Shown: positions 1 to 52,047 of the stretch, piece by piece
Numbering within the stretch: the stretch's first letter is position 1
How the letters are laid out: each line of letters starts with the position of its first letter
Source of the DNA: a virus
Virus record (IMG/VR): IMGVR_UViG_3300046780_000286
Coordinates: 1 to 52,047 of that record
Direction: 5' to 3' (one strand)
DNA length: 52,047 nucleotides
Notes under the pieces: generated by a model
What the model was told of the DNA's origin: nothing
The model's database searches: none
The model's input: only the letters and a program-made list of their open reading frames with translations
Position numbers and translations under genes: made by a program

Positions 1-127
1 GCCAGAGAAACTCGCAGTAACGGGTTCGGCTGGGCAAATTTTCCAAATCAACCCAACCGCTACGGCTTGGACACTGGTTGACGCAAGTCAGATATTCTTG
101 CCGGGTACGATCACGCTGGATAAGATT
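1..127. repeat. Terminal direct repeat, left copy
   Basis: These 127 bases are identical to 51921..52047, and the match stops exactly at base 128. An exact repeat of 127 is the usual trace of a circular de Bruijn-graph contig (odd k-mer length), so I read it as proof of circular closure rather than as a biological terminal repeat. The open frame of the fibre gene crosses the join without interruption. Confidence 0.95.
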
Positions 128-799
128 TTTCCCGGATTGGGTTTCGTTTATTCGGATGGCGTATCGGTATTTTACCAAACACTTAATCCTACACTCATTA
201 ACGATGCACTTGGTGACGGAAATCTTGTCTGGACGACAATCGCAGTTGGTGATCCATTGCAAGTTCTTAGGACTAACCCAGCCGGAACCTTGACAGAATG
301 GGTATCGGTCGTTGATGCAGTTCAAAATAGCTCTTTGCCAATTACTAAGCTATCACCCGGAACGGCAAACAACTCCAAAGTTGCTACCGTTTCCGCCGAT
401 GGACTTACCGTTGGCTGGGCAACACCAGCAGCGGTTCCTGTTTCGCGAGTTAGCCGTTCTGGTTCGATTACACTACCTGCTGCTACTGCAACCACGGCGG
501 CATTCTTGCCGGGTATGGGTGCCGAACCAACGGGGATTGAAGCGAGGTTCTACTGTACTGTGGATAATAATGGATACTTTGCTTCTTCTGGAGATTTTAT
601 CCAACATTACGCAGTCTTCTCCACTATTGGTGCTGATACACAGCAGCAAGCATATCAGATGAGTGGAAACGCCACTCAACTCTTTATGACAGCTTCCAAT
701 GTCGCTGTTTTGTTCTTCATGTCCAAAACCAATGGTGTTGTCGTTACATTCAATCCAGCACAATGGGTTCTAGTTTGGGTCACAACACTTATCGCATAA
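1..799 (+). CDS. Tail fibre-like protein, C-terminal part (5' end at 51586)
   Basis: This is the 3' part of a gene whose start is at 51586. Joined across the circle (51586..51920 plus 1..799) it is 1,134 nt, or 377 aa. The protein is rich in Thr, Ala, Gly and Val. It carries a degenerate internal repeat: an ITPEKLAV-type segment followed by AGQIFQIN and a TITLDKIFPG segment, with a second version (ITKLSPGTANN then VGWATPA) further on. Repeats of this kind are common in phage tail fibres. The C-terminal 120 residues look like a separate compact tip with no motif I recognise. It sits just before the tail adaptor gene at 810. A fibre role is inferred from composition and position. Confidence 0.65.
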   Translation, partial: PEKLAVTGSAGQIFQINPTATAWTLVDASQIFLPGTITLDKIFPGLGFVYSDGVSVFYQTLNPTLINDALGDGNLVWTTIAVGDPLQVLRTNPAGTLTEWVSVVDAVQNSSLPITKLSPGTANNSKVATVSADGLTVGWATPAAVPVSRVSRSGSITLPAATATTAAFLPGMGAEPTGIEARFYCTVDNNGYFASSGDFIQHYAVFSTIGADTQQQAYQMSGNATQLFMTASNVAVLFFMSKTNGVVVTFNPAQWVLVWVTTLIA

Positions 800-809
800 G
801 GATTTATTT

Positions 810-1805
810 ATGTTTTCTGACATGCTAACAGAATTGCAGGACAGCATCAGCGATGCTTCGAGAGAAGTTCTCGCTAGATATCTGAATCGCGGTTACAAAG
901 AACTTTACGACACGTTCGATCTACCTTGTTCCGTAACGGACGAGTTCTTTGAGATTGATGGACAAGACGGACAGATTGTACTACCAGAATACGTCGATCA
1001 GATTAGAGGTGCTGGTTCGCGAATGGACTATGTGCCTATTACCGTATCCGATTTCAGGTCTGGCTATAGAATGACACCGTCGTTCCAGCGTCCTTATGAG
1101 TGGCGAATTCGTGGAGAAGTACCATTGGTGACTCAACTGGATGCGACCGATAAACTTCGAGTGACGCTTTTCGGCGTCGAGGAATCTGCCGTTAACGTCA
1201 TGATCATCGGCGAAACCGCACAAGCTGCAACGCACACAGAAACCGTTACTCTCTTGGCTGGTGAAACTACTAAACTGACCGAGGCTCAATGGATTGCTGA
1301 TAATCCCTATGCGATGACTTCGATCACGAAGGATATCACGACGGATAATGACATTGCGCTGACTGTTGCTAGCACCGGCACTGAGGTTTCTAGACTCAGG
1401 AATCGCTTGCTAAAGGCTAGATATCAGCTGCTTCAACTAACCGATCAAAACCCGCAGATTCCCTCGGGTTTCTGGAACGGACCTCCAGGCGCGCAGATCG
1501 TCTACAAGAAAACCCTCATCCCGCTGGTCTTCGACACGGACGAAATCATCTACCCCAAAGCCGAATCGGCTGTGTGCTGGAAAGCGCGTGAGCTTTGGTA
1601 TAATCAGAAAACGGATCAAGCCTCGTTCGCTGCGACAGAACAAGCCAAAACCAAGTGCAATGATCTGATTAACAACATCATGATAAATCAGGAATCCGCT
1701 GGCGAAAAGAAAGTAAACTTCGCTCGGAATCCCTACGTCAATAGCTGGGCATATACTCGCGGTCGTGGACTTCGTTACGGAAATTATTATGGCTACAATA
1801 GGTAA
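810..1805 (+). CDS. Tail adaptor / gatekeeper-like protein
   Basis: A 331-aa protein with start ATG preceded by AAGGATTTATTT, a reasonable Shine-Dalgarno. The N-terminus is helical (a segment like the start of podoviral tail tubular A proteins, with LNRGYKELYD at about residues 28-37). The middle is beta-rich and the C-terminus is helical with an Arg/Tyr-rich tail ending RYGNYYGYNR. Its neighbour downstream is a nozzle-like protein, the same order as tail tubular A then B in podoviruses. The function is inferred from order, length and predicted architecture, since there is no diagnostic motif. Confidence 0.5.
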   Translation: MFSDMLTELQDSISDASREVLARYLNRGYKELYDTFDLPCSVTDEFFEIDGQDGQIVLPEYVDQIRGAGSRMDYVPITVSDFRSGYRMTPSFQRPYEWRIRGEVPLVTQLDATDKLRVTLFGVEESAVNVMIIGETAQAATHTETVTLLAGETTKLTEAQWIADNPYAMTSITKDITTDNDIALTVASTGTEVSRLRNRLLKARYQLLQLTDQNPQIPSGFWNGPPGAQIVYKKTLIPLVFDTDEIIYPKAESAVCWKARELWYNQKTDQASFAATEQAKTKCNDLINNIMINQESAGEKKVNFARNPYVNSWAYTRGRGLRYGNYYGYNR

Positions 1806-4227
1806 AATGGATTGGTACGGTGGAATCAATCAACTTCCTGACCGGAGCAAGATTGACTTTGCAACGGAGTACGGCCTTCTTATCAATGGTCGTGTTCGCA
1901 CGAACGAAGTCACACCCGTTGTCGGACCACTTGATATTACTTCTGGACTTCCGACAACGGCTGAGCGCCAAGGACTTTACGCATTTGGATCGTTGCTCTT
2001 AGCATTTGCGGGCGGTAAAGCCTATTACAAAGAAACTACCGCAACGGTTCCAAGCTGGACGCCGGTTACTGCTTTGCAATTATCTCTCACGGAGAAGATC
2101 GAAGCGGTTGCGATTCCGGCATCGAGCATAAACTACAAACGCTATTCGACCGATGCTAGTAATGTCAAAGCGCCAGTTCGTCTTCAAGATGCTCGAAACG
2201 CATCGCCGGCTGCGGTTCTAGTCACAGATGGAGTAAACCAATCTTGGCTCATATTCGCAGACGGTACCTCAAGGCCGACTAAGACCTATGCACAATGGAC
2301 CATTGACGATCCTGAGTATGTTCCTGTAATGCGGATGCCTTACATGTCCTCAGATGGGATATTGTATTGCGTTGGTAAAGATAACAATGGCGTCTATAAC
2401 CAGATTTTCCGTTCGGTTACAGGAAGTCCTTTGAATTTTGTCATTGTTGTCAATACAGCAGGAAACAAATCCGGTACCGAAGCCGAAGGTGGCGCTCCGG
2501 CACTTGCCGAGCGAGCTTCGTTTTCGCCGATTACGTTCCTAGGTGGGATCAATGCCGTCGATGGATCGTTCTTAGTTACAACTGCGACATCGTCGACAGT
2601 ATTTACACCAGACTACGATAGACTTATTTGTTCCGAGCCGACCTACATCAAACAATACCTGTTCGACATCGGTGCCGTTAACGAGAACTCGGTAGCTAAT
2701 GTTCTAGGTGATACGACCATCGTAAATTCTAGAGGTATAAGGTCTTTTAACGGCGTTCAGCAACTCAAGTTCGAGGGCTCTTTTGCGCCGTTCAATATCA
2801 ACGTCAACAGAATCTTCGGTGACATCGTTCAAACAACCACGGCAGTAACGACCTTCGACAACTATGCGGTATATGCGATCCAGACTATCTATGGTTACGG
2901 AATTCTTTGGTACGATATGCTTCTTGCGAAATGGGTATCGCTGGACCTTTATGATAACCAGTCTGCGATTGTTCAGTTTGCTTCGGTTACTGTCGGGGCT
3001 TTGAACGAGTTGTACTTTCTCACTGAGTCCGGGCACATTTTCCAATGCTTCGCGGGTGACGTGCAAAAATGCACCGTTTACCTCGCAGATATTATCCCAC
3101 CAAACAGCGCCACTAGGCAAAGCATGGAAGCCGTTGCGGTAACATTTAGCGGAGGAGACACTGACGGATTTTGCGCGATAGGTTCTTACACTGACGGACG
3201 GTACTCCGGTGCTCTTACACTTCCTCTCGCTGCGGAGAATGTTGCACCAACTGGTGGCGTAGAACCTACTACGGGTCAGCTAGTGCTGGATTCCAATTCA
3301 ACTATTCCTTTGGTGTTCTCTCTTAAGGAAATAAGCACTCAGGGAACTCGTTTAGGAACTAGCATCTCTTGGAACACGAGCGCTCGGCTACTCTCTACTG
3401 TTGTAGAAACGGATGAGGTTGGTCCGACGAACGTGAAAGCGATTCCAGATAACTACGTTAGGTGCTTGAAGATTATTCTGCTTGGGTATGATGGCGTTTG
3501 CAATCCTCAGCAACGCGCGGTCAATCTCAGAATCCAGAAAGAGAATCCAGACTATATCATTGGCCTTGGTTCACACACAGTCGACGGAACTTCTAGCTCA
3601 GTGGCTACGTACTTAAAAGCACATTGGAATAATCAACATGAGAAAGGCACGTTTTATGCTATTCCCGGACCATCCGAGCTAGACACTAGCGTTGGGGAAC
3701 CATTCTTTCAGTATGTTCTCCAAGCACCGTCACGATACAGCATACTATCTCTCGCAGCTGCTAACTTTTATCTCCTCAACTCCGGCATTGATTCGTCCGG
3801 CGGTCAAGTTGAGCCAGATAACTCTGACGGTTCCTCGCTTGCTACGTCCACGCAAGCATTGTGGCTCGAATCCCAAGTCAACGCTAATCGCGCGAAATTC
3901 AATTTCGTCCTGCTCGGAACTCCACCACGAAGTTCCGTTGATGGATTGTCGTCTGCTGCTTGGAACGAGGTAGATTATGCAGGAATCGGCGTTGATGGCG
4001 TGTTCAGCGGACAGGGTTCTTACGAGCGAATCGAGGACTCTCGACGAGTCGTGTTTGTCAATTCCGGAACTGGCGGAGAACCCTTACAAACCTTTGGCGT
4101 CGTTCGAGAGGATTCCGCTGTCAGAATTGAGTCTTTCGGTTACACACGAATCACCATCACGCCACTATCGGCACTCATCGAATTCGTCTCGGTTGATGGC
4201 GAAGTGCTTGATAGACGATTGCTGTGA
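1789..4227 (+). CDS. Tail nozzle-like protein fused to an inactive metallophosphoesterase domain
   Basis: An 812-aa protein. I chose ATG 1789 (GGAAATTATT spacer) over the upstream GTG 1765; it overlaps the previous gene by 17 nt. Residues 1-500 open with DWYGGINQLPD and contain beta-propeller-like repeats, as in podoviral tail nozzle/stabilisation proteins. Residues about 555-765 follow the calcineurin-like phosphoesterase plan in order: ILLGYDG (562), IIGLGSHTVDG (591), AIPGPSELD (624), then WLES and VLLGTPPRSS (706), then VFSGQGSYERI (738) and a following NSGTGG. In active enzymes these read GDxG, GDxxYDG, GNHE, HxPP and SGHxHSYER. Here the metal-binding Asp, Asn and His positions are replaced, so the fold is kept but catalysis should be lost. 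I infer it is a structural or carbohydrate-contacting tail domain. Confidence 0.65.
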   Translation: MATIGKMDWYGGINQLPDRSKIDFATEYGLLINGRVRTNEVTPVVGPLDITSGLPTTAERQGLYAFGSLLLAFAGGKAYYKETTATVPSWTPVTALQLSLTEKIEAVAIPASSINYKRYSTDASNVKAPVRLQDARNASPAAVLVTDGVNQSWLIFADGTSRPTKTYAQWTIDDPEYVPVMRMPYMSSDGILYCVGKDNNGVYNQIFRSVTGSPLNFVIVVNTAGNKSGTEAEGGAPALAERASFSPITFLGGINAVDGSFLVTTATSSTVFTPDYDRLICSEPTYIKQYLFDIGAVNENSVANVLGDTTIVNSRGIRSFNGVQQLKFEGSFAPFNINVNRIFGDIVQTTTAVTTFDNYAVYAIQTIYGYGILWYDMLLAKWVSLDLYDNQSAIVQFASVTVGALNELYFLTESGHIFQCFAGDVQKCTVYLADIIPPNSATRQSMEAVAVTFSGGDTDGFCAIGSYTDGRYSGALTLPLAAENVAPTGGVEPTTGQLVLDSNSTIPLVFSLKEISTQGTRLGTSISWNTSARLLSTVVETDEVGPTNVKAIPDNYVRCLKIILLGYDGVCNPQQRAVNLRIQKENPDYIIGLGSHTVDGTSSSVATYLKAHWNNQHEKGTFYAIPGPSELDTSVGEPFFQYVLQAPSRYSILSLAAANFYLLNSGIDSSGGQVEPDNSDGSSLATSTQALWLESQVNANRAKFNFVLLGTPPRSSVDGLSSAAWNEVDYAGIGVDGVFSGQGSYERIEDSRRVVFVNSGTGGEPLQTFGVVREDSAVRIESFGYTRITITPLSALIEFVSVDGEVLDRRLL

Positions 4228-4555
4228 CAATGAATGGATTCGCGAGATTCTAGACTTTAGGACACCCCGTGTTCGCAAGCTGTTCGGTGCTAATTGGGAG
4301 AGGGAGCAAGTCGTAAAGTTGGTTGTCTTTACGATCATGTCGGGGGTAGTACTGGCTTCGGCGCGGGGTGTCCTTTTGGGTCGCTTCAGAGCTAAAAACG
4401 TGATAGTGGTAGACGTTATCTTCGGTGAGAGAAAATTTATTTCAGAAGTTCTAAAGGCTTGGCGGGATTTATACCCCGGATTTCAAGTGCAGGGAAATAG
4501 GCACGGTAAACTTCACAATTTCAAAAAACTATATGGGCGCACCAGATGTAAATAG
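4196..4555 (+). CDS. Hypothetical 119-aa protein bridging two tail genes
   Basis: This open frame starts inside the end of the nozzle gene and overlaps the next gene start by 23 nt, filling a 305-bp gap that would otherwise be empty. The protein begins MAKCLIDDCCDNEW, has a hydrophobic stretch at about residues 38-60 (VVKLVVFTIMSGVVLASA), and ends in a basic segment (GNRHGKLHNFKKL). There is no obvious Shine-Dalgarno. I do not recognise a family. The gene call rests on gap filling and overlap pattern only. Confidence 0.4.
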   Translation: MAKCLIDDCCDNEWIREILDFRTPRVRKLFGANWEREQVVKLVVFTIMSGVVLASARGVLLGRFRAKNVIVVDVIFGERKFISEVLKAWRDLYPGFQVQGNRHGKLHNFKKLYGRTRCK

Positions 4556-5381
4556 CAACGAGATTTCTGCACAAAGCATGCAGAATCTAGTACAGTATCT
4601 TCCGCAATATTTGCAAGCGGCAAATTCGCAAGTATTGCCAACCGAACAAGCCAAACTCGCAGCCGAGCAGGCTACCGCGCCAGGTCGAGCTCAGCTTGAG
4701 TTGGATCAGTACAAACAATTCGCACCGCAGTTCAGCGAACTCGGAACAGCGATTGGCAAGCAGCAGCAGCAAGGGCAAGCCGCGAATGATCTGGCTACGG
4801 TGCAAGGAACTGGCGGTCAACTAGCGACAGCTTTGACGGATGCGCAGAGGAAAGCTGATCCTGAGTTCTATGCGCTTCGAGCACTAGCCGCGCAGCAAGG
4901 CCAGCGGTTGAATGATTCGATTGTTGATCCCAATTCTGGTCTATCTCCAACAGAAAGAATCGAAATCGATAGGTCACTTGCTAGGGATAATAACCGACGA
5001 GGCACAGAAGCTCCAACCGCTACGTCCACGGTCAGTAATGCGATGGCGTTTGGAAATGCAGGTGAAGCTCGTAGGTCAGCTAGGCAGCAGCAACTTGCTG
5101 GGATTTTTGGTGCAACCTCGCAAGCCGCGCCGGCAACGAAATCTGGTATTGACGTGGGTTCGGCGATTCTTAATAGGCCAATTATTAACAACGGCGAAAA
5201 TCGCTTCACTAATCCGCAAACTGCTGGACAGGAATCTTATTCAGCTGCTGGTAATCTATTTAACTCCTTTCAAAATACTGGTCTATCCGCAGCGCAAGGA
5301 AACCAAAACAAGAAGACTGCTCTCGATCAGGCTATTGCTGGCGTTTCGGCTGCGGGAAGTTTGCTTGGTGGGAAAGTTTAG
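4533..5381 (+). CDS. Internal virion (ejection) protein candidate, Ala/Gln-rich
   Basis: A 282-aa protein that is low in aromatic residues and very rich in Ala, Gln and Asn, with helical segments such as EQAKLAAEQATAPGRAQLEL. There is no signal peptide or catalytic motif. It is the first of three consecutive genes (4533, 5402, 6219) after the tail nozzle, the position where podoviruses keep the internal core proteins ejected into the host. The role is inferred from position and composition. Confidence 0.5.
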   Translation: MGAPDVNSNEISAQSMQNLVQYLPQYLQAANSQVLPTEQAKLAAEQATAPGRAQLELDQYKQFAPQFSELGTAIGKQQQQGQAANDLATVQGTGGQLATALTDAQRKADPEFYALRALAAQQGQRLNDSIVDPNSGLSPTERIEIDRSLARDNNRRGTEAPTATSTVSNAMAFGNAGEARRSARQQQLAGIFGATSQAAPATKSGIDVGSAILNRPIINNGENRFTNPQTAGQESYSAAGNLFNSFQNTGLSAAQGNQNKKTALDQAIAGVSAAGSLLGGKV

Positions 5382-5401
5382 AGAATCTAATCCAATTTCT
5401 T

Positions 5402-6199
5402 ATGCCTACTTATAACGTAAAAGACAATCCGTACTACGACCAGTGGCGTGGTAACAATCTAATCTCCGATCTTCTAGCCAATGCGACTCAGAGCTTTTCC
5501 GCGCCACAAACTGGTCCTTATGGCGAACGAAAGGGATTCTTTAGGTCTTTGATTGGTGACCAAACCAATCGAATGAACTCTGCGGCCGCTATGCGACAGC
5601 AGGATGTCGATGCTGGTGCGGTGCCTTTTCAGAAGGAAGTCGCGCAAGAAGACGTTATCAACAAGGCTAATAATGAAGGCGCTGCGAGTAGGCAGGCTGC
5701 TGGCGAAGCTGCTAGGATGCAGGTCGCGAAGTTCGAGCAAGAACAAGAAAACAAACGAGCGGAGACTAGACAGAATTCTGCTGAACGCCAAGCGAATATC
5801 GCCGATCAGTGGCAGAATCAAACGCGTCATGACCAGATGGAGAATGATAGAATCCTTCGGCAGGCTGCTACTGAACAACAGCTTAGAAAGCAGGCTAACT
5901 TACAAGGCGAACGCGGTGCCATTATGCGTGAGCAGATGCAGAAGCCATATACTAGTAATGATTTCTTGGTTGACCCAAAAGCCGGAACGATGACAAGGAC
6001 TCGTGCGGCACGGTATGGACAAGCCGGTGACGAAGTATCTACCGGTCAGGAACAGATGCTTACTCCAGACAAACTCAAGTGGCTTGAGCAGGGCGATTCG
6101 GATGAAGCCACCGCTAGTCCTTTGCCTAGTTACCAACCGCCTGTAGATATCGATTCGCTACTAAAGGGTAGCCAATTCAATCCTTCTTTGCGCTATTAA
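5402..6199 (+). CDS. Internal virion protein candidate, coiled coil
   Basis: A 265-aa protein whose residues about 70-190 form a long charged helix rich in Glu, Gln, Arg and Ala (for example EQEQENKRAETRQNSAERQ), typical of a coiled-coil core protein. It starts MPTYNVKDNPYYDQW. Codons are those of its neighbours. It lies between the 282-aa protein and the 1,798-aa polyvalent protein, so a second ejection protein is the best reading. No enzymatic motif is seen. Confidence 0.5.
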   Translation: MPTYNVKDNPYYDQWRGNNLISDLLANATQSFSAPQTGPYGERKGFFRSLIGDQTNRMNSAAAMRQQDVDAGAVPFQKEVAQEDVINKANNEGAASRQAAGEAARMQVAKFEQEQENKRAETRQNSAERQANIADQWQNQTRHDQMENDRILRQAATEQQLRKQANLQGERGAIMREQMQKPYTSNDFLVDPKAGTMTRTRAARYGQAGDEVSTGQEQMLTPDKLKWLEQGDSDEATASPLPSYQPPVDIDSLLKGSQFNPSLRY

Positions 6200-6218
6200 C
6201 ATCTAGACTTATTTCGCT

Positions 6219-9200
6219 ATGGCTAAAACGACACGTGAACAGCGAGAAGCTCAGCTTCTGCAACAGATTGGAAAAGACCCAGCGAGTTTCGCAATCGACT
6301 CATCTGGTAAGGTAATTCCTCGTACGACGCCAGAAGCTCCCGCGCCAGAATCACCGACGGGTCCTTGGGAAACCTTTGGACGATCGGCTGTCGGTGCCAT
6401 TCCAGAAACTGTTGGATCGCTTGTTGGCGGTGGGCTTGGTGCTGCGGGCGGAACTCTGGTAGCTCCCGCATTTGGACCGGCTGCTCCTCTTGTGCCGTTT
6501 GCGGGTGGCTTGGCTGGCTCAATCGGCGGAGGTATGGCTGCGCATGAATTAGAAAAAGAACTTCCTAAAGGCTATCAAGACTTCGTTAGCAAAGGTGCTA
6601 GAGAGAATCCTATCTCAGCCGAACTCGGTGATGTTTTGCCACAGTTGTTGACGTCTAACCCGGTTAAATCCGCGCGAGTTATTGGTGCTCTCGCTAGGGG
6701 TATTCCTACGCTTACTAGATTCACAGGTCAGCAGCTCGGTCATCTTGCCGGCATTGGCATCGGTACTGGAACTGGCGCGGTTGGACCAATCGCTGAGGAT
6801 TGGGATCGTCCAGAAGGTCTAGGACTAGACACGGCTAAACGCTCGGCGATTAGGGGCGTGGCTGGTTTGTTGGGCAGCCAACAGAATCGTTTGGGTAATC
6901 TATTCTCTTCAGGAAAGTTTGCACCTAGTCCCGACGTCGGCGATAGATGGGCAGATGCTGGTCGTGTTGCGCGGGATTCGATGCAGCAAAGCGGACGCGC
7001 ACCTGTGTTCGAGGGCGAGCCAGTTACGAGCCGACCTGAGCCGATTGATGCGGATGTGGTTGAGGCGACGCAGGTTGATAATCCTGCGCAACAGAACAGA
7101 GGACTTCTCGGTAATTCCCCACAGGACAGGGGTGTTGAGTCAGTTACTTCTCAGACCGAAACCGATGCCGCAATGGCTAAAGCGGCTGCGGATTTGGAAG
7201 CGTCGCGAGCGAAGATTCAGCCTGAACAGCCTGCGAAAAGTCAGTGGAATGACACGCCAGAAAATCGCGCTAAGCTGCTAGCAAAAATCCAAGCAGATAA
7301 TGCTGCACGTAATCGTCCTCCACCTTTCGATCCCGTTCATGCACGTGAGGAAGTCAATCCTAGCGTTCAAGGTCCAGTCGAACCTCAGGCTGATGAGCCT
7401 AACTTCTCATTGCCCTATCGGCAAGGCCAAGGCGCAGCTAGACCTCAACTCCCAGAACCTCCGTATCAACGGCCGCAAGGAGAAATTCCTGAAAGTCAAT
7501 TCGCAAAGGAGAAACGTCTAGCTCAGCGCGCTGGCGTTCCTCTCGAAAGGCAACAGGGTCAAGAAGGTGGACAGCTAGGATTGACTTCCCCAGAATGGGA
7601 CGAGATCATTAGGAACGTTGGCGGAAGCGACTACGGTTCTGATGTCGTTACTGGAGAACATAACCTAAGGGGTTCTGATGGAACGCCGCTCGCTGGTAAG
7701 GTTGAGCTTCCAACCGATCTAGAGAAAGGTTTGGTACGCATTGCTAAAAACGCTGGCGTTGATACTGGACCACATGAACTCTTACACGTAATCGTCAACG
7801 ATGTATTGGAAAGGGGTACCAAGGGCGAAAAAGCTTTCATCCAACGCGTTCTGGAACAAGCCGGCGGCGAGGAAGCACTCGTACAAGGCGGTGGCAATCT
7901 GTTCACTAAGAGACTTGTTAATGAAGGCGCAGGTTCTAAGGAATCAGAAGGACTTGGTGGAGACTTGATTGCGTTTATTAAGGCGCGGTTTTTGAGAAAT
8001 GCTACGCCAGCAGATTTGAAACGACTAGCAGCACGAACGCTTCGATCTGGTTCTGGCTCAGAGCAGTATCGTCCCGGCGGTGCTGGACTTAAATCCCAGA
8101 TCATGGAGGATGAGCAGAGCCTAAAAAAATCAAGTAATGTTAGGAATCAGCCGACAGTAAGTCAAGCATCACCTGAATACGGTAATTTTCCAGAATCATT
8201 TACAGATGTTGATATAGCTAATGTCAACAAGGATCGAGCTAGCTACGGTCTTGGTCCATTAACTCGTATACCAAAGGAAGCACAGGAGTCATTTAGGGCA
8301 GCTGAACGTGCTGTAGATGTTGGTAGAAATCGTGAATTTACTCCGGCTATCATAGGTAAGGATGGTCACATCTATGCAGCTGCTGGTCACAGTGAAGCCT
8401 CGATAATGGCTGATAAGGCAGGAACTTCGGAAGTCAGACGCGGATTCGTTACTAGGGATGGTAGGTTCCTTACCTTGATGGAAGTAGCTAAGGAGCAAAG
8501 GGCCAAGAAAGTCCGCGAGAATCCTGTTCCAGAAACCCGTGAGACGATAGCTAAGCAACTAGAAGTTACACTCGATCCCGATTCGGGAAAGGCTGTCACG
8601 CACATACCGCTGGGTTCTGAGATTCCAGCGAAGATCCCCTCGGGTTTGGAAATGGTCCGCACACCTAAAGGCACGGCGATCTTCAACCCCACAAAGGTTT
8701 CTCGTGCTGAGGTTCTCACTGCTGGTCAAGGTGAGAACTTTGACGGGCGTTTGCTTGGGATGAGTCAAGCTGAGAAACCACTTGTTTCGGACAAGGTTGT
8801 TACCACGTCTAAGGATGGTGTGAGGGATGTAGTCACTGAGGTTGTTTCACCTGGTAGCGAGCGCGCCGCAATGGCTGCTCACGAGAAGGCTGTTCCGGGT
8901 GGCGTTTCGGAGGTTAAGCCAATCGCGGATGTACTTAATGAAAGGACTCAACCGCTAGGTCCGAGAGAGACTTATGATCCTTCAGATATTAAGAAGCCGA
9001 TTCCTTATGGTTTTTGGATAGAGCCAAATGGTAAGTTTAGGCCAGTCGAATCGCGAGGTCATTTTGCTGAAGCCAGTAAAATCGCAGATGAAATAGGATT
9101 GAAACCTGGAATGAATGGTTTACAATATGATCAACTTAAAGAAAAAGGTTACGCACGTGCTCATTATGATAGAGACAAAAACCGCCTAACTGTAGAGAGT

Positions 9201-11615
9201 TTCGCTAATTCTCCGAATAAGGAATCGTTAATTAGACTTATTAAGAAATTTGGTAAGGATCGCAATGTAACAGTGGCACATGAACTTGGCGGCGGTCCAA
9301 ATTGGCCAACCTCCAAGATAGTCCATGAAGCTACCGGAGAACGATACCAACCTTTAGGTCCTCGTGAGACTTATGGTCCAGAGGAAAAGCCTAAGTTCTC
9401 AGTCTTCTCCGGCCCAGTTCAACGCCTAGCAGAATCTTCCGATCCTGCGCGTCAGAAAGCCGCGGACGTCTTTAATCGTCTATTCTCAAACCGCGACGCT
9501 TTGCGCGGTAAATACTCAGGAGTTATCACCGAGATTAACAAAGACCCAGTCCTAGCGCGTAAGGCTCAAGAGGCAATGATCGAACGTGAGCGCACAGGTC
9601 GTGTTCCGGTTATGCCTCTGCCTGTGAAACGTGTTTACGATGTGATGTCAGACACGTATAAGCAAATGCGTCTGGATCAGATTGCTGCTGGTCAAAAGAT
9701 TAACGGACGACAGGCTGGCGTTGATCCTTTAGGAATGTTTACTGTTGCTAGTCCGGACGTATTCAAAACGCTGAACACAGCTGATAAGAATTCACCTAGA
9801 TACAAGAGCCTTAAGGCGGATTACATTAACGAGCAAATCTCTAGGGGATTCTCTACTGCTGGTGCTGAAAACGCGTTCAACAAATACGTCGAAGGAATGT
9901 CCACTTCTAGCGATCCGTCGTCGAGTGTGGATTTTAAGGCGGTCTCGGGTGCAGAAGGAACTAAACTTCCCGCGTCTTGGATCGAGCCTGACCCAGCTAC
10001 GGCTTGGGAACGGTACATTGATAGGTTCACTTCTGCTAGAACATGGCATGATGTCGTCGAGAAAGACCCATCTGTTCGAGCTTTGTTCGAGGGAACAGAC
10101 TCCATCGCTAGAGACCCTTCCGTGACGGAAGCTTTCAACTCATACCGAGGCGTAACTAAGAACGGTTTGAAGGGAGCGGTTGGCGGCGTCGATAGGGCTA
10201 TCAAGTCAGTGATTCTTGGGCCAGTAACGAGAGTTATTGACATGGCTACGACACCTATATCCGCGTTGAAATATACGCCATTTTCACATTGGCCAGAACT
10301 CGCGTCAGAGCTTACCAAGTTCCGCAAGTATTCAGATGCTTCTATCACCTCTGGGTTAAATAAGCCTAACCGAGATAGCTACTACCGAGAGAATGTTGGC
10401 GCTGGTGAATATGCGAATCACGTTCTCGACAAAGCTGCTAAGAAAATCTCTGAATATCAGGGCGCGAATAAAGTTGAGTTCGGTGCGAGAGTTATTGCGC
10501 AAGCTGCCGGTCAAAGTCTTGGTGGCCTGTACAAAGCGCGAGCCTTAGCGGGTGATGCTGAGGCGGCGAAGATGCTAGACAAGCTTGGCTCGGATTGGCG
10601 AACGATTTCTCCAGAGGAGTTAGGTGCAAGATTCGGTCGAATCTGGCAAGGCACTTATGATGCAAGGAATCTCCCGGCTTGGATTATTGATTCTCCTATC
10701 TCGCCGTTTTTCTCGATGGCTAAGTGGAGCACAGAGCAGTGGAATAACATGATTCGTTTCGGGGTTGAGCCCGCACTTAGAGGAAAGCCAGGTCCTTTGA
10801 TTCAGCAGTTGCTTATCTCTCTCGCGCTAGGTGGACCCGCGTTGGCAATGCTTCGAGAGAAGATGACGGGCAAGAAACCTTACATCGCTACGATCGAGGA
10901 GATTAAAAATGCGCCTGATAAAGTTGCCGCAATTAAAGCCGCTTCGGCGAAGATTGCAAACTTCATGCAGGCTACGTCGCAGCTTGGGATCGTTGGCGAT
11001 CTTGTGAACGAGCTTGCGCTTAAACCGATGTCTGGTCAGATTTCCTCCGGCGGTCCGACTTGGCCCGGTGCAGAAATCACCAAGGACATTACGCTTAGAT
11101 CGGCAAAGGCTCTCGAAGCAGTCTTGTCGGGTGCTGATCTAGGAGACGTGTTGAAACAATACACCAAGGATGTCGTCGGACGTAATGCACAAGTATGGCA
11201 GATTGTGAATTCGCATTCGGAAGATACTAGGTTGAAGAATCTCGCGCGAGACTATAGGGTTTATCGACGACTTCAAGGAAAGAAAGATATCACGCCAGTT
11301 TCGTCCGTGGACTATACGCGTTCTAGTGAACGCGCTTTGGATAGCATGAATTCTAAAGAGGGCTTGGCTAAACGCAAAGAACTCAATGTAGCAGTTGCTA
11401 AGAAATTCTCGCCCGGTTCGGAAGCCTATGACAAGGAGATGAACAAATTAGACACGTCTAGGCAAAACTTCTTCCCGACTGATCCTATGGAGCAACGTGC
11501 GTACATGACGTGGTTGACTAAGACCCAAAGCAAAGAAAAAGCCCTCGAAGCGCAGAACGCTTGGAAGGCTTGGGTGAAACAGGAAGCTGGGAAGAGAACC
11601 TATAGGACTAAGTAA
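6219..11615 (+). CDS. Giant polyvalent internal virion protein with HELLH motif
   Basis: A 1,798-aa modular protein and the last gene of the late arm. Residues about 50-115 are glycine/alanine-rich and hydrophobic (VGSLVGGGLGAAGG and following), suited to membrane insertion. A Pro/Gln-rich linker region follows (250-470). Residues 519-523 read HELLH, the HExxH zinc-metallopeptidase signature, preceded by GVDTGP. Residues about 640-760 and 920-1040 look like inserted modules, the second flanked by two copies of a QPLGPRETY linker. The C-terminal 700 residues are helical and resemble the terminal parts of phage large polyvalent proteins. Known relatives are ejected into the host and carry mixed enzymatic modules. 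Peptidase activity is only suggested by the motif. Confidence 0.65.
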   Translation: MAKTTREQREAQLLQQIGKDPASFAIDSSGKVIPRTTPEAPAPESPTGPWETFGRSAVGAIPETVGSLVGGGLGAAGGTLVAPAFGPAAPLVPFAGGLAGSIGGGMAAHELEKELPKGYQDFVSKGARENPISAELGDVLPQLLTSNPVKSARVIGALARGIPTLTRFTGQQLGHLAGIGIGTGTGAVGPIAEDWDRPEGLGLDTAKRSAIRGVAGLLGSQQNRLGNLFSSGKFAPSPDVGDRWADAGRVARDSMQQSGRAPVFEGEPVTSRPEPIDADVVEATQVDNPAQQNRGLLGNSPQDRGVESVTSQTETDAAMAKAAADLEASRAKIQPEQPAKSQWNDTPENRAKLLAKIQADNAARNRPPPFDPVHAREEVNPSVQGPVEPQADEPNFSLPYRQGQGAARPQLPEPPYQRPQGEIPESQFAKEKRLAQRAGVPLERQQGQEGGQLGLTSPEWDEIIRNVGGSDYGSDVVTGEHNLRGSDGTPLAGKVELPTDLEKGLVRIAKNAGVDTGPHELLHVIVNDVLERGTKGEKAFIQRVLEQAGGEEALVQGGGNLFTKRLVNEGAGSKESEGLGGDLIAFIKARFLRNATPADLKRLAARTLRSGSGSEQYRPGGAGLKSQIMEDEQSLKKSSNVRNQPTVSQASPEYGNFPESFTDVDIANVNKDRASYGLGPLTRIPKEAQESFRAAERAVDVGRNREFTPAIIGKDGHIYAAAGHSEASIMADKAGTSEVRRGFVTRDGRFLTLMEVAKEQRAKKVRENPVPETRETIAKQLEVTLDPDSGKAVTHIPLGSEIPAKIPSGLEMVRTPKGTAIFNPTKVSRAEVLTAGQGENFDGRLLGMSQAEKPLVSDKVVTTSKDGVRDVVTEVVSPGSERAAMAAHEKAVPGGVSEVKPIADVLNERTQPLGPRETYDPSDIKKPIPYGFWIEPNGKFRPVESRGHFAEASKIADEIGLKPGMNGLQYDQLKEKGYARAHYDRDKNRLTVESFANSPNKESLIRLIKKFGKDRNVTVAHELGGGPNWPTSKIVHEATGERYQPLGPRETYGPEEKPKFSVFSGPVQRLAESSDPARQKAADVFNRLFSNRDALRGKYSGVITEINKDPVLARKAQEAMIERERTGRVPVMPLPVKRVYDVMSDTYKQMRLDQIAAGQKINGRQAGVDPLGMFTVASPDVFKTLNTADKNSPRYKSLKADYINEQISRGFSTAGAENAFNKYVEGMSTSSDPSSSVDFKAVSGAEGTKLPASWIEPDPATAWERYIDRFTSARTWHDVVEKDPSVRALFEGTDSIARDPSVTEAFNSYRGVTKNGLKGAVGGVDRAIKSVILGPVTRVIDMATTPISALKYTPFSHWPELASELTKFRKYSDASITSGLNKPNRDSYYRENVGAGEYANHVLDKAAKKISEYQGANKVEFGARVIAQAAGQSLGGLYKARALAGDAEAAKMLDKLGSDWRTISPEELGARFGRIWQGTYDARNLPAWIIDSPISPFFSMAKWSTEQWNNMIRFGVEPALRGKPGPLIQQLLISLALGGPALAMLREKMTGKKPYIATIEEIKNAPDKVAAIKAASAKIANFMQATSQLGIVGDLVNELALKPMSGQISSGGPTWPGAEITKDITLRSAKALEAVLSGADLGDVLKQYTKDVVGRNAQVWQIVNSHSEDTRLKNLARDYRVYRRLQGKKDITPVSSVDYTRSSERALDSMNSKEGLAKRKELNVAVAKKFSPGSEAYDKEMNKLDTSRQNFFPTDPMEQRAYMTWLTKTQSKEKALEAQNAWKAWVKQEAGKRTYRTK

Positions 11616-11619
11616 TCAG

Positions 11620-11982
11620 TTATAGGTTAAAAGAAGCTTGAGCACTAGCCCCTTCACTCGAAGGGGTTTTTTCTTTTTGCTTAACGGCGAGTTTCTTAGG
11701 TTCCAATAAGGAGATCAATGAATCCCATTCGCTAGCAGAATGGTTATCTGCACTGTTCCTTAATCCTTGCGCGAGTTTATGCGCGCGCTCCCTTCGCATC
11801 TCCTCCGCAGTCAAGTAGGCCCAAAGGTCATAGCATTCTTGCTTAGCTTCCGCGATGCAATCTTTGTCTGTAATTGGCGAGGTGTATTTCTTTCCACCCG
11901 CGATAAACTTGGGCGGGAATTCCTCGTTGAATAGGGTTACTGCACGGGCGAGGACTTGTTCGTCGGTGATCTTGGTGTTCAT
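11620..11982 (-). CDS. Hypothetical 120-aa protein, last gene of early arm
   Basis: A helical, charged protein starting MNTKITDEQVLARAVTLFNEEF. No family is recognised. Its start codon overlaps the stop of the upstream HNH-like gene (ATGA). Its final ~15 codons contain the plus-strand terminator, giving a Ser/Ala/Glu-rich tail (SSEGASAQASF), so the C-terminus may be shaped by the terminator rather than by protein function. Confidence 0.6.
   Translation of the reverse strand: MNTKITDEQVLARAVTLFNEEFPPKFIAGGKKYTSPITDKDCIAEAKQECYDLWAYLTAEEMRRERAHKLAQGLRNSADNHSASEWDSLISLLEPKKLAVKQKEKTPSSEGASAQASFNL
11649..11679 (+). terminator. Intrinsic terminator ending the late arm
   Basis: CCCCTTC (11649-11655), loop ACTC, then GAAGGGG (11660-11666), followed by TTTTTTCTTTTT. 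It lies 33 nt after the stop of the polyvalent protein gene. It is embedded in the last codons of the convergent minus-strand gene at 11620, which therefore encodes part of it. The U-tract is present only for the plus strand. Confidence 0.9.
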
Positions 11983-12488
11983 TTTTTAATTAGTCTAGCT
12001 GCTTGCTTCTCTGCATGTTTTAGGCTACCGCAAGATTTGCATGTACCTTGTAAGCCGGTAGGTACACTCCTATTCTGTGAAAAATCTGCCTTATCTTTTA
12101 CCAATTTACATTGTGGGCACCATTTACTAAGTTCATTTATCTTAGTATAGTCAGACCAAGCACACTTTGTGTTTCCATGCGCAGTATTACATGAGCAACA
12201 AATCCATGAGACTTCTCCACTTTGCCAGTGTTGCAAGGAGATAACATCGCCATGATAACCCAGTTCCCTATTCCAAATCATTTCTCGATTGCATTCGCTA
12301 CAGCGCATATCATGCGGAATAATACTCATGAGATACTCGAAACTTGGCGTAACTTTTCCATAGGATTTTGAGCTTCTCATTGCTACTAACACACGATAAT
12401 GTCTATAGCAATAATCACAGCAACCTTGTGTTCTAACACCCAGTTCGAGAATACCCATTTTAACACACTTAGGACAATAGTCTTTCAT
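11979..12488 (-). CDS. HNH-like zinc-binding protein
   Basis: A 169-aa protein with several CxxC pairs: YCPKC near the N-terminus, CCDYC, CSEC, CCSC, CPQC and CKSC. The segment from CSECNREM through ISLQHWQSGE to CCSCNTAHG follows the treble-clef layout of HNH/endonuclease VII nucleases (CxxC, then a His where DH is usual, then LCxxCN). The usual Asp before the catalytic His is a Gln here (QH), so activity is uncertain. It overlaps the upstream ATPase gene by ATGA. It could be a phage recombination or homing-type nuclease, or only a zinc-structured DNA-binding protein. Confidence 0.5.
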   Translation of the reverse strand: MKDYCPKCVKMGILELGVRTQGCCDYCYRHYRVLVAMRSSKSYGKVTPSFEYLMSIIPHDMRCSECNREMIWNRELGYHGDVISLQHWQSGEVSWICCSCNTAHGNTKCAWSDYTKINELSKWCPQCKLVKDKADFSQNRSVPTGLQGTCKSCGSLKHAEKQAARLIKK

Positions 12489-13711
12489 GTAGTCAGTTTG
12501 ATTTTATTTTTAGAAACTTTCCCTTCTTTATCTACGGTAATAGCTCCTGCTGCCTGTAGATCATTAGTCACTTCTACGAATTCTGTCATCGTTAATTTGA
12601 GCATGAACGGAGGATAAAGGTTACCAAGACTCATTGGCCTGTCCTCCAATTCTAGTCTCTTTAACAGCATTTGTTTAACCTCAGCCGAATCGTTTCTAGC
12701 CACAGGATTGAACGGCAAATGCATGTTCCTTTCAACCGATTTGAGAAACTCAATCGCAGCCTTTACCGAGGATAATTGTATTTCCATTTCAGTCGATTCA
12801 GAGAAATGATAAGCCATCGAAAACTTCATTACGTGCACCTGCTTAGACTGATAATAATCCTTTAGAAAAGGCGACTTGTTTGTAATCCATTTTGATTCAT
12901 CTGAAAACCATTCAGTTACATAGGCCATTGCCTCAGGTGAAAATGTAACCGGTCCATAAAGCTTTGATAGCTTAAGTGTGTGCTTTAGGAATTCCATCCT
13001 AGACCTAAGTTGATCTTCTGTGTGTGGTGGAATAAGAAACATTCTAGATCGTGGAACTGATTCGTAGATCATAATGCTTCTACGCAGAAACCCTGATCCA
13101 ATTACCTTGGCTCCTCTGATATCTGAGAATGTATCAGGCTGAGTACCTCCAAGAATGTTTACACAGAGGTTTGTAATACAACGTTCACCGGCGCCGATTT
13201 TATCATCGACGTATCTACTTGCACAGTCCCAACCTTCAAGAAGAAACGTCATAGTTTCCTGCGCCTGATGTTTGAAGACTGACGTGAGTTCCGCAAGGAT
13301 AAACGCCGCGCTTGCGTGCGTATACGGGGGCTGTACCGAGGAGACAAATTGTGGATGTCTAGCGAGAACGTCCATGAATTTCTCCCTGCTCGTACTTGTC
13401 GCCGAGATCGGGTACATGTACTGCGGGGTACCAGTGCTCTGGCCGACCGGTTTCCCGTGCTTGTCGTAGAACCCAAGTGTTTCCCTGACATCCTTTACTA
13501 TGTCCTTGCCAACTCCTGGGTCCGCTATAAACCAGACGTATTGATTCGGGAATACGATCTTGCCAGAGTTTATCCAAACCCTTCGTTGGAGACAGGCAGC
13601 TATCGTAAAAAGCCACGAGGCTGTAATGTAGCTTTCGGGTGAGGGATAGAACTGGCAATACCGACGCCAGTGGGAAAGGTTTGTTTGCACCGGCTGCTGT
13701 GAAAGTGACAT
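12485..13711 (-). CDS. DUF3987-like P-loop ATPase / helicase-like protein
   Basis: A 408-aa protein. Residues about 59-68 give a Walker A-like loop (ADPGVGKD) in which Asp replaces the usual Ser/Thr. The segment NILGGTQPDTF followed by IGSGFLRRSIMIYE matches the arrangement of DUF3987 proteins (GGIQPD, then GLLSRF), which are linked to phage replication modules. A winged-helix-like C-terminus is plausible. In the same operon as the split polymerase, it is the best candidate for the replicative ATPase, because no DnaB-type helicase or primase is visible elsewhere. Confidence 0.55.
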   Translation of the reverse strand: MSLSQQPVQTNLSHWRRYCQFYPSPESYITASWLFTIAACLQRRVWINSGKIVFPNQYVWFIADPGVGKDIVKDVRETLGFYDKHGKPVGQSTGTPQYMYPISATSTSREKFMDVLARHPQFVSSVQPPYTHASAAFILAELTSVFKHQAQETMTFLLEGWDCASRYVDDKIGAGERCITNLCVNILGGTQPDTFSDIRGAKVIGSGFLRRSIMIYESVPRSRMFLIPPHTEDQLRSRMEFLKHTLKLSKLYGPVTFSPEAMAYVTEWFSDESKWITNKSPFLKDYYQSKQVHVMKFSMAYHFSESTEMEIQLSSVKAAIEFLKSVERNMHLPFNPVARNDSAEVKQMLLKRLELEDRPMSLGNLYPPFMLKLTMTEFVEVTNDLQAAGAITVDKEGKVSKNKIKLTT

Positions 13712-13723
13712 GTGATTTAGTTT

Positions 13724-13921
13724 TCACTTCGTAAGTGTTTCAATTAGACCTACCGCAAAGTCGCCCGGAAACTCAGCAGGCAGTTCCGTTACTTTAAGTC
13801 CATAGATATGGCTAGGCGAATTCGTTTCCACGTAGGATAGGAACACGTGTGTCGCGTCGACGCCATGCTTGGCTCGGAATTCGCCTTTGGCTTGGAGGAT
13901 TTTTGCGAGGAGGGAGGTCAT
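13724..13921 (-). CDS. Hypothetical 65-aa protein
   Basis: A small protein beginning MTSLLAKILQAKGEF with a KHGVDATHVFLSY segment. Its start overlaps the stop of the upstream 59-aa gene (ATGA), so it is translationally coupled. No family is recognised. Confidence 0.6.
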   Translation of the reverse strand: MTSLLAKILQAKGEFRAKHGVDATHVFLSYVETNSPSHIYGLKVTELPAEFPGDFAVGLIETLTK

Positions 13922-14097
13922 GATACGTTGTATCCACGTTCGATTAAGAATCGTTTTTGCTCTTGGAATTCTTCCTCACTCAAACGAGGTTTTGTCTGAT
14001 CGAAAATTAGGCAAGAACCAATCGCACCAGTGACTGGATAATACAGAAGCTCTGCATATTCAGGATTCGGAATCCATTCTTTCTTCTCATCACTCAT
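13918..14097 (-). CDS. Hypothetical 59-aa protein
   Basis: A short gene joined by ATGA overlaps both to the polymerase palm gene upstream (14094) and to the 65-aa gene downstream. The protein starts MSDEKKEWIPNPEYAEL and ends in a charged helix (EEEFQEQKRFLIERG). The tight coupling on both sides supports a real gene. Function is unknown. Confidence 0.6.
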   Translation of the reverse strand: MSDEKKEWIPNPEYAELLYYPVTGAIGSCLIFDQTKPRLSEEEFQEQKRFLIERGYNVS

Positions 14098-15092
14098 AGT
14101 TGTATTTCTTTCATCCCAATCGGGTTATGTTCTTCATCATAGTGGCCCCAGTTCTTACCCACAGCCACCGATGATTTCATCCTAAAGCTTTTACCGTCTC
14201 GTCCAACTAAGACGAAAGACTTGATTGCATCCGAAGCAACCTTAGCAGCCTCGTTAATCTCCACGTCGGGAACCTCTAGCAAGATTGAATCATGTTTTTG
14301 GTTCAAGAGATTCCAGCGCTTGTTCTCACGTTGGATGTAATCTTCCACGATGAAGATTGCCTCTGTCGAAAGACAACCCACAGTTGACTGAGGTATCCAA
14401 GAGATAATCTCGCGTTCGTATGAAGGCGTAAAGATTCTTTCAAAGCGCCTAGGATAGCCGAACATATTCACAAGTTCGCGATACTTCTTTGCCATGAATA
14501 TGACCTCCGTTTGCCACTGTTTAATCTCAGGAAAGAGCTTATGGAACATCTCAAGGAACACCTTAGCCTCGGCTGCAGTCATAATCAAAGCACCCTTGGA
14601 TTGCTTCAAGGCGTTGTCCATAAAAGTTTTCCAACCACCGCCATAAGAAGACATATGGACTACCATCTTGCCGACTTTGTAGGGCTTGCCGGAGTTCGCT
14701 ATCCTAGACTTGAGCGTTTTCCAATGAGGTAGTTTAACGAGTTCGCTTGGGGTTAGCTCCGCGAGATAGACTTCTTTAGGAAGAATGCCCGCGAACCATT
14801 GCGGATTCGTTGCTGCGAAAAGATGCAGCGCGATTAAGGTATGTGGTTTCTCACCTACGTTCAACAGGTCTAGATAACGACCGGCCGGGGCTAGATTCGC
14901 GACGACTGCTGACTCGGCGCCGGATTGGTCTGGCTGGACGAAGAAACATCCTTGACGAGCTTGAAGCAGGCAGAGAATTTCTTCGTCAGGATTCTGGAGA
15001 TTTAGTCCTTGGTCGAATAGCTGGCTAGACGACAAGCGGTACGATTTTGTGCCCGCTACTTTGAACGTGCAGATCGCGCGAGGGAGGCTCAT
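14094..15092 (-). CDS. Family A DNA polymerase, palm and fingers half
   Basis: A 332-aa protein holding the polymerase core. The RLSSSQLFDQGLNLQNP stretch (19-35) matches the RLSSxxPNLQN start of the Pol I palm. Motif A is QPDQSGAES with Asp55, Ser57 and Glu60. Motif B has Lys142 and seven residues later Tyr150-Gly151. Motif C is KHDSI with His267-Asp268, Ser replacing the usual Glu. The usual Arg after motif A is absent. The exonuclease and thumb are encoded separately at 15294..16679, with a zinc-ribbon gene between. All three core motifs are present, so the half should be active when assembled with its partner. Confidence 0.88.
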   Translation of the reverse strand: MSLPRAICTFKVAGTKSYRLSSSQLFDQGLNLQNPDEEILCLLQARQGCFFVQPDQSGAESAVVANLAPAGRYLDLLNVGEKPHTLIALHLFAATNPQWFAGILPKEVYLAELTPSELVKLPHWKTLKSRIANSGKPYKVGKMVVHMSSYGGGWKTFMDNALKQSKGALIMTAAEAKVFLEMFHKLFPEIKQWQTEVIFMAKKYRELVNMFGYPRRFERIFTPSYEREIISWIPQSTVGCLSTEAIFIVEDYIQRENKRWNLLNQKHDSILLEVPDVEINEAAKVASDAIKSFVLVGRDGKSFRMKSSVAVGKNWGHYDEEHNPIGMKEIQL

Positions 15093-15099
15093 GGGTTAC

Positions 15100-15288
15100 T
15101 TATGAAACTTTTTCCCAACCACAATTTCCACAATGGTTTATTACTCGATCGCTCATGGAAATTCTTGCTATTCTATCTCCACACTCCGGGCACCGTTCGC
15201 TCGGTTTAACATAGCCAACTTGCCAAGGATACTTAGCAGGCTGTTCTTCTGGTTGGTCACCAGCACAATGTATGTCTCGGTCGGTCAT
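15100..15288 (-). CDS. Zinc-ribbon protein between the polymerase halves
   Basis: A 62-aa protein with two CxxC knuckles (CPECGD and CGNCGW) about 20 residues apart, a classic zinc ribbon. It has 5-7 nt gaps to the polymerase exonuclease gene upstream and the palm gene downstream. Its place suggests it was inserted into, or helps connect, the split polymerase. The partner is unknown. Confidence 0.7.
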   Translation of the reverse strand: MTDRDIHCAGDQPEEQPAKYPWQVGYVKPSERCPECGDRIARISMSDRVINHCGNCGWEKVS

Positions 15289-15293
15289 AGCTG

Positions 15294-16679
15294 TTACCTT
15301 TCTTCAATTCTGTAATACGGCTTAAACTTAAGCAAGTCACGACATTTAAGAACCTCTCTCAACGCAAGCAAAACCCTAATGCTAACGACACGAGGATTCT
15401 TAACAGCGAGAGAATACATAGCATCGGCAGCGGTTGAGTCTTTCTCGGCGGCGGTTTGATAAGTGGAAGTCAGGCCGAGTTGCTTGAAGAAATACTCACC
15501 TAGCTGTTGCGGCGAGGAGACTAGGACGGAACTCCCGGCTAGCATCTGGAACACACGAGTAAGTCCTCTAATCTTTGTCTCTAGCTGTCTTAGTTTAGCC
15601 GCGCGCAAGTCTTCGCGAAACTCGAACCCCGTAAAGCCAGCCCTTAGGTAAATCTCTAGTGACCTATTCGCGGAATCAACTGAAGCTTTTAGTCCCGGTC
15701 TAGCTTCTATATAGCTTCGTTGAGCTAGATACACAGCTCTAGTCGCGAGTACATCAAGTGCGTTATATCTGAGAAGCTGTTGATATTGGTGGTGATTCCT
15801 AGGATACCATGTTCCTGCAGCATCCTTGTGATAGGGAACATTGATCCAGAAAGAGATAACGTGACCAAGAGACTTTTCACTCTCCGGAAAAACGCGATGG
15901 TGCTGGATCATAGTATCTCTTAGATTTGGTCCCCAAGGAATCCCATGGAACATCGCGAGAAATCCTAGGTCAAAAGAGATGTTATGGCCGACAATCACGC
16001 AGCGTTTAAAAGCTCTAGTCAGAGCGGCAAAGAAACGCGGTGGTTGCTTAAGACTACCGTCGTAATTATAGACCGGAATCGAATAAACTGGTCCGGTTTC
16101 TCTAGAGATGGCTAGACATTGTACGACACTAGCCGAGGGCCAAGTTTCGATATCGATGAACAATAACTCACCCGCTTTGAAGCTATCTAGATACCCGGCT
16201 AGATCGGCGTTCCAGATGATATCTTCTTTGTAACCCGAGCGACGTTCATTAAGCAAGAGTTTTCTTATATCGCTCATTGCCCAAAATCGGTAGTTCGCAC
16301 GCGAGGTAATAGATAGGTCTTTGCTGTTGTCAGAGTCTGATCCAGAACCTTCGTCATCTTCATTATCCCACTCGCCATTGAAGGCTTCGGCGCAGTCGAT
16401 AGGGTTGAATGTGGCGACAATGTTGGAAGCCCGCGCGGTGTGGACGTAGCCTCTGAGAGTGGTGATATCTTGGGGTTTGCCACGCCACCTACTAGCTGCT
16501 GGAAAGCCGCAGAGAATCACTGGCCTACCAATACTAGCTGGGTGATAATCTAAATCATCAGTCACGTCGAAATCGCCGCCTATTGCCTCTGCGAGAAAGT
16601 CCGCTGATGGACCGCAGAGCAAGGTGTTCGAGGCTCGGGCGAATCTATCTCTAGACGAAAGAACTACAAGCGGTTTCAT
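15294..16679 (-). CDS. Family A DNA polymerase, 3'-5' exonuclease and thumb half
   Basis: A 461-aa protein. Exo I is FIDIET (Asp176, Glu178), Exo II is GHNISFDLGF (Asp237), and Exo III is YNALD (Tyr305, Asp309). All catalytic residues are present. The C-terminal part (SSPQQLGEYFFKQLGL to LREVLKCRDLLKFKPYY) is the thumb, ending where the palm would begin. The N-terminal ~140 residues form an extra domain with LRGYVH and VATFNPIDCAE, loosely like the uracil-glycosylase-type domain found at the N-terminus of some phage polymerases; this is tentative. An acidic linker (about 104-122) follows it. It overlaps the upstream small gene by ATGA. Confidence 0.87.
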   Translation of the reverse strand: MKPLVVLSSRDRFARASNTLLCGPSADFLAEAIGGDFDVTDDLDYHPASIGRPVILCGFPAASRWRGKPQDITTLRGYVHTARASNIVATFNPIDCAEAFNGEWDNEDDEGSGSDSDNSKDLSITSRANYRFWAMSDIRKLLLNERRSGYKEDIIWNADLAGYLDSFKAGELLFIDIETWPSASVVQCLAISRETGPVYSIPVYNYDGSLKQPPRFFAALTRAFKRCVIVGHNISFDLGFLAMFHGIPWGPNLRDTMIQHHRVFPESEKSLGHVISFWINVPYHKDAAGTWYPRNHHQYQQLLRYNALDVLATRAVYLAQRSYIEARPGLKASVDSANRSLEIYLRAGFTGFEFREDLRAAKLRQLETKIRGLTRVFQMLAGSSVLVSSPQQLGEYFFKQLGLTSTYQTAAEKDSTAADAMYSLAVKNPRVVSIRVLLALREVLKCRDLLKFKPYYRIEER

Positions 16680-16864
16680 ACAGAACGCTGTTTTAACATG
16701 TCCCTAATTTCCCACCTACAGTCTAGGATCATGCACTTTTCGACGCGTTCGTTTTCTGTTACATCAAACAAAGGCAAATCACTTTCCAGATACTGAATTG
16801 ATCTAGCTACACTTTGTGCTAGTTTTCGCAGTTGCTCTAACGATTCTTTTCTTTTAGTATCCAT
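16676..16864 (-). CDS. Hypothetical 62-aa protein
   Basis: I start this gene at ATG 16864 (MDTKRKESLEQLRKLAQ); an upstream in-frame ATG would place the hairpin at 16880-16897 inside the coding region. The protein is helical and charged with two Cys in the second half. Its stop overlaps the polymerase exonuclease start (ATGA). Function is unknown. Confidence 0.6.
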   Translation of the reverse strand: MDTKRKESLEQLRKLAQSVARSIQYLESDLPLFDVTENERVEKCMILDCRWEIRDMLKQRSV

Positions 16865-16879
16865 AAGTCTCAAAAGGAA

Positions 16880-16897
16880 CGGCTTATTGCTAAGCCG
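16880..16897 (-). terminator. Terminator-like hairpin upstream of 16864
   Basis: Stem CGGCTTA/TAAGCCG with a four-base loop. Read on the minus strand it follows the SSB-like gene (stop at 16908) and is followed by TTCCTTTTG. The U-tract is weak, so termination may be partial. The next start codon is only about 15 nt further on. Confidence 0.5.
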
Positions 16898-16907
16898 CTC
16901 GTGTTTG

Positions 16908-17450
16908 TTACTCAGGCAAGCTAAGAACATCTGCGAGGTCTACTTCATTCGAGTAGCCTTTGACCATCTTCTCACCGGTCTCCGGATCGAGCAAGACGCG
17001 TCCAGTATAGTTACCGTTGTCGGTGTGGTAGTACGGCTTCGACGTAACCTTTGCCAAGAAGCGCTTGCGCGCGAGCAGCTTAGTGAGGTCTTGAATCGCC
17101 GGGATCGTTTTATAGGCACCGCTAGTGACTTCGACCGTAGTCGGGACTTCCAACTCGCCCCACTCTTCGCGAGTAAGAACCACGCCAATTTTCGGGAGGT
17201 GTTCTTGCAGACGCTTGAGGGTCTTTGGCGAATAGACGATTCGCATCGTGGCCTTTCGACCAGCGCAGCCAATCTTGTCCTCGCCGACCATCACGTCAGG
17301 CGGGTCGAGAATCTCCAACTCGAACGTGTCCATGCAGCTACCCTTGGAAGAGGGTTCTTGTTTGAGATCAGTGACACCTACAGTGTACTCTCCCGAGGGA
17401 ATTGGGAGACTTGTGTCGGGGAGTTCGTTGACGTTAATTTTTTCTGGCAT
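16908..17450 (-). CDS. Single-stranded-DNA-binding-like protein
   Basis: A 180-aa protein that begins MPEKINVNELPD. It then has IPSGEYTVGVTDLKQE followed by a polar turn and MDTFELEIL, the beta-strand pattern of phage DUF669-like/SSB proteins. The C-terminus is mildly acidic. It lies in a block with a Sak4-like ATPase and a Cas4-like nuclease, which fits a recombination or replication role. The leader is A-rich (AACAAAAACAAATAAACACAA-type) with no Shine-Dalgarno. Assignment is by pattern and context only. Confidence 0.45.
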   Translation of the reverse strand: MPEKINVNELPDTSLPIPSGEYTVGVTDLKQEPSSKGSCMDTFELEILDPPDVMVGEDKIGCAGRKATMRIVYSPKTLKRLQEHLPKIGVVLTREEWGELEVPTTVEVTSGAYKTIPAIQDLTKLLARKRFLAKVTSKPYYHTDNGNYTGRVLLDPETGEKMVKGYSNEVDLADVLSLPE

Positions 17451-17492
17451 TTTGTTTTTGTGTTTATTTGTTTTTGTTTTTACGCCCTCTTG

Positions 17493-17843
17493 TTAGAGGG
17501 AAATTCGCTGAGTAATTTCTTTCAACTTACAGTCAATACTTTTGATACTTTTGTAGACGTTGAACAGCTTGATAGAAATATTGCACCCGATAGGTTCTGG
17601 TGTTAAAGGAATGCTATCAGGAGGTGAGGGAATAGTAAGCGCTGGACCAAGCTTATCGCACAGATGCTCTAGTTTTTCGGCTAGAAAATTCATCTCGTTC
17701 TCTAGGATACCTAGCAACTCTGTTACTCGCATCTCGGCATTGATTGGCTTACTTTCTGCCAAGGAGTTTACAAGCTTTGTAGTATCTTGATAGGGATAAT
17801 AGGGTGCATTTTGCCCACCAAGTTTAGCAGAAATGTTACTCAT
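17493..17843 (-). CDS. Hypothetical 116-aa coiled-coil protein
   Basis: A protein with a helical middle (VTELLGILENEMNFLAEKLEHL), a Pro-rich linker (PSPPDSIPLTPEP) and a second short helix. There is no recognised domain. Its start overlaps the stop of the GroES-like gene (ATGA). A small hairpin (CCCTCT/AGAGGG) overlaps its stop codon. Confidence 0.6.
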   Translation of the reverse strand: MSNISAKLGGQNAPYYPYQDTTKLVNSLAESKPINAEMRVTELLGILENEMNFLAEKLEHLCDKLGPALTIPSPPDSIPLTPEPIGCNISIKLFNVYKSIKSIDCKLKEITQRISL

Positions 17844-18136
17844 TTCTTAATCCTCCGCATCACCGCAAAGATTTCTTCTTCCTTAAGAACCCTATGAAGC
17901 ACAGAGCCAACCATAAACGGTGTCCCGGCATGAACGCTATGGATCACTCGATCCCCTACGCAAGCATGATACGGACCGTCTGCGGTTCCAAGTTCGACAA
18001 CTTCTGATTCAAGTTGCGCGACGCGTTGCTCTACGGAATCGGGAATTAGGATCAGTCCGACGTGTTTAGCCTTAGGCGTATCCTTAACTAGATACTTTTT
18101 ACCGGCTGCAAATACTTCAAATCCTTCGTGTTTCAT
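17840..18136 (-). CDS. GroES-like co-chaperonin
   Basis: A 98-aa protein, the length of bacterial GroES (about 97 aa). The order of GroES elements is visible: a first strand (KKYLVKDTP), a GLILIPDS segment in the place of the mobile loop, then SEVVELG (as in GEVLAVG), ACVGDRVI (as in KVGDIVIF), and EEEIFAVM near the end (as in SDILAIV). Known phage versions (T4 gp31 and relatives) replace host GroES so that host GroEL can fold the capsid protein. No GroEL is encoded here, so use of the host chaperonin is inferred. Confidence 0.72.
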   Translation of the reverse strand: MKHEGFEVFAAGKKYLVKDTPKAKHVGLILIPDSVEQRVAQLESEVVELGTADGPYHACVGDRVIHSVHAGTPFMVGSVLHRVLKEEEIFAVMRRIKK

Positions 18137-18142
18137 TTTTTG

Positions 18143-18847
18143 TTATTGCGTTGTTGTTTTTTGTGTGCTGTTCTTATCAATAACCTTCAAAACTTCTGCA
18201 AGGTCATTAGGAATAACCTGGTCCTTGAACCAACCCATAGGGGTTTTTGCCGAGCAGATGCCGTCGGTGTTAGTGATAAAATTGTAAGTCATTCCGGTCG
18301 CCGGCGCGGGAGCTTTCTTGACCGAGGTGTAGAAGACACAGAGGAATTCCTTCTCGACCTTTCCTTCCCATTCTTTTCCATGCACGAAGAGTCGACGCGC
18401 TGTGGTTTCGCCGCCGGATTCTGAGGAAATCTTAAGGGTTTCTGGAATCCCTGTAACGATGAAAATCTGTTCAGTTGAGCGAAGAGAATTCAATAAGTCT
18501 CGCACTCCTGCCGAGTATGCTTTGTAGATGTCGTAGCCTTTGTATGCGGCGGAACATTCAGCGAGATTGTGCTCGAAGAATTTTGTAATAGAATCAAGCA
18601 CAACGTACCTGATGGCTTTGTTCTTTTTCGCGTTGATGATGGCGCGGGCTACGTCAGTCATGGTCTTAGCCGCGACATAGTTCTCGCCCATTTTCGAGTA
18701 GTCAAATGGCAGACCTTTGCACTCGTTGTCGATGAATAGTGTTCGCGTCCAGTCGAGATTCCTCAGCGATGTGGATTTACCGGTGCCTGAGTCACCTATG
18801 ATTGCGACTAGTGGTTGAGGGAATGTTATCATATTAGCGACGTTCAA
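18143..18847 (-). CDS. Sak4-like RecA-fold ATPase
   Basis: A 234-aa protein with Walker A GDSGTGKST at residues 18-26, Walker B-like RYVVLDSITKFFE, and a FIVTGIPE strand. This is the layout of phage AAA_24/Sak4 proteins, which anneal single strands during recombination together with an SSB. The neighbours, an SSB-like gene and a Cas4-like nuclease, are the usual partners. It ends in a Thr/Gln-rich tail. Catalytic residues appear intact. Confidence 0.75.
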   Translation of the reverse strand: MNVANMITFPQPLVAIIGDSGTGKSTSLRNLDWTRTLFIDNECKGLPFDYSKMGENYVAAKTMTDVARAIINAKKNKAIRYVVLDSITKFFEHNLAECSAAYKGYDIYKAYSAGVRDLLNSLRSTEQIFIVTGIPETLKISSESGGETTARRLFVHGKEWEGKVEKEFLCVFYTSVKKAPAPATGMTYNFITNTDGICSAKTPMGWFKDQVIPNDLAEVLKVIDKNSTQKTTTQ

Positions 18848-19145
18848 TGATGCGTTTGTTTACGTAATCAGTAAGTTTGCTGGCTAAGTCTTCTACCTTC
18901 TGAAATTCCTTAATCATTTCTGTGAAGTCATAGCTGTAAAACGTAGGTCTTTTCACGTCCAGGGCATCTCGCTGGCAAGCGTGACAGAAATGCATGTCAA
19001 TCTCGAAACCATCGCCATCTATATTAGTGCTGATATTTATTCCTTTGTAGCCAGAATAGAATTGCTTCGTAGGCAAAGTAATAATTCCTCTTAACGGTTC
19101 TTTCTCACATTCTTTTTGGCACTTGTCACAAAATGTCTTAGTCAT
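18834..19145 (-). CDS. Small zinc-binding protein
   Basis: A 103-aa protein with CDKCQKEC at the N-terminus and CHACQRD at about residue 53, giving a four-Cys zinc site around a beta-sheet, then a helical C-terminus (IKEFQKVEDLASKLTDYVNK). It overlaps the Sak4-like gene start by 14 nt. The leader is A-rich (AAAAATAACAACA) without a Shine-Dalgarno. Role unknown. Confidence 0.65.
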   Translation of the reverse strand: MTKTFCDKCQKECEKEPLRGIITLPTKQFYSGYKGINISTNIDGDGFEIDMHFCHACQRDALDVKRPTFYSYDFTEMIKEFQKVEDLASKLTDYVNKRIIERR

Positions 19146-19150
19146 TGTTG

Positions 19151-20068
19151 TTATTTTTCAGTTGTATTTTTTCCATGCTGCCTAGGATCATGTGTCCTAG
19201 TCAGAAAGAGTTTGTCTTTAATCACATCGTACATTTCCGTACGCGCATGACAGAGAACATTGTAATCACACCTAGGACAGAGGTTCTTAATCCAGCCGTC
19301 GCGATTAGGAGATTCGTCGGAGAGAATTGGCAAGAGCATCCTTGAGAGAAGGTCCCTAAGCTCCATTTCAAAATCCGCGAAGACTTCCTCCGTGAAAGAT
19401 TTTGCGTCGCCGACTTTCCACTTTGCGGGTTTAGTCGTCAAGTGGCCTATGACAGGAGTTGAAGTAATCTTAAGCGACCTAGCCGCATCGGCCATTGTCT
19501 TATCAGAGAAGATATTATAGGCGAACTTCCACAAGACCCAAGGATAGAAGATGAACTGCACATCGTTATTGTATCCGGCAAGTGCTTCTTCGGACTTCCA
19601 TTTTTTCGTGGTCTTATAATCAAAAACTCTCAACGTATCGTTCGTAAAGGACAGATGATCCATCGTGCCGCAGACTAGAATCGTGTAGCGTTTTCCAGCA
19701 ACTACGGTTTCTAGCCACGGAACCTCGAAGTAGAATTCTTCAGCCGATTTACCGAAGATAACTGCTGGCGCTGGAAGTAGGTTCGAGGGGTATGCGGAAC
19801 AGAGTCCGACTACTAGACGCTCGTCAACAGCTGTGGACTTTGCGTAATCCGTAGCCGCTTTCAACGCACCTAGCATGTCCTCGCGTTGCTTAGAAATGAA
19901 CAGATGAACGGAGGTTCCTAGCGCGTAGGATTCGTTGATAGCTTTAGTGCGTAGTCCTTTAAGTGTGAACGAGAAAGCGGTCTGGCAAAAAGATTTCTTT
20001 AGCAACGATGCATCAACCCTAATGACGGTTGAATCTGGTGCGATAGTTTCGGTGAAGGTAAATGTCAT
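19151..20068 (-). CDS. Cas4/RecB-like PD-(D/E)XK nuclease with Fe-S cysteines
   Basis: A 305-aa protein. Motifs in order: Cys28; GTSVH with His55; GTMDH with Asp137; FDYKTTK with Asp150 and Lys152; the QFIFYP helix (Gln171, Tyr175); and Cys264, Cys267 and Cys273 near the C-terminus. One N-terminal and three C-terminal cysteines form the iron-sulphur cluster of the AddB/Cas4 nuclease type. It is expected to resect DNA ends to feed the Sak4/SSB pair downstream. All catalytic positions are intact. Confidence 0.82.
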   Translation of the reverse strand: MTFTFTETIAPDSTVIRVDASLLKKSFCQTAFSFTLKGLRTKAINESYALGTSVHLFISKQREDMLGALKAATDYAKSTAVDERLVVGLCSAYPSNLLPAPAVIFGKSAEEFYFEVPWLETVVAGKRYTILVCGTMDHLSFTNDTLRVFDYKTTKKWKSEEALAGYNNDVQFIFYPWVLWKFAYNIFSDKTMADAARSLKITSTPVIGHLTTKPAKWKVGDAKSFTEEVFADFEMELRDLLSRMLLPILSDESPNRDGWIKNLCPRCDYNVLCHARTEMYDVIKDKLFLTRTHDPRQHGKNTTEK

Positions 20069-20073
20069 AGCTG

Positions 20074-20283
20074 TTATCGGACTCGTCGTGTTAGTTTAAC
20101 CGCATTCTTAACCGGCTCGGTTTCAATTCCCATAAGCTTCGCAAGTTTATCAGCCATTACTTCTGTGTGTGGTTTAATCCCAAGAGGTCTAGTGTAAGGG
20201 AAATAAACCGCTAGATATTCCTCCAGTTTCTTATCGGTGATCGTATCCAAAGAAGGCATTGCTAAGAGTTCTTCGATAGTCAT
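20074..20283 (-). CDS. Hypothetical 69-aa protein
   Basis: A helical, charged protein (MTIEELLAMPSLDTITDKK) with a basic C-terminus (LTRRVR). It is coupled to the next upstream gene by an ATGA overlap and lies 5 nt before the Cas4-like gene. No family recognised. Confidence 0.6.
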   Translation of the reverse strand: MTIEELLAMPSLDTITDKKLEEYLAVYFPYTRPLGIKPHTEVMADKLAKLMGIETEPVKNAVKLTRRVR

Positions 20284-20480
20284 TTGGATTGGGTGAAGTA
20301 GCGATGGGCTAGGTTGAACATATCGTGTTCTTCAGCGTTTGTTCGTAGTTCTGAAAACCTCTTGCACATCTCCACAAGAAGCTCGGCTTCTCGCGCGTCA
20401 ATGAACGTGGCATAGAGTCGGCCGTCAGACCAGCGAACAGCGTGCGGATTTGTTTTATCTAGGACGAGTTTTTGTTTCAT
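20280..20480 (-). CDS. Hypothetical 66-aa protein
   Basis: A small protein (MKQKLVLDKTNPHAVRW) with a helix LLVEMCKRFSEL. ATGA overlaps on both sides place it in the recombination operon. Function unknown. Confidence 0.6.
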   Translation of the reverse strand: MKQKLVLDKTNPHAVRWSDGRLYATFIDAREAELLVEMCKRFSELRTNAEEHDMFNLAHRYFTQSK

Positions 20481-21130
20481 GAGTCAGTCCTTCCTGAATT
20501 CTTAAGACCGATTTCGACAGGAGACATTGCATAAGCTACGAAAACACCATTGTATCCGACAGATATGTCGCACATAAAGCTACCGGTTGAGTCAACTAGT
20601 TCTTCTAGTTCACGTTTTGAATCAGGATCAATCGACAGGATTCTGTGGAACCGAGGACGTTTGTTCTTATCGACGCCATCGTACGACGTTCGCGAGAACC
20701 ACTGGATCACATCGCCTTTGAGCTTCTCGACCTCGGCGATTTTACGTGTCGCGCTTGGCGGAATATCAGAAGGTCCCGGCGTGGTAGCATTAGAGTTTAC
20801 CGAAGCAACCAAATCGACAGCTTTCTTTCTCGCGTACCCCAGCATGAATCCACGCTCGTCGGGAGTTTTGTATAGACCGACTCGCTCGACGAGTTCTTGC
20901 TGTTCTGCTGTACCCATTTCCCTTAACCACCTCAAACCACCATTGAGTTTAGAATAGAGTGTAGTTTTTGGGCACTTGAGTCGCACGCTATCCCATTCGA
21001 GCAAGGGCTCTCCGTTAGCACGCCAAGCGGCAAGTTCTTTCCATAGACTAGCACCGTATCGTTCATCGAAGTAGGGGATTTTAGAGGGATTGTATTCCCG
21101 TGGGGATAGGGAAGATTTTGTTAGGCGCAT
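20477..21130 (-). CDS. Hypothetical 217-aa protein
   Basis: The N-terminal half has an HTH-like helical stretch (KCPKTTLYSKLNGGLRWLRE) and the C-terminal half is beta-rich (PRFHRILSIDPDSKRELEE, then CDISVGYNGVFVAYAMS). It could be a DNA-binding accessory protein of the recombination operon, but no family is recognised. Confidence 0.55.
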   Translation of the reverse strand: MRLTKSSLSPREYNPSKIPYFDERYGASLWKELAAWRANGEPLLEWDSVRLKCPKTTLYSKLNGGLRWLREMGTAEQQELVERVGLYKTPDERGFMLGYARKKAVDLVASVNSNATTPGPSDIPPSATRKIAEVEKLKGDVIQWFSRTSYDGVDKNKRPRFHRILSIDPDSKRELEELVDSTGSFMCDISVGYNGVFVAYAMSPVEIGLKNSGRTDS

Positions 21131-21135
21131 AGATG

Positions 21136-21339
21136 TTAGGTGATAGAAGTTTTAACCTGCCCGACTATTACCCAATTAGTTTTTGGGCTGTGCTTGCGAG
21201 CCAATTCTAAAAGATGCACAGCTTCTGGTAATTCCTTTACTACCCCACCAAAACTATCCTGACCCATACCACCTTCTTCATTCCAAAAAGCTTCAACTGT
21301 AAAGCTTACGGTATGCTCTGTGACGATTTTAATATTCAT
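21136..21339 (-). CDS. Hypothetical 67-aa protein
   Basis: A short alpha/beta protein (MNIKIVTEHTVSFTVEAFW) with a Gly-rich loop and a terminal strand TNWVIVGQVKTSIT. It is the first gene after the 54-nt gap that follows the sigma-54 activator gene. No family recognised. Confidence 0.55.
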   Translation of the reverse strand: MNIKIVTEHTVSFTVEAFWNEEGGMGQDSFGGVVKELPEAVHLLELARKHSPKTNWVIVGQVKTSIT

Positions 21340-21393
21340 TGTTAAAACATAGAAGCATTTCTAGGACCAAAGTTCTAGAGATTTTTTAATGGG

Positions 21394-22305
21394 TTATAAG
21401 TCTCGAAGACATTCTTCTAATGACATGCCTAGTATGTAAAATCGCACTAGATACGATTCAATTCCCCTAACATTTCCTTCCTCATAACAAGCTCTCGGAA
21501 TTATCTCGTCGCCGGCTTCGACGCGTTTATCTAGGTCTTTATCAAAGACATCCTTGATCCCTAGGTTATCAGCGATCCTGCTTGCGATTGGAATGACATC
21601 GAGAGGTCTATCGCGTAGAGGAGTTGTGCGTAGAACGATCTTGTTGATTCGATGGTACAAGTCACTCCTGAACTCACCCTTCGCGATCATGTCCTTAAGG
21701 TTCTTGTTCGTGGCGAAGACGAACTTGCACTCGACCGTATACTCGGAACTGCCACCTACGGCACGAGCCTGACGAGTTTGAAGAACCCTTAGCAACTTCG
21801 TTTGTTGATTAGGCGGTAGATCACCAACCTCGTCGAAGAAAAGCGTACCAGTTCCAGCCGTTCTGAAGAGACCCTCGGTGGAGTGGTCTGCGCCAGTGAA
21901 CGCGCCTTTCGTGTGACCGAAAAGTAGAGACTCGAATAGACTATCAACAATCCCTGAACAATTCACTGCATGAAAAGAATCCTTCGTGACGATTGTAGTC
22001 CGTCCGATGATTTTCTGCTCATTGTTATTGCCATGGAAGATTCTAGCTAGGAGTTCTTTGCCTGTGCCAGTTTCGCCAAGAATTAATACGGGAAAGTCGA
22101 ACTCGCTAGCATCACGAGCGATTTCTACTACGCGCAACATGGCTGGATCGTAGGTAACGAATTCCGCGATGGCAAGTTTTTGCGGGGTCGGTGCGATCGT
22201 GATGCCTTGACGACGCGCGGCTCCGGCTAGGATGCTATTGACATCGGCGACGGTCTTAGGTGCGACAGGTGTAGTTAAAGTGTCGGCGAATTTGGTTAGT
22301 TTCAT
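21394..22305 (-). CDS. Sigma-54 activator (bEBP) AAA+ protein, stand-alone domain
   Basis: A 303-aa protein with the full NtrC-type AAA+ core: Walker A GETGTGKE (77-84); the sigma-54-contacting loop GAFTGA (134-139); Walker B TLFFDEVGDLP (154-164); sensor I ATN (198-200); arginine fingers in FRSDLYHRI (212, 219); and sensor II GNVRGIE (278-284). Known proteins with this loop remodel the sigma-54 RNA polymerase closed complex with ATP. The N-terminal ~45 residues are too short for a receiver or GAF domain, and there is no C-terminal Fis/HTH domain, so it should be constitutive and act without its own DNA site. It overlaps the helicase gene by ATGA. Its target is host sigma-54, as no sigma factor is encoded. 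Confidence 0.9.
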   Translation of the reverse strand: MKLTKFADTLTTPVAPKTVADVNSILAGAARRQGITIAPTPQKLAIAEFVTYDPAMLRVVEIARDASEFDFPVLILGETGTGKELLARIFHGNNNEQKIIGRTTIVTKDSFHAVNCSGIVDSLFESLLFGHTKGAFTGADHSTEGLFRTAGTGTLFFDEVGDLPPNQQTKLLRVLQTRQARAVGGSSEYTVECKFVFATNKNLKDMIAKGEFRSDLYHRINKIVLRTTPLRDRPLDVIPIASRIADNLGIKDVFDKDLDKRVEAGDEIIPRACYEEGNVRGIESYLVRFYILGMSLEECLRDL

Positions 22306-24509
22306 TCTTCTTCCTCCTCATCAGAATCTTCGTCTGTTATGATCTCTCCGATTTCGACTGCGACTGGTTCGGACAATTTATAGTCCAAAGGTTTGAGTTT
22401 TTCTTTAGCGGCTGCGTCCGCGAGTTTAGATTCTAGGTCTAGGTCTAGGCCAGTAGAAGCCGTAAGTGACGTGAGTTTCTTTACGAGAATAGGTACAACA
22501 TGTTCAGTTACGATCGTTCCCTCGAACAAGACCATCCATTGATATGCATCTGATAAAGTATATTCTCGGTAGATGCGTCCGAATCCTTGCACGAATTCTT
22601 CGGCATAATAACACGGAAACGCGAGCATCGTCCTAGGCCTGACGGTTTCGATCTGTTGATCTAGGTCTAGTCCTGTGCCGGCTTTAGACAAGGTACCAAT
22701 GCAGAACTCCGTTCGGCCTTCTTGGAAGTTGTCGATCTCATCCTGAAGTCCTTCATCGCTCTGAGCATAAAGCTTCATGGTCTTGAGCCACTTGTCCATG
22801 TCCGCCTGTTCCTCGGCAGAACGCTCGGTCTTCATGGCGGTGTTCCAATATTTTGTGGAACGATTATACTTCGCCCGCGCTTTCTTATCGGTCCAGACGA
22901 AGTTTTCATCGGTGGAAACTTTATGATGTTGACGCATCCAGTCATAGACCGACAAGCAGTTCTCGGCTGTGATGTTTGGTTCGCCGCCGTAGATAACGCT
23001 GATACGAGAGCGATCTATACCCCTTTTTGCAAACTCCATAAGGCACATCTTGATAGTCTCCTTATAGCTGCACATGATAACTGGCGCTCGGCCTTTGCCG
23101 TGTTCGATCATCGCGAGTTCGACAACGGACTCGGCGCCTTCGCGCTCGGCGGCTTGTCGGAAATTCCCAAACGCCGTGAGACGTGCGGCCCAGTCGTCTG
23201 GCTCCTTACCATTTTTGCGGCAGAGTTCTAGCCACTTTTCTTGCGCGCGTTCGTAGCGATCCTGAGATTCTTTAGTCTTGAAGTGGATGAACTTAACGCC
23301 GTTGTAGGACTTATGTTTCCTGGGGTCAGCAGGTGGATTAACTATTGCGGAAGCTACGCGATCATAATAGGAGAAGATATTTGCGACGGTATGTTCACCC
23401 CTAACGAGTCGTGTTAGACTTCCTTCACCAACTTGCCGACCGAAGTTCGGCCAAGAGATATCATCTACGATCGAACCACCCCAAGAAAGCTGACTCGCGA
23501 GACCGAAAAGCTTGAGATCTTCGCCGATGATGGCTGGCGTGGCAGACATGAAAAGGAACTTCGTACTTGGGGAGATAAAACCTAGTGCCCTTTTAAATGC
23601 CGCTGAGCCCTTGCGTTTGAGCTTATGGCTCTCGTCGAAGATTACAAGCGCAGGTTTTCCTAGCTTGAATTTGAATGCTTGTTCTGGTTCGTTGTTATAG
23701 GGATTAACCCTAGTGTATTCGGTAAAGAGTTCTCTCATCGAGGAAGACCTCAATTCGGAATAGGTCCTAACGATGATGTCATTCTCTAGATGCTGTCCCA
23801 ATCCACAGCGTATTAGTTCGCGAGTGAACTTGATCTTCGTAGCTTTCGGTACGATACATATGACATTCCACAGCGGCATGTTCTTGCCGTTTCCGAAACC
23901 GTAATAGTCATTTTTAAGGAGATCATCAATGACTGCGGCGGCTATGATAGTCTTGCCAGTACCAGTTCCAAGTGGCAAGAGTACCGAGGAGGACTTGCGC
24001 TGGACGAAAAGAGCGTGTCGGATTTTGAACAGACATTTCTTTTGCCTAGGTTTAAGAGTCCTAGCACCTAGCTTTACTGTTCCGAGTTCATCGGATGTGG
24101 GAATTTTGACTGGTCCATCAGGCGTGTACACGACGTCGGTTTTAACGTCGAAGTTAGCAACTGGTGCAGGTTCTACGAAAGACTTCTGCGACTCTGTCAC
24201 GGCCATCTCGACAAAATGGTCGCAGAATTTGAGCACGTTTAGATAGGTGCAAGGAATAGACTTGAACGAGATAGGAACGACTACGCTGTACCTAACAGTT
24301 AGATCATCCCAGGATTTGAACCTGATATCTTTCGCGTAATTCGCTATTGCTTTTGTCCTAGCGACCGCTGCTGAGCGTGCGGCGGCGGTGTTTTGATCGT
24401 CTAACGAGAGACTAGAATGTGACGATGGCTGACTAGCCTTCTTGCTAGGCGCTACTGGAATCTTGCTAGGAATACTAGCTGACACTAGACCGCTTCGGAT
24501 TATTTTCAT
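22302..24509 (-). CDS. SF2 DNA helicase
   Basis: A 735-aa protein. Walker A GTGTGKT (181-187), DESH (292-295), motif III SATP (322-325), and motif VI-like QGFGRIYRE near residue 670, preceded by GTLSKAGTGLDLD. The DESH box and layout match phage SF2 helicases related to the UvsW/A18 type. The N-terminal 60 residues are Ser/Ala/Lys-rich and probably disordered; the last 15 are almost all Asp/Glu. It is likely used for branch migration or replication. It overlaps both neighbours by ATGA. Confidence 0.85.
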   Translation of the reverse strand: MKIIRSGLVSASIPSKIPVAPSKKASQPSSHSSLSLDDQNTAAARSAAVARTKAIANYAKDIRFKSWDDLTVRYSVVVPISFKSIPCTYLNVLKFCDHFVEMAVTESQKSFVEPAPVANFDVKTDVVYTPDGPVKIPTSDELGTVKLGARTLKPRQKKCLFKIRHALFVQRKSSSVLLPLGTGTGKTIIAAAVIDDLLKNDYYGFGNGKNMPLWNVICIVPKATKIKFTRELIRCGLGQHLENDIIVRTYSELRSSSMRELFTEYTRVNPYNNEPEQAFKFKLGKPALVIFDESHKLKRKGSAAFKRALGFISPSTKFLFMSATPAIIGEDLKLFGLASQLSWGGSIVDDISWPNFGRQVGEGSLTRLVRGEHTVANIFSYYDRVASAIVNPPADPRKHKSYNGVKFIHFKTKESQDRYERAQEKWLELCRKNGKEPDDWAARLTAFGNFRQAAEREGAESVVELAMIEHGKGRAPVIMCSYKETIKMCLMEFAKRGIDRSRISVIYGGEPNITAENCLSVYDWMRQHHKVSTDENFVWTDKKARAKYNRSTKYWNTAMKTERSAEEQADMDKWLKTMKLYAQSDEGLQDEIDNFQEGRTEFCIGTLSKAGTGLDLDQQIETVRPRTMLAFPCYYAEEFVQGFGRIYREYTLSDAYQWMVLFEGTIVTEHVVPILVKKLTSLTASTGLDLDLESKLADAAAKEKLKPLDYKLSEPVAVEIGEIITDEDSDEEEEE

Positions 24510-25045
24510 TGTGTTACCTTATCAACTTCTGCAATAAAGAGTTTGATTTTCTCTACGTCGTACTTAGCTCTGATAGAGAACTCGATTATCTGATTGAAGA
24601 ACTGTTCTCTGTTATGCTTTCCGAATCGACGCCCTAGGCGCTCGGCACAGAGGCTTGCTTCTTCAATACAAGCTTCCTTGATTCTCAGGTCTCTGCGCCA
24701 TTCAGAATCCTCATACTTGGACAAGCGGGATTTCTCTTGCGACTCGTTCCAAGTGATCGGTGTCCAAGCTGTGTAAACTGCGAGAGCTTTTGTTATATGA
24801 GGAATAAACAACTCGACGTCACTCTGCAAGGTTTTGGAGTAAGTGAACAAATCCACTGGATAAGAGATGACTTTTATGATCGCGCCATCTTTATCCTGCG
24901 CGCGAATCTGTTCAGCTAACTCCTGCTTGATAACAGTACAGTCTGGAAGAGCAGACGTGTTTCGCATTAGCCATGCGCGCTCTAGCGCGAGGTCGTCATC
25001 AATATCTAGCAGCGCTCTGAGGTCTGTTATGGAGAGGGTTATCAT
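24506..25045 (-). CDS. Hypothetical 179-aa protein
   Basis: Start ATG 25045 (MITLSITDLRALLDIDDDL) is chosen because it overlaps the stop of the Cys-rich 58-aa gene (ATGA). The protein is helical and charged, with SEWRRDLRIKEACIEEASL in the middle. No family is recognised. It lies next to the helicase and may be an accessory subunit. Confidence 0.6.
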   Translation of the reverse strand: MITLSITDLRALLDIDDDLALERAWLMRNTSALPDCTVIKQELAEQIRAQDKDGAIIKVISYPVDLFTYSKTLQSDVELFIPHITKALAVYTAWTPITWNESQEKSRLSKYEDSEWRRDLRIKEACIEEASLCAERLGRRFGKHNREQFFNQIIEFSIRAKYDVEKIKLFIAEVDKVTQ

Positions 25046-25218
25046 CTTGCCAGAGGTAAAGGATTCGGCCGGCACCAAAAACAGTCTGTCGTACGCTGTG
25101 GTTTAGTACAGCCCTTTTTATAACAGTAGGCAGAATTCTTCTCTCTACAACGCAGACATCTGTGTGAGTGACGCTTTCTAGGAAAGGGTCCGGTGTATTC
25201 AACGAGGAGGTTTGTCAT
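25042..25218 (-). CDS. Cys-rich zinc-finger-like protein, 58 aa
   Basis: Start ATG 25218 is chosen (MTNLLVEYTGPFP). A basic region RKRHSHR is followed by CLRC, CYKKGC and CFWC, enough for a zinc finger. The basic patch suggests nucleic-acid binding. It is coupled to the downstream gene by ATGA. Confidence 0.6.
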   Translation of the reverse strand: MTNLLVEYTGPFPRKRHSHRCLRCREKNSAYCYKKGCTKPQRTTDCFWCRPNPLPLAR

Positions 25219-25219
25219 A

Positions 25220-25459
25220 TTATTTTTGATCTTCAATGACATCAATACGCGCGATTAGTTCGGCATCTTTAACCTGCTTTACAGTAAGTCCAATACTTCG
25301 TCCATACTCTTTCAGCTTATTCATTTCACGCGTGGTTTTCCAACGACGTTCTTGCACAAGTTTAAAAAGTCTACGAGCCTCATTGCGATGGTCAATGAGA
25401 AGCTGCAACATCTCCAATTCTAGCGCGAGGATTGCTGTGCCCTGTTTTAATGGCTTCAT
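25220..25459 (-). CDS. Hypothetical 79-aa helical protein
   Basis: A charged helical protein (LELEMLQLLIDHRNEARRLF). Its start codon lies directly on the U-tract of the terminator at 25473-25503, so its mRNA leader is the terminator itself. No family recognised. Confidence 0.6.
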   Translation of the reverse strand: MKPLKQGTAILALELEMLQLLIDHRNEARRLFKLVQERRWKTTREMNKLKEYGRSIGLTVKQVKDAELIARIDVIEDQK

Positions 25460-25503
25460 AAAAAAGAAAAAAGCCCTCTAGTAATGGTTAGTCACTAGAG
25501 GGC
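25460..25503 (-). terminator. Strong intrinsic terminator touching the next start codon
   Basis: On the minus strand a 10-bp stem (GCCCTCTAGT/ACTAGAGGGC, 25473-25482 with 25494-25503) with an 11-nt loop is followed by TTTTTTCTTTTTT and then immediately ATG 25459. It ends the transcript of the 217-aa gene at 25543. There is no room for a promoter before the next gene. Confidence 0.9.
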
Positions 25504-25542
25504 CACAGTTTGTTGCGTTTTGGTTCCTACCGTTTCGTTCCT

Positions 25543-26196
25543 TTAGGCTACGACCGTCTCAGTCTTAGCGGCCTTATCGGCAGCGACCTTCGCGGCCTTC
25601 TTCTCGCGCATGGACTTCGACTTCTGCTCCTTCGCAGCGAGCAACTCCTTCTGAAGCAGCGCAAGATCGCGCGAACGCTGGATAAGCGCCTTGCCTTCCT
25701 GCGCGAACGTGACCGAGTTCTGACCGCGCTCCTTGAGTAGAGCCTCGAAGCCGTCAGGATTGAGCAACTGCTCCTGAAGGTCAGACATGTGCTGCGTGAG
25801 CGCAGATGTGAGAGCCGCTTGCTGGGACTCAACCTCTTTCAATGAGGTCTTAGCAATAGCAACGCTAACGAACGCAGAAACAATCTTGTCCTCAAAGATC
25901 GCGCCATCCTTGGAGAAGACGATCTCGGCAACGTCGTCGAAGTAATCGCCGAAAATCTTGCTGAACAAGACCTTGCCGGAGTCGGCAGTGTGCGAGTCGG
26001 CTTCGTTCAAAACCGCCGTGAGGAAAGAACCGGCGGCGGTGTTGTCTTCGAGGATCGGCTCAAGAGTGACGTTCTCAGGAATAGTCCCGTCCTTCTTCTT
26101 GCGACCCTGCGTGATGATCTCTTCAAAGTCAAAGACGATTCCGTCAAAAGTGGCCGGAACGGTTGAGACTTCTTGATTATTGGTATCTTCTGACAT
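25543..26196 (-). CDS. Hypothetical 217-aa protein with Lys/Ala-rich coiled tail
   Basis: The N-terminal half is acidic (ATFDGIVFDFEEIITQG). Residues about 120-200 form a coiled coil (SQQAALTSALTQHMSDLQEQ). The C-terminus is a Lys/Ala-rich tail (REKKAAKVAADKAAK) like those of DNA-binding or scaffold proteins. It has its own terminator and a long A-rich leader with the perfect palindrome TACTGCGCAGTA (26227-26238), so it looks separately regulated. No family recognised. Confidence 0.6.
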   Translation of the reverse strand: MSEDTNNQEVSTVPATFDGIVFDFEEIITQGRKKKDGTIPENVTLEPILEDNTAAGSFLTAVLNEADSHTADSGKVLFSKIFGDYFDDVAEIVFSKDGAIFEDKIVSAFVSVAIAKTSLKEVESQQAALTSALTQHMSDLQEQLLNPDGFEALLKERGQNSVTFAQEGKALIQRSRDLALLQKELLAAKEQKSKSMREKKAAKVAADKAAKTETVVA

Positions 26197-26304
26197 ATAA
26201 CTAGTGTTTTATTGTTGTTGTTTTTACTGCGCAGTAACCTAAGGAGGCTACTAAAATTTGTGCTGGGGAATGTAGCTTAGCTGGAGGTATGCCACGTTTA
26301 TTCG
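26197..26304 (-). promoter_or_regulatory. Leader region with palindrome
   Basis: This 108-nt gap lies before the 217-aa gene. It contains TACTGCGCAGTA, a perfect 12-bp palindrome (26227-26238), a nearby imperfect dyad (AGTAACCTAAGGAGGCTACT), and CACGTT/AACGTG arms around 26292-26316. It could hold an operator or promoter; no clear -35/-10 pair is seen. Confidence 0.35.
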
Positions 26305-26505
26305 TTAAATTAACGTGATAAACTTGTTAGCTATCCATTCTCCGGGTGAAAGATCCGATTCAAAGTTCCATTTCTCTACAGATTTCACGAATGCTCCCGT
26401 GGTCGTCTCGGAGGTAATATAACCTCGAAAAGTCTTGTTGTCGGTGAGTCGAACGAGAACGTTCTGACGAGGCGTCGGTTCGGATTTTGTGAGTGTTTCG
26501 TTCAT
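26305..26505 (-). CDS. Hypothetical 66-aa protein
   Basis: Start ATG 26505 is chosen (MNETLTKSEPTPRQNVLVRL); the longer frame upstream is a shadow of the next gene. It is a beta-rich small protein with RGYITSETTTGAFVKS. Function unknown. Confidence 0.6.
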   Translation of the reverse strand: MNETLTKSEPTPRQNVLVRLTDNKTFRGYITSETTTGAFVKSVEKWNFESDLSPGEWIANKFITLI

Positions 26506-26507
26506 AA

Positions 26508-26711
26508 TCAATTCCCTCCCAGCAACTGTCCGCATTCTTCGTCGGTCATATACAGGTTCTCTTGTCGCAGATATTGTGCCGGCCACGCGACGGAACCAAG
26601 TTCGGAAGATTCTACGTAAACTCGTACTTGCTCGTAGACACAACGTCTAGGCTCTCCTGAGAAGAATACTGGCGGCGTGATGTAGAGCATTGAGGGTGTG
26701 GGGATGTTCAT
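26508..26711 (-). CDS. Hypothetical 67-aa protein
   Basis: Start ATG 26711 overlaps the stop of the membrane protein upstream (ATGA). It begins MNIPTPSMLYITPPVFF and ends MTDEECGQLLGGN. No family recognised. Confidence 0.6.
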   Translation of the reverse strand: MNIPTPSMLYITPPVFFSGEPRRCVYEQVRVYVESSELGSVAWPAQYLRQENLYMTDEECGQLLGGN

Positions 26712-26893
26712 TTTGGAAGAGTTCCGGCGGCGAAACAAATAATAGCGAGAATGGCTAATCCAAAGCTGGTTAAAGCTAGATATTCTCGATCAATGTGAAA
26801 GTGCTCGAATAAAGTTACAAGTCCTATAATGCTTAAACCAAAAAGGAAAAGTGCTACGCAGAGGCAAGTAATGATAATTAGATAGGTTTTCAT
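26708..26893 (-). CDS. Small membrane protein, two transmembrane segments
   Basis: A 61-aa protein with hydrophobic segments at about residues 4-26 (TYLIIITCLCVALFLFGLSI) and 39-57 (LALTSFGLAILAIICFAAG), separated by a short charged loop. It overlaps both neighbours by ATGA. It could be a superinfection or holin-type protein; no direct evidence. Confidence 0.6.
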   Translation of the reverse strand: MKTYLIIITCLCVALFLFGLSIIGLVTLFEHFHIDREYLALTSFGLAILAIICFAAGTLPK

Positions 26894-27051
26894 TTGTCCT
26901 TTTGGTCTCCAACGAAATTAATCATCATGATGAAAAAGATACCAAGGATAACAAGTAAAGTTCCTAGAATAGGAAAAGCGTCACACTTACTGATACCTGT
27001 GGAGATTTCGATTATTCCACATATTAGGTTCATGCGTTGTTTAATGTTCAT
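26890..27051 (-). CDS. Small membrane protein, 53 aa
   Basis: A short gene whose stop overlaps the ATG at 26893. The protein starts MNIKQRMNLICGIIE and has one strongly hydrophobic segment (FPILGTLLVILGIFFIMMI) before a charged tail GDQKDK. The coupling to the next membrane gene supports it. Function unknown. Confidence 0.55.
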   Translation of the reverse strand: MNIKQRMNLICGIIEISTGISKCDAFPILGTLLVILGIFFIMMINFVGDQKDK

Positions 27052-27057
27052 AGAGTT

Positions 27058-27369
27058 TCAATCTGTCCAAAGGTTGAGCGCCTTGACTAGCGCGGTGAGT
27101 TGTTGTTGCGGGGTGGAGTTAAAATAGGCATACAAGAGTTTGTAGCCCCAAATGTTGTCAGGAAAACCAACTGCTTTATCTAGTTCTCGGATAAAATCAC
27201 GCTGTTTGTCCTCTGTCACCAACAGCTTCTCCCGTGCTGACGCGAGGAAGTTGTGGTCGATGGGTGGGAAAGTTTGTCCGATCGGATTGTCTGGATGAAA
27301 ATGACCTTCTGGCAGGTATTCAATCCCCATCGCTTCGTAGATGGCGGCGGTTTGTTGGGTGGTGGTCAT
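27058..27369 (-). CDS. Hypothetical 103-aa protein
   Basis: A soluble helical protein (MTTTQQTAAIYEAMGIEYLP) with an NPIGQTFPPIDHNFL segment. ATGA overlap with the upstream gene. No family recognised. Confidence 0.6.
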   Translation of the reverse strand: MTTTQQTAAIYEAMGIEYLPEGHFHPDNPIGQTFPPIDHNFLASAREKLLVTEDKQRDFIRELDKAVGFPDNIWGYKLLYAYFNSTPQQQLTALVKALNLWTD

Positions 27370-27653
27370 CGTCCCCCTCCCCGCTTGATGGACTCGGCGA
27401 GCATGGCTTCCGCGATGTAGAACGCCTGTTCGGCCGCGAACTTTGGCAAATCATCAATGTTGAACCCTCTATCCAGAATTACCCGCTGCTCGAATCCATC
27501 ACTGGCCATGAGTGGCCCAATGACCGCCGCCGCGAAGTAGTCGAGACGCGACACGCCAGGATATTGGTCTCGTACGACCTGTTCGCCGGTAGTCGGTTGA
27601 AAGTCCATCCACTGGCACGGAAACGCCGGCCCTCCGTCTTTGGGTTGATTCAT
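27366..27653 (-). CDS. Hypothetical 95-aa DGGPAFP-type phage protein
   Basis: Start ATG 27653 is chosen, overlapping the upstream stop. It begins MNQPKDGGPAFPCQ, a signature seen in a widespread family of uncharacterised phage proteins, then GVSRLDYFAAAVIGPLMAS and a helical C-terminus (EQAFYIAEAMLAESIKRG). The pattern is recognisable but the function is not known. Confidence 0.65.
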   Translation of the reverse strand: MNQPKDGGPAFPCQWMDFQPTTGEQVVRDQYPGVSRLDYFAAAVIGPLMASDGFEQRVILDRGFNIDDLPKFAAEQAFYIAEAMLAESIKRGGGR

Positions 27654-27964
27654 TCGAGTCCCTCCGCCACGCGCTTGGCGAGGCTGGTTGGCCATTCCTC
27701 GTCCGAAGTTCTGTAATCGCCATGACCGAAGCACTTCGTTCCTCCGAAGCCTTCAAAGTATGCGCGCTTCACTTCCTCCGCCGGCACGAGGCGGCACCAA
27801 AGGCCGCCAACATCAATGGCTGCATTGTATGTTAAGTTGCAACCGAGATAGTCGCCTACGTCAGTTTCCAGCATCTTGAGATGTATCAGGTCAGGATCAG
27901 TGTATTCGGAAAGACGCCACCAATATGCGCCCGGCGTGGTGGGTATGTTTGGAGTGAAGGTCAT
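27650..27964 (-). CDS. Hypothetical 104-aa protein
   Basis: It starts MTFTPNIPTTPGAYWWRLSE, a PGxYWWR pattern common to small phage accessory proteins, and has three Cys and several Trp. It is coupled by ATGA on both sides. Function unknown. Confidence 0.6.
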   Translation of the reverse strand: MTFTPNIPTTPGAYWWRLSEYTDPDLIHLKMLETDVGDYLGCNLTYNAAIDVGGLWCRLVPAEEVKRAYFEGFGGTKCFGHGDYRTSDEEWPTSLAKRVAEGLE

Positions 27965-28167
27965 AGTTGAACCATGGATTCAATGCGAACTACTTCGCAT
28001 TTGATTACGTTGGGTTTAGCAAGGGACATGTTTTCTAGATAACGTCGTGCTTTCTGTAACGCCTCGCGATTTTCTGGCGTGTCCTTAGCTTGGATAATTA
28101 TGCGAAGCACGTTTAATGGCAGCTTGTGCTCTTCACCTGTGTCGCCTTCTAGATAGGATGATTTCAC
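27961..28167 (-). CDS. Hypothetical 68-aa protein
   Basis: A small helical protein (MKSSYLEGDTGEEHKLPLN, then TPENREALQKARRYLENM). It is coupled to both neighbours by ATGA overlaps. No family recognised. Confidence 0.6.
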   Translation of the reverse strand: MKSSYLEGDTGEEHKLPLNVLRIIIQAKDTPENREALQKARRYLENMSLAKPNVIKCEVVRIESMVQL

Positions 28168-28601
28168 AGCCCAGCCTCCTTCCGTGCCGCGTCGAGCTTG
28201 GCGAGTGCGTCATTGATCTGCACGCAGAATGTTTCCCAGTGTTCGATTGAAACGGCATAGGCTGCCATTTCAGGAAGTTTAGTGGCCATTGGGCGATTGA
28301 GTAATACACGCTCCAACCCCTTCACCAGATCGCCGTTTAGGGAGACGTAGGATGTTCCGAGGCGCGGAGATTCGTTCAGCAGCTCCCTGATTGTGGTAAC
28401 TTTGCCATCCTTTCCAACAAGTGCATGTGAAATGTTGTCCGAGAAGTTTAGCAACATGTCTCGCATCTCCGCGCAAGCCTTCTCGGCAGTTTCGGCGCGC
28501 AAGATTAATTTGGTAATCTCTTTGGCTGCTAGCTCGTCACCTGTAGCTGCAATAGCGTTCCAAGTATCGTCGAATTCTTGTTGTGTTTCTGTGAGTTTCA
28601 T
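28164..28601 (-). CDS. Hypothetical 145-aa helical protein
   Basis: A helical protein (MKLTETQQEFDDTWNAIAAT and ILRAETAEKACAEMRDMLL), ending LAKLDAARKEAGL. It follows the 26-aa membrane peptide by ATGA. Function unknown. Confidence 0.6.
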   Translation of the reverse strand: MKLTETQQEFDDTWNAIAATGDELAAKEITKLILRAETAEKACAEMRDMLLNFSDNISHALVGKDGKVTTIRELLNESPRLGTSYVSLNGDLVKGLERVLLNRPMATKLPEMAAYAVSIEHWETFCVQINDALAKLDAARKEAGL

Positions 28602-28678
28602 ATCCAGAATCTAGTAAGGAGTAATGCAATTAGGAGAATGGTGATTACTAGCGAGAGTTTTAGTTCGTTGGGAGTCAT
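28598..28678 (-). CDS. 26-aa membrane peptide, first gene of its operon
   Basis: A tiny frame whose stop overlaps the next start (ATGA). The peptide starts MTPNELKLS, continues with LVITILLIALLLTRFWI and is almost entirely one transmembrane helix. The ATG is 7 nt after the U-tract of the terminator at 28686-28714. It may act as a leader peptide or a membrane effector. Confidence 0.5.
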   Translation of the reverse strand: MTPNELKLSLVITILLIALLLTRFWI

Positions 28679-28685
28679 GGGAAGT

Positions 28686-28714
28686 AAAAAAGCCTAGGTG
28701 TTAGCTAGGCTTTT
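28686..28714 (-). terminator. Intrinsic terminator just before the 28678 start
   Basis: Stem AAAAGCCTAG/CTAGGCTTTT with a 7-nt loop. On the minus strand it is followed by a run of six T and then ACTTCCC and ATG 28678. It is preceded by a structured leader, so it has the layout of a transcription attenuator. The inverted symmetry also gives some U-tract on the plus strand. Confidence 0.85.
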
Positions 28715-28946
28715 GTGTGGAAGTTACTGAAATGGCTGCGGTTCGGATTTGGCTTGGGCTATGTCTTCGGCGGGACGCCGCAGGATGCTTGGGACATATT
28801 GGGAGGAAAGGGAGAGACACCAGAGGAGCTTTACAAGTCATGGCGGGTTGGTTTTTATCTAGCTGGTTCTCGCAGCTAGCCATAGCGACCCTGAACGTGC
28901 CAAGCCTATCTCCATGCTGCTAATGAACCTTTCGGTCTGGTGTCTC
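28715..28946 (-). ncRNA. Structured leader RNA candidate upstream of the attenuator
   Basis: This segment holds no convincing gene. An 11-bp stem GAGACACCAGA/TCTGGTGTCTC (28814-28824 with 28936-28946) encloses 111 nt that contain a hairpin with a 7-bp stem and 7-nt loop (CTAGCTG/CAGCTAG, 28859-28879) and a GAAA-capped ACC/GGT hairpin. It is bounded by terminators on both sides. It could be a stand-alone small RNA or the sensing part of an attenuator. Confidence 0.45.
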
Positions 28947-29024
28947 AAAAGAAAAAAGAACACAAGCTGTTACAGAAGTTTCGACGTGTGCAGGTACGAG
29001 CTGACGCCGACAGTTCTTGTGTTC
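28946..29024 (-). terminator. Long-stem terminator of the tRNA-like cluster
   Basis: A 9-bp stem GAACACAAG/CTTGTGTTC (28958-28966 with 29016-29024) extended by CTGT/ACAG, with a 39-nt loop. On the minus strand it is followed by TTTTTTCTTTT. It lies directly downstream of the tRNA-like gene at 29036. It may also be a small RNA carrying its own terminator. Confidence 0.7.
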
Positions 29025-29035
29025 CTAAAAGTAAA

Positions 29036-29193
29036 TGAGCGCGACAGGATTTGAACCTGCACGAGAAGCTTCATCATGCATTGCTTCTCTGTTTCCCGCT
29101 TCGTGGCTGTGGCATGCTGAAGTATCCACGGGTCTGCGTCTGCACTTATCAGGTATAAGCTGATTTAGTCTTTCGACATTCCGCCACGCGCTC
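29036..29193 (-). tRNA. Oversized tRNA-like gene, anticodon possibly UAU
   Basis: A 7-bp acceptor GAGCGCG/CGCGCTC, discriminator A, and T arm GCAGG-TTCAAAT-CCTGT are clear. A 5-bp/7-nt anticodon arm (ATCAG-CTTATAC-CTGAT, 29148-29164) has T33 and A37 and would read TAT (Ile, AUA codon). The total is 158 nt because the region between anticodon and T arms is about 86 nt, with its own hairpins (GAGAAGC/GCTTCTC and others). The D arm contains a GTC-GAAA-GAC hairpin. No CCA is encoded. It could be a functional exotic tRNA, an intron-bearing one, or a tRNA-mimic RNA. Confidence 0.55.
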
Positions 29194-29347
29194 AAAATTG
29201 GTTGAGCCTTTTCGCGTCATGCTCAGGACGGCCTATACTGTGTTACGCCTGTACGTCTGCCTAGCACACAGCAGGGTTTTATGACGTTTCCCCATATCAG
29301 CGCGGCGCACTGGAGCCTTTTAGATGTCACGGATTGCTCAGGACAAG

Positions 29348-29414
29348 TTGTCCGCTTGGACTTGAACCAAGACTACGATCTTAAGGGAACGCGTGCTGAT
29401 TACACTACAGGACA
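29348..29414 (-). tRNA. Degenerate tRNA-like gene
   Basis: A 7-bp acceptor TGTCCTG/CGGACA-type with one G-T pair, D arm GTG-TAATCAG-CAC, and T arm CTTGG-TTCAAGT-CCAAG are all recognisable. The anticodon arm has a mismatch in the stem and only a 6-nt loop (CCTTAA), and the whole RNA is about 67 nt. It may be decayed or edited, or a mimic. No CCA is encoded. The neighbouring 29420-29530 stretch folds into hairpins (CGGTTTT/AAAACCG, CTTTAC/GTAAAG) with a TTCAAG segment and may be a further remnant. Confidence 0.5.
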
Positions 29415-29581
29415 AAATCATAGAGCTTTTAAGGACAAGCTCTTGAACCTAGCCCTTTACAGTTTGTTCTCTGTCGGTTTTACGAAAACCGCTAACGCCT
29501 TGTGTAGCGCATGGGTAAAGTAACAGCTGGCCGAAGCGACTATTGCCGTCGTCTTGCGCAAGGGTTTCTGCAAGTTGAATG

Positions 29582-29663
29582 GGAACTAGGAAGGATTTGA
29601 ACCTCCGTCAGAACTTAGCCGACCTATGCGCAATAGGGATTTAGACCACTCGTCCACTAGCTC
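29582..29663 (-). tRNA. tRNA-like gene of type II shape
   Basis: Acceptor GAGCTAG/CTAGTTC (one G-T pair), D loop with GG, a variable arm GTCGG/CTGAC and T arm GGAGG-TTCAAAT-CCTTC. The anticodon arm can be drawn as CCTAT-TGCGC-ATAGG or with a 7-nt loop TTGCGCA (anticodon GCG but C at position 37 and one mismatch). The identity is therefore unclear. No CCA is encoded. Confidence 0.55.
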
Positions 29664-29719
29664 TCAAACGCGTTAGACCAAGAAACCTGATCTAACGACT
29701 TTGAAAGCAAGTTACGTCG

Positions 29720-29854
29720 TTAACTATTCTGACTACGACGACATTCTTTCACAAATTTAATAAGCATTAAAACGGCCAAATAAACCGGATAAAGCCAAGT
29801 TATCCAGAGCATAGCCGCGAAGACTAACAGAATGATTCCAAATAGCATCCACAT
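29720..29854 (-). CDS. 44-aa membrane protein
   Basis: A short frame of 44 codons 12 nt after the zinc-binding gene at 29866. The peptide is hydrophobic throughout its first 34 residues (MWMLFGIILLVFAAMLWITW) and ends in the charged tail KECRRSQNS. It is a likely membrane peptide. The start has no Shine-Dalgarno; confidence is moderate because it is short. Confidence 0.45.
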   Translation of the reverse strand: MWMLFGIILLVFAAMLWITWLYPVYLAVLMLIKFVKECRRSQNS

Positions 29855-29865
29855 ACTCGAGTCAG

Positions 29866-30102
29866 TTAATAATTCCCACTTCTCACAGCTGTCTTAGTAC
29901 TATCTAGCCAAACCCTTACTTCTTCGCCATATCGCGCAAGGTCTATGCCACGATTAGCATTACGATGATAGCCTGAATACATGCGATGTTCAATTTCGTT
30001 ACAGCGCTGACAGACGCCTGTCGAACCGTTGCTGAACTTAACGGAGAGATTTCCACAGGCACAGCGCGCCGGAAGTTTGTGAGGGTAGTCTGAGGGTTTC
30101 AT
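29866..30102 (-). CDS. Small zinc-binding protein, 78 aa
   Basis: It contains CACGN and CQRCNE about 20 residues apart, followed by EHRMYSGYHRN, resembling a compact zinc ribbon or a truncated HNH fold. Its start overlaps the stop of the 40-aa membrane peptide gene (ATGA). Function unknown. Confidence 0.6.
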   Translation of the reverse strand: MKPSDYPHKLPARCACGNLSVKFSNGSTGVCQRCNEIEHRMYSGYHRNANRGIDLARYGEEVRVWLDSTKTAVRSGNY

Positions 30103-30221
30103 AGAGCGAGTTTAAGTATGGTTACGAGACAAACACTAGCAATAGTGAGAAAGACAATCGCTGTCTTTAGACAGCTAATTCGCGTTGGGAAATAGTGATA
30201 AGAGGACGATTTGGCTTTCAT
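30099..30221 (-). CDS. 40-aa membrane protein
   Basis: A short gene coupled by ATGA to the zinc-binding gene. The N-terminus is basic and polar (MKAKSSSYHYFPTRIS), followed by a single transmembrane segment (TAIVFLTIASVCLVTILKL). It lies 15 nt after the endolysin candidate, so a lysis-helper role is possible but unproven. Confidence 0.5.
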   Translation of the reverse strand: MKAKSSSYHYFPTRISCLKTAIVFLTIASVCLVTILKLAL

Positions 30222-30236
30222 AGTGAGTGAATAGAT

Positions 30237-30695
30237 TTACTGCTGCTGAAGAAAGCTTTCGAGCTTAGCACAGGCGCGTTGTGTGGTTTTAGGACAGAGT
30301 GAAATTCGTGCGTGATAATGGTGTACGAAGCGAGAAGGTCCCACGTTAAAGCTAGCGTATAAGTTTGCTGGAGTCGGTAGCACGTCGTGTTTGACAAGAT
30401 AGACTTCTAGCCAGCGCGTATAGTTCATCGCGACCTTGGTGGATTCGACTTCGTCGTAGGCGCCGAATGGCCAGCGTTCTGGATCGCCACCGCCAGTTAG
30501 CCAAGCGGCTTTGTGAAGTTGGTAGGCTCCGAAGGCACGAAAGTCTCCAGTAGACTTGTCGTAGTCGCCCTTTGCTTGGAAGTTTCCTGAAGATTCGACA
30601 TGAGCGATTGCGGCAGCTAGGCGAAAATGTTCAACCGCTAAGGAGACCTGCGCAGAAGATGCGGTCGCGAGGAGTGCTAGGGTTAGGGTTTTCAT
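30237..30695 (-). CDS. Endolysin candidate: secreted lysozyme-like transglycosylase
   Basis: Start ATG 30695 gives 152 aa (the longer frame begins at TTG). Residues 1-20 are a signal peptide (MKTLTLALLATASSAQVSLA). The core follows the SLT/lysozyme-like plan: AHVESSG with catalytic-type Glu34, FGAYQLH at 55-61, and NLYASFNVGP before the helical C-terminus. Export by Sec would deliver it to the cell wall without a classic holin. It is in the early arm, separate from the membrane lysis candidates of the late arm. The ATG follows a terminator-like hairpin. Confidence 0.7.
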   Translation of the reverse strand: MKTLTLALLATASSAQVSLAVEHFRLAAAIAHVESSGNFQAKGDYDKSTGDFRAFGAYQLHKAAWLTGGGDPERWPFGAYDEVESTKVAMNYTRWLEVYLVKHDVLPTPANLYASFNVGPSRFVHHYHARISLCPKTTQRACAKLESFLQQQ

Positions 30696-30697
30696 GA

Positions 30698-30728
30698 AAA
30701 GAGCCAATAAGTAGTTATCTTATTGGCT
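30698..30728 (-). terminator. Hairpin abutting the endolysin start
   Basis: A 10-bp stem AGCCAATAAG/CTTATTGGCT with a 7-nt loop, followed on the minus strand by CTTTTC and then ATG 30695. The U-tract is short, so it may be a partial terminator or a translation-control hairpin. Confidence 0.65.
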
Positions 30729-30750
30729 TTGTGGTCGAAATAGTCTTGTG

Positions 30751-30797
30751 GTCTAGTGGATACCCGGCTGCTTGGTTAGCCGCTTCGCGGCTATGGA
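30751..30797 (+). repeat. Hairpin-tipped repeat, copy 1
   Basis: It reads GTCTAGTGGATAC, seven bases, TTGGTTAG, then the perfect hairpin AGCCGC-TTC-GCGGCT. The same order (GTCTGTGGATAC, spacer, TTGGTTAG, GC hairpin) occurs inverted at 31201-31245, on the other side of the 113-aa gene. Confidence 0.55.
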
Positions 30798-31132
30798 TGT
30801 GTGGATATGGGTGAATCCTTTTGCCTAGTCAAAAAATCCGCATGAACTTTAGGCATGAGTTCTTCGGCGGTTACTGCTACCACGTAAAAACAACGCGAAA
30901 ACGCTCGTGCGCTTTTGTCGTCGGGAAAAGCGATTGTTTTGAGATATTCAAGCTCGGGCTTTGTCGAAACCATTCGTTCAAAGGTTCCAATCGGATCAGT
31001 GCCTTCGTAGCAATGGAGTCTTTTCTCACCATGGTGATAGAACACCAACGCGAAGAATTTGGCGTTTAGACGTTCCATAGTAGTTTTTGGTCGGCTGTTA
31101 TCTATATCTATGCGTGCAGCTTCTTTATACAT
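30791..31132 (-). CDS. Hypothetical 113-aa protein between inverted repeats
   Basis: It starts MYKEAARIDIDNSRPKT; an internal ATG at 31078 (MERLNAKFFALVFYHHGEK) is an alternative with a better A-rich leader. The protein is alpha/beta with no known motif. It is flanked by two inverted copies of a hairpin-tipped repeat, one of which forms its last codons. Confidence 0.5.
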   Translation of the reverse strand: MYKEAARIDIDNSRPKTTMERLNAKFFALVFYHHGEKRLHCYEGTDPIGTFERMVSTKPELEYLKTIAFPDDKSARAFSRCFYVVAVTAEELMPKVHADFLTRQKDSPISTHP

Positions 31133-31200
31133 GTCAATGTTGGCCGAGTTAGTTTATTGCACGTCTGGGCTCGCCTTGTGCGCCAGTAGCTATCCAGCTA

Positions 31201-31245
31201 CCCGCAGGCGCTTCGCGCCTAACCAAAGACCAAGTATCCACAGAC
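31201..31245 (-). repeat. Hairpin-tipped repeat, copy 2 (inverted)
   Basis: On the minus strand it reads GTCTGTGGATAC, an 8-nt spacer, TGGTTAG and then AGGCGC-GAA-GCGCCT. The surrounding 31133-31308 gap has no gene but further hairpins (GTAGCT-ATCC-AGCTAC, and CTCCG/CGGAG) and a closing GTCTG/CAGAC pair, so it may be one folded RNA. Confidence 0.5.
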
Positions 31246-31308
31246 CTTGCTCCGCTAACATACTAGCCACGGAGACATAAGCATAGAACAGGCCAAGACT
31301 TTAGGAGA

Positions 31309-31575
31309 CTAGAACCTTCGTAGATTGTCAACCAATCCAGCGTTTCTATAAGCCCAGCCAGCAGCTTCAAAGGGCTTAACTCCATCTGCTCGCATTGCTT
31401 TGATAGCGAACTTATCCCTTTTCGCAGAAGACTTACTTCTAGCGACCGTTCCGGCGTAGTCGGTCGCGACGTAGCCTTTGCGCCGAACGTAATCTTCCGA
31501 GAAAGCATACGTCGGAGGCTTGTAGTTGTCTAAAAACTCACGTTGCTCCTTAGTTAATGGCTCTATCGTTTTCAT
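31309..31575 (-). CDS. Hypothetical 88-aa basic protein
   Basis: A basic protein (MKTIEPLTKEQREFLDNYKP, then ARSKSSAKRDKFAIKAM) that may bind nucleic acid. Its ATG is 6 nt after the U-tract of the terminator at 31582-31632. No family recognised. Confidence 0.6.
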   Translation of the reverse strand: MKTIEPLTKEQREFLDNYKPPTYAFSEDYVRRKGYVATDYAGTVARSKSSAKRDKFAIKAMRADGVKPFEAAGWAYRNAGLVDNLRRF

Positions 31576-31581
31576 GATAAC

Positions 31582-31632
31582 AAAAAAGCGCAGACTTTAG
31601 TGCATAGTGCTTCTATGCTCTAAACTCTGCGC
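31582..31632 (-). terminator. Strong terminator ending the large non-coding RNA
   Basis: A long stepped stem: GCGCAGA/TCTGCGC (31588-31594 with 31626-31632), then TTTAG/CTAAA, then GCATAG/CTATGC, followed on the minus strand by TTTTTTG. It closes the non-coding region upstream and lies 6 nt before the start codon at 31575. Confidence 0.9.
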
Positions 31633-32017
31633 TGGCGAGAGACTTTCGTTATTCAAGGGCGAAAAGGTTAAGCAATTACTTCCTAACCTTCTGTTGCTTA
31701 GTAGCAAAAGGAATAGCACAGCATGCTGGGCTATTTGAACTTTCTACTTTACACAACGGCGAACCCTTGTTGCCAAGTCTCTATTTATCGTTTCTCATGC
31801 CTTGCGTCGCTTAGGTATTGCGACTCGTTGCTCTTTTGTCGGGTCTTTCCCGCCACACAGTTTCGCTGCATGACCCGTTGAAGTTCCAACGGCCAACGTT
31901 CCCATTTGGCTTTGGCCATACTAGCTTTCTAGTCGGCACCTATGGGCCTTTCGCATCTTGTAAAGTTTAGGCAACCAACGGAACTAGTCCGCTCCGTTGG
32001 AAGTTTGCTTTGTTTAA
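31633..32017 (-). ncRNA. Large structured non-coding region A
   Basis: No gene fits this stretch on either strand. It is dense in perfect hairpins: AGGTTA/TAACCT with an enclosing TAAGCAA/TTGCTTA, GTCGC/GCGAC, CGGG-TCTTT-CCCG, ACTAG-CTTT-CTAGT, GCCAA/TTGGC and CCAACGGA/TCCGTTGG. It ends at a strong minus-strand terminator. It lies near tRNA-like genes, as GOLLD and ROOL RNAs do in other phages. The strand is inferred from the terminator. Confidence 0.6.
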
Positions 32018-32476
32018 CTAGGCGTTAACTGTCTCGCCCGTTGTCTCCGCTGACTTGTTTTCGGGCTTCGTCGCTTCTACGAGTCCGGCCGCAACTCGAC
32101 ACCATTCCGCTAGGTTTGCCGGTACCGATGGCCAAACTCCCCATGCCTCATTAAACACCAGCGAGTCCCTAGTGAACTGATACACGTTCAGTGGTCGTTC
32201 CGTGCCTTGTTTCACGGCGATGCTACCAAGCTCGAACTTGCGAGTATCGGCACCCTTAACGGTGCCGTCTTTGAGCTTGAGCTTGGCATATTTGCCGGAC
32301 TCATTCTTCGCCTTCGTTTTCGCGGGGTCAACGACTTCAAACTCGTATTGCCCCAATGCGCTGTGAACGGTGTTCAGTAGGCGTTTCTCGGCCGCTTCCG
32401 TTGCCTTGTCGTCATTCTTCACTACGCAAAGCGCGGCGATGGATGGGACAAGGTTGAAGTGCAATTTATGTGACAT
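32018..32476 (-). CDS. Hypothetical 152-aa protein between two structured RNAs
   Basis: It starts MSHKLHFNLVPSIAALCVV and has a charged middle (DPAKTKAKNESGKYAKLKLK) and a Thr/Glu-rich tail. A small OB- or beta-type DNA-binding fold is possible but not shown. It is first in the minus-strand arm and is flanked on both sides by large structured non-coding DNA. Confidence 0.6.
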   Translation of the reverse strand: MSHKLHFNLVPSIAALCVVKNDDKATEAAEKRLLNTVHSALGQYEFEVVDPAKTKAKNESGKYAKLKLKDGTVKGADTRKFELGSIAVKQGTERPLNVYQFTRDSLVFNEAWGVWPSVPANLAEWCRVAAGLVEATKPENKSAETTGETVNA

Positions 32477-32479
32477 AAC

Positions 32480-32930
32480 TTTTCAGGCTCTGCAATCCCT
32501 TTGGCTAGTGCTATCTCACGTCTATTTGACGCGCCATAGTCTATGCTCAACTGGTTGCCTGAACTTTACAATCTGCTCCGACAGTCCGATGCCTTGTTGC
32601 CAAGTCTGTTACTCGGCCCAAGGTCAAATTCCTGCCACGCTTTGGAAATAGGCTCTACTGCCCGGCCGTCGTGCTTGCGCCCGCTAGAATCATCATAGTC
32701 TAGCATTCCTCCGCACGCTGACACTATTTCACTCGCGTTTGGTTCCCGGTGGTTACGGGTTCCCTGCGTGTCAAAACTCACGCCAGCATTTAAGCGCGCT
32801 GGCTAATGACTCGCGCAGGGACTATCCCGCGCCGTCTTTTCGCTTCAAGACTTCTAACAGCACTCGCTGCTAAGGTCTGACAAAGAGGCTAAACTTGTTA
32901 GCCTCCGTTGTCAAATCTTAGTTCCTACAA
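32480..32930 (-). ncRNA. Large structured non-coding region B
   Basis: There is no credible gene in 450 nt. Hairpins include GAGGCTAA/TTAGCCTC, GCCAGC/GCTGGC, GCGC-(GGGA/TCCC)-GCGC, CCCG-GTGGTTA-CGGG inside TGACAC/GTGTCA, GCTAGA/TCTAGC, GTCTT/AAGAC and CGTC/GACG. It shares the 16-mer CCTTGTTGCCAAGTCT with region A (at 31768 and 32595). It may be a second ornate RNA, or region A and B may be one RNA split by the 152-aa gene. Confidence 0.55.
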
Positions 32931-33008
32931 AGCTAGCCTCACAACTACAAAGCAAAAACCGGCGATTACGAAACAAGCTCCAATAATTCCTATCTGCTCT
33001 ATTTTTTG

Positions 33009-33046
33009 CACGTCACGAAGCTAGAGTCTTTTTCTCGACGTGTCAA
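33009..33046 (-). promoter_or_regulatory. Putative early minus-strand promoter with inverted repeat
   Basis: On the minus strand TTGACA (33046-33041) is followed after 17 nt by TAGCTT. The element is bracketed by CACGTC/GACGTG arms (33009-33014 and 33037-33042), an operator-like arrangement. The -35 is perfect and the -10 is weak. It lies just upstream of region B. Confidence 0.4.
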
Positions 33047-33229
33047 AATCTTTTCGCGTTTATTTCACTCGCCCAGCTCTAACTTGTTCTCTAGCAATAT
33101 CTTGCCTAGGGCTAAAAATCTCACTTTAACTCGCGAATAAATTTGGCACGGTTCTAATTTCATTCCTTTGTTCACTCTACTTGCTTTCTTGGCTCATTTT
33201 CGTGCATTTTGCAAGATTTCTCACAAAAG

Positions 33230-33480
33230 AGAGTGTTTTTGCTTCATAAATGGCTGAAAGTGAAGGTTTTAGCTCTTTTTTCATTAAAAAAGTTCTAAAG
33301 GTTATAGGTTTTATATATATATATATATGTATATATATTTTAATATACTAGAATTCTTCTACTAATTATTTTATTATTTTATTTTCGCCTCTTTTGACAT
33401 TTCAAACTCCTTCTCAACAGAATCTTTTTAATCTTCTCACAAGTAAACTTACAAACGTGAATAAGTTCCATATAGGAACA
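33230..33480. other. AT-rich divergent region, replication origin candidate
   Basis: It separates the two transcription arms. It has a cruciform-forming repeat (TTTAG..CTTTTTT-CATT-AAAAAAG..CTAAA, 33268-33299), a nearly pure TA tract (33310-33352), and the palindrome GTTCC-ATATA-GGAAC (33465-33479). Such AT tracts act as DNA-unwinding elements. The rest of 33047-33751 has no gene I can support, only AT-rich sequence and likely promoters for both arms. Confidence 0.5.
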
Positions 33481-33751
33481 CAAGTCGTTACCTAGCAGAG
33501 ACTTAGCAAAGTCCTAACAAAGTAACATAACCATCTTGAGTAGCATACTCGTTGTGTTTTCATAAGTGAACAAGTCTGTCTCAATCCTAACTAACCCGCG
33601 CAAGATACTCATGATTGGGCTACACCAACCCCAGAAAGGCGATGCGGAATACTACTAATCGTTCTAAAAAATTTACATCAATTTTAGAAACCTAGGGACA
33701 TTAACAGCTAGAACCTATTGGCATAGATCATGCAAAGAAAACGTAGCAAAG

Positions 33752-34381
33752 ATGAAGATCATCAAAAGCACCGGTTCGGAAGAAGCCGTTACAATAGAAG
33801 ACTTGCGAGCATTCATGCCGGCGCCCAGTACGAATTTCAAATCGCGAGAGATTGAACAAGAAACCGAAAAGCCCTTAGTTGAAACAGCAGTCGAAGTAAC
33901 TGAACCCACCGGCGCCCTCCCCGCGCCCGTCGCCGTTTCAACAAGAAAACATCCCAACGTCGAAGCAATCGTCAACGCCTACGAAGGTGAAGGGATTTCG
34001 GTTGATAACATCGCACAGATGTTCGATTGGGAAGCTTCTCTCGTAAGGATCATTCTCGCACAAAAGTCCAAGCTATACCGAATCCAAGAGAATGTCAACA
34101 CTGATGGATCAAAATTCGAGTTAGTATCTGATGAAGACTTTTTCGAGATTAAAGATGCGTTTCTCACGATGGTTAAAAGCGAGAACGTTCTCAAACCCGC
34201 AGATCGAGCTAAGAATATGCGATGGCTTCTTGACGAGAAGAAGGGTCGCAATGATGCAATCAAAACCGCGCCCGTTACCAATAACATCGTTTCTCTTAAC
34301 CAGTTCATTAAGTCGAACCGTGAGAAGTACGAAAAACGGATCGAGCGATTGAGAGGCTCGAAAGAGGCCATTGAAGCATGA
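33752..34381 (+). CDS. terS: Terminase small subunit
   Basis: A 209-aa protein overlapping the large terminase by ATGA. Residues 70-115 (HPNVEAIVNAYEGEGISVDN and following) form a helix-turn-helix, as expected for packaging-site recognition. The C-terminal third is basic and helical (FIKSNREKYEKRIERLRGSK), suited to large-subunit contact. Assignment is by HTH, size and position; sequence identity to known subunits is not evident. Confidence 0.7.
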   Translation: MKIIKSTGSEEAVTIEDLRAFMPAPSTNFKSREIEQETEKPLVETAVEVTEPTGALPAPVAVSTRKHPNVEAIVNAYEGEGISVDNIAQMFDWEASLVRIILAQKSKLYRIQENVNTDGSKFELVSDEDFFEIKDAFLTMVKSENVLKPADRAKNMRWLLDEKKGRNDAIKTAPVTNNIVSLNQFIKSNREKYEKRIERLRGSKEAIEA

Positions 34382-36159
34382 GCTTCGACGCGAATGACTC
34401 TGAAGGTTTTGCAACGCATGACGAGTTTCTCTCGATCATGCGCAAAAAGATTGACGGGAACAATCATGTCGTGGAAGAACCTCCACCGGCGCGAGCAACC
34501 CGAAAAGCCAGCGAGAACATGGAGGTCCCCTCAAAAGGTCTCCATGATTTCTCCGGGAACAAAGAATATGAACCACTTGAATTCGCATCTGCTTACGAGT
34601 TCATGCTAACGTATCACGACGAGTTCGAGTTGTACGATTGGCAGATCGAGGAACTAGAAAGACTCTCCGGTTGGAACGAAGAAACTGGAACATACATCCA
34701 ACCTACGTCTGTCGAGCCAATGCAGTACTCTCTCGCAGCAGCAAACGGCTCTGGTAAGGATAACGTGCTCATAGCAGGATTTATCTTGTGGTTCTTAGCC
34801 ACTAAGACACACGGCCAAGTTCGTGTCACTTCTAACACCGCGGCACAAATCGACGCGCAGACATTCGCGCACGCGAAATACTATGCGCAGAAAATTAACC
34901 GCTCTGGAGTCTATGGCGAAGAGCTATTCCAAATTAAACACCTCCATATCGAATGTGAACGTACTGGGGCGAAATGCCTTATGTTCGTCACGAATGAAGC
35001 TGGACGCGCGGAAGGCTTTCACGCCAAGTTCGGAAACCCCTTTGCAGTTATCATCAACGAAGCTAAATCTATCGACGACGCCTTGTTTGGTGGATTTGTT
35101 CGTTACACAGGCTGGACGCATTGGATAGAAATCTCTTCAACAGGATACCGACGTGGACACTTCTACCGTAAATTTACTTCGCCAGAAGCTCTCTCATATC
35201 CGAAACCACTCCAATATGGCATTCTGTGGAATCGAAAAATCAAGGCTAGTGATTGCCCGCATATCATGTCGGGCAAAGCGCGAATCGCCGAGATCATGCG
35301 TGATTTCGGATCGGACAGCATCGAATACCATTCCGCAATCGCAAGCGAGTTCTCAGACGGGTCGTCAAATGACATTCTGATTAAGGGCAAGTACTGTGAA
35401 TATGCTGATCCAAAAGAAGACACATACGGATTACCGAAAGTCGCTGGTGTCGATTTATCTCTCGGCGGAGATGAAACCGTAGTGAGCATTTGGCAAGGAA
35501 ACTACAGGGTTGCACAAGTTTGTCTCAAGGAGCGCTACGAGCCCACGTTACACTTTCGTCTCATAGAGATTTTCAAAGAGCATGAACTCTTGCCGGAGAA
35601 CATCATCGCAGATGCAGGCGGTCTAGGAAAGCCAATCATCCACAGACTTGCTGAGGCAGGCTGGCCCGTTGACATGTTCAACTTCGGAGGTTCCGCTAGG
35701 AACAAATCGTACTACACGAACATCGGCGCCGAGCTATGGATGATAGTGAAAAGGCTAGTCGAGGAGAAGCTAATAGTCCTGCCAAGAATGGACTACAAAT
35801 TGCTAGAGCAATTAACCTCGCGTAGGTACGACACGTTGTCAGGGAAGATCAAACTTGAGTCGAAAGAAGATGTTCGTTCAAGAGGTGAGGATTCTCCCGA
35901 TCGTGCCGACGCGATGATAATGGCGTGGAGTCGTTATGATATTGATGCTTTTCGAGCTCTGGCGAAACCCGGATCGGTTAAAGGTGCTAAGCCGTTGCCG
36001 AATACGCGTACGGCGCCGGAGCCAGTCTCGTTCAATTTCCAAGCGATACAAGCTGAGATGGAACGGCGGCGAGAATCCGGCGCGGGAATTACTTTTGGTG
36101 GTCAACGTAGTAAACAACGTAGAGGAGGATTTATATGGGCTATGACAAATTGTCGATGA
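34378..36159 (+). CDS. terL: Terminase large subunit
   Basis: A 593-aa packaging motor. The Walker A loop is AANGSGKDN (121-129), with Asp in place of Ser/Thr. A VIINEAKSIDD strand takes the Walker B place (Asn-Glu rather than Asp-Glu). The nuclease domain begins GVDLSLGGDE and continues with IIADAGGLGKP and DRADAMIMAW near the end, the usual three acidic clusters. It converts procapsids to full heads together with the portal encoded downstream. Confidence 0.88.
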   Translation: MSFDANDSEGFATHDEFLSIMRKKIDGNNHVVEEPPPARATRKASENMEVPSKGLHDFSGNKEYEPLEFASAYEFMLTYHDEFELYDWQIEELERLSGWNEETGTYIQPTSVEPMQYSLAAANGSGKDNVLIAGFILWFLATKTHGQVRVTSNTAAQIDAQTFAHAKYYAQKINRSGVYGEELFQIKHLHIECERTGAKCLMFVTNEAGRAEGFHAKFGNPFAVIINEAKSIDDALFGGFVRYTGWTHWIEISSTGYRRGHFYRKFTSPEALSYPKPLQYGILWNRKIKASDCPHIMSGKARIAEIMRDFGSDSIEYHSAIASEFSDGSSNDILIKGKYCEYADPKEDTYGLPKVAGVDLSLGGDETVVSIWQGNYRVAQVCLKERYEPTLHFRLIEIFKEHELLPENIIADAGGLGKPIIHRLAEAGWPVDMFNFGGSARNKSYYTNIGAELWMIVKRLVEEKLIVLPRMDYKLLEQLTSRRYDTLSGKIKLESKEDVRSRGEDSPDRADAMIMAWSRYDIDAFRALAKPGSVKGAKPLPNTRTAPEPVSFNFQAIQAEMERRRESGAGITFGGQRSKQRRGGFIWAMTNCR

Positions 36160-36422
36160 AGAAAAGCAACAAGACACCTTTTAATGACAAGCAAGAAGCG
36201 AGTTCTGACAAAGGCGATCAGTCTCATGAATTCATAGATCGTTTCATCGAAGGACTTTCTAAAGAGGAAAAAACCTATGCTTGTGACAAACTGCAATCTG
36301 CGATCAATGAGGAAGATGGCGAGAGCGAATCTCCCATGATCGACATGGAAAAGCTCAAGTCATCCGATTTTGATCTGACTGATAAGAGCGACGACGCAGA
36401 AGAACTCGACGACGAGGCTTAA
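36135..36422 (+). CDS. Small acidic protein, 95 aa
   Basis: It has one of the strongest Shine-Dalgarno sequences in the genome (GAGGAGG before ATG) and overlaps the terminase end by 25 nt. The protein is charged, then strongly acidic at the C-terminus (DEA-rich, ending DDAEELDDEA). It may be a packaging or portal accessory. No family recognised. Confidence 0.6.
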   Translation: MGYDKLSMKKSNKTPFNDKQEASSDKGDQSHEFIDRFIEGLSKEEKTYACDKLQSAINEEDGESESPMIDMEKLKSSDFDLTDKSDDAEELDDEA

Positions 36423-36427
36423 TTTCT

Positions 36428-38308
36428 ATGAACGAACTCAACACCAACAGCGCCGGTGTCGCTGCAGTTCAAGCGCCGGCGATAATCTCTTTGTCGAACT
36501 TCTCGCGGTTTAAGCAGTACTTCACAACTCTCTACGAAGGATTCAATGAAAGTGTCATTAACGACCAGTGGAATGCTAGGAACATCCGGCGGCTGGAGGT
36601 CTCAGTCGATTCGCTCCAGCAGTCGGGCAAGCTCGAAGCAGACGAAACCTACATCCCCGTCCGAATCATTGACCGAAACGTCAAAGCGCGAATGCCTAGT
36701 CGACTTGCCTATCTCAAGTCAGCCAATCGCCTCGCCATCTTTGAAGCGCAATTCTCGCTCGAAGCCATCGATATCCAGCCCAACACCTCACGACTCGAAT
36801 CCGAATTCTGGCGAGTCCTCACCTACGACAACTGGGAAACATCCTACATCGCTTCCTCAGACGGAGCCGAGTTTGTCGGATGGAACTGGCTCGAAGTCCT
36901 CTACACGCCGACGGAAGGTTACGAAGGCCACTGCGGAATCTTCCAAGTCGGACGCGAAAACCTGATCTTCGACACCGGAGTAGATGACATTCAGAAATCT
37001 AAAATCGTCGTAAAGCGAATTCCGATCACACTTGTCACGCTTGCAGAATACGCAAAAGTCTTCGCGTTCAAGCCAGCATTCGTAGCGAAATTGATGGAGC
37101 AAGTCAATCTTGTCGATACCAATTCCGGGCCTGGGAGCGCGAGCTATGATAACGCAGATGACTCATGCATCTACATCTTTCGAGCATTTTGGAAAGAAGG
37201 CGGAGTTGTTAAAACCGCTTTCTACGCCGACGACCTAGAAGACTGGCTCAACGATCCGCACGATTTTTACAATGGCGTTGACAAGGAAGTTGAACAAGCT
37301 CCAGTAGTTCAGCCGGGTTCGCTAGTTCCAGAAGCCACGAAAGTCTGGCAAAAGGAACCTTCGCGAGAATATCCTTTCGTACCGGTTCTTAGGTCAATCA
37401 CAGAAGACTTGCGCATAGCACAGACACAGGGTTCCGTTTCGGCTGATTACGGAATCCAAGAAGCAGCTTGTTCCGTGTTCTCAGCACTGGTCAACATGGG
37501 CAATAGACACGCGCAGACCATGTGGTCGCCGGCTGGTGACAATTATGACAAGACCGGCGCTCCAAAGCAGCTTTCGATGAAGCTTGAACGCGGGCAAATT
37601 TGGGATCGTCCAATGGCTGCATTCTCCACGCCGCCACCAGACTCCACGCTTCCGAACATCATTCAAGCTCTTGAACAGTGCAACGCGCAGAATAACCAAC
37701 AGATCGCATGGGCAGTTAATAACCGTAAGGATTCTAGAAAAACCGCAACCGAAGTCGGCGAAGCGGCAAGGACTCAGTCCGAGATCAACTCGTCCGAGAC
37801 GTTCATGTTTAGCATGTGTCTTAGGCAAGCATGGTCTATGGCTTGGCCAATCATCCAGTCGCAAGCGTTGCAAGGATTGATTGTGTTTTGTCCCATGCCT
37901 GACGGTACGAACGACGTAGAGTTGATTCGCAAGTCCTACAAGCTCAAAGCCGCCGGCGATACTGATTACGTTGAGAAGCAAAAGACAATCGTGAACATGC
38001 AGCAAGACATGCCTACCATGTTGCCGACGCCGGCGGGGCCAATGTTCCTAACGCATTATCTTAGACTCAGATATCCTGCTGAAGCGGATACCTACATCAA
38101 AGCACTCGATGCACAACGTGCGCAAGAAGAACAACAAAAGAACGCTTTGTTGAAAACCGCCGTTACTGACCCGCACACAGGTGAACTCGAACCGGAGTTC
38201 CAGCCATATCAGGCACAAATCGCACAGATGCTAGCACCGAAGCAAGCTGGCGCTAAGACTAGTCAGCAACAACCCCAACAATCTCCCCCGCAGCAACAAG
38301 CAGCATAA
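36428..38308 (+). CDS. Portal protein
   Basis: A 626-aa protein between terminase and scaffold, the size of podoviral portals. It has a helical N-terminal stem (FSRFKQYFTTLYEGFNESVI), a beta-rich wing with LEVLYTPTEGYEGHCGIFQV, and a long helical C-terminus with a Gln/Pro-rich tail (QQQPQQSPPQQQ). Assignment rests on position, length and fold pattern. Confidence 0.75.
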   Translation: MNELNTNSAGVAAVQAPAIISLSNFSRFKQYFTTLYEGFNESVINDQWNARNIRRLEVSVDSLQQSGKLEADETYIPVRIIDRNVKARMPSRLAYLKSANRLAIFEAQFSLEAIDIQPNTSRLESEFWRVLTYDNWETSYIASSDGAEFVGWNWLEVLYTPTEGYEGHCGIFQVGRENLIFDTGVDDIQKSKIVVKRIPITLVTLAEYAKVFAFKPAFVAKLMEQVNLVDTNSGPGSASYDNADDSCIYIFRAFWKEGGVVKTAFYADDLEDWLNDPHDFYNGVDKEVEQAPVVQPGSLVPEATKVWQKEPSREYPFVPVLRSITEDLRIAQTQGSVSADYGIQEAACSVFSALVNMGNRHAQTMWSPAGDNYDKTGAPKQLSMKLERGQIWDRPMAAFSTPPPDSTLPNIIQALEQCNAQNNQQIAWAVNNRKDSRKTATEVGEAARTQSEINSSETFMFSMCLRQAWSMAWPIIQSQALQGLIVFCPMPDGTNDVELIRKSYKLKAAGDTDYVEKQKTIVNMQQDMPTMLPTPAGPMFLTHYLRLRYPAEADTYIKALDAQRAQEEQQKNALLKTAVTDPHTGELEPEFQPYQAQIAQMLAPKQAGAKTSQQQPQQSPPQQQAA

Positions 38309-38318
38309 AACAACAAAT

Positions 38319-38573
38319 ATGAATGTAACAATGAGAGACGCGATTGCGTCTGTAAAACCAGTAGAAGAAACATCGCCGAAGGAATTGACTGATTATCAGG
38401 TTTGGTTGACTCATCCACAGACGAAGCGATTTAAAGCTATGCTAGAATCTGCACGACAAGACTTTCTTGAACGCGCGGAAAAAGCCAACATGACTGATAA
38501 TGATGAACATGTCAAAGCTTGCCTTGCTTCGGCTCTGACTCTTAACAACATTATTCATATCAATCTCGTTTAA
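38319..38573 (+). CDS. Hypothetical 84-aa head-cluster protein
   Basis: A helical protein (MNVTMRDAIASVKPVEETSP, DYQVWLTHPQTKRFK). The leader is A-rich (AAAACAACAAAT). The stop overlaps the scaffold start (TAATG). Small genes at this place sometimes encode head accessory proteins. Confidence 0.6.
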   Translation: MNVTMRDAIASVKPVEETSPKELTDYQVWLTHPQTKRFKAMLESARQDFLERAEKANMTDNDEHVKACLASALTLNNIIHINLV

Positions 38574-39910
38574 TGAAAACCACCTCCTCCACTCCCTCCG
38601 CACCAGTCTCGCGTCCTGTTTCTAGGTCTAATCCAGTCTCTACTCCGGGACTCACAGAGCGAGACTTTGACCAAGACTCAACACACATCGGTAATGAAAC
38701 CACCAACCCAAGTGCTGGTAACATTGACTTGCTTAGCCTTGCTGACGGGCGCAGTAGCCAGTCTGACCCCGTGCGTCCCGACGGGCGTTCGCCGATTAAG
38801 ACTATCGATGCGAATGACTTGCGAAAGTCTGCGAAAGAAAAAGACCCGTTTAAGAAGTTAAAAGAACCCGAGCAAAAAGCACAGGATGATCCTAGTGCTG
38901 ATGGTGAGGAAGTCGTTGCTCAGGACAGCACCGATAGCAAAACTCTTGAAACCGCTGCCAAGACCTCGCTAGAACTTGAGCCAGTTCTAGACGACGAAAC
39001 TGAAACCGCTGCCGCGTCAGCTGAGAACGCAGCCGGTGCTGGTTCGGGTGACGGTGTTGTCAAACCTGACGAGAAGCGCGCTAGGGATTACTCACAGTTC
39101 AGCGATCCCGACTTCGTAGCCTACGCGAAAAAACTCCCCAACGACGCCTTCGCGAGACTCACGAAAAAGTTCCAAGACTTCGAGAAAGAAAAAACCGAAG
39201 TCAAGCAACTCAAGGAAGTCTTGGCAAAAGCGCCAACCGTGCCTTATGAACAAGAAGGCGGTTACGTCATGGACCCGAATTGGAAGAACGTCACAAACGC
39301 ATTCAACGCCTATCAGTACGAAGCGAACCACTGGGACGTACAGCGCGACAGGATCGAAGCCGGCGAAGCTTGGCAAGACTTCCGAGGCTTCGACAAGGAC
39401 GGCCAGCCAGTGCTCGTTACGATCGCTGCGCCGGAAAACGGCATCGTCAACAAGCAGCATCTTAAAGCGGTCGAGCGTGCCTATCTGAAAGCCGATTCTG
39501 ACTTGAATCGTACACGCGATTCGGCTGCTGGTTTGATTAACAATCACCAACAGCGCGTTCAGCAAAATCGCGCCGGCATGGCCGAAATGCGCAAGAAGCT
39601 GTTTCCAAAATCGCATGAGTTCGACAAGCTCGAAGGCGAAGACAAAAAGAACTTCAACCTAGCAGCGAGTCTGTTTGAGCCTCAATACAGAGAGAATCCA
39701 TTCGTCATCAACAACTGTCTCGCTTATGTCGAAATGGCTAAGTGGTCAGTTGCTGCGGCGAAAATCGGTGCTGAGAACAAACGTCTGAAAGCAATGCTCA
39801 ACGGCCAAAAAGCCTCAGGCAATATCTCGCTGCCGAGTTCGGCTAGTCCTGACAAGGACGGCTCAGAAGGTCCGATGATTAACCTGAGGAAACTTGCACA
39901 GGGGATGTAA
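38573..39910 (+). CDS. Scaffolding-like protein
   Basis: A 445-aa protein. The N-terminal ~175 residues are disordered and acidic, rich in Ser, Asp, Glu and Ala (ADGEEVVAQDSTDSKTLE). The rest is helical and charged (RLTKKFQDFEKEKTEVKQLK), the profile of podoviral scaffolds. It lies two genes before the capsid gene. No protease motif is seen. Confidence 0.65.
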   Translation: MKTTSSTPSAPVSRPVSRSNPVSTPGLTERDFDQDSTHIGNETTNPSAGNIDLLSLADGRSSQSDPVRPDGRSPIKTIDANDLRKSAKEKDPFKKLKEPEQKAQDDPSADGEEVVAQDSTDSKTLETAAKTSLELEPVLDDETETAAASAENAAGAGSGDGVVKPDEKRARDYSQFSDPDFVAYAKKLPNDAFARLTKKFQDFEKEKTEVKQLKEVLAKAPTVPYEQEGGYVMDPNWKNVTNAFNAYQYEANHWDVQRDRIEAGEAWQDFRGFDKDGQPVLVTIAAPENGIVNKQHLKAVERAYLKADSDLNRTRDSAAGLINNHQQRVQQNRAGMAEMRKKLFPKSHEFDKLEGEDKKNFNLAASLFEPQYRENPFVINNCLAYVEMAKWSVAAAKIGAENKRLKAMLNGQKASGNISLPSSASPDKDGSEGPMINLRKLAQGM

Positions 39911-39929
39911 CTCATAACACAACTAAATT

Positions 39930-40172
39930 ATGCCCGTACTTCATGGAGTCCTAGGACATGTCGGAACAATGCAGCAGCATGTTGCTCCACCTGAGCGCAC
40001 AGAGCCTTTGTTGCAAGCGGCTAATATGCTTGCCGGAATTGCCTGTCAGAAAATCAAAACCGTTTCCGAGCGAGAAGAACTTCTAGCCGATCTACAAACT
40101 TGGCTAAACAAACTGCGTAAGTTTGAGGAAGAACAGCAAGCGAAAACTATTGTTAGGCCTTTGATTCGTTAA
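39930..40172 (+). CDS. Hypothetical 80-aa protein
   Basis: A helical protein with LQTWLNKLRKFEEEQQAK and an N-terminal VLHGVLGHVGTMQQH. It sits between scaffold and capsid genes. Leader ACACAACTAAATT has no Shine-Dalgarno. Function unknown. Confidence 0.6.
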   Translation: MPVLHGVLGHVGTMQQHVAPPERTEPLLQAANMLAGIACQKIKTVSEREELLADLQTWLNKLRKFEEEQQAKTIVRPLIR

Positions 40173-40198
40173 GAACAAAAACAACAGTAATACAGCAT

Positions 40199-40525
40199 AT
40201 GAAAACATTGACAGAAGGACACAAGTACGAATTGGATCATTTTGAAAGCTTTGGATTACCTGGTTGCAAGGTACAGACTTTGCAGTTCATTGAGAAGATT
40301 CCAAAGTTCGGCTCGATGACAAACGAACTAACCACCGTTAATGATGGCACTACCAACGAGGAAGTTTTGCGTATGCTCATTGATCGTATGCAATACCTAC
40401 AAAATAAGTTTCCTTGTCGTGAGAATGCTTTGGTTATTACCAAACTTGAAGAGTCCTTGATGTGGCTAGAAAAACGCACAGCTGATCGTAAAAATCGTGG
40501 AGTCGAAGGTAAACAGCTCAAGTAA
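40199..40525 (+). CDS. Hypothetical 108-aa protein
   Basis: An alpha/beta protein starting MKTLTEGHKYELDHFESFG, with a helical end (ALVITKLEESLMWLEKRT). It belongs to the head cluster by position. A structured RNA and a promoter-like site follow it. Confidence 0.6.
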   Translation: MKTLTEGHKYELDHFESFGLPGCKVQTLQFIEKIPKFGSMTNELTTVNDGTTNEEVLRMLIDRMQYLQNKFPCRENALVITKLEESLMWLEKRTADRKNRGVEGKQLK

Positions 40526-40527
40526 AC

Positions 40528-40544
40528 TTGGCACGAATAAAGCT
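40528..40544 (+). promoter_or_regulatory. Sigma-54-like promoter ahead of the capsid gene
   Basis: It reads TTGGCACG, four bases, then AAGCT. The -24 part matches the sigma-54 consensus TTGGCACG exactly. GG (40530-40531) and GC (40542-40543) are separated by 10 nt, the required spacing. The -12 box is imperfect (AAGCT against TTGCA). It lies in the intergenic gap 187 nt before the capsid start, in a phage that encodes a sigma-54 activator. Confidence 0.45.
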
Positions 40545-40592
40545 AATCATCTCTCAAGCGATAAATTCGCAAACGACAATCGGAGTAAGTTA

Positions 40593-40694
40593 GTCTCTAA
40601 CTTGCTTCTGCTAGAGACGCCAACGGCGGCTCAAAGCGAACAAAGAGTGCAAACTCTCATGTTTCTTTGACCAGTCGTTGGCGTTTTTATTTTT
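40593..40694 (+). ncRNA. Structured leader/terminator before the capsid gene
   Basis: It has GTCTCTA/TAGAGAC (40593-40599 with 40612-40618), then CGCCAACG/CGTTGGCG (40618-40625 with 40676-40683) enclosing nested CAAAG/CTTTG and AGAGT-GCAA-ACTCT, and ends TTTTTATTTTT. The two main stems compete for one base. This looks like a terminator with a large structured loop, either ending the upstream transcript, forming a small RNA, or attenuating capsid expression. Confidence 0.65.
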
Positions 40695-40730
40695 CGCGAA
40701 ACAGTAGCTAATCAGTTAACACTAAATAAT

Positions 40731-42029
40731 ATGCCGGTATTCTATAACCTTGCTCCAACGAATCCGTTGCTGAGCGAAATTCAGAACACAAGCTGGTACA
40801 ATGAGTTGCCGGTTTGGATGGCCATGCAGGAAGTGAACGATCTTATCGACTTTCCTCGCTGGACTAAAAAGTACAAGAAGCGGTCGTGGAAGCCGAACAT
40901 GGGTCCGCTACTCCAGACCGTGATCGCTGAGCGTTCTCCGAAATCTTCTCAGGTCAACACGCCTGCGAACATGAACGAGACCACGCTCTCGACGGTCGTG
41001 GCTCATTACGAGCGCGCGAACTACGCGAACATGAAAGTGCAGAACTTTCAGTCGTTCCAGTTTCATTGGCTTCCTTCGCAGGAAGACTTCCGAACTGGTC
41101 AAGTTGCTACCGCTAAGGACGATCTCATGCGCCAAATCTCTTTTGCGTATGACGACTTCATTCGTTGGCAGGCTTTCAACACCGCGCCGAATGTTTATGT
41201 TGTAGGCAAGGCTGGTGGTGGTCTTACGCCAGTTCTGTACGGTGAAGCTACGCCCACGTCTACTTGGCGTGATGCTAACTTCCTTACCACACAGGGCAAC
41301 AACGTCGGAGCGGTCGGTGCAGGTTTCTTGAACTACGAGCAAATCTGTGCAATCAGGACGATCTTTGAAACCATCGTCGGTGCCACGCCTTGGAATGGTT
41401 CGCCGGGAACTCCGGCCGAGAACGCCACGCTCAAGGGCAAGTTCATCCTGACTGGCGGCTCTGACATCTATGACGCTCTTGCGTTTGATCGTTGGGTCTT
41501 GGACAATCGTCCGATTCAGATGAACCTGCTGAACTCCTTGTTCCGCGGTGCCATCTCGGATAACATCACGTTCCTTCAGGAAAAGTGGCCCATCGCGTTT
41601 ACTGAGGCTGGTGTCCAGCCGCCTGAGGAAATCGAAATGCAGTTGCCGAACCTCACCTATGGTTCGCAGTTCAACTACGAAGTCATTCCTAATCCGGACT
41701 ACGTTAACGCTCCTTATCGCGTTGCGTTCCTTGAGGGAAATGAGCCGAGCGAAATCCTCGAAATTGGCCCGCCGCCCGCGCCGTTCTCCCAGCAGAACAT
41801 CTCGCAAGAGAAGTTCGTGAAGATGAAGTGGAACGGCGAAGTCAAGCTCACCGATAACTTGCTCATTAACTATGGTAACGGAATCACTCCCGATACCAAC
41901 AAGTACGGTGAACTCGTTCAGCTGATCGCTAAGTGTGCGATGGGTTTCGTGCCTAAGAAATCCCGTTGGTGCTTGCCGATTATCTATCGCGTGAATCTCA
42001 CGCCGTCGCTCAATGGCAACGCGGCCTAA
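40731..42029 (+). CDS. Major capsid protein
   Basis: A 432-aa protein directly after the scaffold block, preceded by its own structured intergenic region, as for a highly expressed gene. It has the mixed beta-rich profile of HK97-fold capsids (for example GATPWNGSPGTPAENATLKG and FNYEVIPNPDYVNAPYRV). The codons are among the most GC-rich of the genome, as for strong expression. The GroES-like protein may help fold it. No catalytic motif. Confidence 0.78.
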   Translation: MPVFYNLAPTNPLLSEIQNTSWYNELPVWMAMQEVNDLIDFPRWTKKYKKRSWKPNMGPLLQTVIAERSPKSSQVNTPANMNETTLSTVVAHYERANYANMKVQNFQSFQFHWLPSQEDFRTGQVATAKDDLMRQISFAYDDFIRWQAFNTAPNVYVVGKAGGGLTPVLYGEATPTSTWRDANFLTTQGNNVGAVGAGFLNYEQICAIRTIFETIVGATPWNGSPGTPAENATLKGKFILTGGSDIYDALAFDRWVLDNRPIQMNLLNSLFRGAISDNITFLQEKWPIAFTEAGVQPPEEIEMQLPNLTYGSQFNYEVIPNPDYVNAPYRVAFLEGNEPSEILEIGPPPAPFSQQNISQEKFVKMKWNGEVKLTDNLLINYGNGITPDTNKYGELVQLIAKCAMGFVPKKSRWCLPIIYRVNLTPSLNGNAA

Positions 42030-42054
42030 GTTGTAAACCATAATAATAACTAAA

Positions 42055-42561
42055 ATGAAAAACTATCTTAAGTCTCTCATTCTCGTTGCTCTTGCTTGCT
42101 TCGGCTTGCAGGCGCAGACTATCAGTTCCGGCGCGTTGACCGCCGCGACTAACAATCTCGTTTCGACGACCGGCGTTGCGATTAACGTCTTGACGCTTTT
42201 CGATACGTCCGGTTCGGCGAATCCGATGATTGTTTATGACAACGACGTAGTTACCACGACGAACATTACTCGTCCGGCCTACGTTTCTGTCACCAAGTAC
42301 AACACGAACGTAACCAGCACGTTTACGAATATCTATGGCGTTATTAGCACTAACACCAGCGCATACTTGTACACGCTCTACACGACTAACGCGCAGGCCA
42401 CGGCCGAGGCGAATCGCGTATTGACTGTGGTTGTTCCAGCGAGCGGTAGCGTTACGTTTGATGCTGCTACGTACGGAGTGCTCGGTACCACGCGTGGACT
42501 CGTCATCAAGTCCACGGGTGCTGGCCAGTACCTCACTTCGTTCAAGTCATTGCCTTATTAA
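42055..42561 (+). CDS. Secreted-type protein following the capsid gene
   Basis: A 168-aa protein with a clear Sec signal peptide (MKNYLKSLILVALACFGLQAQ), cleavage expected before or at the AQ. The mature part is a Thr/Asn/Val-rich beta protein with NT repeats (TNVTSTFTNIYGVISTNTS). A decoration protein is expected here, but a signal peptide is not normal for a capsid component. It could be a secreted or envelope-located factor, or an exapted host gene. Confidence 0.6.
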   Translation: MKNYLKSLILVALACFGLQAQTISSGALTAATNNLVSTTGVAINVLTLFDTSGSANPMIVYDNDVVTTTNITRPAYVSVTKYNTNVTSTFTNIYGVISTNTSAYLYTLYTTNAQATAEANRVLTVVVPASGSVTFDAATYGVLGTTRGLVIKSTGAGQYLTSFKSLPY

Positions 42562-42575
42562 GCAATGATCTAACA

Positions 42576-42617
42576 GAGCGATTCAGAAATGGATCGCTCC
42601 AATTAGCTCATTCTTTT
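42576..42617 (+). terminator. Hairpin between secreted protein and fibre-domain genes
   Basis: Stem GAGCGAT/ATCGCTC (7 bp, 10-nt loop) at 42576-42599, followed after 12 nt by TTCTTTTT. It is a weak terminator or RNA processing site. Confidence 0.4.
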
Positions 42618-42629
42618 TCGTTAGTCTCT

Positions 42630-43571
42630 ATGGCTTATTTTAATCTTCGTTGGAATCGGGCAGTTGCCACGTACCAAACCGTGGCCGCTGTTACGACACA
42701 GGTTCTAACGCCTTATGTCCAAAACGAATCTCCTTTAGTTGGCGAGGATGAAGGAGCGATTTTAGTCACACTAGCAGATGACACGTCTGGTGCGACGATT
42801 CGGTATACGATTGACAATACATCAGTAACAGAAGACTCGCCTGAGTATACCGCGCCGTTTGTTGTCTCCTCAGGAACAACCTTTCTCAGGGCAGCAGCGT
42901 TTAAAACTGGCATGGTTGATAGCGACGAAATGCTTGCTATCTACATCATCGGCGAAGTCGCTGATAAAGTCGCCACTCCAACATTCTCGCCCACGAATGG
43001 CAACTTCGCCTCAACAGTTACGGTCACGCTTACTTGCGCGACAGTTGGTGCGGACATGTACTACACGCTCGACGGCACCACACCAAGCATCTTGTCGTTC
43101 CCTTATACGGTTCCTTTCAATCTTGCGGCAACTACGCAAGTTAAAGCTATTGGGATTAAATCCGGTTTAACTGATTCAAACGTGGCTAGCAAAACTTACA
43201 CTAAGACCTCCGCCGCCGAGGCGGTTTATTGGGGACCGACGCCGCTTCGAGTTCTTACCGAAGCTGATGTTCTTGCTCTTGCGAATACCTCGCTTGAACT
43301 TGATTTCTTCCGCACATATCCATTTGGAGGAACAGTAGCAGATTACTTTGCTTGGTGGAGTCCTGATGTGTTTGCAGTTCCTCGTTTAACGGATGGCTTC
43401 TATCTCGCACCGTTCCCGGTTTCTATGGCAACGCCTTCTGAGGGATACGTTGATGGACCTACAAACGGCTGGTACTATTACAATCTGACTGTAAATGGTG
43501 TTCCGGGAAAAGTTTTTGCAACCTTCTTCCAACTCGGTTCGGGATCAACTCAGAACATCGTCGTTCAATGA
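42630..43571 (+). CDS. Virion surface protein with two chitobiase C-terminal-like (Fn3-like) domains
   Basis: A 313-aa protein. Residues about 35-110 and 115-190 each follow the CHB_HEX_C plan: a Pro-rich start (TPTFSPTNGNF), a TLTCAT-type strand, then MYYTLDGTTPS and TQVKAIGIKSGL. The C-terminal 110 residues begin YWGPTPLRVLTEADVLAL and form a domain seen in phage virion proteins. A surface-binding role is inferred. The gene overlaps the spike gene start by ATGA. Confidence 0.6.
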   Translation: MAYFNLRWNRAVATYQTVAAVTTQVLTPYVQNESPLVGEDEGAILVTLADDTSGATIRYTIDNTSVTEDSPEYTAPFVVSSGTTFLRAAAFKTGMVDSDEMLAIYIIGEVADKVATPTFSPTNGNFASTVTVTLTCATVGADMYYTLDGTTPSILSFPYTVPFNLAATTQVKAIGIKSGLTDSNVASKTYTKTSAAEAVYWGPTPLRVLTEADVLALANTSLELDFFRTYPFGGTVADYFAWWSPDVFAVPRLTDGFYLAPFPVSMATPSEGYVDGPTNGWYYYNLTVNGVPGKVFATFFQLGSGSTQNIVVQ

Positions 43572-46500
43572 AATACTTCTTTCTTAGTTCCGTACTAGCC
43601 TTGGTTCTAGCGACGCAACTCAAGGCCCAAATTCCTGGAACCGTTGCAGTCTCTGCTCCGGTCGCCCCACCAGCGACAAATAGTCCTTTTGGCTCAACTG
43701 ATACTCGTTGGGCAAAAGGCGGCTATGGAACATGGGCCACAAACTATAGTCAGTTAACCAACATAAACTGGCGTCCTTCTGCAAGGAAACAAGTGGGAGA
43801 ACAGCAATATGTTGCTGGTTCTGTCTACCAACTTGGACCAGACTTGGTTACTTGGACCAAAGTTGAAGGTAATACTCCCCAACAGTTTGGGGCTAAGGGT
43901 GATGGAACAACGGACGATAGTGCTGCGTTTGTTGCTGCATTTGCTGCCTCAAGGAACGGTACTTTGTACATACCTCCCGGTTCCTACAAACTTCGTCCAT
44001 ACGTAGGAATGTCTCAATACAGCACCTCTCTTGGCGCTGTGTTTGGAACCTACGATTTCGTAATGTCTGTTACGAATGTGAATATAGTTGGAATTGGAAA
44101 CCCAACCATCACGCTAGACCGAAATACTTACGTAACCGACCGACTGGGATTCTTCTACTTCACAGGAAACTGCTCAATTGATGGGGTTCAGTTCGTGTTC
44201 CCTCAGCCGAGCACTGTTGCCCCTGCCTACAACTTGGATGTGGCCGTATTCTCTGGAACAAGCACCAACGACACGGCACGCGTTACGGTCAAAAACTCCT
44301 ATTTTGGTGGTGGGTACACTCAGATTCGACTTAACGATTACATCGAATCGGCTTCGATTACTGAATCTACGATTGCCTGTCGTGTAGCTGGTGGAACGAA
44401 TGGTGGTGCCTATGGCATATTCGTTCTGGACCCGAACTACATGAAGAACATCAACATCGCTGATTGTGTAATCACGAACGATGTTGCGAACACTACCGGT
44501 GCCGATGCGGTAATCTTCAACGTCGATAACATTTCGGGACGCCTGACCGACACAAATTACTGGAGAAACCTTCAGAACTTCCAAGTAGATCACTGCTACA
44601 TTGGCGACTTCACGGGCCACACCAGTGCCTTCGTTCAGGGCGGACTCGGCGTGGCTGGTCCAGTTCAGGGAATGATCTTCTCTCGAAACACAATCCGAAA
44701 CACCAAGAACGCCATCTGGTGCGAATGGTTGTACGACGATACGGCGCATATTGCTCTTCGTTCTGATCCGTGGAGGGTTACTGTCACCGACAACGATATT
44801 GAGTTTACGCACCGAGGAATCTCAATCGAATCGGCTGACTTGGATGAGCGGGATACTACTACTGGATATACCAACAACGTAGACCGGTTGGCCATCGTAT
44901 CGAACAACCGAATGGTTGCTGCCTCAAACAACTACATGGGGTTCAAGTGGGGAATGACAATTTACGGAAATGCTGTAGTGAAAGGAAACCAGATCATCGG
45001 AACCAATTCACCAGTTCCATCTGACCACACAACGTCAGTCCTTGGCATGTCTGGAGTTACTTTTCGAGGCGGTGACATCGTGTTTGAAGGGAATACGGTC
45101 CGTGGTTGGGATAACGGAATGCTTCTTTCAGGAAGCCAGCAGGTTGATACCTACACGATTTCTGGAAACCAGTTCGTGTACAACGCTGCTTCCTACCGCG
45201 TGAACAACGGTGGCAACGCCATCAACAAACCTGTTTACAACATCTACGGAAATTCCCACGACGGAAACAAGTCCCTGTTCCTTTCCGATACCACGGCTAC
45301 TCGTATCGCGGTTCGTGACGAGTGGGTTGTTGGGGAGTTGATAGTTGAAAATGCATGGCTTCGTTCTGGTGCAATGGCGGGATACGGGATTGAGGAGGTT
45401 TCAGGTCTTAAGCACGGATATTTCTCCACCGGAGTTTCCGCCTACTGGCAGCAGTTGGGTGCATTCGCTGGTCAGGATATGCGCCAAGATGGAACTCCTG
45501 CTCGGTATCTAACTACTTGTGGAAACGCATCGTACGATGGTTTCTACATGAACACGAATGCGTTCCAGTACATGTTCACGGGAGTTGCAGGCGATCCCTA
45601 CGTTACGTCAGTAGGTGGTACAAACTTCCCCAGCCAATTCCGACCCGGAACCTTTGTCCAGTTCTATGACGGTGCGAACACGCACTTCTACACAAACACA
45701 TTCGTAATCGCAGTCGATCCGGCCAACTCGCGTTGGTATCTGTCCACGAACTGCCCGGCCAGCTTTACCGGCATGGCAAACTTCCCTATCGCAACACTTG
45801 GCGGAGGTAGGATAGTTGATGGAACTCTCACTGTGAACGGAAACGTTGCGGTAGCTGGTCTGCAAACGATCACCTCAACCAACGGTCAGGCGAACCTGTT
45901 CACGCTTAACACAACCTCCATGACGGATAACCATATTCTCGCCTTCAAAAGCGCGAATCTGACCGAGTGGTATTTGGGTGTGGTTGGATCTACCAAAGAG
46001 TTCCTGCTGGCCGACACGAACAATGTTCCTCGCATGTCGTTTGGAAGAACAACGGGTGTCGAGTTCAATAGCTCGACCTCCTTGGACGCCGTGTTCAGTG
46101 CGTCAGCTACCAACGGCCACGTTGCCCTTCAGTTTCAGCAGCAGAACACGAACTGGTGGTCACTCTACATGCATGAGTCCGAGTACAGCCTTATCATGCT
46201 GGACAGGCTGTTCAATCGAACCTTCCAAGTGGGTCAGGACGGGAAGACGACAACTATCGGACTGGTCACATCCAACCTGTACGCACTCAACTCAACGAAT
46301 GTAAACACACTGACCACCGGACGCCTGACTAGTGTAGGGATGATTACCGCTAGTGCTGGACTGAAAGTTCCCATAGCGTTCAAGTCTTCTAACTTCACGG
46401 TAAGCACAAACGAGCTGGCCCTACTGGTTGATCCGACACTTGGATCAATCACAGTCGCGCTCCCTCCAGCGGCCACCTACTCAGGGCAGGTGTACATGCT

Positions 46501-46648
46501 GATGAACACCGCGCCCGCATCCCTGAATACGGTCACAATCGACCCTGATGGAGCAGAGACGATCAACAACGCAGCGACAAGGGTAGTCACCAATGCCTGC
46601 CAAGTAATCAGCTACGGAACTGGATGGTGGACCCTGAGTAGCAACTGA
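43568..46648 (+). CDS. Tail spike with signal peptide, adaptor domain and pectate-lyase-like beta-helix
   Basis: A 1,026-aa protein. Residues 1-20 are a signal peptide ending LKAQ. Residues 21-105 form an adaptor (NSPFGSTDTRWAKGGYGTW) shared with the fibre at 48564. At about 107 QFGAKGDGTTDDSAAFVAAF marks the start of a Pectate_lyase_3-type right-handed beta-helix, which runs to about 600 with repeated Asn/Ile/Val rungs. The C-terminal third is a beta-rich trimerisation-like region. Such spikes bind and often cleave surface polysaccharide; no catalytic triad can be assigned by eye. Confidence 0.8.
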   Translation: MKYFFLSSVLALVLATQLKAQIPGTVAVSAPVAPPATNSPFGSTDTRWAKGGYGTWATNYSQLTNINWRPSARKQVGEQQYVAGSVYQLGPDLVTWTKVEGNTPQQFGAKGDGTTDDSAAFVAAFAASRNGTLYIPPGSYKLRPYVGMSQYSTSLGAVFGTYDFVMSVTNVNIVGIGNPTITLDRNTYVTDRLGFFYFTGNCSIDGVQFVFPQPSTVAPAYNLDVAVFSGTSTNDTARVTVKNSYFGGGYTQIRLNDYIESASITESTIACRVAGGTNGGAYGIFVLDPNYMKNINIADCVITNDVANTTGADAVIFNVDNISGRLTDTNYWRNLQNFQVDHCYIGDFTGHTSAFVQGGLGVAGPVQGMIFSRNTIRNTKNAIWCEWLYDDTAHIALRSDPWRVTVTDNDIEFTHRGISIESADLDERDTTTGYTNNVDRLAIVSNNRMVAASNNYMGFKWGMTIYGNAVVKGNQIIGTNSPVPSDHTTSVLGMSGVTFRGGDIVFEGNTVRGWDNGMLLSGSQQVDTYTISGNQFVYNAASYRVNNGGNAINKPVYNIYGNSHDGNKSLFLSDTTATRIAVRDEWVVGELIVENAWLRSGAMAGYGIEEVSGLKHGYFSTGVSAYWQQLGAFAGQDMRQDGTPARYLTTCGNASYDGFYMNTNAFQYMFTGVAGDPYVTSVGGTNFPSQFRPGTFVQFYDGANTHFYTNTFVIAVDPANSRWYLSTNCPASFTGMANFPIATLGGGRIVDGTLTVNGNVAVAGLQTITSTNGQANLFTLNTTSMTDNHILAFKSANLTEWYLGVVGSTKEFLLADTNNVPRMSFGRTTGVEFNSSTSLDAVFSASATNGHVALQFQQQNTNWWSLYMHESEYSLIMLDRLFNRTFQVGQDGKTTTIGLVTSNLYALNSTNVNTLTTGRLTSVGMITASAGLKVPIAFKSSNFTVSTNELALLVDPTLGSITVALPPAATYSGQVYMLMNTAPASLNTVTIDPDGAETINNAATRVVTNACQVISYGTGWWTLSSN

Positions 46649-46650
46649 CA

Positions 46651-46809
46651 ATGAGGACCACCATTATCATCGCTTCCATTCTTCTCTGCGCAGGCTGTAC
46701 CGTGATTGCGTGGAACAAAGGAGACGTTCGGGTAGAGGACTCCGACTCCCACAACGCATCCGGAACGAATAACGCTCGAAGTGTGGACCTTACAATTTCT
46801 CCCAGATAA
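46651..46809 (+). CDS. Small lipoprotein, o-spanin candidate
   Basis: A 52-aa protein, below common length cut-offs. The N-terminus is MRTTIIIASILLCAGC, with lipobox LCAGC and Cys16 as the lipidated residue. The mature 37 residues are polar (VRVEDSDSHNASGTNNARSV). It starts 3 nt after the spike stop and lies before a membrane-anchored coiled-coil gene. A lipoprotein next to such a protein is the usual spanin pair, but it lacks the Pro-rich stretch of many o-spanins. Confidence 0.6.
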   Translation: MRTTIIIASILLCAGCTVIAWNKGDVRVEDSDSHNASGTNNARSVDLTISPR

Positions 46810-46840
46810 GAAAAACACCATACAACCATGAAAGACAACC

Positions 46841-47122
46841 ATGATGGCAAAAGAGACAGTAGAAAACTTCAAAAGCCTTACAGACATTGCGTTCAAATGG
46901 GGTTACCTGATCCTATTCTGCCTAGTGTTTTACTTCCGAAGTTCGTTTGCGAACAAGGATGAGTTCAACCAGTTACGAGACAGCGTAAATCTTCTTATTG
47001 AGAGACAGAAGCACGACGAGATTCAGGATCGACAGATTCTTGATCTAGGTAACCGGGTTCGGGACATCGAACTTCAGCGAGTAGCCGGAGATTCACGATA
47101 CAATCAAGCCTACCCAAAATGA
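46841..47122 (+). CDS. Membrane-anchored coiled-coil protein, i-spanin candidate
   Basis: A 93-aa protein (ATG 46841 or 46844). One transmembrane segment at about 18-34 (FKWGYLILFCLVFYF) is followed by a charged coiled coil (NLLIERQKHDEIQDRQILDL). This N-in, single-pass, periplasmic coiled-coil plan is that of i-spanins, and the upstream lipoprotein would be its partner. A holin is an alternative. It overlaps the next gene by ATGA. Confidence 0.55.
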   Translation: MMAKETVENFKSLTDIAFKWGYLILFCLVFYFRSSFANKDEFNQLRDSVNLLIERQKHDEIQDRQILDLGNRVRDIELQRVAGDSRYNQAYPK

Positions 47123-47349
47123 AGAAACTTACCCAAGACGAAAAGGAGCACATCGAAATCACTAAGCACCTGCACGCATTGCGAAAACTGATCGGGACAC
47201 CGTTCTCGCTAAACGTAAACGGAGGTGGCCCGTTGCTGATCCTGAATCCGGGTGATCCAATCCCTCCTGACGAAGACTCTCCTGTAGTCGGTCCTAAAAT
47301 CCACAACGACACCCCTGCCGGCAAAGGCAAAACCGTCATCATGGCATGA
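47119..47349 (+). CDS. Hypothetical 76-aa protein
   Basis: A soluble protein with a helical start (MKKLTQDEKEHIEITKHLHA) and a Pro/Gly-rich end (PGDPIPPDEDSPVVGPKI). It is coupled by ATGA on both sides. No family recognised. Confidence 0.6.
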   Translation: MKKLTQDEKEHIEITKHLHALRKLIGTPFSLNVNGGGPLLILNPGDPIPPDEDSPVVGPKIHNDTPAGKGKTVIMA

Positions 47350-48353
47350 ACACACTTCTCTTAGTTGTCGAACAACCTCTCCTTCCGCAGATTACTTCTA
47401 GTCTTGATACGTACTCAAAAGAGAGAATGGAGGCCGGCTACACTGTTCGAGTCATAGCTGCACCGACCTTTCCTGATTCTATTCAGTCCGCGAATTGGAT
47501 CAGGTCGAACATATGGCCGATTCTGGATACGAATACATCCGTGTTTCTCATCGGAAACGTGCCTATGCCCAGAAGCGGAATGCTTCTGAATCCTGACGGT
47601 CATGTTACTTGGGGTGCATACAGCGCGCCGGCATATTACGTAACGCCTTCGGACAAATGGGCCGATCAGTGGTCTAATGGCGTGAAGGGTTCATTTGGTA
47701 ACTTGCCGAATGATGGCAAATTTGATAATGATACACTTCCAGCCAAACCGATCTGTGGTCTAGGAATGTTGACCTTCGGTAAGATTGCCAATGAGTCTGT
47801 TGTAGCTGATGCGTACTTCAAGCGTTTATCTGACTATAGGGCTGGAAAGTGGAACGTCCTGCCAGTTGCCACCTATGCCTACGCCGCGAATGCCACCCAA
47901 TGGGCGCAGGCACCGGCCACAATTCCTAAGATGCAATCCGTCTTTGCTTCTGGAGTAAAGTACAAAGCTGAGGGAGCCTTGCTGAAAGCTACCACGAAAG
48001 GTCAGCCATCCGTTCAAGTCATTCTCCTCAAGACTGCAAACTACGCATCGGTTCTTTGGAAATGCCAAGAACCACCGTCTGTTGCATGGGAAGCGTACAA
48101 CTCTGGACAGTTTGAACTAAGAGTCTCACCACATTGCGCTGACGTGTTTGCTTCAATCCGCGCGGCAAAGGGTCCATTAGTTATTGCGCTGAATCATCCC
48201 GATTGGACTTTAGACCTTAAAGCCGGCGAGACTTGGGGGAACATTTGGAAGAACACTTTCTCGAAACCTAATGCACCGACTTGGTCTTGGGTCATGGGTG
48301 ATCCTACGATTGTTCTTGCGGGTGCGAAACCGTTTATAATCTCCGACAAATGA
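47346..48353 (+). CDS. C25-peptidase-like (caspase-fold) protein
   Basis: A 335-aa protein. It follows the plan of C25/gingipain-type and related secreted proteins: a start TLLLVVEQPLLPQI, FLIGNVPMPRSG (67-78) then NPDGH (82-86) and an AYYVTPSDKWAD loop (96-107), GLGMLTFGKI (138-147), FKRLSDYRAGKWN (158-170), and VMGDPTIVL (316-324). The first and last of these are the most telling. No clear His-Cys dyad is visible (Cys137, Cys274 and others), so activity is doubtful, and there is no signal peptide. It could be a lysis or receptor-processing factor. Confidence 0.5.
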   Translation: MNTLLLVVEQPLLPQITSSLDTYSKERMEAGYTVRVIAAPTFPDSIQSANWIRSNIWPILDTNTSVFLIGNVPMPRSGMLLNPDGHVTWGAYSAPAYYVTPSDKWADQWSNGVKGSFGNLPNDGKFDNDTLPAKPICGLGMLTFGKIANESVVADAYFKRLSDYRAGKWNVLPVATYAYAANATQWAQAPATIPKMQSVFASGVKYKAEGALLKATTKGQPSVQVILLKTANYASVLWKCQEPPSVAWEAYNSGQFELRVSPHCADVFASIRAAKGPLVIALNHPDWTLDLKAGETWGNIWKNTFSKPNAPTWSWVMGDPTIVLAGAKPFIISDK

Positions 48354-48562
48354 AAGACTGGACGCCACGTGACATCGCCAACATCATGGTCATTGGAACC
48401 GTGTGCGTGATTTTACTCACAATCGAAGCTGGGATAGTTTGGCGCTCTACGCCATCAGACGTCTCCGAATCGCGCGGTCTTCTTACAGATACAGTTAGCC
48501 TAGTTATTGGTCTTGTAGCCGGTTACTTTATTCGGCATAGCGACGGAGATAAAAAACCCTAG
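48350..48562 (+). CDS. Holin candidate, two transmembrane segments
   Basis: A 70-aa protein with segments [20 protein letters not shown] (about 9-28) and [14 protein letters not shown] (about 48-61) and a charged tail SDGDKKP. This is the size and layout of class II holins. It overlaps the upstream gene by ATGA and is 1 nt before the fibre gene. Confidence 0.65.
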
Positions 48563-48563
48563 T

Positions 48564-50807
48564 ATGAAAAAACTTCTTCTTTTAGCATTAGTATCCTTCT
48601 CCGCCTTTGCGCAGATTCCCGGTACGCTTACTGTAACGGCGCCGATAGCGCCAACGGCTACGAACAGTCCTTATTCGGCGACAGACACGCGATGGCAGAA
48701 GGGAGGATATGGAACATGGGCTACCAATTTTAGCCAAATCACTGATTTAGATTGGCTGCCTGCGGCGCGGCGTGAAGCCGGCATGCTCCAGTATGTCTCT
48801 GGAACAACCTATGTTCTAGGTGCTGACTTAGTTACGTGGACAGTTTATGGTGGCGGAGGTGGTGGAATCGGTGGTTCTGGAACTATCGGAACTATTCCTA
48901 TCTTCACTGCCGGAACGACGATTGGTGATGGTCCGCTATCACTAGAGCCTCTGGGTACTTACGTTCATTCCACTGTACCTATTGATGTAGCTACTACAAA
49001 TGGAAGAATCCTGTCTCTTAGGTCTGACGTAGCTGCATCGCTTGACATAGAGTTCTTTACTGATCCAGCCCAACCTACAAGTCCTGGTGGCCAAATCCAT
49101 GTCGACCAGAATGGCAATTTTGAATTTCGCACCTATCGGCTGATCCCACTTGGATCGCCTAATGGCTTTTACTTTATCGGATTCGATCCCGCGACTGAGT
49201 TATACTGCCAAGTTCCGGCCAACTTTTCCGAAGGTATTACCGTAACTGGTGATGTCTCAGCGACTACCTTTAACGGAGGTTCGCTCCCTTCGGGAAGTGT
49301 TACATCAGTTTCGGCATCGGTTCCTTCGTTCTTGTCTATCACTGGTTCTCCAATTACTAGTTCAGGAACGCTAGCAATAGGTTATTCTGGAACGGCGCTT
49401 CCAGTTGCAAATGGTGGCAGTGGCGCTGTCACACTGACTGGTTATGTTAAGGGCAATGGAGCTAGTGCCTTCACAGCTAATGCGACGATTCCTTTGTCAG
49501 ATACCACGGGTAACCTACCGGTTTCACAGCTTAATAGCGGAACCTCTGCCAGTGGAACGACTTTCTGGCGCGGTGATGGGACTTGGGCAACACCTGCTTC
49601 TGGGTCAGGAACGGTTACTTCGGTATCAGTCACAACGGCTAATGGTGTTTCTGGTTCGGTCGCAACGGCTACGACTACTCCAGCAATCACGCTAACATTA
49701 GGTGCTATCACGCCCTCATCGGTTGCATCGTCTGGTGCAGTCAGCGGAACAAGTTTCACTGATTCTGGGTTGACTTCTGGACGTGTTCCATTTGCATCCA
49801 CGGGTGGATTGCTTGCTGACTCTTCCGCCTTTACATTTTCTGGCGGAACTGTTACAGCGACTACGTTTGCTGGTGCGTTGACTGGAAACTCCTCTACTGC
49901 AACGGCGCTTCAAACGGCTCGCAATATCAACGGAACTAGCTTCAACGGCACCGCTGACATAACCGTAACGGCCGCCGCAGGAACTTTAACCGGTACAACC
50001 TTGGCTGCTGGTGTCACGTCCTCCTCGCTCACATCGGTTGGAACAATCACTTCTGGAACTTGGGACGGAACCGATGTCGCAGTTACCGCTGGCGGAACTG
50101 GTGCTGCGACTTTCACCGATGGCGGCGTAATCATAGGTAATGGAACTGGTGCGTTGCAGGCGACGACTGCGGGTACGGCTGGACAGGTTCTAACATCTAA
50201 CGGTTCCGGTGTTGACCCAACTTTCCAGAATTCCTATTCAGATGACATCATGATCTTGCAGGCTATGGGATCTGAATTGAAAGCACAGACGATTGGCTTG
50301 CCTATTGTTGCTGCAAACGCAGCGGCGTTGTCAGTTACCGACGCAGCCCTTCGTTGCACGGCTCTATGGCTATCGCAGAATGCAACCCTAACAGGTGTTG
50401 CTTTCTTCCTACGCACGCAGGGCAATTTCACAGCGGACAACAACAACAAGGTGGGTTTGTACAGCTATTCTAGTGGCACTTTGACGCTGGTTGCGTCCAG
50501 TGCGGATGACCCGACGACAATTTGGAAGGGAACAGGTAACACATTGATTAAAGTACCTTTCACGGGAACTTACGCCGCCGCCAAGGGATTGTATTTCGTT
50601 GCGTTCCTCTACAACAACAGTGCGCAGGTGACTGCGCCAGCTATTGCTGTCGGTACGACGCTCGCAACCGCGAACATGGGCGTGCTAGACTTCACGAACA
50701 GCGGCAAGTTGGTTACGTCGCTTGGTTTACAGACAGACCTTCCTACACCGACCGCATTGAGTGGGCACGTCGCCGCAACGTCTATTCCTTGGGTGGCAGT
50801 TTATTAA
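48564..50807 (+). CDS. Tail fibre with signal peptide and repetitive shaft
   Basis: A 747-aa protein. Residues 1-17 are a signal peptide ending FAQ; 18-95 are the adaptor shared with the spike at 43568; then a Gly-rich hinge. Residues about 180-560 are Thr/Ser/Gly/Val repeats typical of fibre shafts ([52 protein letters not shown]). The C-terminal 180 residues form a compact tip. Function inferred: receptor binding. Confidence 0.75.
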
Positions 50808-50825
50808 ACTAAGTAGCATAAATCT

Positions 50826-51128
50826 ATGGAAACTCCAAAAATCTTCAAAAACAATGGTCATTTGCGTGGGTTGATCTATGTTGGTCTTCCCGCAGTTTCA
50901 ACAATCGGAGCGGCTTTCGCTACTTGGGCCGACGCGCCGCCGAAAAACTTCTACGTTATTGGCGTAGTTCTATGTGCGACTATCGTAAACGCCGGAACTG
51001 CCCTTAGGGGTTATCTAGACCAGCACTTGTCTCGCGCTGCCGAAGAAGGAGAGCCGAGCGAGGTGAACACGGATACGGTCATAATCCCGAAACCTGTTGT
51101 AACCAATCCTATTACAGGCCACAAGTGA
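50826..51128 (+). CDS. Second holin-like membrane protein
   Basis: A 100-aa protein with two hydrophobic segments (about 14-34, GLIYVGLPAVSTIGAAFATWA, and 42-60, FYVIGVVLCATIVNAGTAL) and a hydrophilic C-terminus. A holin or antiholin paired with the gene at 48350 is plausible. The next gene starts at a GTG overlapping its stop (GTGA). Confidence 0.55.
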   Translation: METPKIFKNNGHLRGLIYVGLPAVSTIGAAFATWADAPPKNFYVIGVVLCATIVNAGTALRGYLDQHLSRAAEEGEPSEVNTDTVIIPKPVVTNPITGHK

Positions 51129-51574
51129 GCACTTACTACAACAACAGACAATTCCGTCCAGCTAGGCCAATTAGGTTCATTCCCTCTTTGCTATCGCTAG
51201 AAGCATTCTCTTTCTCATACGAGGTCTGGGCCGATGCCTCGTACGCGCTAGGAACTATCGCAGCCAATCCGGGATTCGATTATGCGTTCACGCTTCCGAT
51301 TGTCGCGCAATCTACGGCATTCGTTCCCGTTATTCGCTGGAATGATGGAGACACCTATTATCGTTACAAGCTTTGGACGACTGGAACGGAGATGGTTCCA
51401 TACGGACTTTACGCCGGCGAAACGATACCTACTGCCCAAAACCCAGTTCTGGAGATTTGGAACGTGAATGGGATGTTGGTTATGACCATGCCGGCTTGGA
51501 CTATGGAAATTTCTTCGATATCCACGCCAGTTTCGCTAAGAGACATTACGCCGATTACTTACACAGCTAACTAA
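51125..51574 (+). CDS. Virion protein candidate, 149 aa, GTG start
   Basis: A beta-rich protein with no Cys (STYYNNRQFRPARPIRFIPS, then VPVIRWNDGDTYYRYKLWTT). The start is GTG 51125 in a GTGA overlap, one of the few non-ATG starts. It lies between a holin-like gene and the fibre gene at 51586. It is likely a fibre-associated or tail protein; no family recognised. Confidence 0.55.
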   Translation: MSTYYNNRQFRPARPIRFIPSLLSLEAFSFSYEVWADASYALGTIAANPGFDYAFTLPIVAQSTAFVPVIRWNDGDTYYRYKLWTTGTEMVPYGLYAGETIPTAQNPVLEIWNVNGMLVMTMPAWTMEISSISTPVSLRDITPITYTAN

Positions 51575-51585
51575 AAAGGATTATT

Positions 51586-52047
51586 ATGGGCTATCCAGTG
51601 CTAGAAGATTATGTATTTGAAGTAGGAGCAGATCCAACGTCTGTCTTTCCTACTGACGAAGCAACGCTGTTGCTTAGCTTTGGTCGCTTGATGACCACGA
51701 ATGAGTATCATGGAATCGTGATTCATTCCGAAGATACGCCAACCACGTCCGGACAGCCAGCAGGCTATCCGGCCGATTGGTACGCGTGGAATAAGCGCAA
51801 TCTCTGGCATAAGCCATCAACGAACGAGGTTTTTGGCTACCACACCGGCCTAGGTTGGGAGCCGCTTCCAGTTGGTGATGCCACGATTGGCACTGATCAA
51901 ATCATTGACGGCTCTATAACGCCAGAGAAACTCGCAGTAACGGGTTCGGCTGGGCAAATTTTCCAAATCAACCCAACCGCTACGGCTTGGACACTGGTTG
52001 ACGCAAGTCAGATATTCTTGCCGGGTACGATCACGCTGGATAAGATT
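51586..52047 (+). CDS. Tail fibre-like protein, N-terminal part (continues at position 1)
   Basis: ATG preceded by AAAAGGATTATT, a good Shine-Dalgarno. The first 154 codons fill the end of the window, 42 of them duplicated in the left terminal repeat. The N-terminus (MGYPVLEDYVFEVGAD) is the likely attachment domain; a Trp-rich segment (DWYAWNKRNLWHKPS) resembles short glycan- or collar-binding motifs in fibres. The complete protein is 377 aa. Confidence 0.65.
   Translation, partial: MGYPVLEDYVFEVGADPTSVFPTDEATLLLSFGRLMTTNEYHGIVIHSEDTPTTSGQPAGYPADWYAWNKRNLWHKPSTNEVFGYHTGLGWEPLPVGDATIGTDQIIDGSITPEKLAVTGSAGQIFQINPTATAWTLVDASQIFLPGTITLDKI
51921..52047. repeat. Terminal direct repeat, right copy
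   Basis: Identical to bases 1-127. Removing one copy gives the 51,920-bp circle. Confidence 0.95.

Follow-up and report, generated by a model that had tools for sequence, protein, structure and literature searches.

The Window Protein and Its Gene Neighborhood

The window, i.e., the whole stretch of DNA analyzed here, comprises the entire IMG/VR record of 52,047 bases. It ends in an exact 127-bp direct terminal repeat (positions 1-127 and 51921-52047). Since this repeat closes the record, the genome is probably complete, and because one gene (51586 to 799) spans the junction of the repeat, it is probably circular or permuted. Searches of phage, IMG/VR, PDB and family collections identified nearly no relatives for the phage as a whole, and the gene in terminase position, used as query, did not find any relatives either.

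The protein in the focus of this work starts at GTG 1765 (820 aa) or ATG 1789 (812 aa) and ends at 4227. Its C-terminal domain is termed PAP-like (purple-acid-phosphatase-like) in the following. The genes and parts of the locus are:

810..1805 (+), gene in adaptor (head-tail connector) position, 331 aa, assigned from gene order, no family match
1789..4227 (+), window protein, 812 aa (820 aa from GTG 1765), with an N-terminal part in nozzle position and a C-terminal PAP-like domain, almost certainly a pseudoenzyme (open reading frame, C-terminal profile match)
1789..3396 (+), N-terminal 536 aa, called nozzle-like solely for its position between the adaptor-position gene and the ejection-type genes
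3457..4224 (+), PAP-like metallophosphoesterase-fold domain, dead by sequence (profile match, model, PDB matches)
4533..11615 (+), three genes (282, 265, and 1798 aa) placed where ejection or internal virion proteins would be expected, assigned from position only, no family match

The order and sizes of these genes fit the succession of adaptor, nozzle and ejection proteins, with neighbors that are themselves without family match. The term nozzle-like, used in the original prediction, can be based on gene order only. Pfam, PHROGs, and PDB gave no family match for the N-terminal 536 aa, and thus none to podovirus nozzle families (T7 gp12, SU10 gp17, P22 gp10; phrog_3287), no relatives were found for this part, and nozzle profiles built from six other phage loci (L045, L042, L046, L048, L034, and L029) failed to match it. 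The missing nozzle-family match is not counter-evidence, because the nozzle proteins of phages T7 and SU10 also lack detectable sequence similarity to each other (PMC9509320). The nozzle label of the N-terminal part is drawn from size and gene position only; that the window protein is a tail virion protein appears quite probable.

Elsewhere in the window, a family A DNA polymerase is distributed over two ORFs (14094-16679, minus strand), one with the exonuclease and the start of the polymerase domain and the second with the remaining polymerase domain, and a short CxxC-containing ORF (15103-15303) lies between them. A 303-aa protein (21394-22305, minus strand) consists mostly of a sigma-54 activator AAA+ domain (PF00158, E 2e-54), which is unusual for a phage. 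Within the structural gene region, a 313-aa protein (42630-43571, plus strand) strongly matches CHB_HEX_C_1 and Fn3_assoc (PF13290, E 9e-32); this type of domain is known in carbohydrate-active enzymes.

Homology of the C-Terminal Domain to PAP-Like Enzymes

The PAP-like domain accounts for the C-terminal ~256 residues (~557-812) of the 812-aa protein. It had been placed at 3450-4100 in the original prediction; a domain is indeed present there, but its real extent is larger, about 3457-4224. A profile of 13 PAP-like enzymes matched the window ORF with 53.9 bits (E 7e-16). The score was again 53.9 bits (E 6.3e-16, 797 targets) for a profile of 10 enzymes, from which three loci obtained via the window or its first hits were omitted. 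The 796 controls, made up of the remaining six-frame ORFs of the window, 500 shuffles, and the reversed domain, gave E 5.4 at best. One bacterial subgroup profile scored the window copy with up to 74 bits. In addition, Pfam reported one match:

4051..4215 (+), PF14008 Metallophos_C (PAP C-terminal), residues 755-809, 25.5 bits (cut-off 23)

Because of the difference between a profile E-value of 6e-16 and a best control of 5.4, we regard the homology of the domain to PAP-like metallophosphoesterases as settled. The alternative of a chance similarity or an assembly artefact could point to the near lack of database relatives for the whole phage, but it is extremely unlikely in view of this difference, the independent Pfam hit, an insertion shared with other phage copies (see below), and the exact terminal repeat that closes the record; as an explanation of the profile match, chance is already refuted at the level of homology.

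The catalytic Pfam family PF00149 (Metallophos) did not match the window protein at E ≤ 10, even though it matches 51 of the 53 rows of our alignment A4. This is expected, because the catalytic motifs are gone. Direct searches of phages, IMG/VR, and PDB with the window protein found nothing, and the route to the relatives led through two weak tblastn hits in plasmids (E 0.1-0.3), which represent 839-aa Ensifer and Sinorhizobium proteins with an intact PF00149 domain. NCBIfam matches to ManD-type dehydratases were weak (E 0.03-0.16), far under cut-off, and were discarded. A "phage" record with an intact metallophosphoesterase (H13) had neighbors of bacterial type and was treated as probable bacterial DNA.

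Selective Loss of the Metal Ligands

Five blocks of a calcineurin-like phosphoesterase, in the expected order and spacing and with SYER after the last one, had been predicted, and remnants of all five could be located:

3484..3495 (+), GYDG, remnant of motif I (GDxG in the enzymes), with Y in place of the D found in 52/52 relatives
3568..3582 (+), GSHTV, remnant of motif II (GDNxY in the enzymes), with S in place of D and V in place of Y
3667..3678 (+), GPSE, remnant of motif III (GNH[DE] in the enzymes), with P in place of N and S in place of H
3916..3921 (+), GT, remnant of motif IV (HH in the enzymes); GT(PP) reaches 3927
4009..4029 (+), GQGSYER, remnant of motif V (GHxHxYER in the enzymes), which lacks both histidines, is shorter by one residue and retains YER

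The metallophosphoesterase ligand motifs GDxx, GDxx, GNH, H, and GHxH are absent from the domain. Among 52 aligned relatives, six of the ligand columns (D, D, H, H, H, H) are invariant (52/52), the asparagine is present in 51/52 and the motif II tyrosine in 48/52. At the eight columns, the window copy reads Y, S, S, G, Q, gap, P, and V and thus keeps none of them (0/8), as the original prediction of replaced metal ligands had it. By comparison, 48 other columns are conserved in ≥85% of the 52 relatives, and the window copy keeps 30 of these (30/49 in another count) and differs in 18, a significant difference in retention (Fisher p 0.001). The third-position GC content of the domain is about that of the rest of the gene (GC3 0.467 vs. 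0.463), and the frame is open to the C-terminus. Judged from this one sequence, the active site is selectively lost while the scaffold is retained, and the domain is almost certainly a PAP-like pseudoenzyme. Hydrolysis of the ancestral kind is not expected, because every conserved metal ligand is gone according to both sequence and model.

One may ask whether the chemistry was changed rather than lost, i.e., whether a new or reduced metal center, or metal-free catalysis, arose from residues near the old site. Candidates are the aspartate one place later in motif I (GYDG), the histidine after the serine in motif II (GSH), and the glutamate of motif III. We consider this very unlikely, since none of the eight ligand columns is kept, both histidines of motif IV and both of motif V are gone, and the replacements differ from those in a second dead copy (see below).

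Structure Model

With the 52 relatives aligned, AlphaFold2 modeled the domain with a pLDDT of 84.1 and a pTM of 0.85, compared with a pLDDT of 32.5 without alignment. The model has the alpha-beta-beta-alpha metallophosphoesterase fold that a structure prediction was expected to reveal, with a confident core. Purple acid phosphatases were the best Foldseek matches in the PDB (E 4e-15 for the pig enzyme), and VIA-align superimposed the model on pig PAP with a Z-score of 28.7 and an rmsd of 2.3 Å over 246 residues. The model supports the profile evidence and is not independent of it, because an alignment of enzymes favors the same fold.

PAP-Like Domains on Neck Proteins of Other Phages

IMG/VR scans detected PAP-like domains on at least ~35 contigs. 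As catalytic-motif patterns miss dead copies, the number of the latter is a lower bound; a further scan with alignment A6 recovered only a known locus. The domains occur in three main arrangements.

In type A, the PAP-like domain is C-terminal to a ~270-aa module, which follows genes in major capsid position and is assigned to the adaptor position from gene order (L015, L017, L025, L028, L031, and others, in the range L015-L033 and beyond). In type B, it lies within a protein that has a nozzle-like start and goes on with Ig-like and von Willebrand A domains (L029, L034, L036). Upstream of this protein, an SU10-type adaptor is encoded, and downstream of it, a phrog_3287 virion structural protein; in L036, the upstream gene matches PF24175 (SU10_adaptor) and the phrog_3287 match is in a nearby downstream gene. 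In type C, the domain comes after ~57 residues resembling a nozzle N-terminus (L045 and relatives), and the gene directly next matches phrog_3287 from profile position 103. The likeness to a nozzle N-terminus in types B and C was judged by eye. The catalytic motifs of type A-C copies are intact or nearly so, apart from the pair of records described in the next section. Hence, the ligands, whose fate in other phages the original prediction had singled out for checking, are kept in the relatives with the exception of one further dead copy. These comparisons show the window domain to belong to a wider set of PAP-like domains on phage neck proteins, in what appear to be adaptor or nozzle positions.

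The nozzle gene of L045 (5800-9176), L042, and L048 is apparently split over two overlapping ORFs, the first with the nozzle-like N-terminus and the metallophosphoesterase, the second with the rest (phrog_3287 from position 103). Von Willebrand A domains with an apparent MIDAS motif (DxSxS) were seen in the same protein as the PAP-like domain or in the gene beside it, namely in L036 (5533-7857, Pfam-confirmed) and, by eye, in L025 (6921-9314) and L016 (6552-9119). Finally, a 1762-aa protein on a 203-kb viral contig (L041, 4159-9447), apparently a large tail or baseplate protein, has an intact PAP-like domain mid-protein.

A Second Dead Copy

A second PAP-like pseudoenzyme was found at the C-terminus of an adaptor-position protein (type A) in two records, L145 (43.6 kb, 2897-4603) and L146 (75.3 kb, 2951-4720). 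The records derive from two metagenome samples of possibly shared origin, and the protein is identical over the common length; because both carry the same sequence, a sequencing error is unlikely. Over 529 residues, the protein is 35% identical to that of L017. The five motifs are GNYG, GNN, GSVD, NR, and GDLGQYER, so that 0/8 ligands but 44/48 other conserved columns are kept (p 3e-7). A ligand-free form has thus been retained outside the window phage. Like the window copy, the L145/L146 copy keeps no ligand column, retains the fold-bearing residues and is encoded in a phage virion gene cluster; unlike it, it is fused in adaptor position, has other replacements, and is without the insertion discussed below. 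The two dead copies are 27% identical over 191 residues.

These data also bear on the possibility that the window domain is a decaying remnant, which drifts after its use as an enzyme was lost. Its very long branch and the 18 changed non-ligand residues would suit decay, but the open frame, the equal GC3, the selectivity of the ligand loss, and the confident core model argue against it, as do the 44 other conserved residues kept in L145/L146, in two records from different metagenomes. We consider decay highly unlikely, slightly more so than a changed chemistry. The window domain, a two-metal phosphoesterase in the past, is today almost certainly a pseudoenzyme rather than a product of decay.

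Probable Phage-Borne Ancestry and Probable Independence of the Losses

The window domain contains an insertion that links it to other phage copies:

3781..3816 (+), insertion SGIDSSGGQVEP, common to 16/27 phage copies and 0/84 bacterial copies

The corresponding pattern, SG....G...EP, occurs in phage copies of types A and C (16/27 phage copies overall), and in none of the 84 bacterial copies, a distribution which points to a phage-borne ancestry of the window copy. Its position in the tree, where it is a single sequence on a branch of 5.7 changes per column, lacks support. The two dead copies were sisters in 0/200 bootstrap trees, though the AU test does not reject a common clade (p 0.24). Two separate ligand losses are likelier, because host proteins, replacements, and insertion differ between the two. 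More generally, it is conceivable, though we put it forward tentatively, that phage neck or nozzle proteins repeatedly capture PAP-like phosphatases and repeatedly strip them of the active site, with the window and L145/L146 copies as independent cases, and that the resulting tail pseudophosphatases recognize the former substrate at the cell surface without cleaving it.

Possible Role of the Dead Domain

Receptor recognition by phages is usually attributed to fibers and spikes. Nozzle proteins form rings; appended to the C-terminus of such a protein, the domain would surround the tail tip in several copies and would most likely serve there as a binding or docking module without hydrolysis. The old substrate groove might hold a phosphorylated group of a surface glycan, teichoic acid, or LPS; the domain could also dock tail fibers. 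The surface binding suggested in the original prediction is plausible for such a putative module. The SU10 nozzle protein has extra domains beyond platform and propeller, including one in contact with the short tail fiber (PMC9509320).

The most serious alternative is a purely structural one, in which the dead domain braces or plugs the nozzle by its bulk, helps in assembly or seals the DNA channel, and has no host ligand. The PAP-fold protein GAP50 is a membrane anchor in Plasmodium (3tgh; PMC8949495), the SU10 nozzle domains form structural contacts (PMC9509320), and loss of the ligands with a preserved core suits scaffolding as well as binding. Against this, the full catalytic motifs in most phage relatives suggest that phages originally kept the domain because of its active site rather than its bulk, an argument that is silent on the present role of the dead copy. 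We judge pure scaffolding to be rather unlikely, and a binding or docking role to have a slight advantage over it. Together, the above observations are best explained by a PAP-derived pseudoenzyme on a nozzle-position protein that acts as a putative binding or docking module of the tail (probability roughly 0.6). In short-tailed phages, an enzyme seems to have become a component of the tail without enzymatic function.

A phosphatase fold on neck proteins that is mostly intact, and dead in at least two phages, provides natural pairs of active and inactive forms. Such pairs could be used to study the function of a tail-borne phosphoesterase and the conversion of an enzyme into a tail module.

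Comparison with Known Systems

Purple acid phosphatases, including TRAP (pig, 5uq6; red kidney bean, 1kbp; PF00149 and PF14008), share with the window domain the whole fold, the PF14008 part, and the order and spacing of the five blocks. The window domain is only 17% identical to pig PAP and differs in the replacement of all metal ligands and in its C-terminal fusion to a protein of a phage tail cluster. Bacterial PAP-like metallophosphoesterases (Hymenobacter, Chloroflexota, and others; L053-L132) resemble it in profile homology and in the order of the motif blocks; unlike the window copy, the sampled bacterial copies keep the ligands and are without the phage insertion.

GAP50 of Plasmodium (3tgh) exemplifies the PAP fold as anchor of a machine and aligns to the window model with a Z-score of 26.4 (PMC8949495). 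In contrast to the window protein, it is a eukaryotic membrane protein with reported phosphatase activity (PMC8949495), so that it is no clean precedent for a dead PAP and exemplifies a structural use of the fold only.

PAP-like genes have been reported in phages before, such as gp26 of Rowlf, with a function stated to be unknown (PMC12352085), and genes of cluster EK phages (PMC13014141). ORF22 of P1312 is a metallophosphatase with a carbohydrate-binding module and is located directly after a tail gene (PMC4569894). Compared by description only, these differ from the window protein in that they were not reported as adaptor or nozzle fusions, or as dead. Our search of open-licence papers turned up neither a PAP-like domain fused to an adaptor or nozzle protein nor a dead version. 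The "new use" of the fold suggested in the original prediction has to be qualified, as it is preceded by the GAP50 anchor and by the intact neck and tail domains of other phages.

The latter (L015-L052, and possibly also A0A6J5NEL2 in UniProt, 554 aa, from an uncultured Caudovirales phage) are similar to the window copy in their location on neck proteins in tail-gene clusters and, in 16 of 27 cases, in the insertion. They differ from it by the presence of the ligands, and by fusion in adaptor position or at the start of the nozzle gene, rather than at the C-terminus of a nozzle-position protein.

Follow-up and report, generated by a model that had tools for sequence, protein, structure and literature searches.

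A stand-alone sigma-54 activator probably times middle and late gene expression in a lineage of uncultured tailed phages

Introduction

What does an activator of sigma-54-dependent transcription do in the genome of a tailed phage? Textbook phages take over the sigma-70 holoenzyme, bring a polymerase of their own, or antiterminate. The sigma-54 holoenzyme waits on its promoters in a closed, silent state that only an ATPase can open, and we know of no phage previously known to command this host system. The question arises from a 52,047-base IMG/VR record (the window, i.e., the whole stretch of DNA analyzed), in which a first-pass annotation had read one gene as a stand-alone sigma-54 activator, and had suggested that a virulent phage lacking its own polymerase could use it to redirect the host sigma-54 holoenzyme to its late genes.

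Results

The window encodes a sigma-54 activator without flanking domains

The gene and the motifs of its product, with residues that are invariant among 44 phage homologs, are as follows:

21394-22305, minus strand: stand-alone sigma-54 activator (bEBP), 303 aa; assigned from Pfam, PDB sequence and fold matches, and orthologs
22054-22077, minus strand: Walker A GETGTGKE, residues 77-84; G77, G80, G82, and K83 invariant
21889-21906, minus strand: L1 loop GAFTGA, residues 134-139, the sigma-54-contacting signature
21829-21846, minus strand: Walker B TLFFDE, residues 154-159; D158 and E159 invariant
21649-21669, minus strand: arginine fingers RSDLYHR (R213, R219); both invariant
21466-21477, minus strand: sensor II GNVR (R280); N278 and R280 invariant

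All of these motifs were read in the translation, and the annotated complete NtrC-type AAA+ domain with GAFTGA, Walker A and B, arginine fingers, and sensor II is thereby confirmed. In full, the L1 loop reads GHTKGAFTGA (residues 130-139) and the arginine fingers lie within FRSDLYHRI; among the 44 homologs the loop is mostly G[AS][FY]TG[AC], with G134 and T137 invariant. The profile search that had been proposed for this gene matched Sigma54_activat with E = 2e-54 (184 bits against a cut-off of 20.2), and the overlapping Sigma54_activ_2 is the sole other trusted Pfam domain. At E < 0.001, PDB sequence matches are exclusively to bEBPs, of which NtrC1 is the best.

The protein departs from the classical bEBP plan of regulatory domain, AAA+ domain, and HTH in that both flanks are missing. 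No Pfam match to a receiver, GAF, or HTH domain was obtained in the 303 residues, and only about 45 residues, mostly modeled with low confidence, precede the AAA+ domain. An AlphaFold model built with the 44 phage homologs is otherwise confident (pLDDT 87.6, pTM 0.82); in this model residues 1-19 are disordered and the sensor II helix is followed almost at once by the end of the chain, so that an HTH would not fit. The earlier reading that receiver, GAF, and DNA-binding domains are absent agrees with both results. Foldseek ranked the central domains of FleQ, NtrC4, NtrC1, and FlrC first (E ~1e-20). On the strength of sequence and predicted fold, the protein is a genuine bEBP with a complete activator domain.

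The activator gene belongs to a conserved replication module

Searching viral contigs with single sequences, either the bEBP or the neighboring helicase, returned zero confirmed relatives. Alignment-based searches identified first 23 and later, by tblastn, 244 relatives; among the loci kept, stand-alone bEBP copies of 213-304 aa occur on about 74 IMG/VR contigs. Nearly all adjoin homologs of helicase, PDDEXK exonuclease, AAA_24, DNA polymerase A, or DUF3987 genes, and a bEBP ortholog is present in every relative genome that we looked at. Near-complete contigs of the lineage are mostly 47-56 kb. In a tree of 34 phage and 19 cellular proteins, the phage bEBPs all fall on one side of a single branch (support 93/68; 96% of bootstraps), a one-clade statement that holds against the 19 cellular bEBPs sampled. 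The window protein groups in a sub-clade with those of L048, L049, and L052. The corresponding module of the window comprises:

22302-24509, minus strand: ResIII/DEAD helicase that overlaps and precedes the bEBP gene; Pfam ResIII E = 5e-12, syntenic beside the bEBP in relatives
19151-20068, minus strand: PDDEXK exonuclease of the replication module; Pfam PDDEXK_1 E = 1.7e-11, syntenic
12485-16679, minus strand: DUF3987 primase/helicase-like gene and split DNA polymerase A, the rest of the conserved module; orthologs in relatives

Within this block, DNA polymerase A (14094-16679, minus strand) is split into polN (15294-16679) and polC (14094-15092), and a zinc-ribbon ORF (15100-15288) sits between the two. 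The split is common to many relatives, with gaps of up to 1.7 kb, and others have one gene of about 800 aa. A Cpn10/GroES-like chaperonin homolog is also found in the replication block (17840-18136, minus strand).

No member of the lineage was recognized in a collection of 50,697 phage records. The bEBP matches in that collection were rejected as phage genes, as they mostly look like bacterial DNA (annotated glnG, atoC, prpR, or zraR). The one clear phage match, MT121960, was also set aside, given its unrelated synteny and lack of promoters. Separately, eight viral contigs (L019-L026) carry a portal (Phage_portal_3) fused to a Sigma54_activat AAA+ domain and an AAA lid, for example at 8291-10627 in L020 and 8348-10612 in L023, the latter with an HTH_17 match between the portal and AAA+ parts. 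The GAFTGA loop is absent from these fusions, and the joining of a portal to a transcription-activator ATPase is a very odd architecture.

Sigma-54-type promoters recur at fixed positions in relatives

We counted all 4-mer pairs at spacings of 3-20 in the noncoding DNA of seven relatives, assuming no consensus. The top dyad was TGGC-N8-TGCT / GGCA-N7-TGCT, with 37 occurrences against 1.7-1.9 expected (p ~1e-35). The same dyad again ranked top in 25 further loci outside the training set (47 against 3.4-3.6 expected; p ~1e-35). Judged by its sequence, TGGC-N8-TGCT is the -24/-12 element of sigma-54 promoters.

A promoter matrix was trained on 36 noncoding sites taken from relatives only. Across the 25 loci, 54 sites scored at least 15 bits, compared with 4.1 in shuffles, and 44 of the 54 were noncoding, though noncoding sequence makes up just 25% of this DNA. 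At the same threshold, relatives G002-G007 contain 5-10 sites per genome; lambda and T7 have 0, T1 has 1, and viral DNA without the replication module has about 0.5 per 50 kb.

The predicted promoters are also placed consistently. Conserved site positions, namely before the terminase operon, before the major capsid gene, or just past the bEBP gene, were found in 18 of 19 near-complete genomes, and most of the 19 have both a site before TerS/TerL and a site within a few hundred bases past the bEBP gene. Ahead of the capsid gene, a site of at least 15 bits is present in 17 of the 19 (borderline in G024, at 15.0 bits), mostly 130-160 nt and overall about 130-200 nt upstream. In 12 genomes outside training, the placement before the capsid gene is by itself far from a chance result, in a test that overlaps in part with that of the 25 loci, since some of the 12 are full contigs of those loci. 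A shared upstream enhancer was not clearly found: common 9-mers were within the shuffled range in seven of eight genomes and above it in one. Rfam searches around the promoters gave no match.

The window carries a reduced or altered set of predicted promoters

Two predicted promoters and one weaker candidate can be recognized in the window:

33719-33734, plus strand: predicted sigma-54-type promoter TGGCATAGATCATGCA before the terminase operon; best window site, 16.1 bits with the relatives-only matrix
40529-40544, plus strand: predicted sigma-54-type promoter TGGCACGAATAAAGCT before the major capsid gene; second-best window site, 15.1 bits
26279-26294, minus strand: candidate sigma-54-type promoter TGGCATACCTCCAGCT before ORF 25543-26196; noncoding, weaker at 11.5 bits, -12 element AGC

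The position of the 33719 site matches that in relatives, and none of 4000 shuffles of its interval reached 15 bits. The 40529 site, which the first-pass annotation had placed at 40528, does exist; its position is common to 17 of 19 genomes, and 3 of 4000 interval shuffles reached 15 bits. In shuffles of the whole window, two sites of at least 15 bits arose in 2.5%. A naive IUPAC consensus scan of the window gave no sigma-54 excess (21 sites against 23 expected) and a first generic matrix found nothing significant in it; the window sites are significant only with the matrix from relatives together with position.

The nearest complete relative of the window, G032, has no site of at least 15 bits and only a 10.7-bit site before its capsid gene. 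The -12 element is AGC rather than TGC in the window, in G032 (L136-L138), and in L048 (e.g., TGGCACGCCCATAGCT and TGGCATACCTCCAGCT), and on these sequences the sub-clade of the window seems to have switched its -12 element to AGC; possibly this variant follows a host sigma-54 with an altered preference. The window therefore counts as a divergent member of the lineage, whose predicted promoters, only two or three of them recognizable, form a reduced or altered set. This divergence is the main weakness of the promoter case, together with the very short leader implied for the 33719 promoter, of only about 7 nt before the annotated ATG.

The genes downstream of the two plus-strand promoters, for which orthologs were labeled with iterated profiles, are:

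33752-34381, plus strand: putative small terminase (TerS); orthologous family directly before TerL in relatives, gene order
34378-36159, plus strand: large terminase (TerL); ortholog in all genomes, Walker A and nuclease motifs read in the sequence
36428-38308, plus strand: putative portal protein; orthologs in G002-G007 right after TerL, gene order
38573-39910, plus strand: scaffold-like gene between portal and capsid; orthologs in G002-G007, gene order
40731-42029, plus strand: major capsid protein; orthologs in all genomes

Against PDB, the TerL profile weakly matched a phage terminase gp2 nuclease domain (E = 0.04). A low-confidence model of the capsid protein (pLDDT 50) had phage major capsid proteins of the N4-gp56 family as its first matches (E = 8e-5). 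PDB searches with the capsid and portal profiles gave nothing useful, the portal being without a match. These results lend weak independent support to the terminase and capsid identities, and those of the portal and scaffold follow gene order.

Other features lie around these promoters. Just before the capsid promoter, 40199-40525 (plus strand) encodes a small protein with a match at the cut-off to the Acb2/Tad1 hairpin domain (E = 4.7e-6), a possible anti-CBASS/anti-Thoeris protein. The leader past the 40529 promoter (40545-40720) contains strong inverted repeats, GTCTCTA..TAGAGAC and ACGCCAACG..CGTTGGCGT, followed by T-rich DNA, and perhaps forms a leader RNA or attenuator ahead of the capsid gene; Rfam had no match for it. 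Between the leftward and rightward gene blocks lies a 1.2-kb region with little coding sequence (32477-33718), rich in TATATA and with sigma-70-like sites; it is likely an early promoter region or origin.

The phages probably depend on host sigma-54

An RpoN DNA-binding domain was found in none of 29 phage records, and the phage therefore probably relies on host sigma-54. The earlier claim that the phage has no polymerase of its own holds for single-subunit (T7-type) enzymes, the type that the search covered: PF00940 was absent from G000, G002-G007, and nine more records, and the T7 control was positive. A search for a tyrosine integrase found none.

We also searched a cellular collection (genome_contigs) with the DNA polymerase for a host; it returned MAG contigs only, one from Methanoregulaceae and three weak. 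The former, L123 (JACTVG010000013.1), is binned in a Methanoregulaceae archaeon MAG and is probably a misbinned phage, as it carries the polymerase of this lineage and a bEBP like that of this phage family.

Discussion

These observations are best explained by a phage-encoded, constitutively active, enhancer-independent activator that very probably opens the host sigma-54 holoenzyme at phage promoters. The suggested redirection of that holoenzyme to phage late genes draws strong support from the genomic linkage, the top noncoding motif, and the fixed promoter placement, and from searches that found no RpoN, T7-type RNA polymerase, or tyrosine integrase. We would refine the late-gene reading: as predicted from promoter positions, this is a middle-plus-late switch, because its targets in most relatives also include the block of replication/recombination genes that immediately follows the bEBP gene.

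In the mechanism that we propose, the bEBP gene, which lies among the leftward replication genes, is probably an early gene read by the host housekeeping holoenzyme. Its product would assemble as an AAA+ ring whose GAFTGA loop contacts host sigma-54, and ATP hydrolysis by the ring would open closed E-sigma-54 on the phage -24/-12 promoters. In the window, the 33719 promoter would serve the terminase/portal operon and the 40529 promoter the major capsid gene, with the 26279 promoter possibly driving a leftward gene; in most relatives, the extra promoter just past the bEBP gene would serve recombination and replication genes. Since the activator lacks a regulatory domain, it would need no signal, and its synthesis would set the time of the switch. 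Lacking a DNA-binding domain, it would act from solution in the manner of laboratory-tested truncated bEBPs. The appearance of an early-made, always-on activator would then fire the middle and late promoters together.

The main departure from this model to be weighed concerns targeting. The activator might be brought to phage promoters by another DNA-binding protein, of phage or host origin, or by joining a host bEBP in a mixed ring; this variant, itself compatible with our explanation, would suit a protein that has no DNA-binding domain when most characterized bEBPs use enhancers. We consider it unlikely, given that no clear shared sequence was found upstream of the promoters and that action from solution suffices for known truncated bEBPs. 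The AAA+ fragment of DctD (DctD250) alone activates many sigma-54 promoters from solution, with no enhancer or signal (PMC3844500). An early-made, always-on activator that needs no enhancer is the simplest account, and the one that we prefer. Counting against it, AAA+ activators that stand alone tend to be weaker than those bound to an enhancer (PMC3844500). The promiscuity of such activators (DctD250; PMC3844500) also means that they would act on host promoters, and the protein might mainly reprogram the host by activating its sigma-54 genes for nitrogen or envelope stress, with phage promoters not the main target. The phages' own sigma-54 promoters are many, and lie ahead of terminase, capsid, and replication genes, which makes this very unlikely.

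The location of the gene between those for a helicase and an exonuclease would suit an AAA+ ATPase that was recruited as a replication or recombination remodeler, such as a helicase loader, and lost its role in transcription. This is, if anything, slightly less probable: deep divergence has left the GAFTGA-type L1 loop and every catalytic residue in place, and sigma-54 promoters co-occur with the activator, with few of them in viral DNA that lacks the module. Least probable of all is that the TGGCAY-N6-TGCT repeat is a mere look-alike of sigma-54 promoters with another regulatory role or one in packaging. The promoters are predictions from sequence, yet the GG-N10-GC core, the spacing, and the flanking consensus are all as in sigma-54 promoters, 72 of 79 noncoding sites have the correct orientation toward the next gene, and the repeat accompanies a sigma-54 activator.

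Promoter opening by the phage's own activator remains our preferred reading. We think it likely that a globally distributed tailed-phage lineage times its middle and late expression via an enhancer-independent sigma-54 activator of its own, with the host holoenzyme as its de facto late RNA polymerase; put more broadly, a widespread uncultured lineage probably runs its life cycle through the host sigma-54 transcription system. Because the sigma-54 holoenzyme is silent until opened, a phage that supplies the ATPase would obtain a tight, leak-free late switch with one small protein. If true, phage transcription strategies would gain a new class, and bEBPs a naturally occurring family pared to the bare AAA+ engine; an entire phage lineage would need host rpoN in order to infect, which should have testable consequences for resistance and host range. 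The family would also supply many natural minimal activators for the study of enhancer-free bEBP action, and uncharacterized phage contigs may gain a readable promoter map.

Phage takeover of host RNA polymerase is exemplified by T4 AsiA/MotA/gp55, SPO1 gp28, and lambda Q; T7 instead supplies an RNA polymerase. All are, like the proposed activator, phage-made regulators that time middle or late genes. Unlike the sigma-54 route proposed here, they replace sigma-70, antiterminate, or supply a polymerase, and to our knowledge none works via the ATP-dependent sigma-54 route. The first-pass annotation named no earlier description of this strategy for tailed phages; consistent with this, neither a phage-encoded sigma-54 activator nor a sigma-54 late regulon appeared in the literature that we searched, which was mostly outside subscription journals. 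Phage capture of host RNA polymerase is of a known kind, and its sigma-54 route, as far as we have seen, had not previously been described.

At the protein level, phrog_7998 and the MT121960 protein (Phage DP SC_2_H4_2017) are, like the window bEBP, phage AAA+ proteins of the sigma-54-activator type. The MT121960 protein shows an identity of only about 36%, its Walker A is changed to GETGTDKE, and it forms a long branch outside the phage clade; unlike the window lineage, its genome stretch has no sigma-54 sites. The AAA+ domains of PspF, NtrC, FleQ, and NtrC1 share the fold and all catalytic and sigma-54-contact motifs with the phage protein, but these proteins have a C-terminal HTH and usually an N-terminal control domain, neither of which it has. 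Architectures without both flanks are rare, since FleT is the only known bEBP to lack them (PMC7175178); CtcC of Chlamydia has no DNA-binding domain (PMC12282069). FleT and CtcC thus resemble the phage protein as AAA+ sigma-54 activators without a DNA-binding domain of their own, but are chromosomal regulators, whereas the phage bEBP belongs to the core genes of its phage lineage and has phage promoters as its predicted targets. The closest parallel in architecture is DctD250, which likewise consists of the AAA+ domain only: it is an engineered laboratory truncation, whereas the phage protein would be its natural and conserved equivalent.

Follow-up and report, generated by a model that had tools for sequence, protein, structure and literature searches.

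A putative two-domain phage RNA with a small gene in its helix-closed loop in a virus genome from IMG/VR

In an IMG/VR virus record of 52,047 bases (the window, analysed over its full length), the stretch 31583-32930 on the minus strand is best modelled as one two-domain phage RNA of ~1.35 kb that carries a gene in a loop closed by a long helix, a reading to which we give an even chance of being right. The putative RNA would run from near 32930 to a terminator at 31587-31633 and would be transcribed as one unit. A long-range helix, here called PX, would join a 5' domain of about 360 nt to a 3' domain of about 370 nt, and the 152-codon ORF with the hairpins flanking it would be placed in the loop that PX closes. 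The sequence upstream of the ORF, region B (32477-32930, ~454 nt, with a putative 5' end), corresponds to the 5' domain, and region A (31583-32017, ~435 nt including the terminator) contains the 3' domain (31634-32017). The initial annotation had proposed two structured RNAs around the gene, or else a split RNA into which a gene was inserted; the split RNA is favoured here because the two regions pair with each other over the ORF and have a 16-nt strand in common. Of the first proposal the structured halves stand, and in view of the helix and the shared strand they are better described as one two-domain RNA than as two molecules. Neither the shared strand nor the pairing that spans the ORF had been noted in that annotation.

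The locus opens the leftward arm of the genome (below 33 kb), which holds genes for a primase, DNA polymerase A, a Sak4-like protein, an exonuclease and a helicase. The rightward genes begin at 33752 with an ORF of 209 aa, and next to it comes a terminase-like ORF (34378-36159) that matches annotated phage large terminases. The divergent arms are separated by a long stretch of non-coding DNA that is AT-rich at 33000-33750, and a (TA)n stretch within it (33300-33350) may be an origin or control region. Upstream the locus is bordered by AT-rich DNA without long ORFs and downstream by an 88-aa ORF, and the genes of this genome mostly abut their neighbours, as judged by inspection of the ORF table. 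A tRNA-Arg(gcg) at 29581-29663 (-) and a tRNA-like element of 158 nt at 29036-29193 (-) lie 2-3 kb away, in keeping with the nearby tRNA-like genes first reported. The element has an intact acceptor stem and T-arm, whereas its D-loop and variable regions carry large insertions, and it scored 27.1 bits against the Rfam tRNA model, slightly below the cut-off of 29. A possible extra tRNA-like element at 29345-29420 (-), which has complementary ends and a T-arm (CTTGGTTCAAGTCCAAG), was picked out by eye with no call from any tool. Elsewhere in the genome, DNA polymerase A (14094-16679, minus strand) is encoded by two ORFs separated by a 201-nt gap, and its PHROG matches run on from one ORF to the other, for which an intron, a frameshift or a true split are possible. 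Besides, the protein encoded at 21394-22305 (-) carries an AAA+ domain of the sigma-54 activator type (Pfam E 2e-54).

On the minus strand both halves fold more stably than their shuffled counterparts. Region B reached an MFE of -169.7 (z -5.4) and region A without its terminator -117.2 (z -3.6), with 0 of 100 shuffles equally low in either case. When B and A were joined without the ORF the z-score was -6.5 (0 of 40 shuffles equally low), or -7.2 with 20 shuffles, against a mean of -0.71 (sd 1.32, lowest -3.9; 20 shuffles) for 40 random loci of matching shape taken from the window. The initial descriptions of hairpin-dense regions and of a large structured RNA agree with these statistics. In steps of 150 bases the minus strand gave z-scores of -3.4 to -4.3 over 31501-31950, merely -1.3 to -2.7 in B and near 0 across most of the ORF, which as a whole is mildly structured (z -2.1 on the minus and -2.0 on the plus strand). 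The hairpins predicted in B lie at 32921-32870, 32821-32761 (with 32803-32782 inside it), 32623-32592 and 32533-32517 (p 0.79-1.00), and another (31978-32000, p 0.84-0.98) follows the ORF's stop codon and precedes the 3' arm of PX, its outer 3 bp competing with the end of PX in one fold. These predictions rest on one sequence, and in the joined fold p exceeded 0.9 for 138 of the 288 MFE pairs, with several junction helices uncertain (p 0.06-0.55).

The two halves are connected by PX, in which the 5' arm (32552-32571, minus strand) pairs with the 3' arm (31977-31958) on the far side of the ORF through 19 Watson-Crick pairs out of 20. Ungapped pairing between the halves scored 18 at best against a shuffle maximum of 15, and none of 2000 shuffles equalled it. 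A less strict score that allowed gaps and favoured G-U pairs was equalled or exceeded in 2 of 200 shuffles, which leaves the ungapped stretch as the basis for calling PX significant. The helix appears in the MFE structure with the ORF, without it and with extra 5' sequence; its two parts had mean p of 0.99 and 0.95 in the 1,478-nt RNA and of 0.99 and 0.89 when the ORF was left out, and forbidding it cost 33 kcal/mol. The halves also contain an exact direct repeat of 16 nt, AGACTTGGCAACAAGG, one copy in each, and their best direct match of 16 compares with a shuffle maximum of 14 (0 of 2000 shuffles). Across 508 segment pairs of the same shape from the window, inverted or direct matches scoring at least 15 occurred only in pairs overlapping this locus. 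In B the first copy (32592-32607, minus strand) makes up the 3' strand of hairpin 32623-32592. The second, in A (31765-31780, minus strand), is paired to 31660-31639 in the MFE structure of the full RNA, as part of the helix that closes 31781-31639. In both copies the middle nucleotides (GCAA) are predicted to lie in or beside an internal loop, and the strand alone could form a small CTTG-GCAA-CAAG hairpin.

The ORF at 32018-32476 (minus strand, 152 aa, pI 8.5) is the sole convincing one within 31583-32930, and it scored +0.08 bits per codon under the codon usage of the phage itself. Coding potential in A and B was considered through small ORFs (31785-31919, 31795-31905, 31811-31939, 32566-32781 and others) and rejected, all of them scoring negative (-0.13 to -0.49), with a test that is weak for short ORFs in that some small genes that look plausible in other parts of the window scored negative too. 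The gene-free character of the flanks noted at the outset holds on this evidence. The start of the ORF has no Shine-Dalgarno motif, as is the case for most genes of this phage (SD-like 4-mers or longer at 10 of 44 starts genome-wide), and the scarcity of such motifs suggests a host group with SD-poor genes. At the other end of the locus an intrinsic terminator (31581-31633, minus strand) consists of the hairpin 31633-31613/31607-31587 with 19 of 21 positions paired (p 0.98-1.00) followed by six T, in line with the strong terminator initially described, and it closes A, with the start codon of the next gene only a few bases further on. It was absent from the list of the simple terminator scan, probably by reason of its interrupted stem.

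These features would also suit an ordinary mRNA whose 5' and 3' untranslated regions are heavily structured. Here PX would tie the ends together and stabilise the message or control translation of the 152-aa protein, and the protein would be the point of the locus. The codon usage of the ORF, its start without a Shine-Dalgarno motif and the terminator that follows it in the same direction all fit such a message; however, the flanks (about 454 and 435 nt) total about twice the length of the gene in a genome where most genes abut, and they are far more structured than the gene itself. We hold the mRNA to be unlikely, albeit a serious contender. A pair of independent RNAs, one (B) preceding the gene as a leader or as an RNA of its own and the other (A) running to the terminator, appears improbable to us. 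Each half is significant alone and has confident local hairpins, and the promoter scan, which found consensus-level sites only (33405-33376 upstream and 32331-32303 inside the ORF), offers in the latter a promoter-like site (9/12) from which A could start; against this, PX and the shared 16-nt strand connect the halves, and the terminator scan found no strong terminator between B and A. A weak terminator-like site was seen inside B (32803-32782).

The structure might instead reflect chance or a role at the DNA level, such as replication-origin hairpins beside the AT-rich region of divergence at 33000-33750. A perfect hairpin can form on either strand, the joined flanks are significant on the plus strand as well (z -5.5), and the locus adjoins the (TA)n stretch between the divergent gene arms. 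The plus strand is nevertheless the weaker one in both halves (z -3.8 for B and -1.5 for A), the terminator is oriented for the minus strand and pairing between the halves spans about 575-615 nt, all of which make this account highly improbable.

Homologues were sought widely, in searches that may leave out very near records. The nucleotide sequence of the locus found none among phages and plasmids, and the 152-aa protein found none among viral contigs, phages, plasmids, genome contigs and the PDB and had no match in Pfam or PHROGs; its AlphaFold2 model from the single sequence had a mean pLDDT of 37 and was uninformative. Results were likewise negative for the 626-aa protein (36428-38308) against phages and viral contigs, for the AAA+ protein against viral contigs and for the neighbouring 88-aa protein against phages. 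The large terminase (TerL) had no close relatives among viral contigs and genomes: an alignment of distant TerLs yielded 80 loci with a best identity of 34% among the IMG/VR loci kept, and identity to Akkermansia phages was 27-31%. By its terminase, the phage is thus an orphan among these sequences. In all, 96 loci were examined, and none showed convincing RNA similarity or a 152-aa gene. A 31% match to the 88-aa gene in one of them (L077) looked like chance, with no comparable long structured non-coding region visible there.

Pattern searches of viral contigs gave a similar picture. A hairpin-plus-TGTAAAG pattern occurred in 12 stretches whose similarity was confined to short matches, and the pattern of the PX arms in 27 stretches that were alike only over short stretches. 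The 15-mer GACTTGGCAACAAGG was found in 74 stretches, 71 of which place it in a stop-free frame of at least 120 codons, and the other three (L105, L126 and L168) matched no Rfam family. The stretch in L126 (4025-4680), an unrelated viral contig, has few ORFs around the 15-mer and is probably a chance occurrence. Single-sequence covariance models R1 and R2, run on 88 sources, were significant only in the window itself, the next best being its other strand (E 0.07) and L075 (E 2.1), and model R1 found nothing in 38 records.

Comparison with Rfam by cmscan gave nothing at gathering scores for the window and two chance-level matches only (up to E 5) for 31300-33750. The Infernal check proposed with the initial annotation was run as single-family searches of the record with the GOLLD (RF02032), ROOL (RF03087) and HEARO (RF02033) models, none of which matched at E up to 10; the control genomes were silent over the cut-off for all three, so these searches give no measure of sensitivity to divergent members. 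The suggestion of a divergent GOLLD or ROOL member thus found no backing from the models. The group I intron model (RF00028) had no match at E up to 10 either, and 2 of the 14 control genomes gave matches above its cut-off. An intron-like or HEARO-like mobile element, its ORF placed in a peripheral loop, would have the layout of intron-encoded genes, yet with no group I or HEARO match, no family at gathering score, no nuclease recognised in an ORF that lacks a Pfam or PHROG match, and no exon halves seen in the 88-aa ORF downstream or the AT-rich DNA upstream, it is the least probable explanation.

The data are compatible with a new RNA class, one that matches no Rfam family and is known from one copy, and an earlier report of an ornate phage RNA bearing a gene was not found in the open-licence literature. 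GOLLD and ROOL make RNA-only cages of unknown function, the GOLLD cage being an RNA-only 14-mer. By analogy, the two-domain RNA would be mainly a structured, stable non-coding scaffold, as these are thought to be; the gene would take the place of their variable linker, and the small protein would be translated from the PX loop or would act on the RNA. It is on this likeness that we infer stability, multimer or cage formation and a link between protein and RNA. A bolder version, to which we assign a low probability, is a further and unrelated class of cage-forming phage RNA whose interior linker carries a translatable gene, such that the scaffold holds its own message and perhaps shields it or times its translation. 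If the two-domain reading is true, an RNA that matches neither GOLLD nor ROOL and is closed around a gene would suggest that such RNAs arose more than once, and the gene in the linker would provide a testable link to what they hold or regulate. Should the locus be merely an mRNA with giant untranslated regions, it would be an unusual layout of gene control all the same.

Among known systems, group I introns resemble this locus in that an ORF in a helix-closed loop is typical of intron-encoded genes, and they differ in that the locus has no model match and no exons were seen. HEARO is likewise a structured RNA with an associated ORF, whereas here there is no model match and the ORF has no protein family match, hence no HNH endonuclease was recognised. 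ROOL, whose function is unknown, is a large RNA that phages encode near tRNA genes, while this locus is longer, is split by a gene and does not match its model. GOLLD is a large phage RNA of two domains near tRNA genes, and the present candidate also lies in a virus record (IMG/VR) with a tRNA-Arg and a tRNA-like element at 29036-29663. Published work describes both GOLLD and ROOL near tRNA genes, and GOLLD with separate 5' and 3' domains and a variable linker inside the cage, at times with tRNAs (PMC12286853). The analogy of a gene in the linker speaks to what the RNA may work like and not to membership: the linker of GOLLD is variable and sometimes holds tRNAs, whereas here its place would be taken by an ORF that encodes a protein and is enclosed by a long helix.
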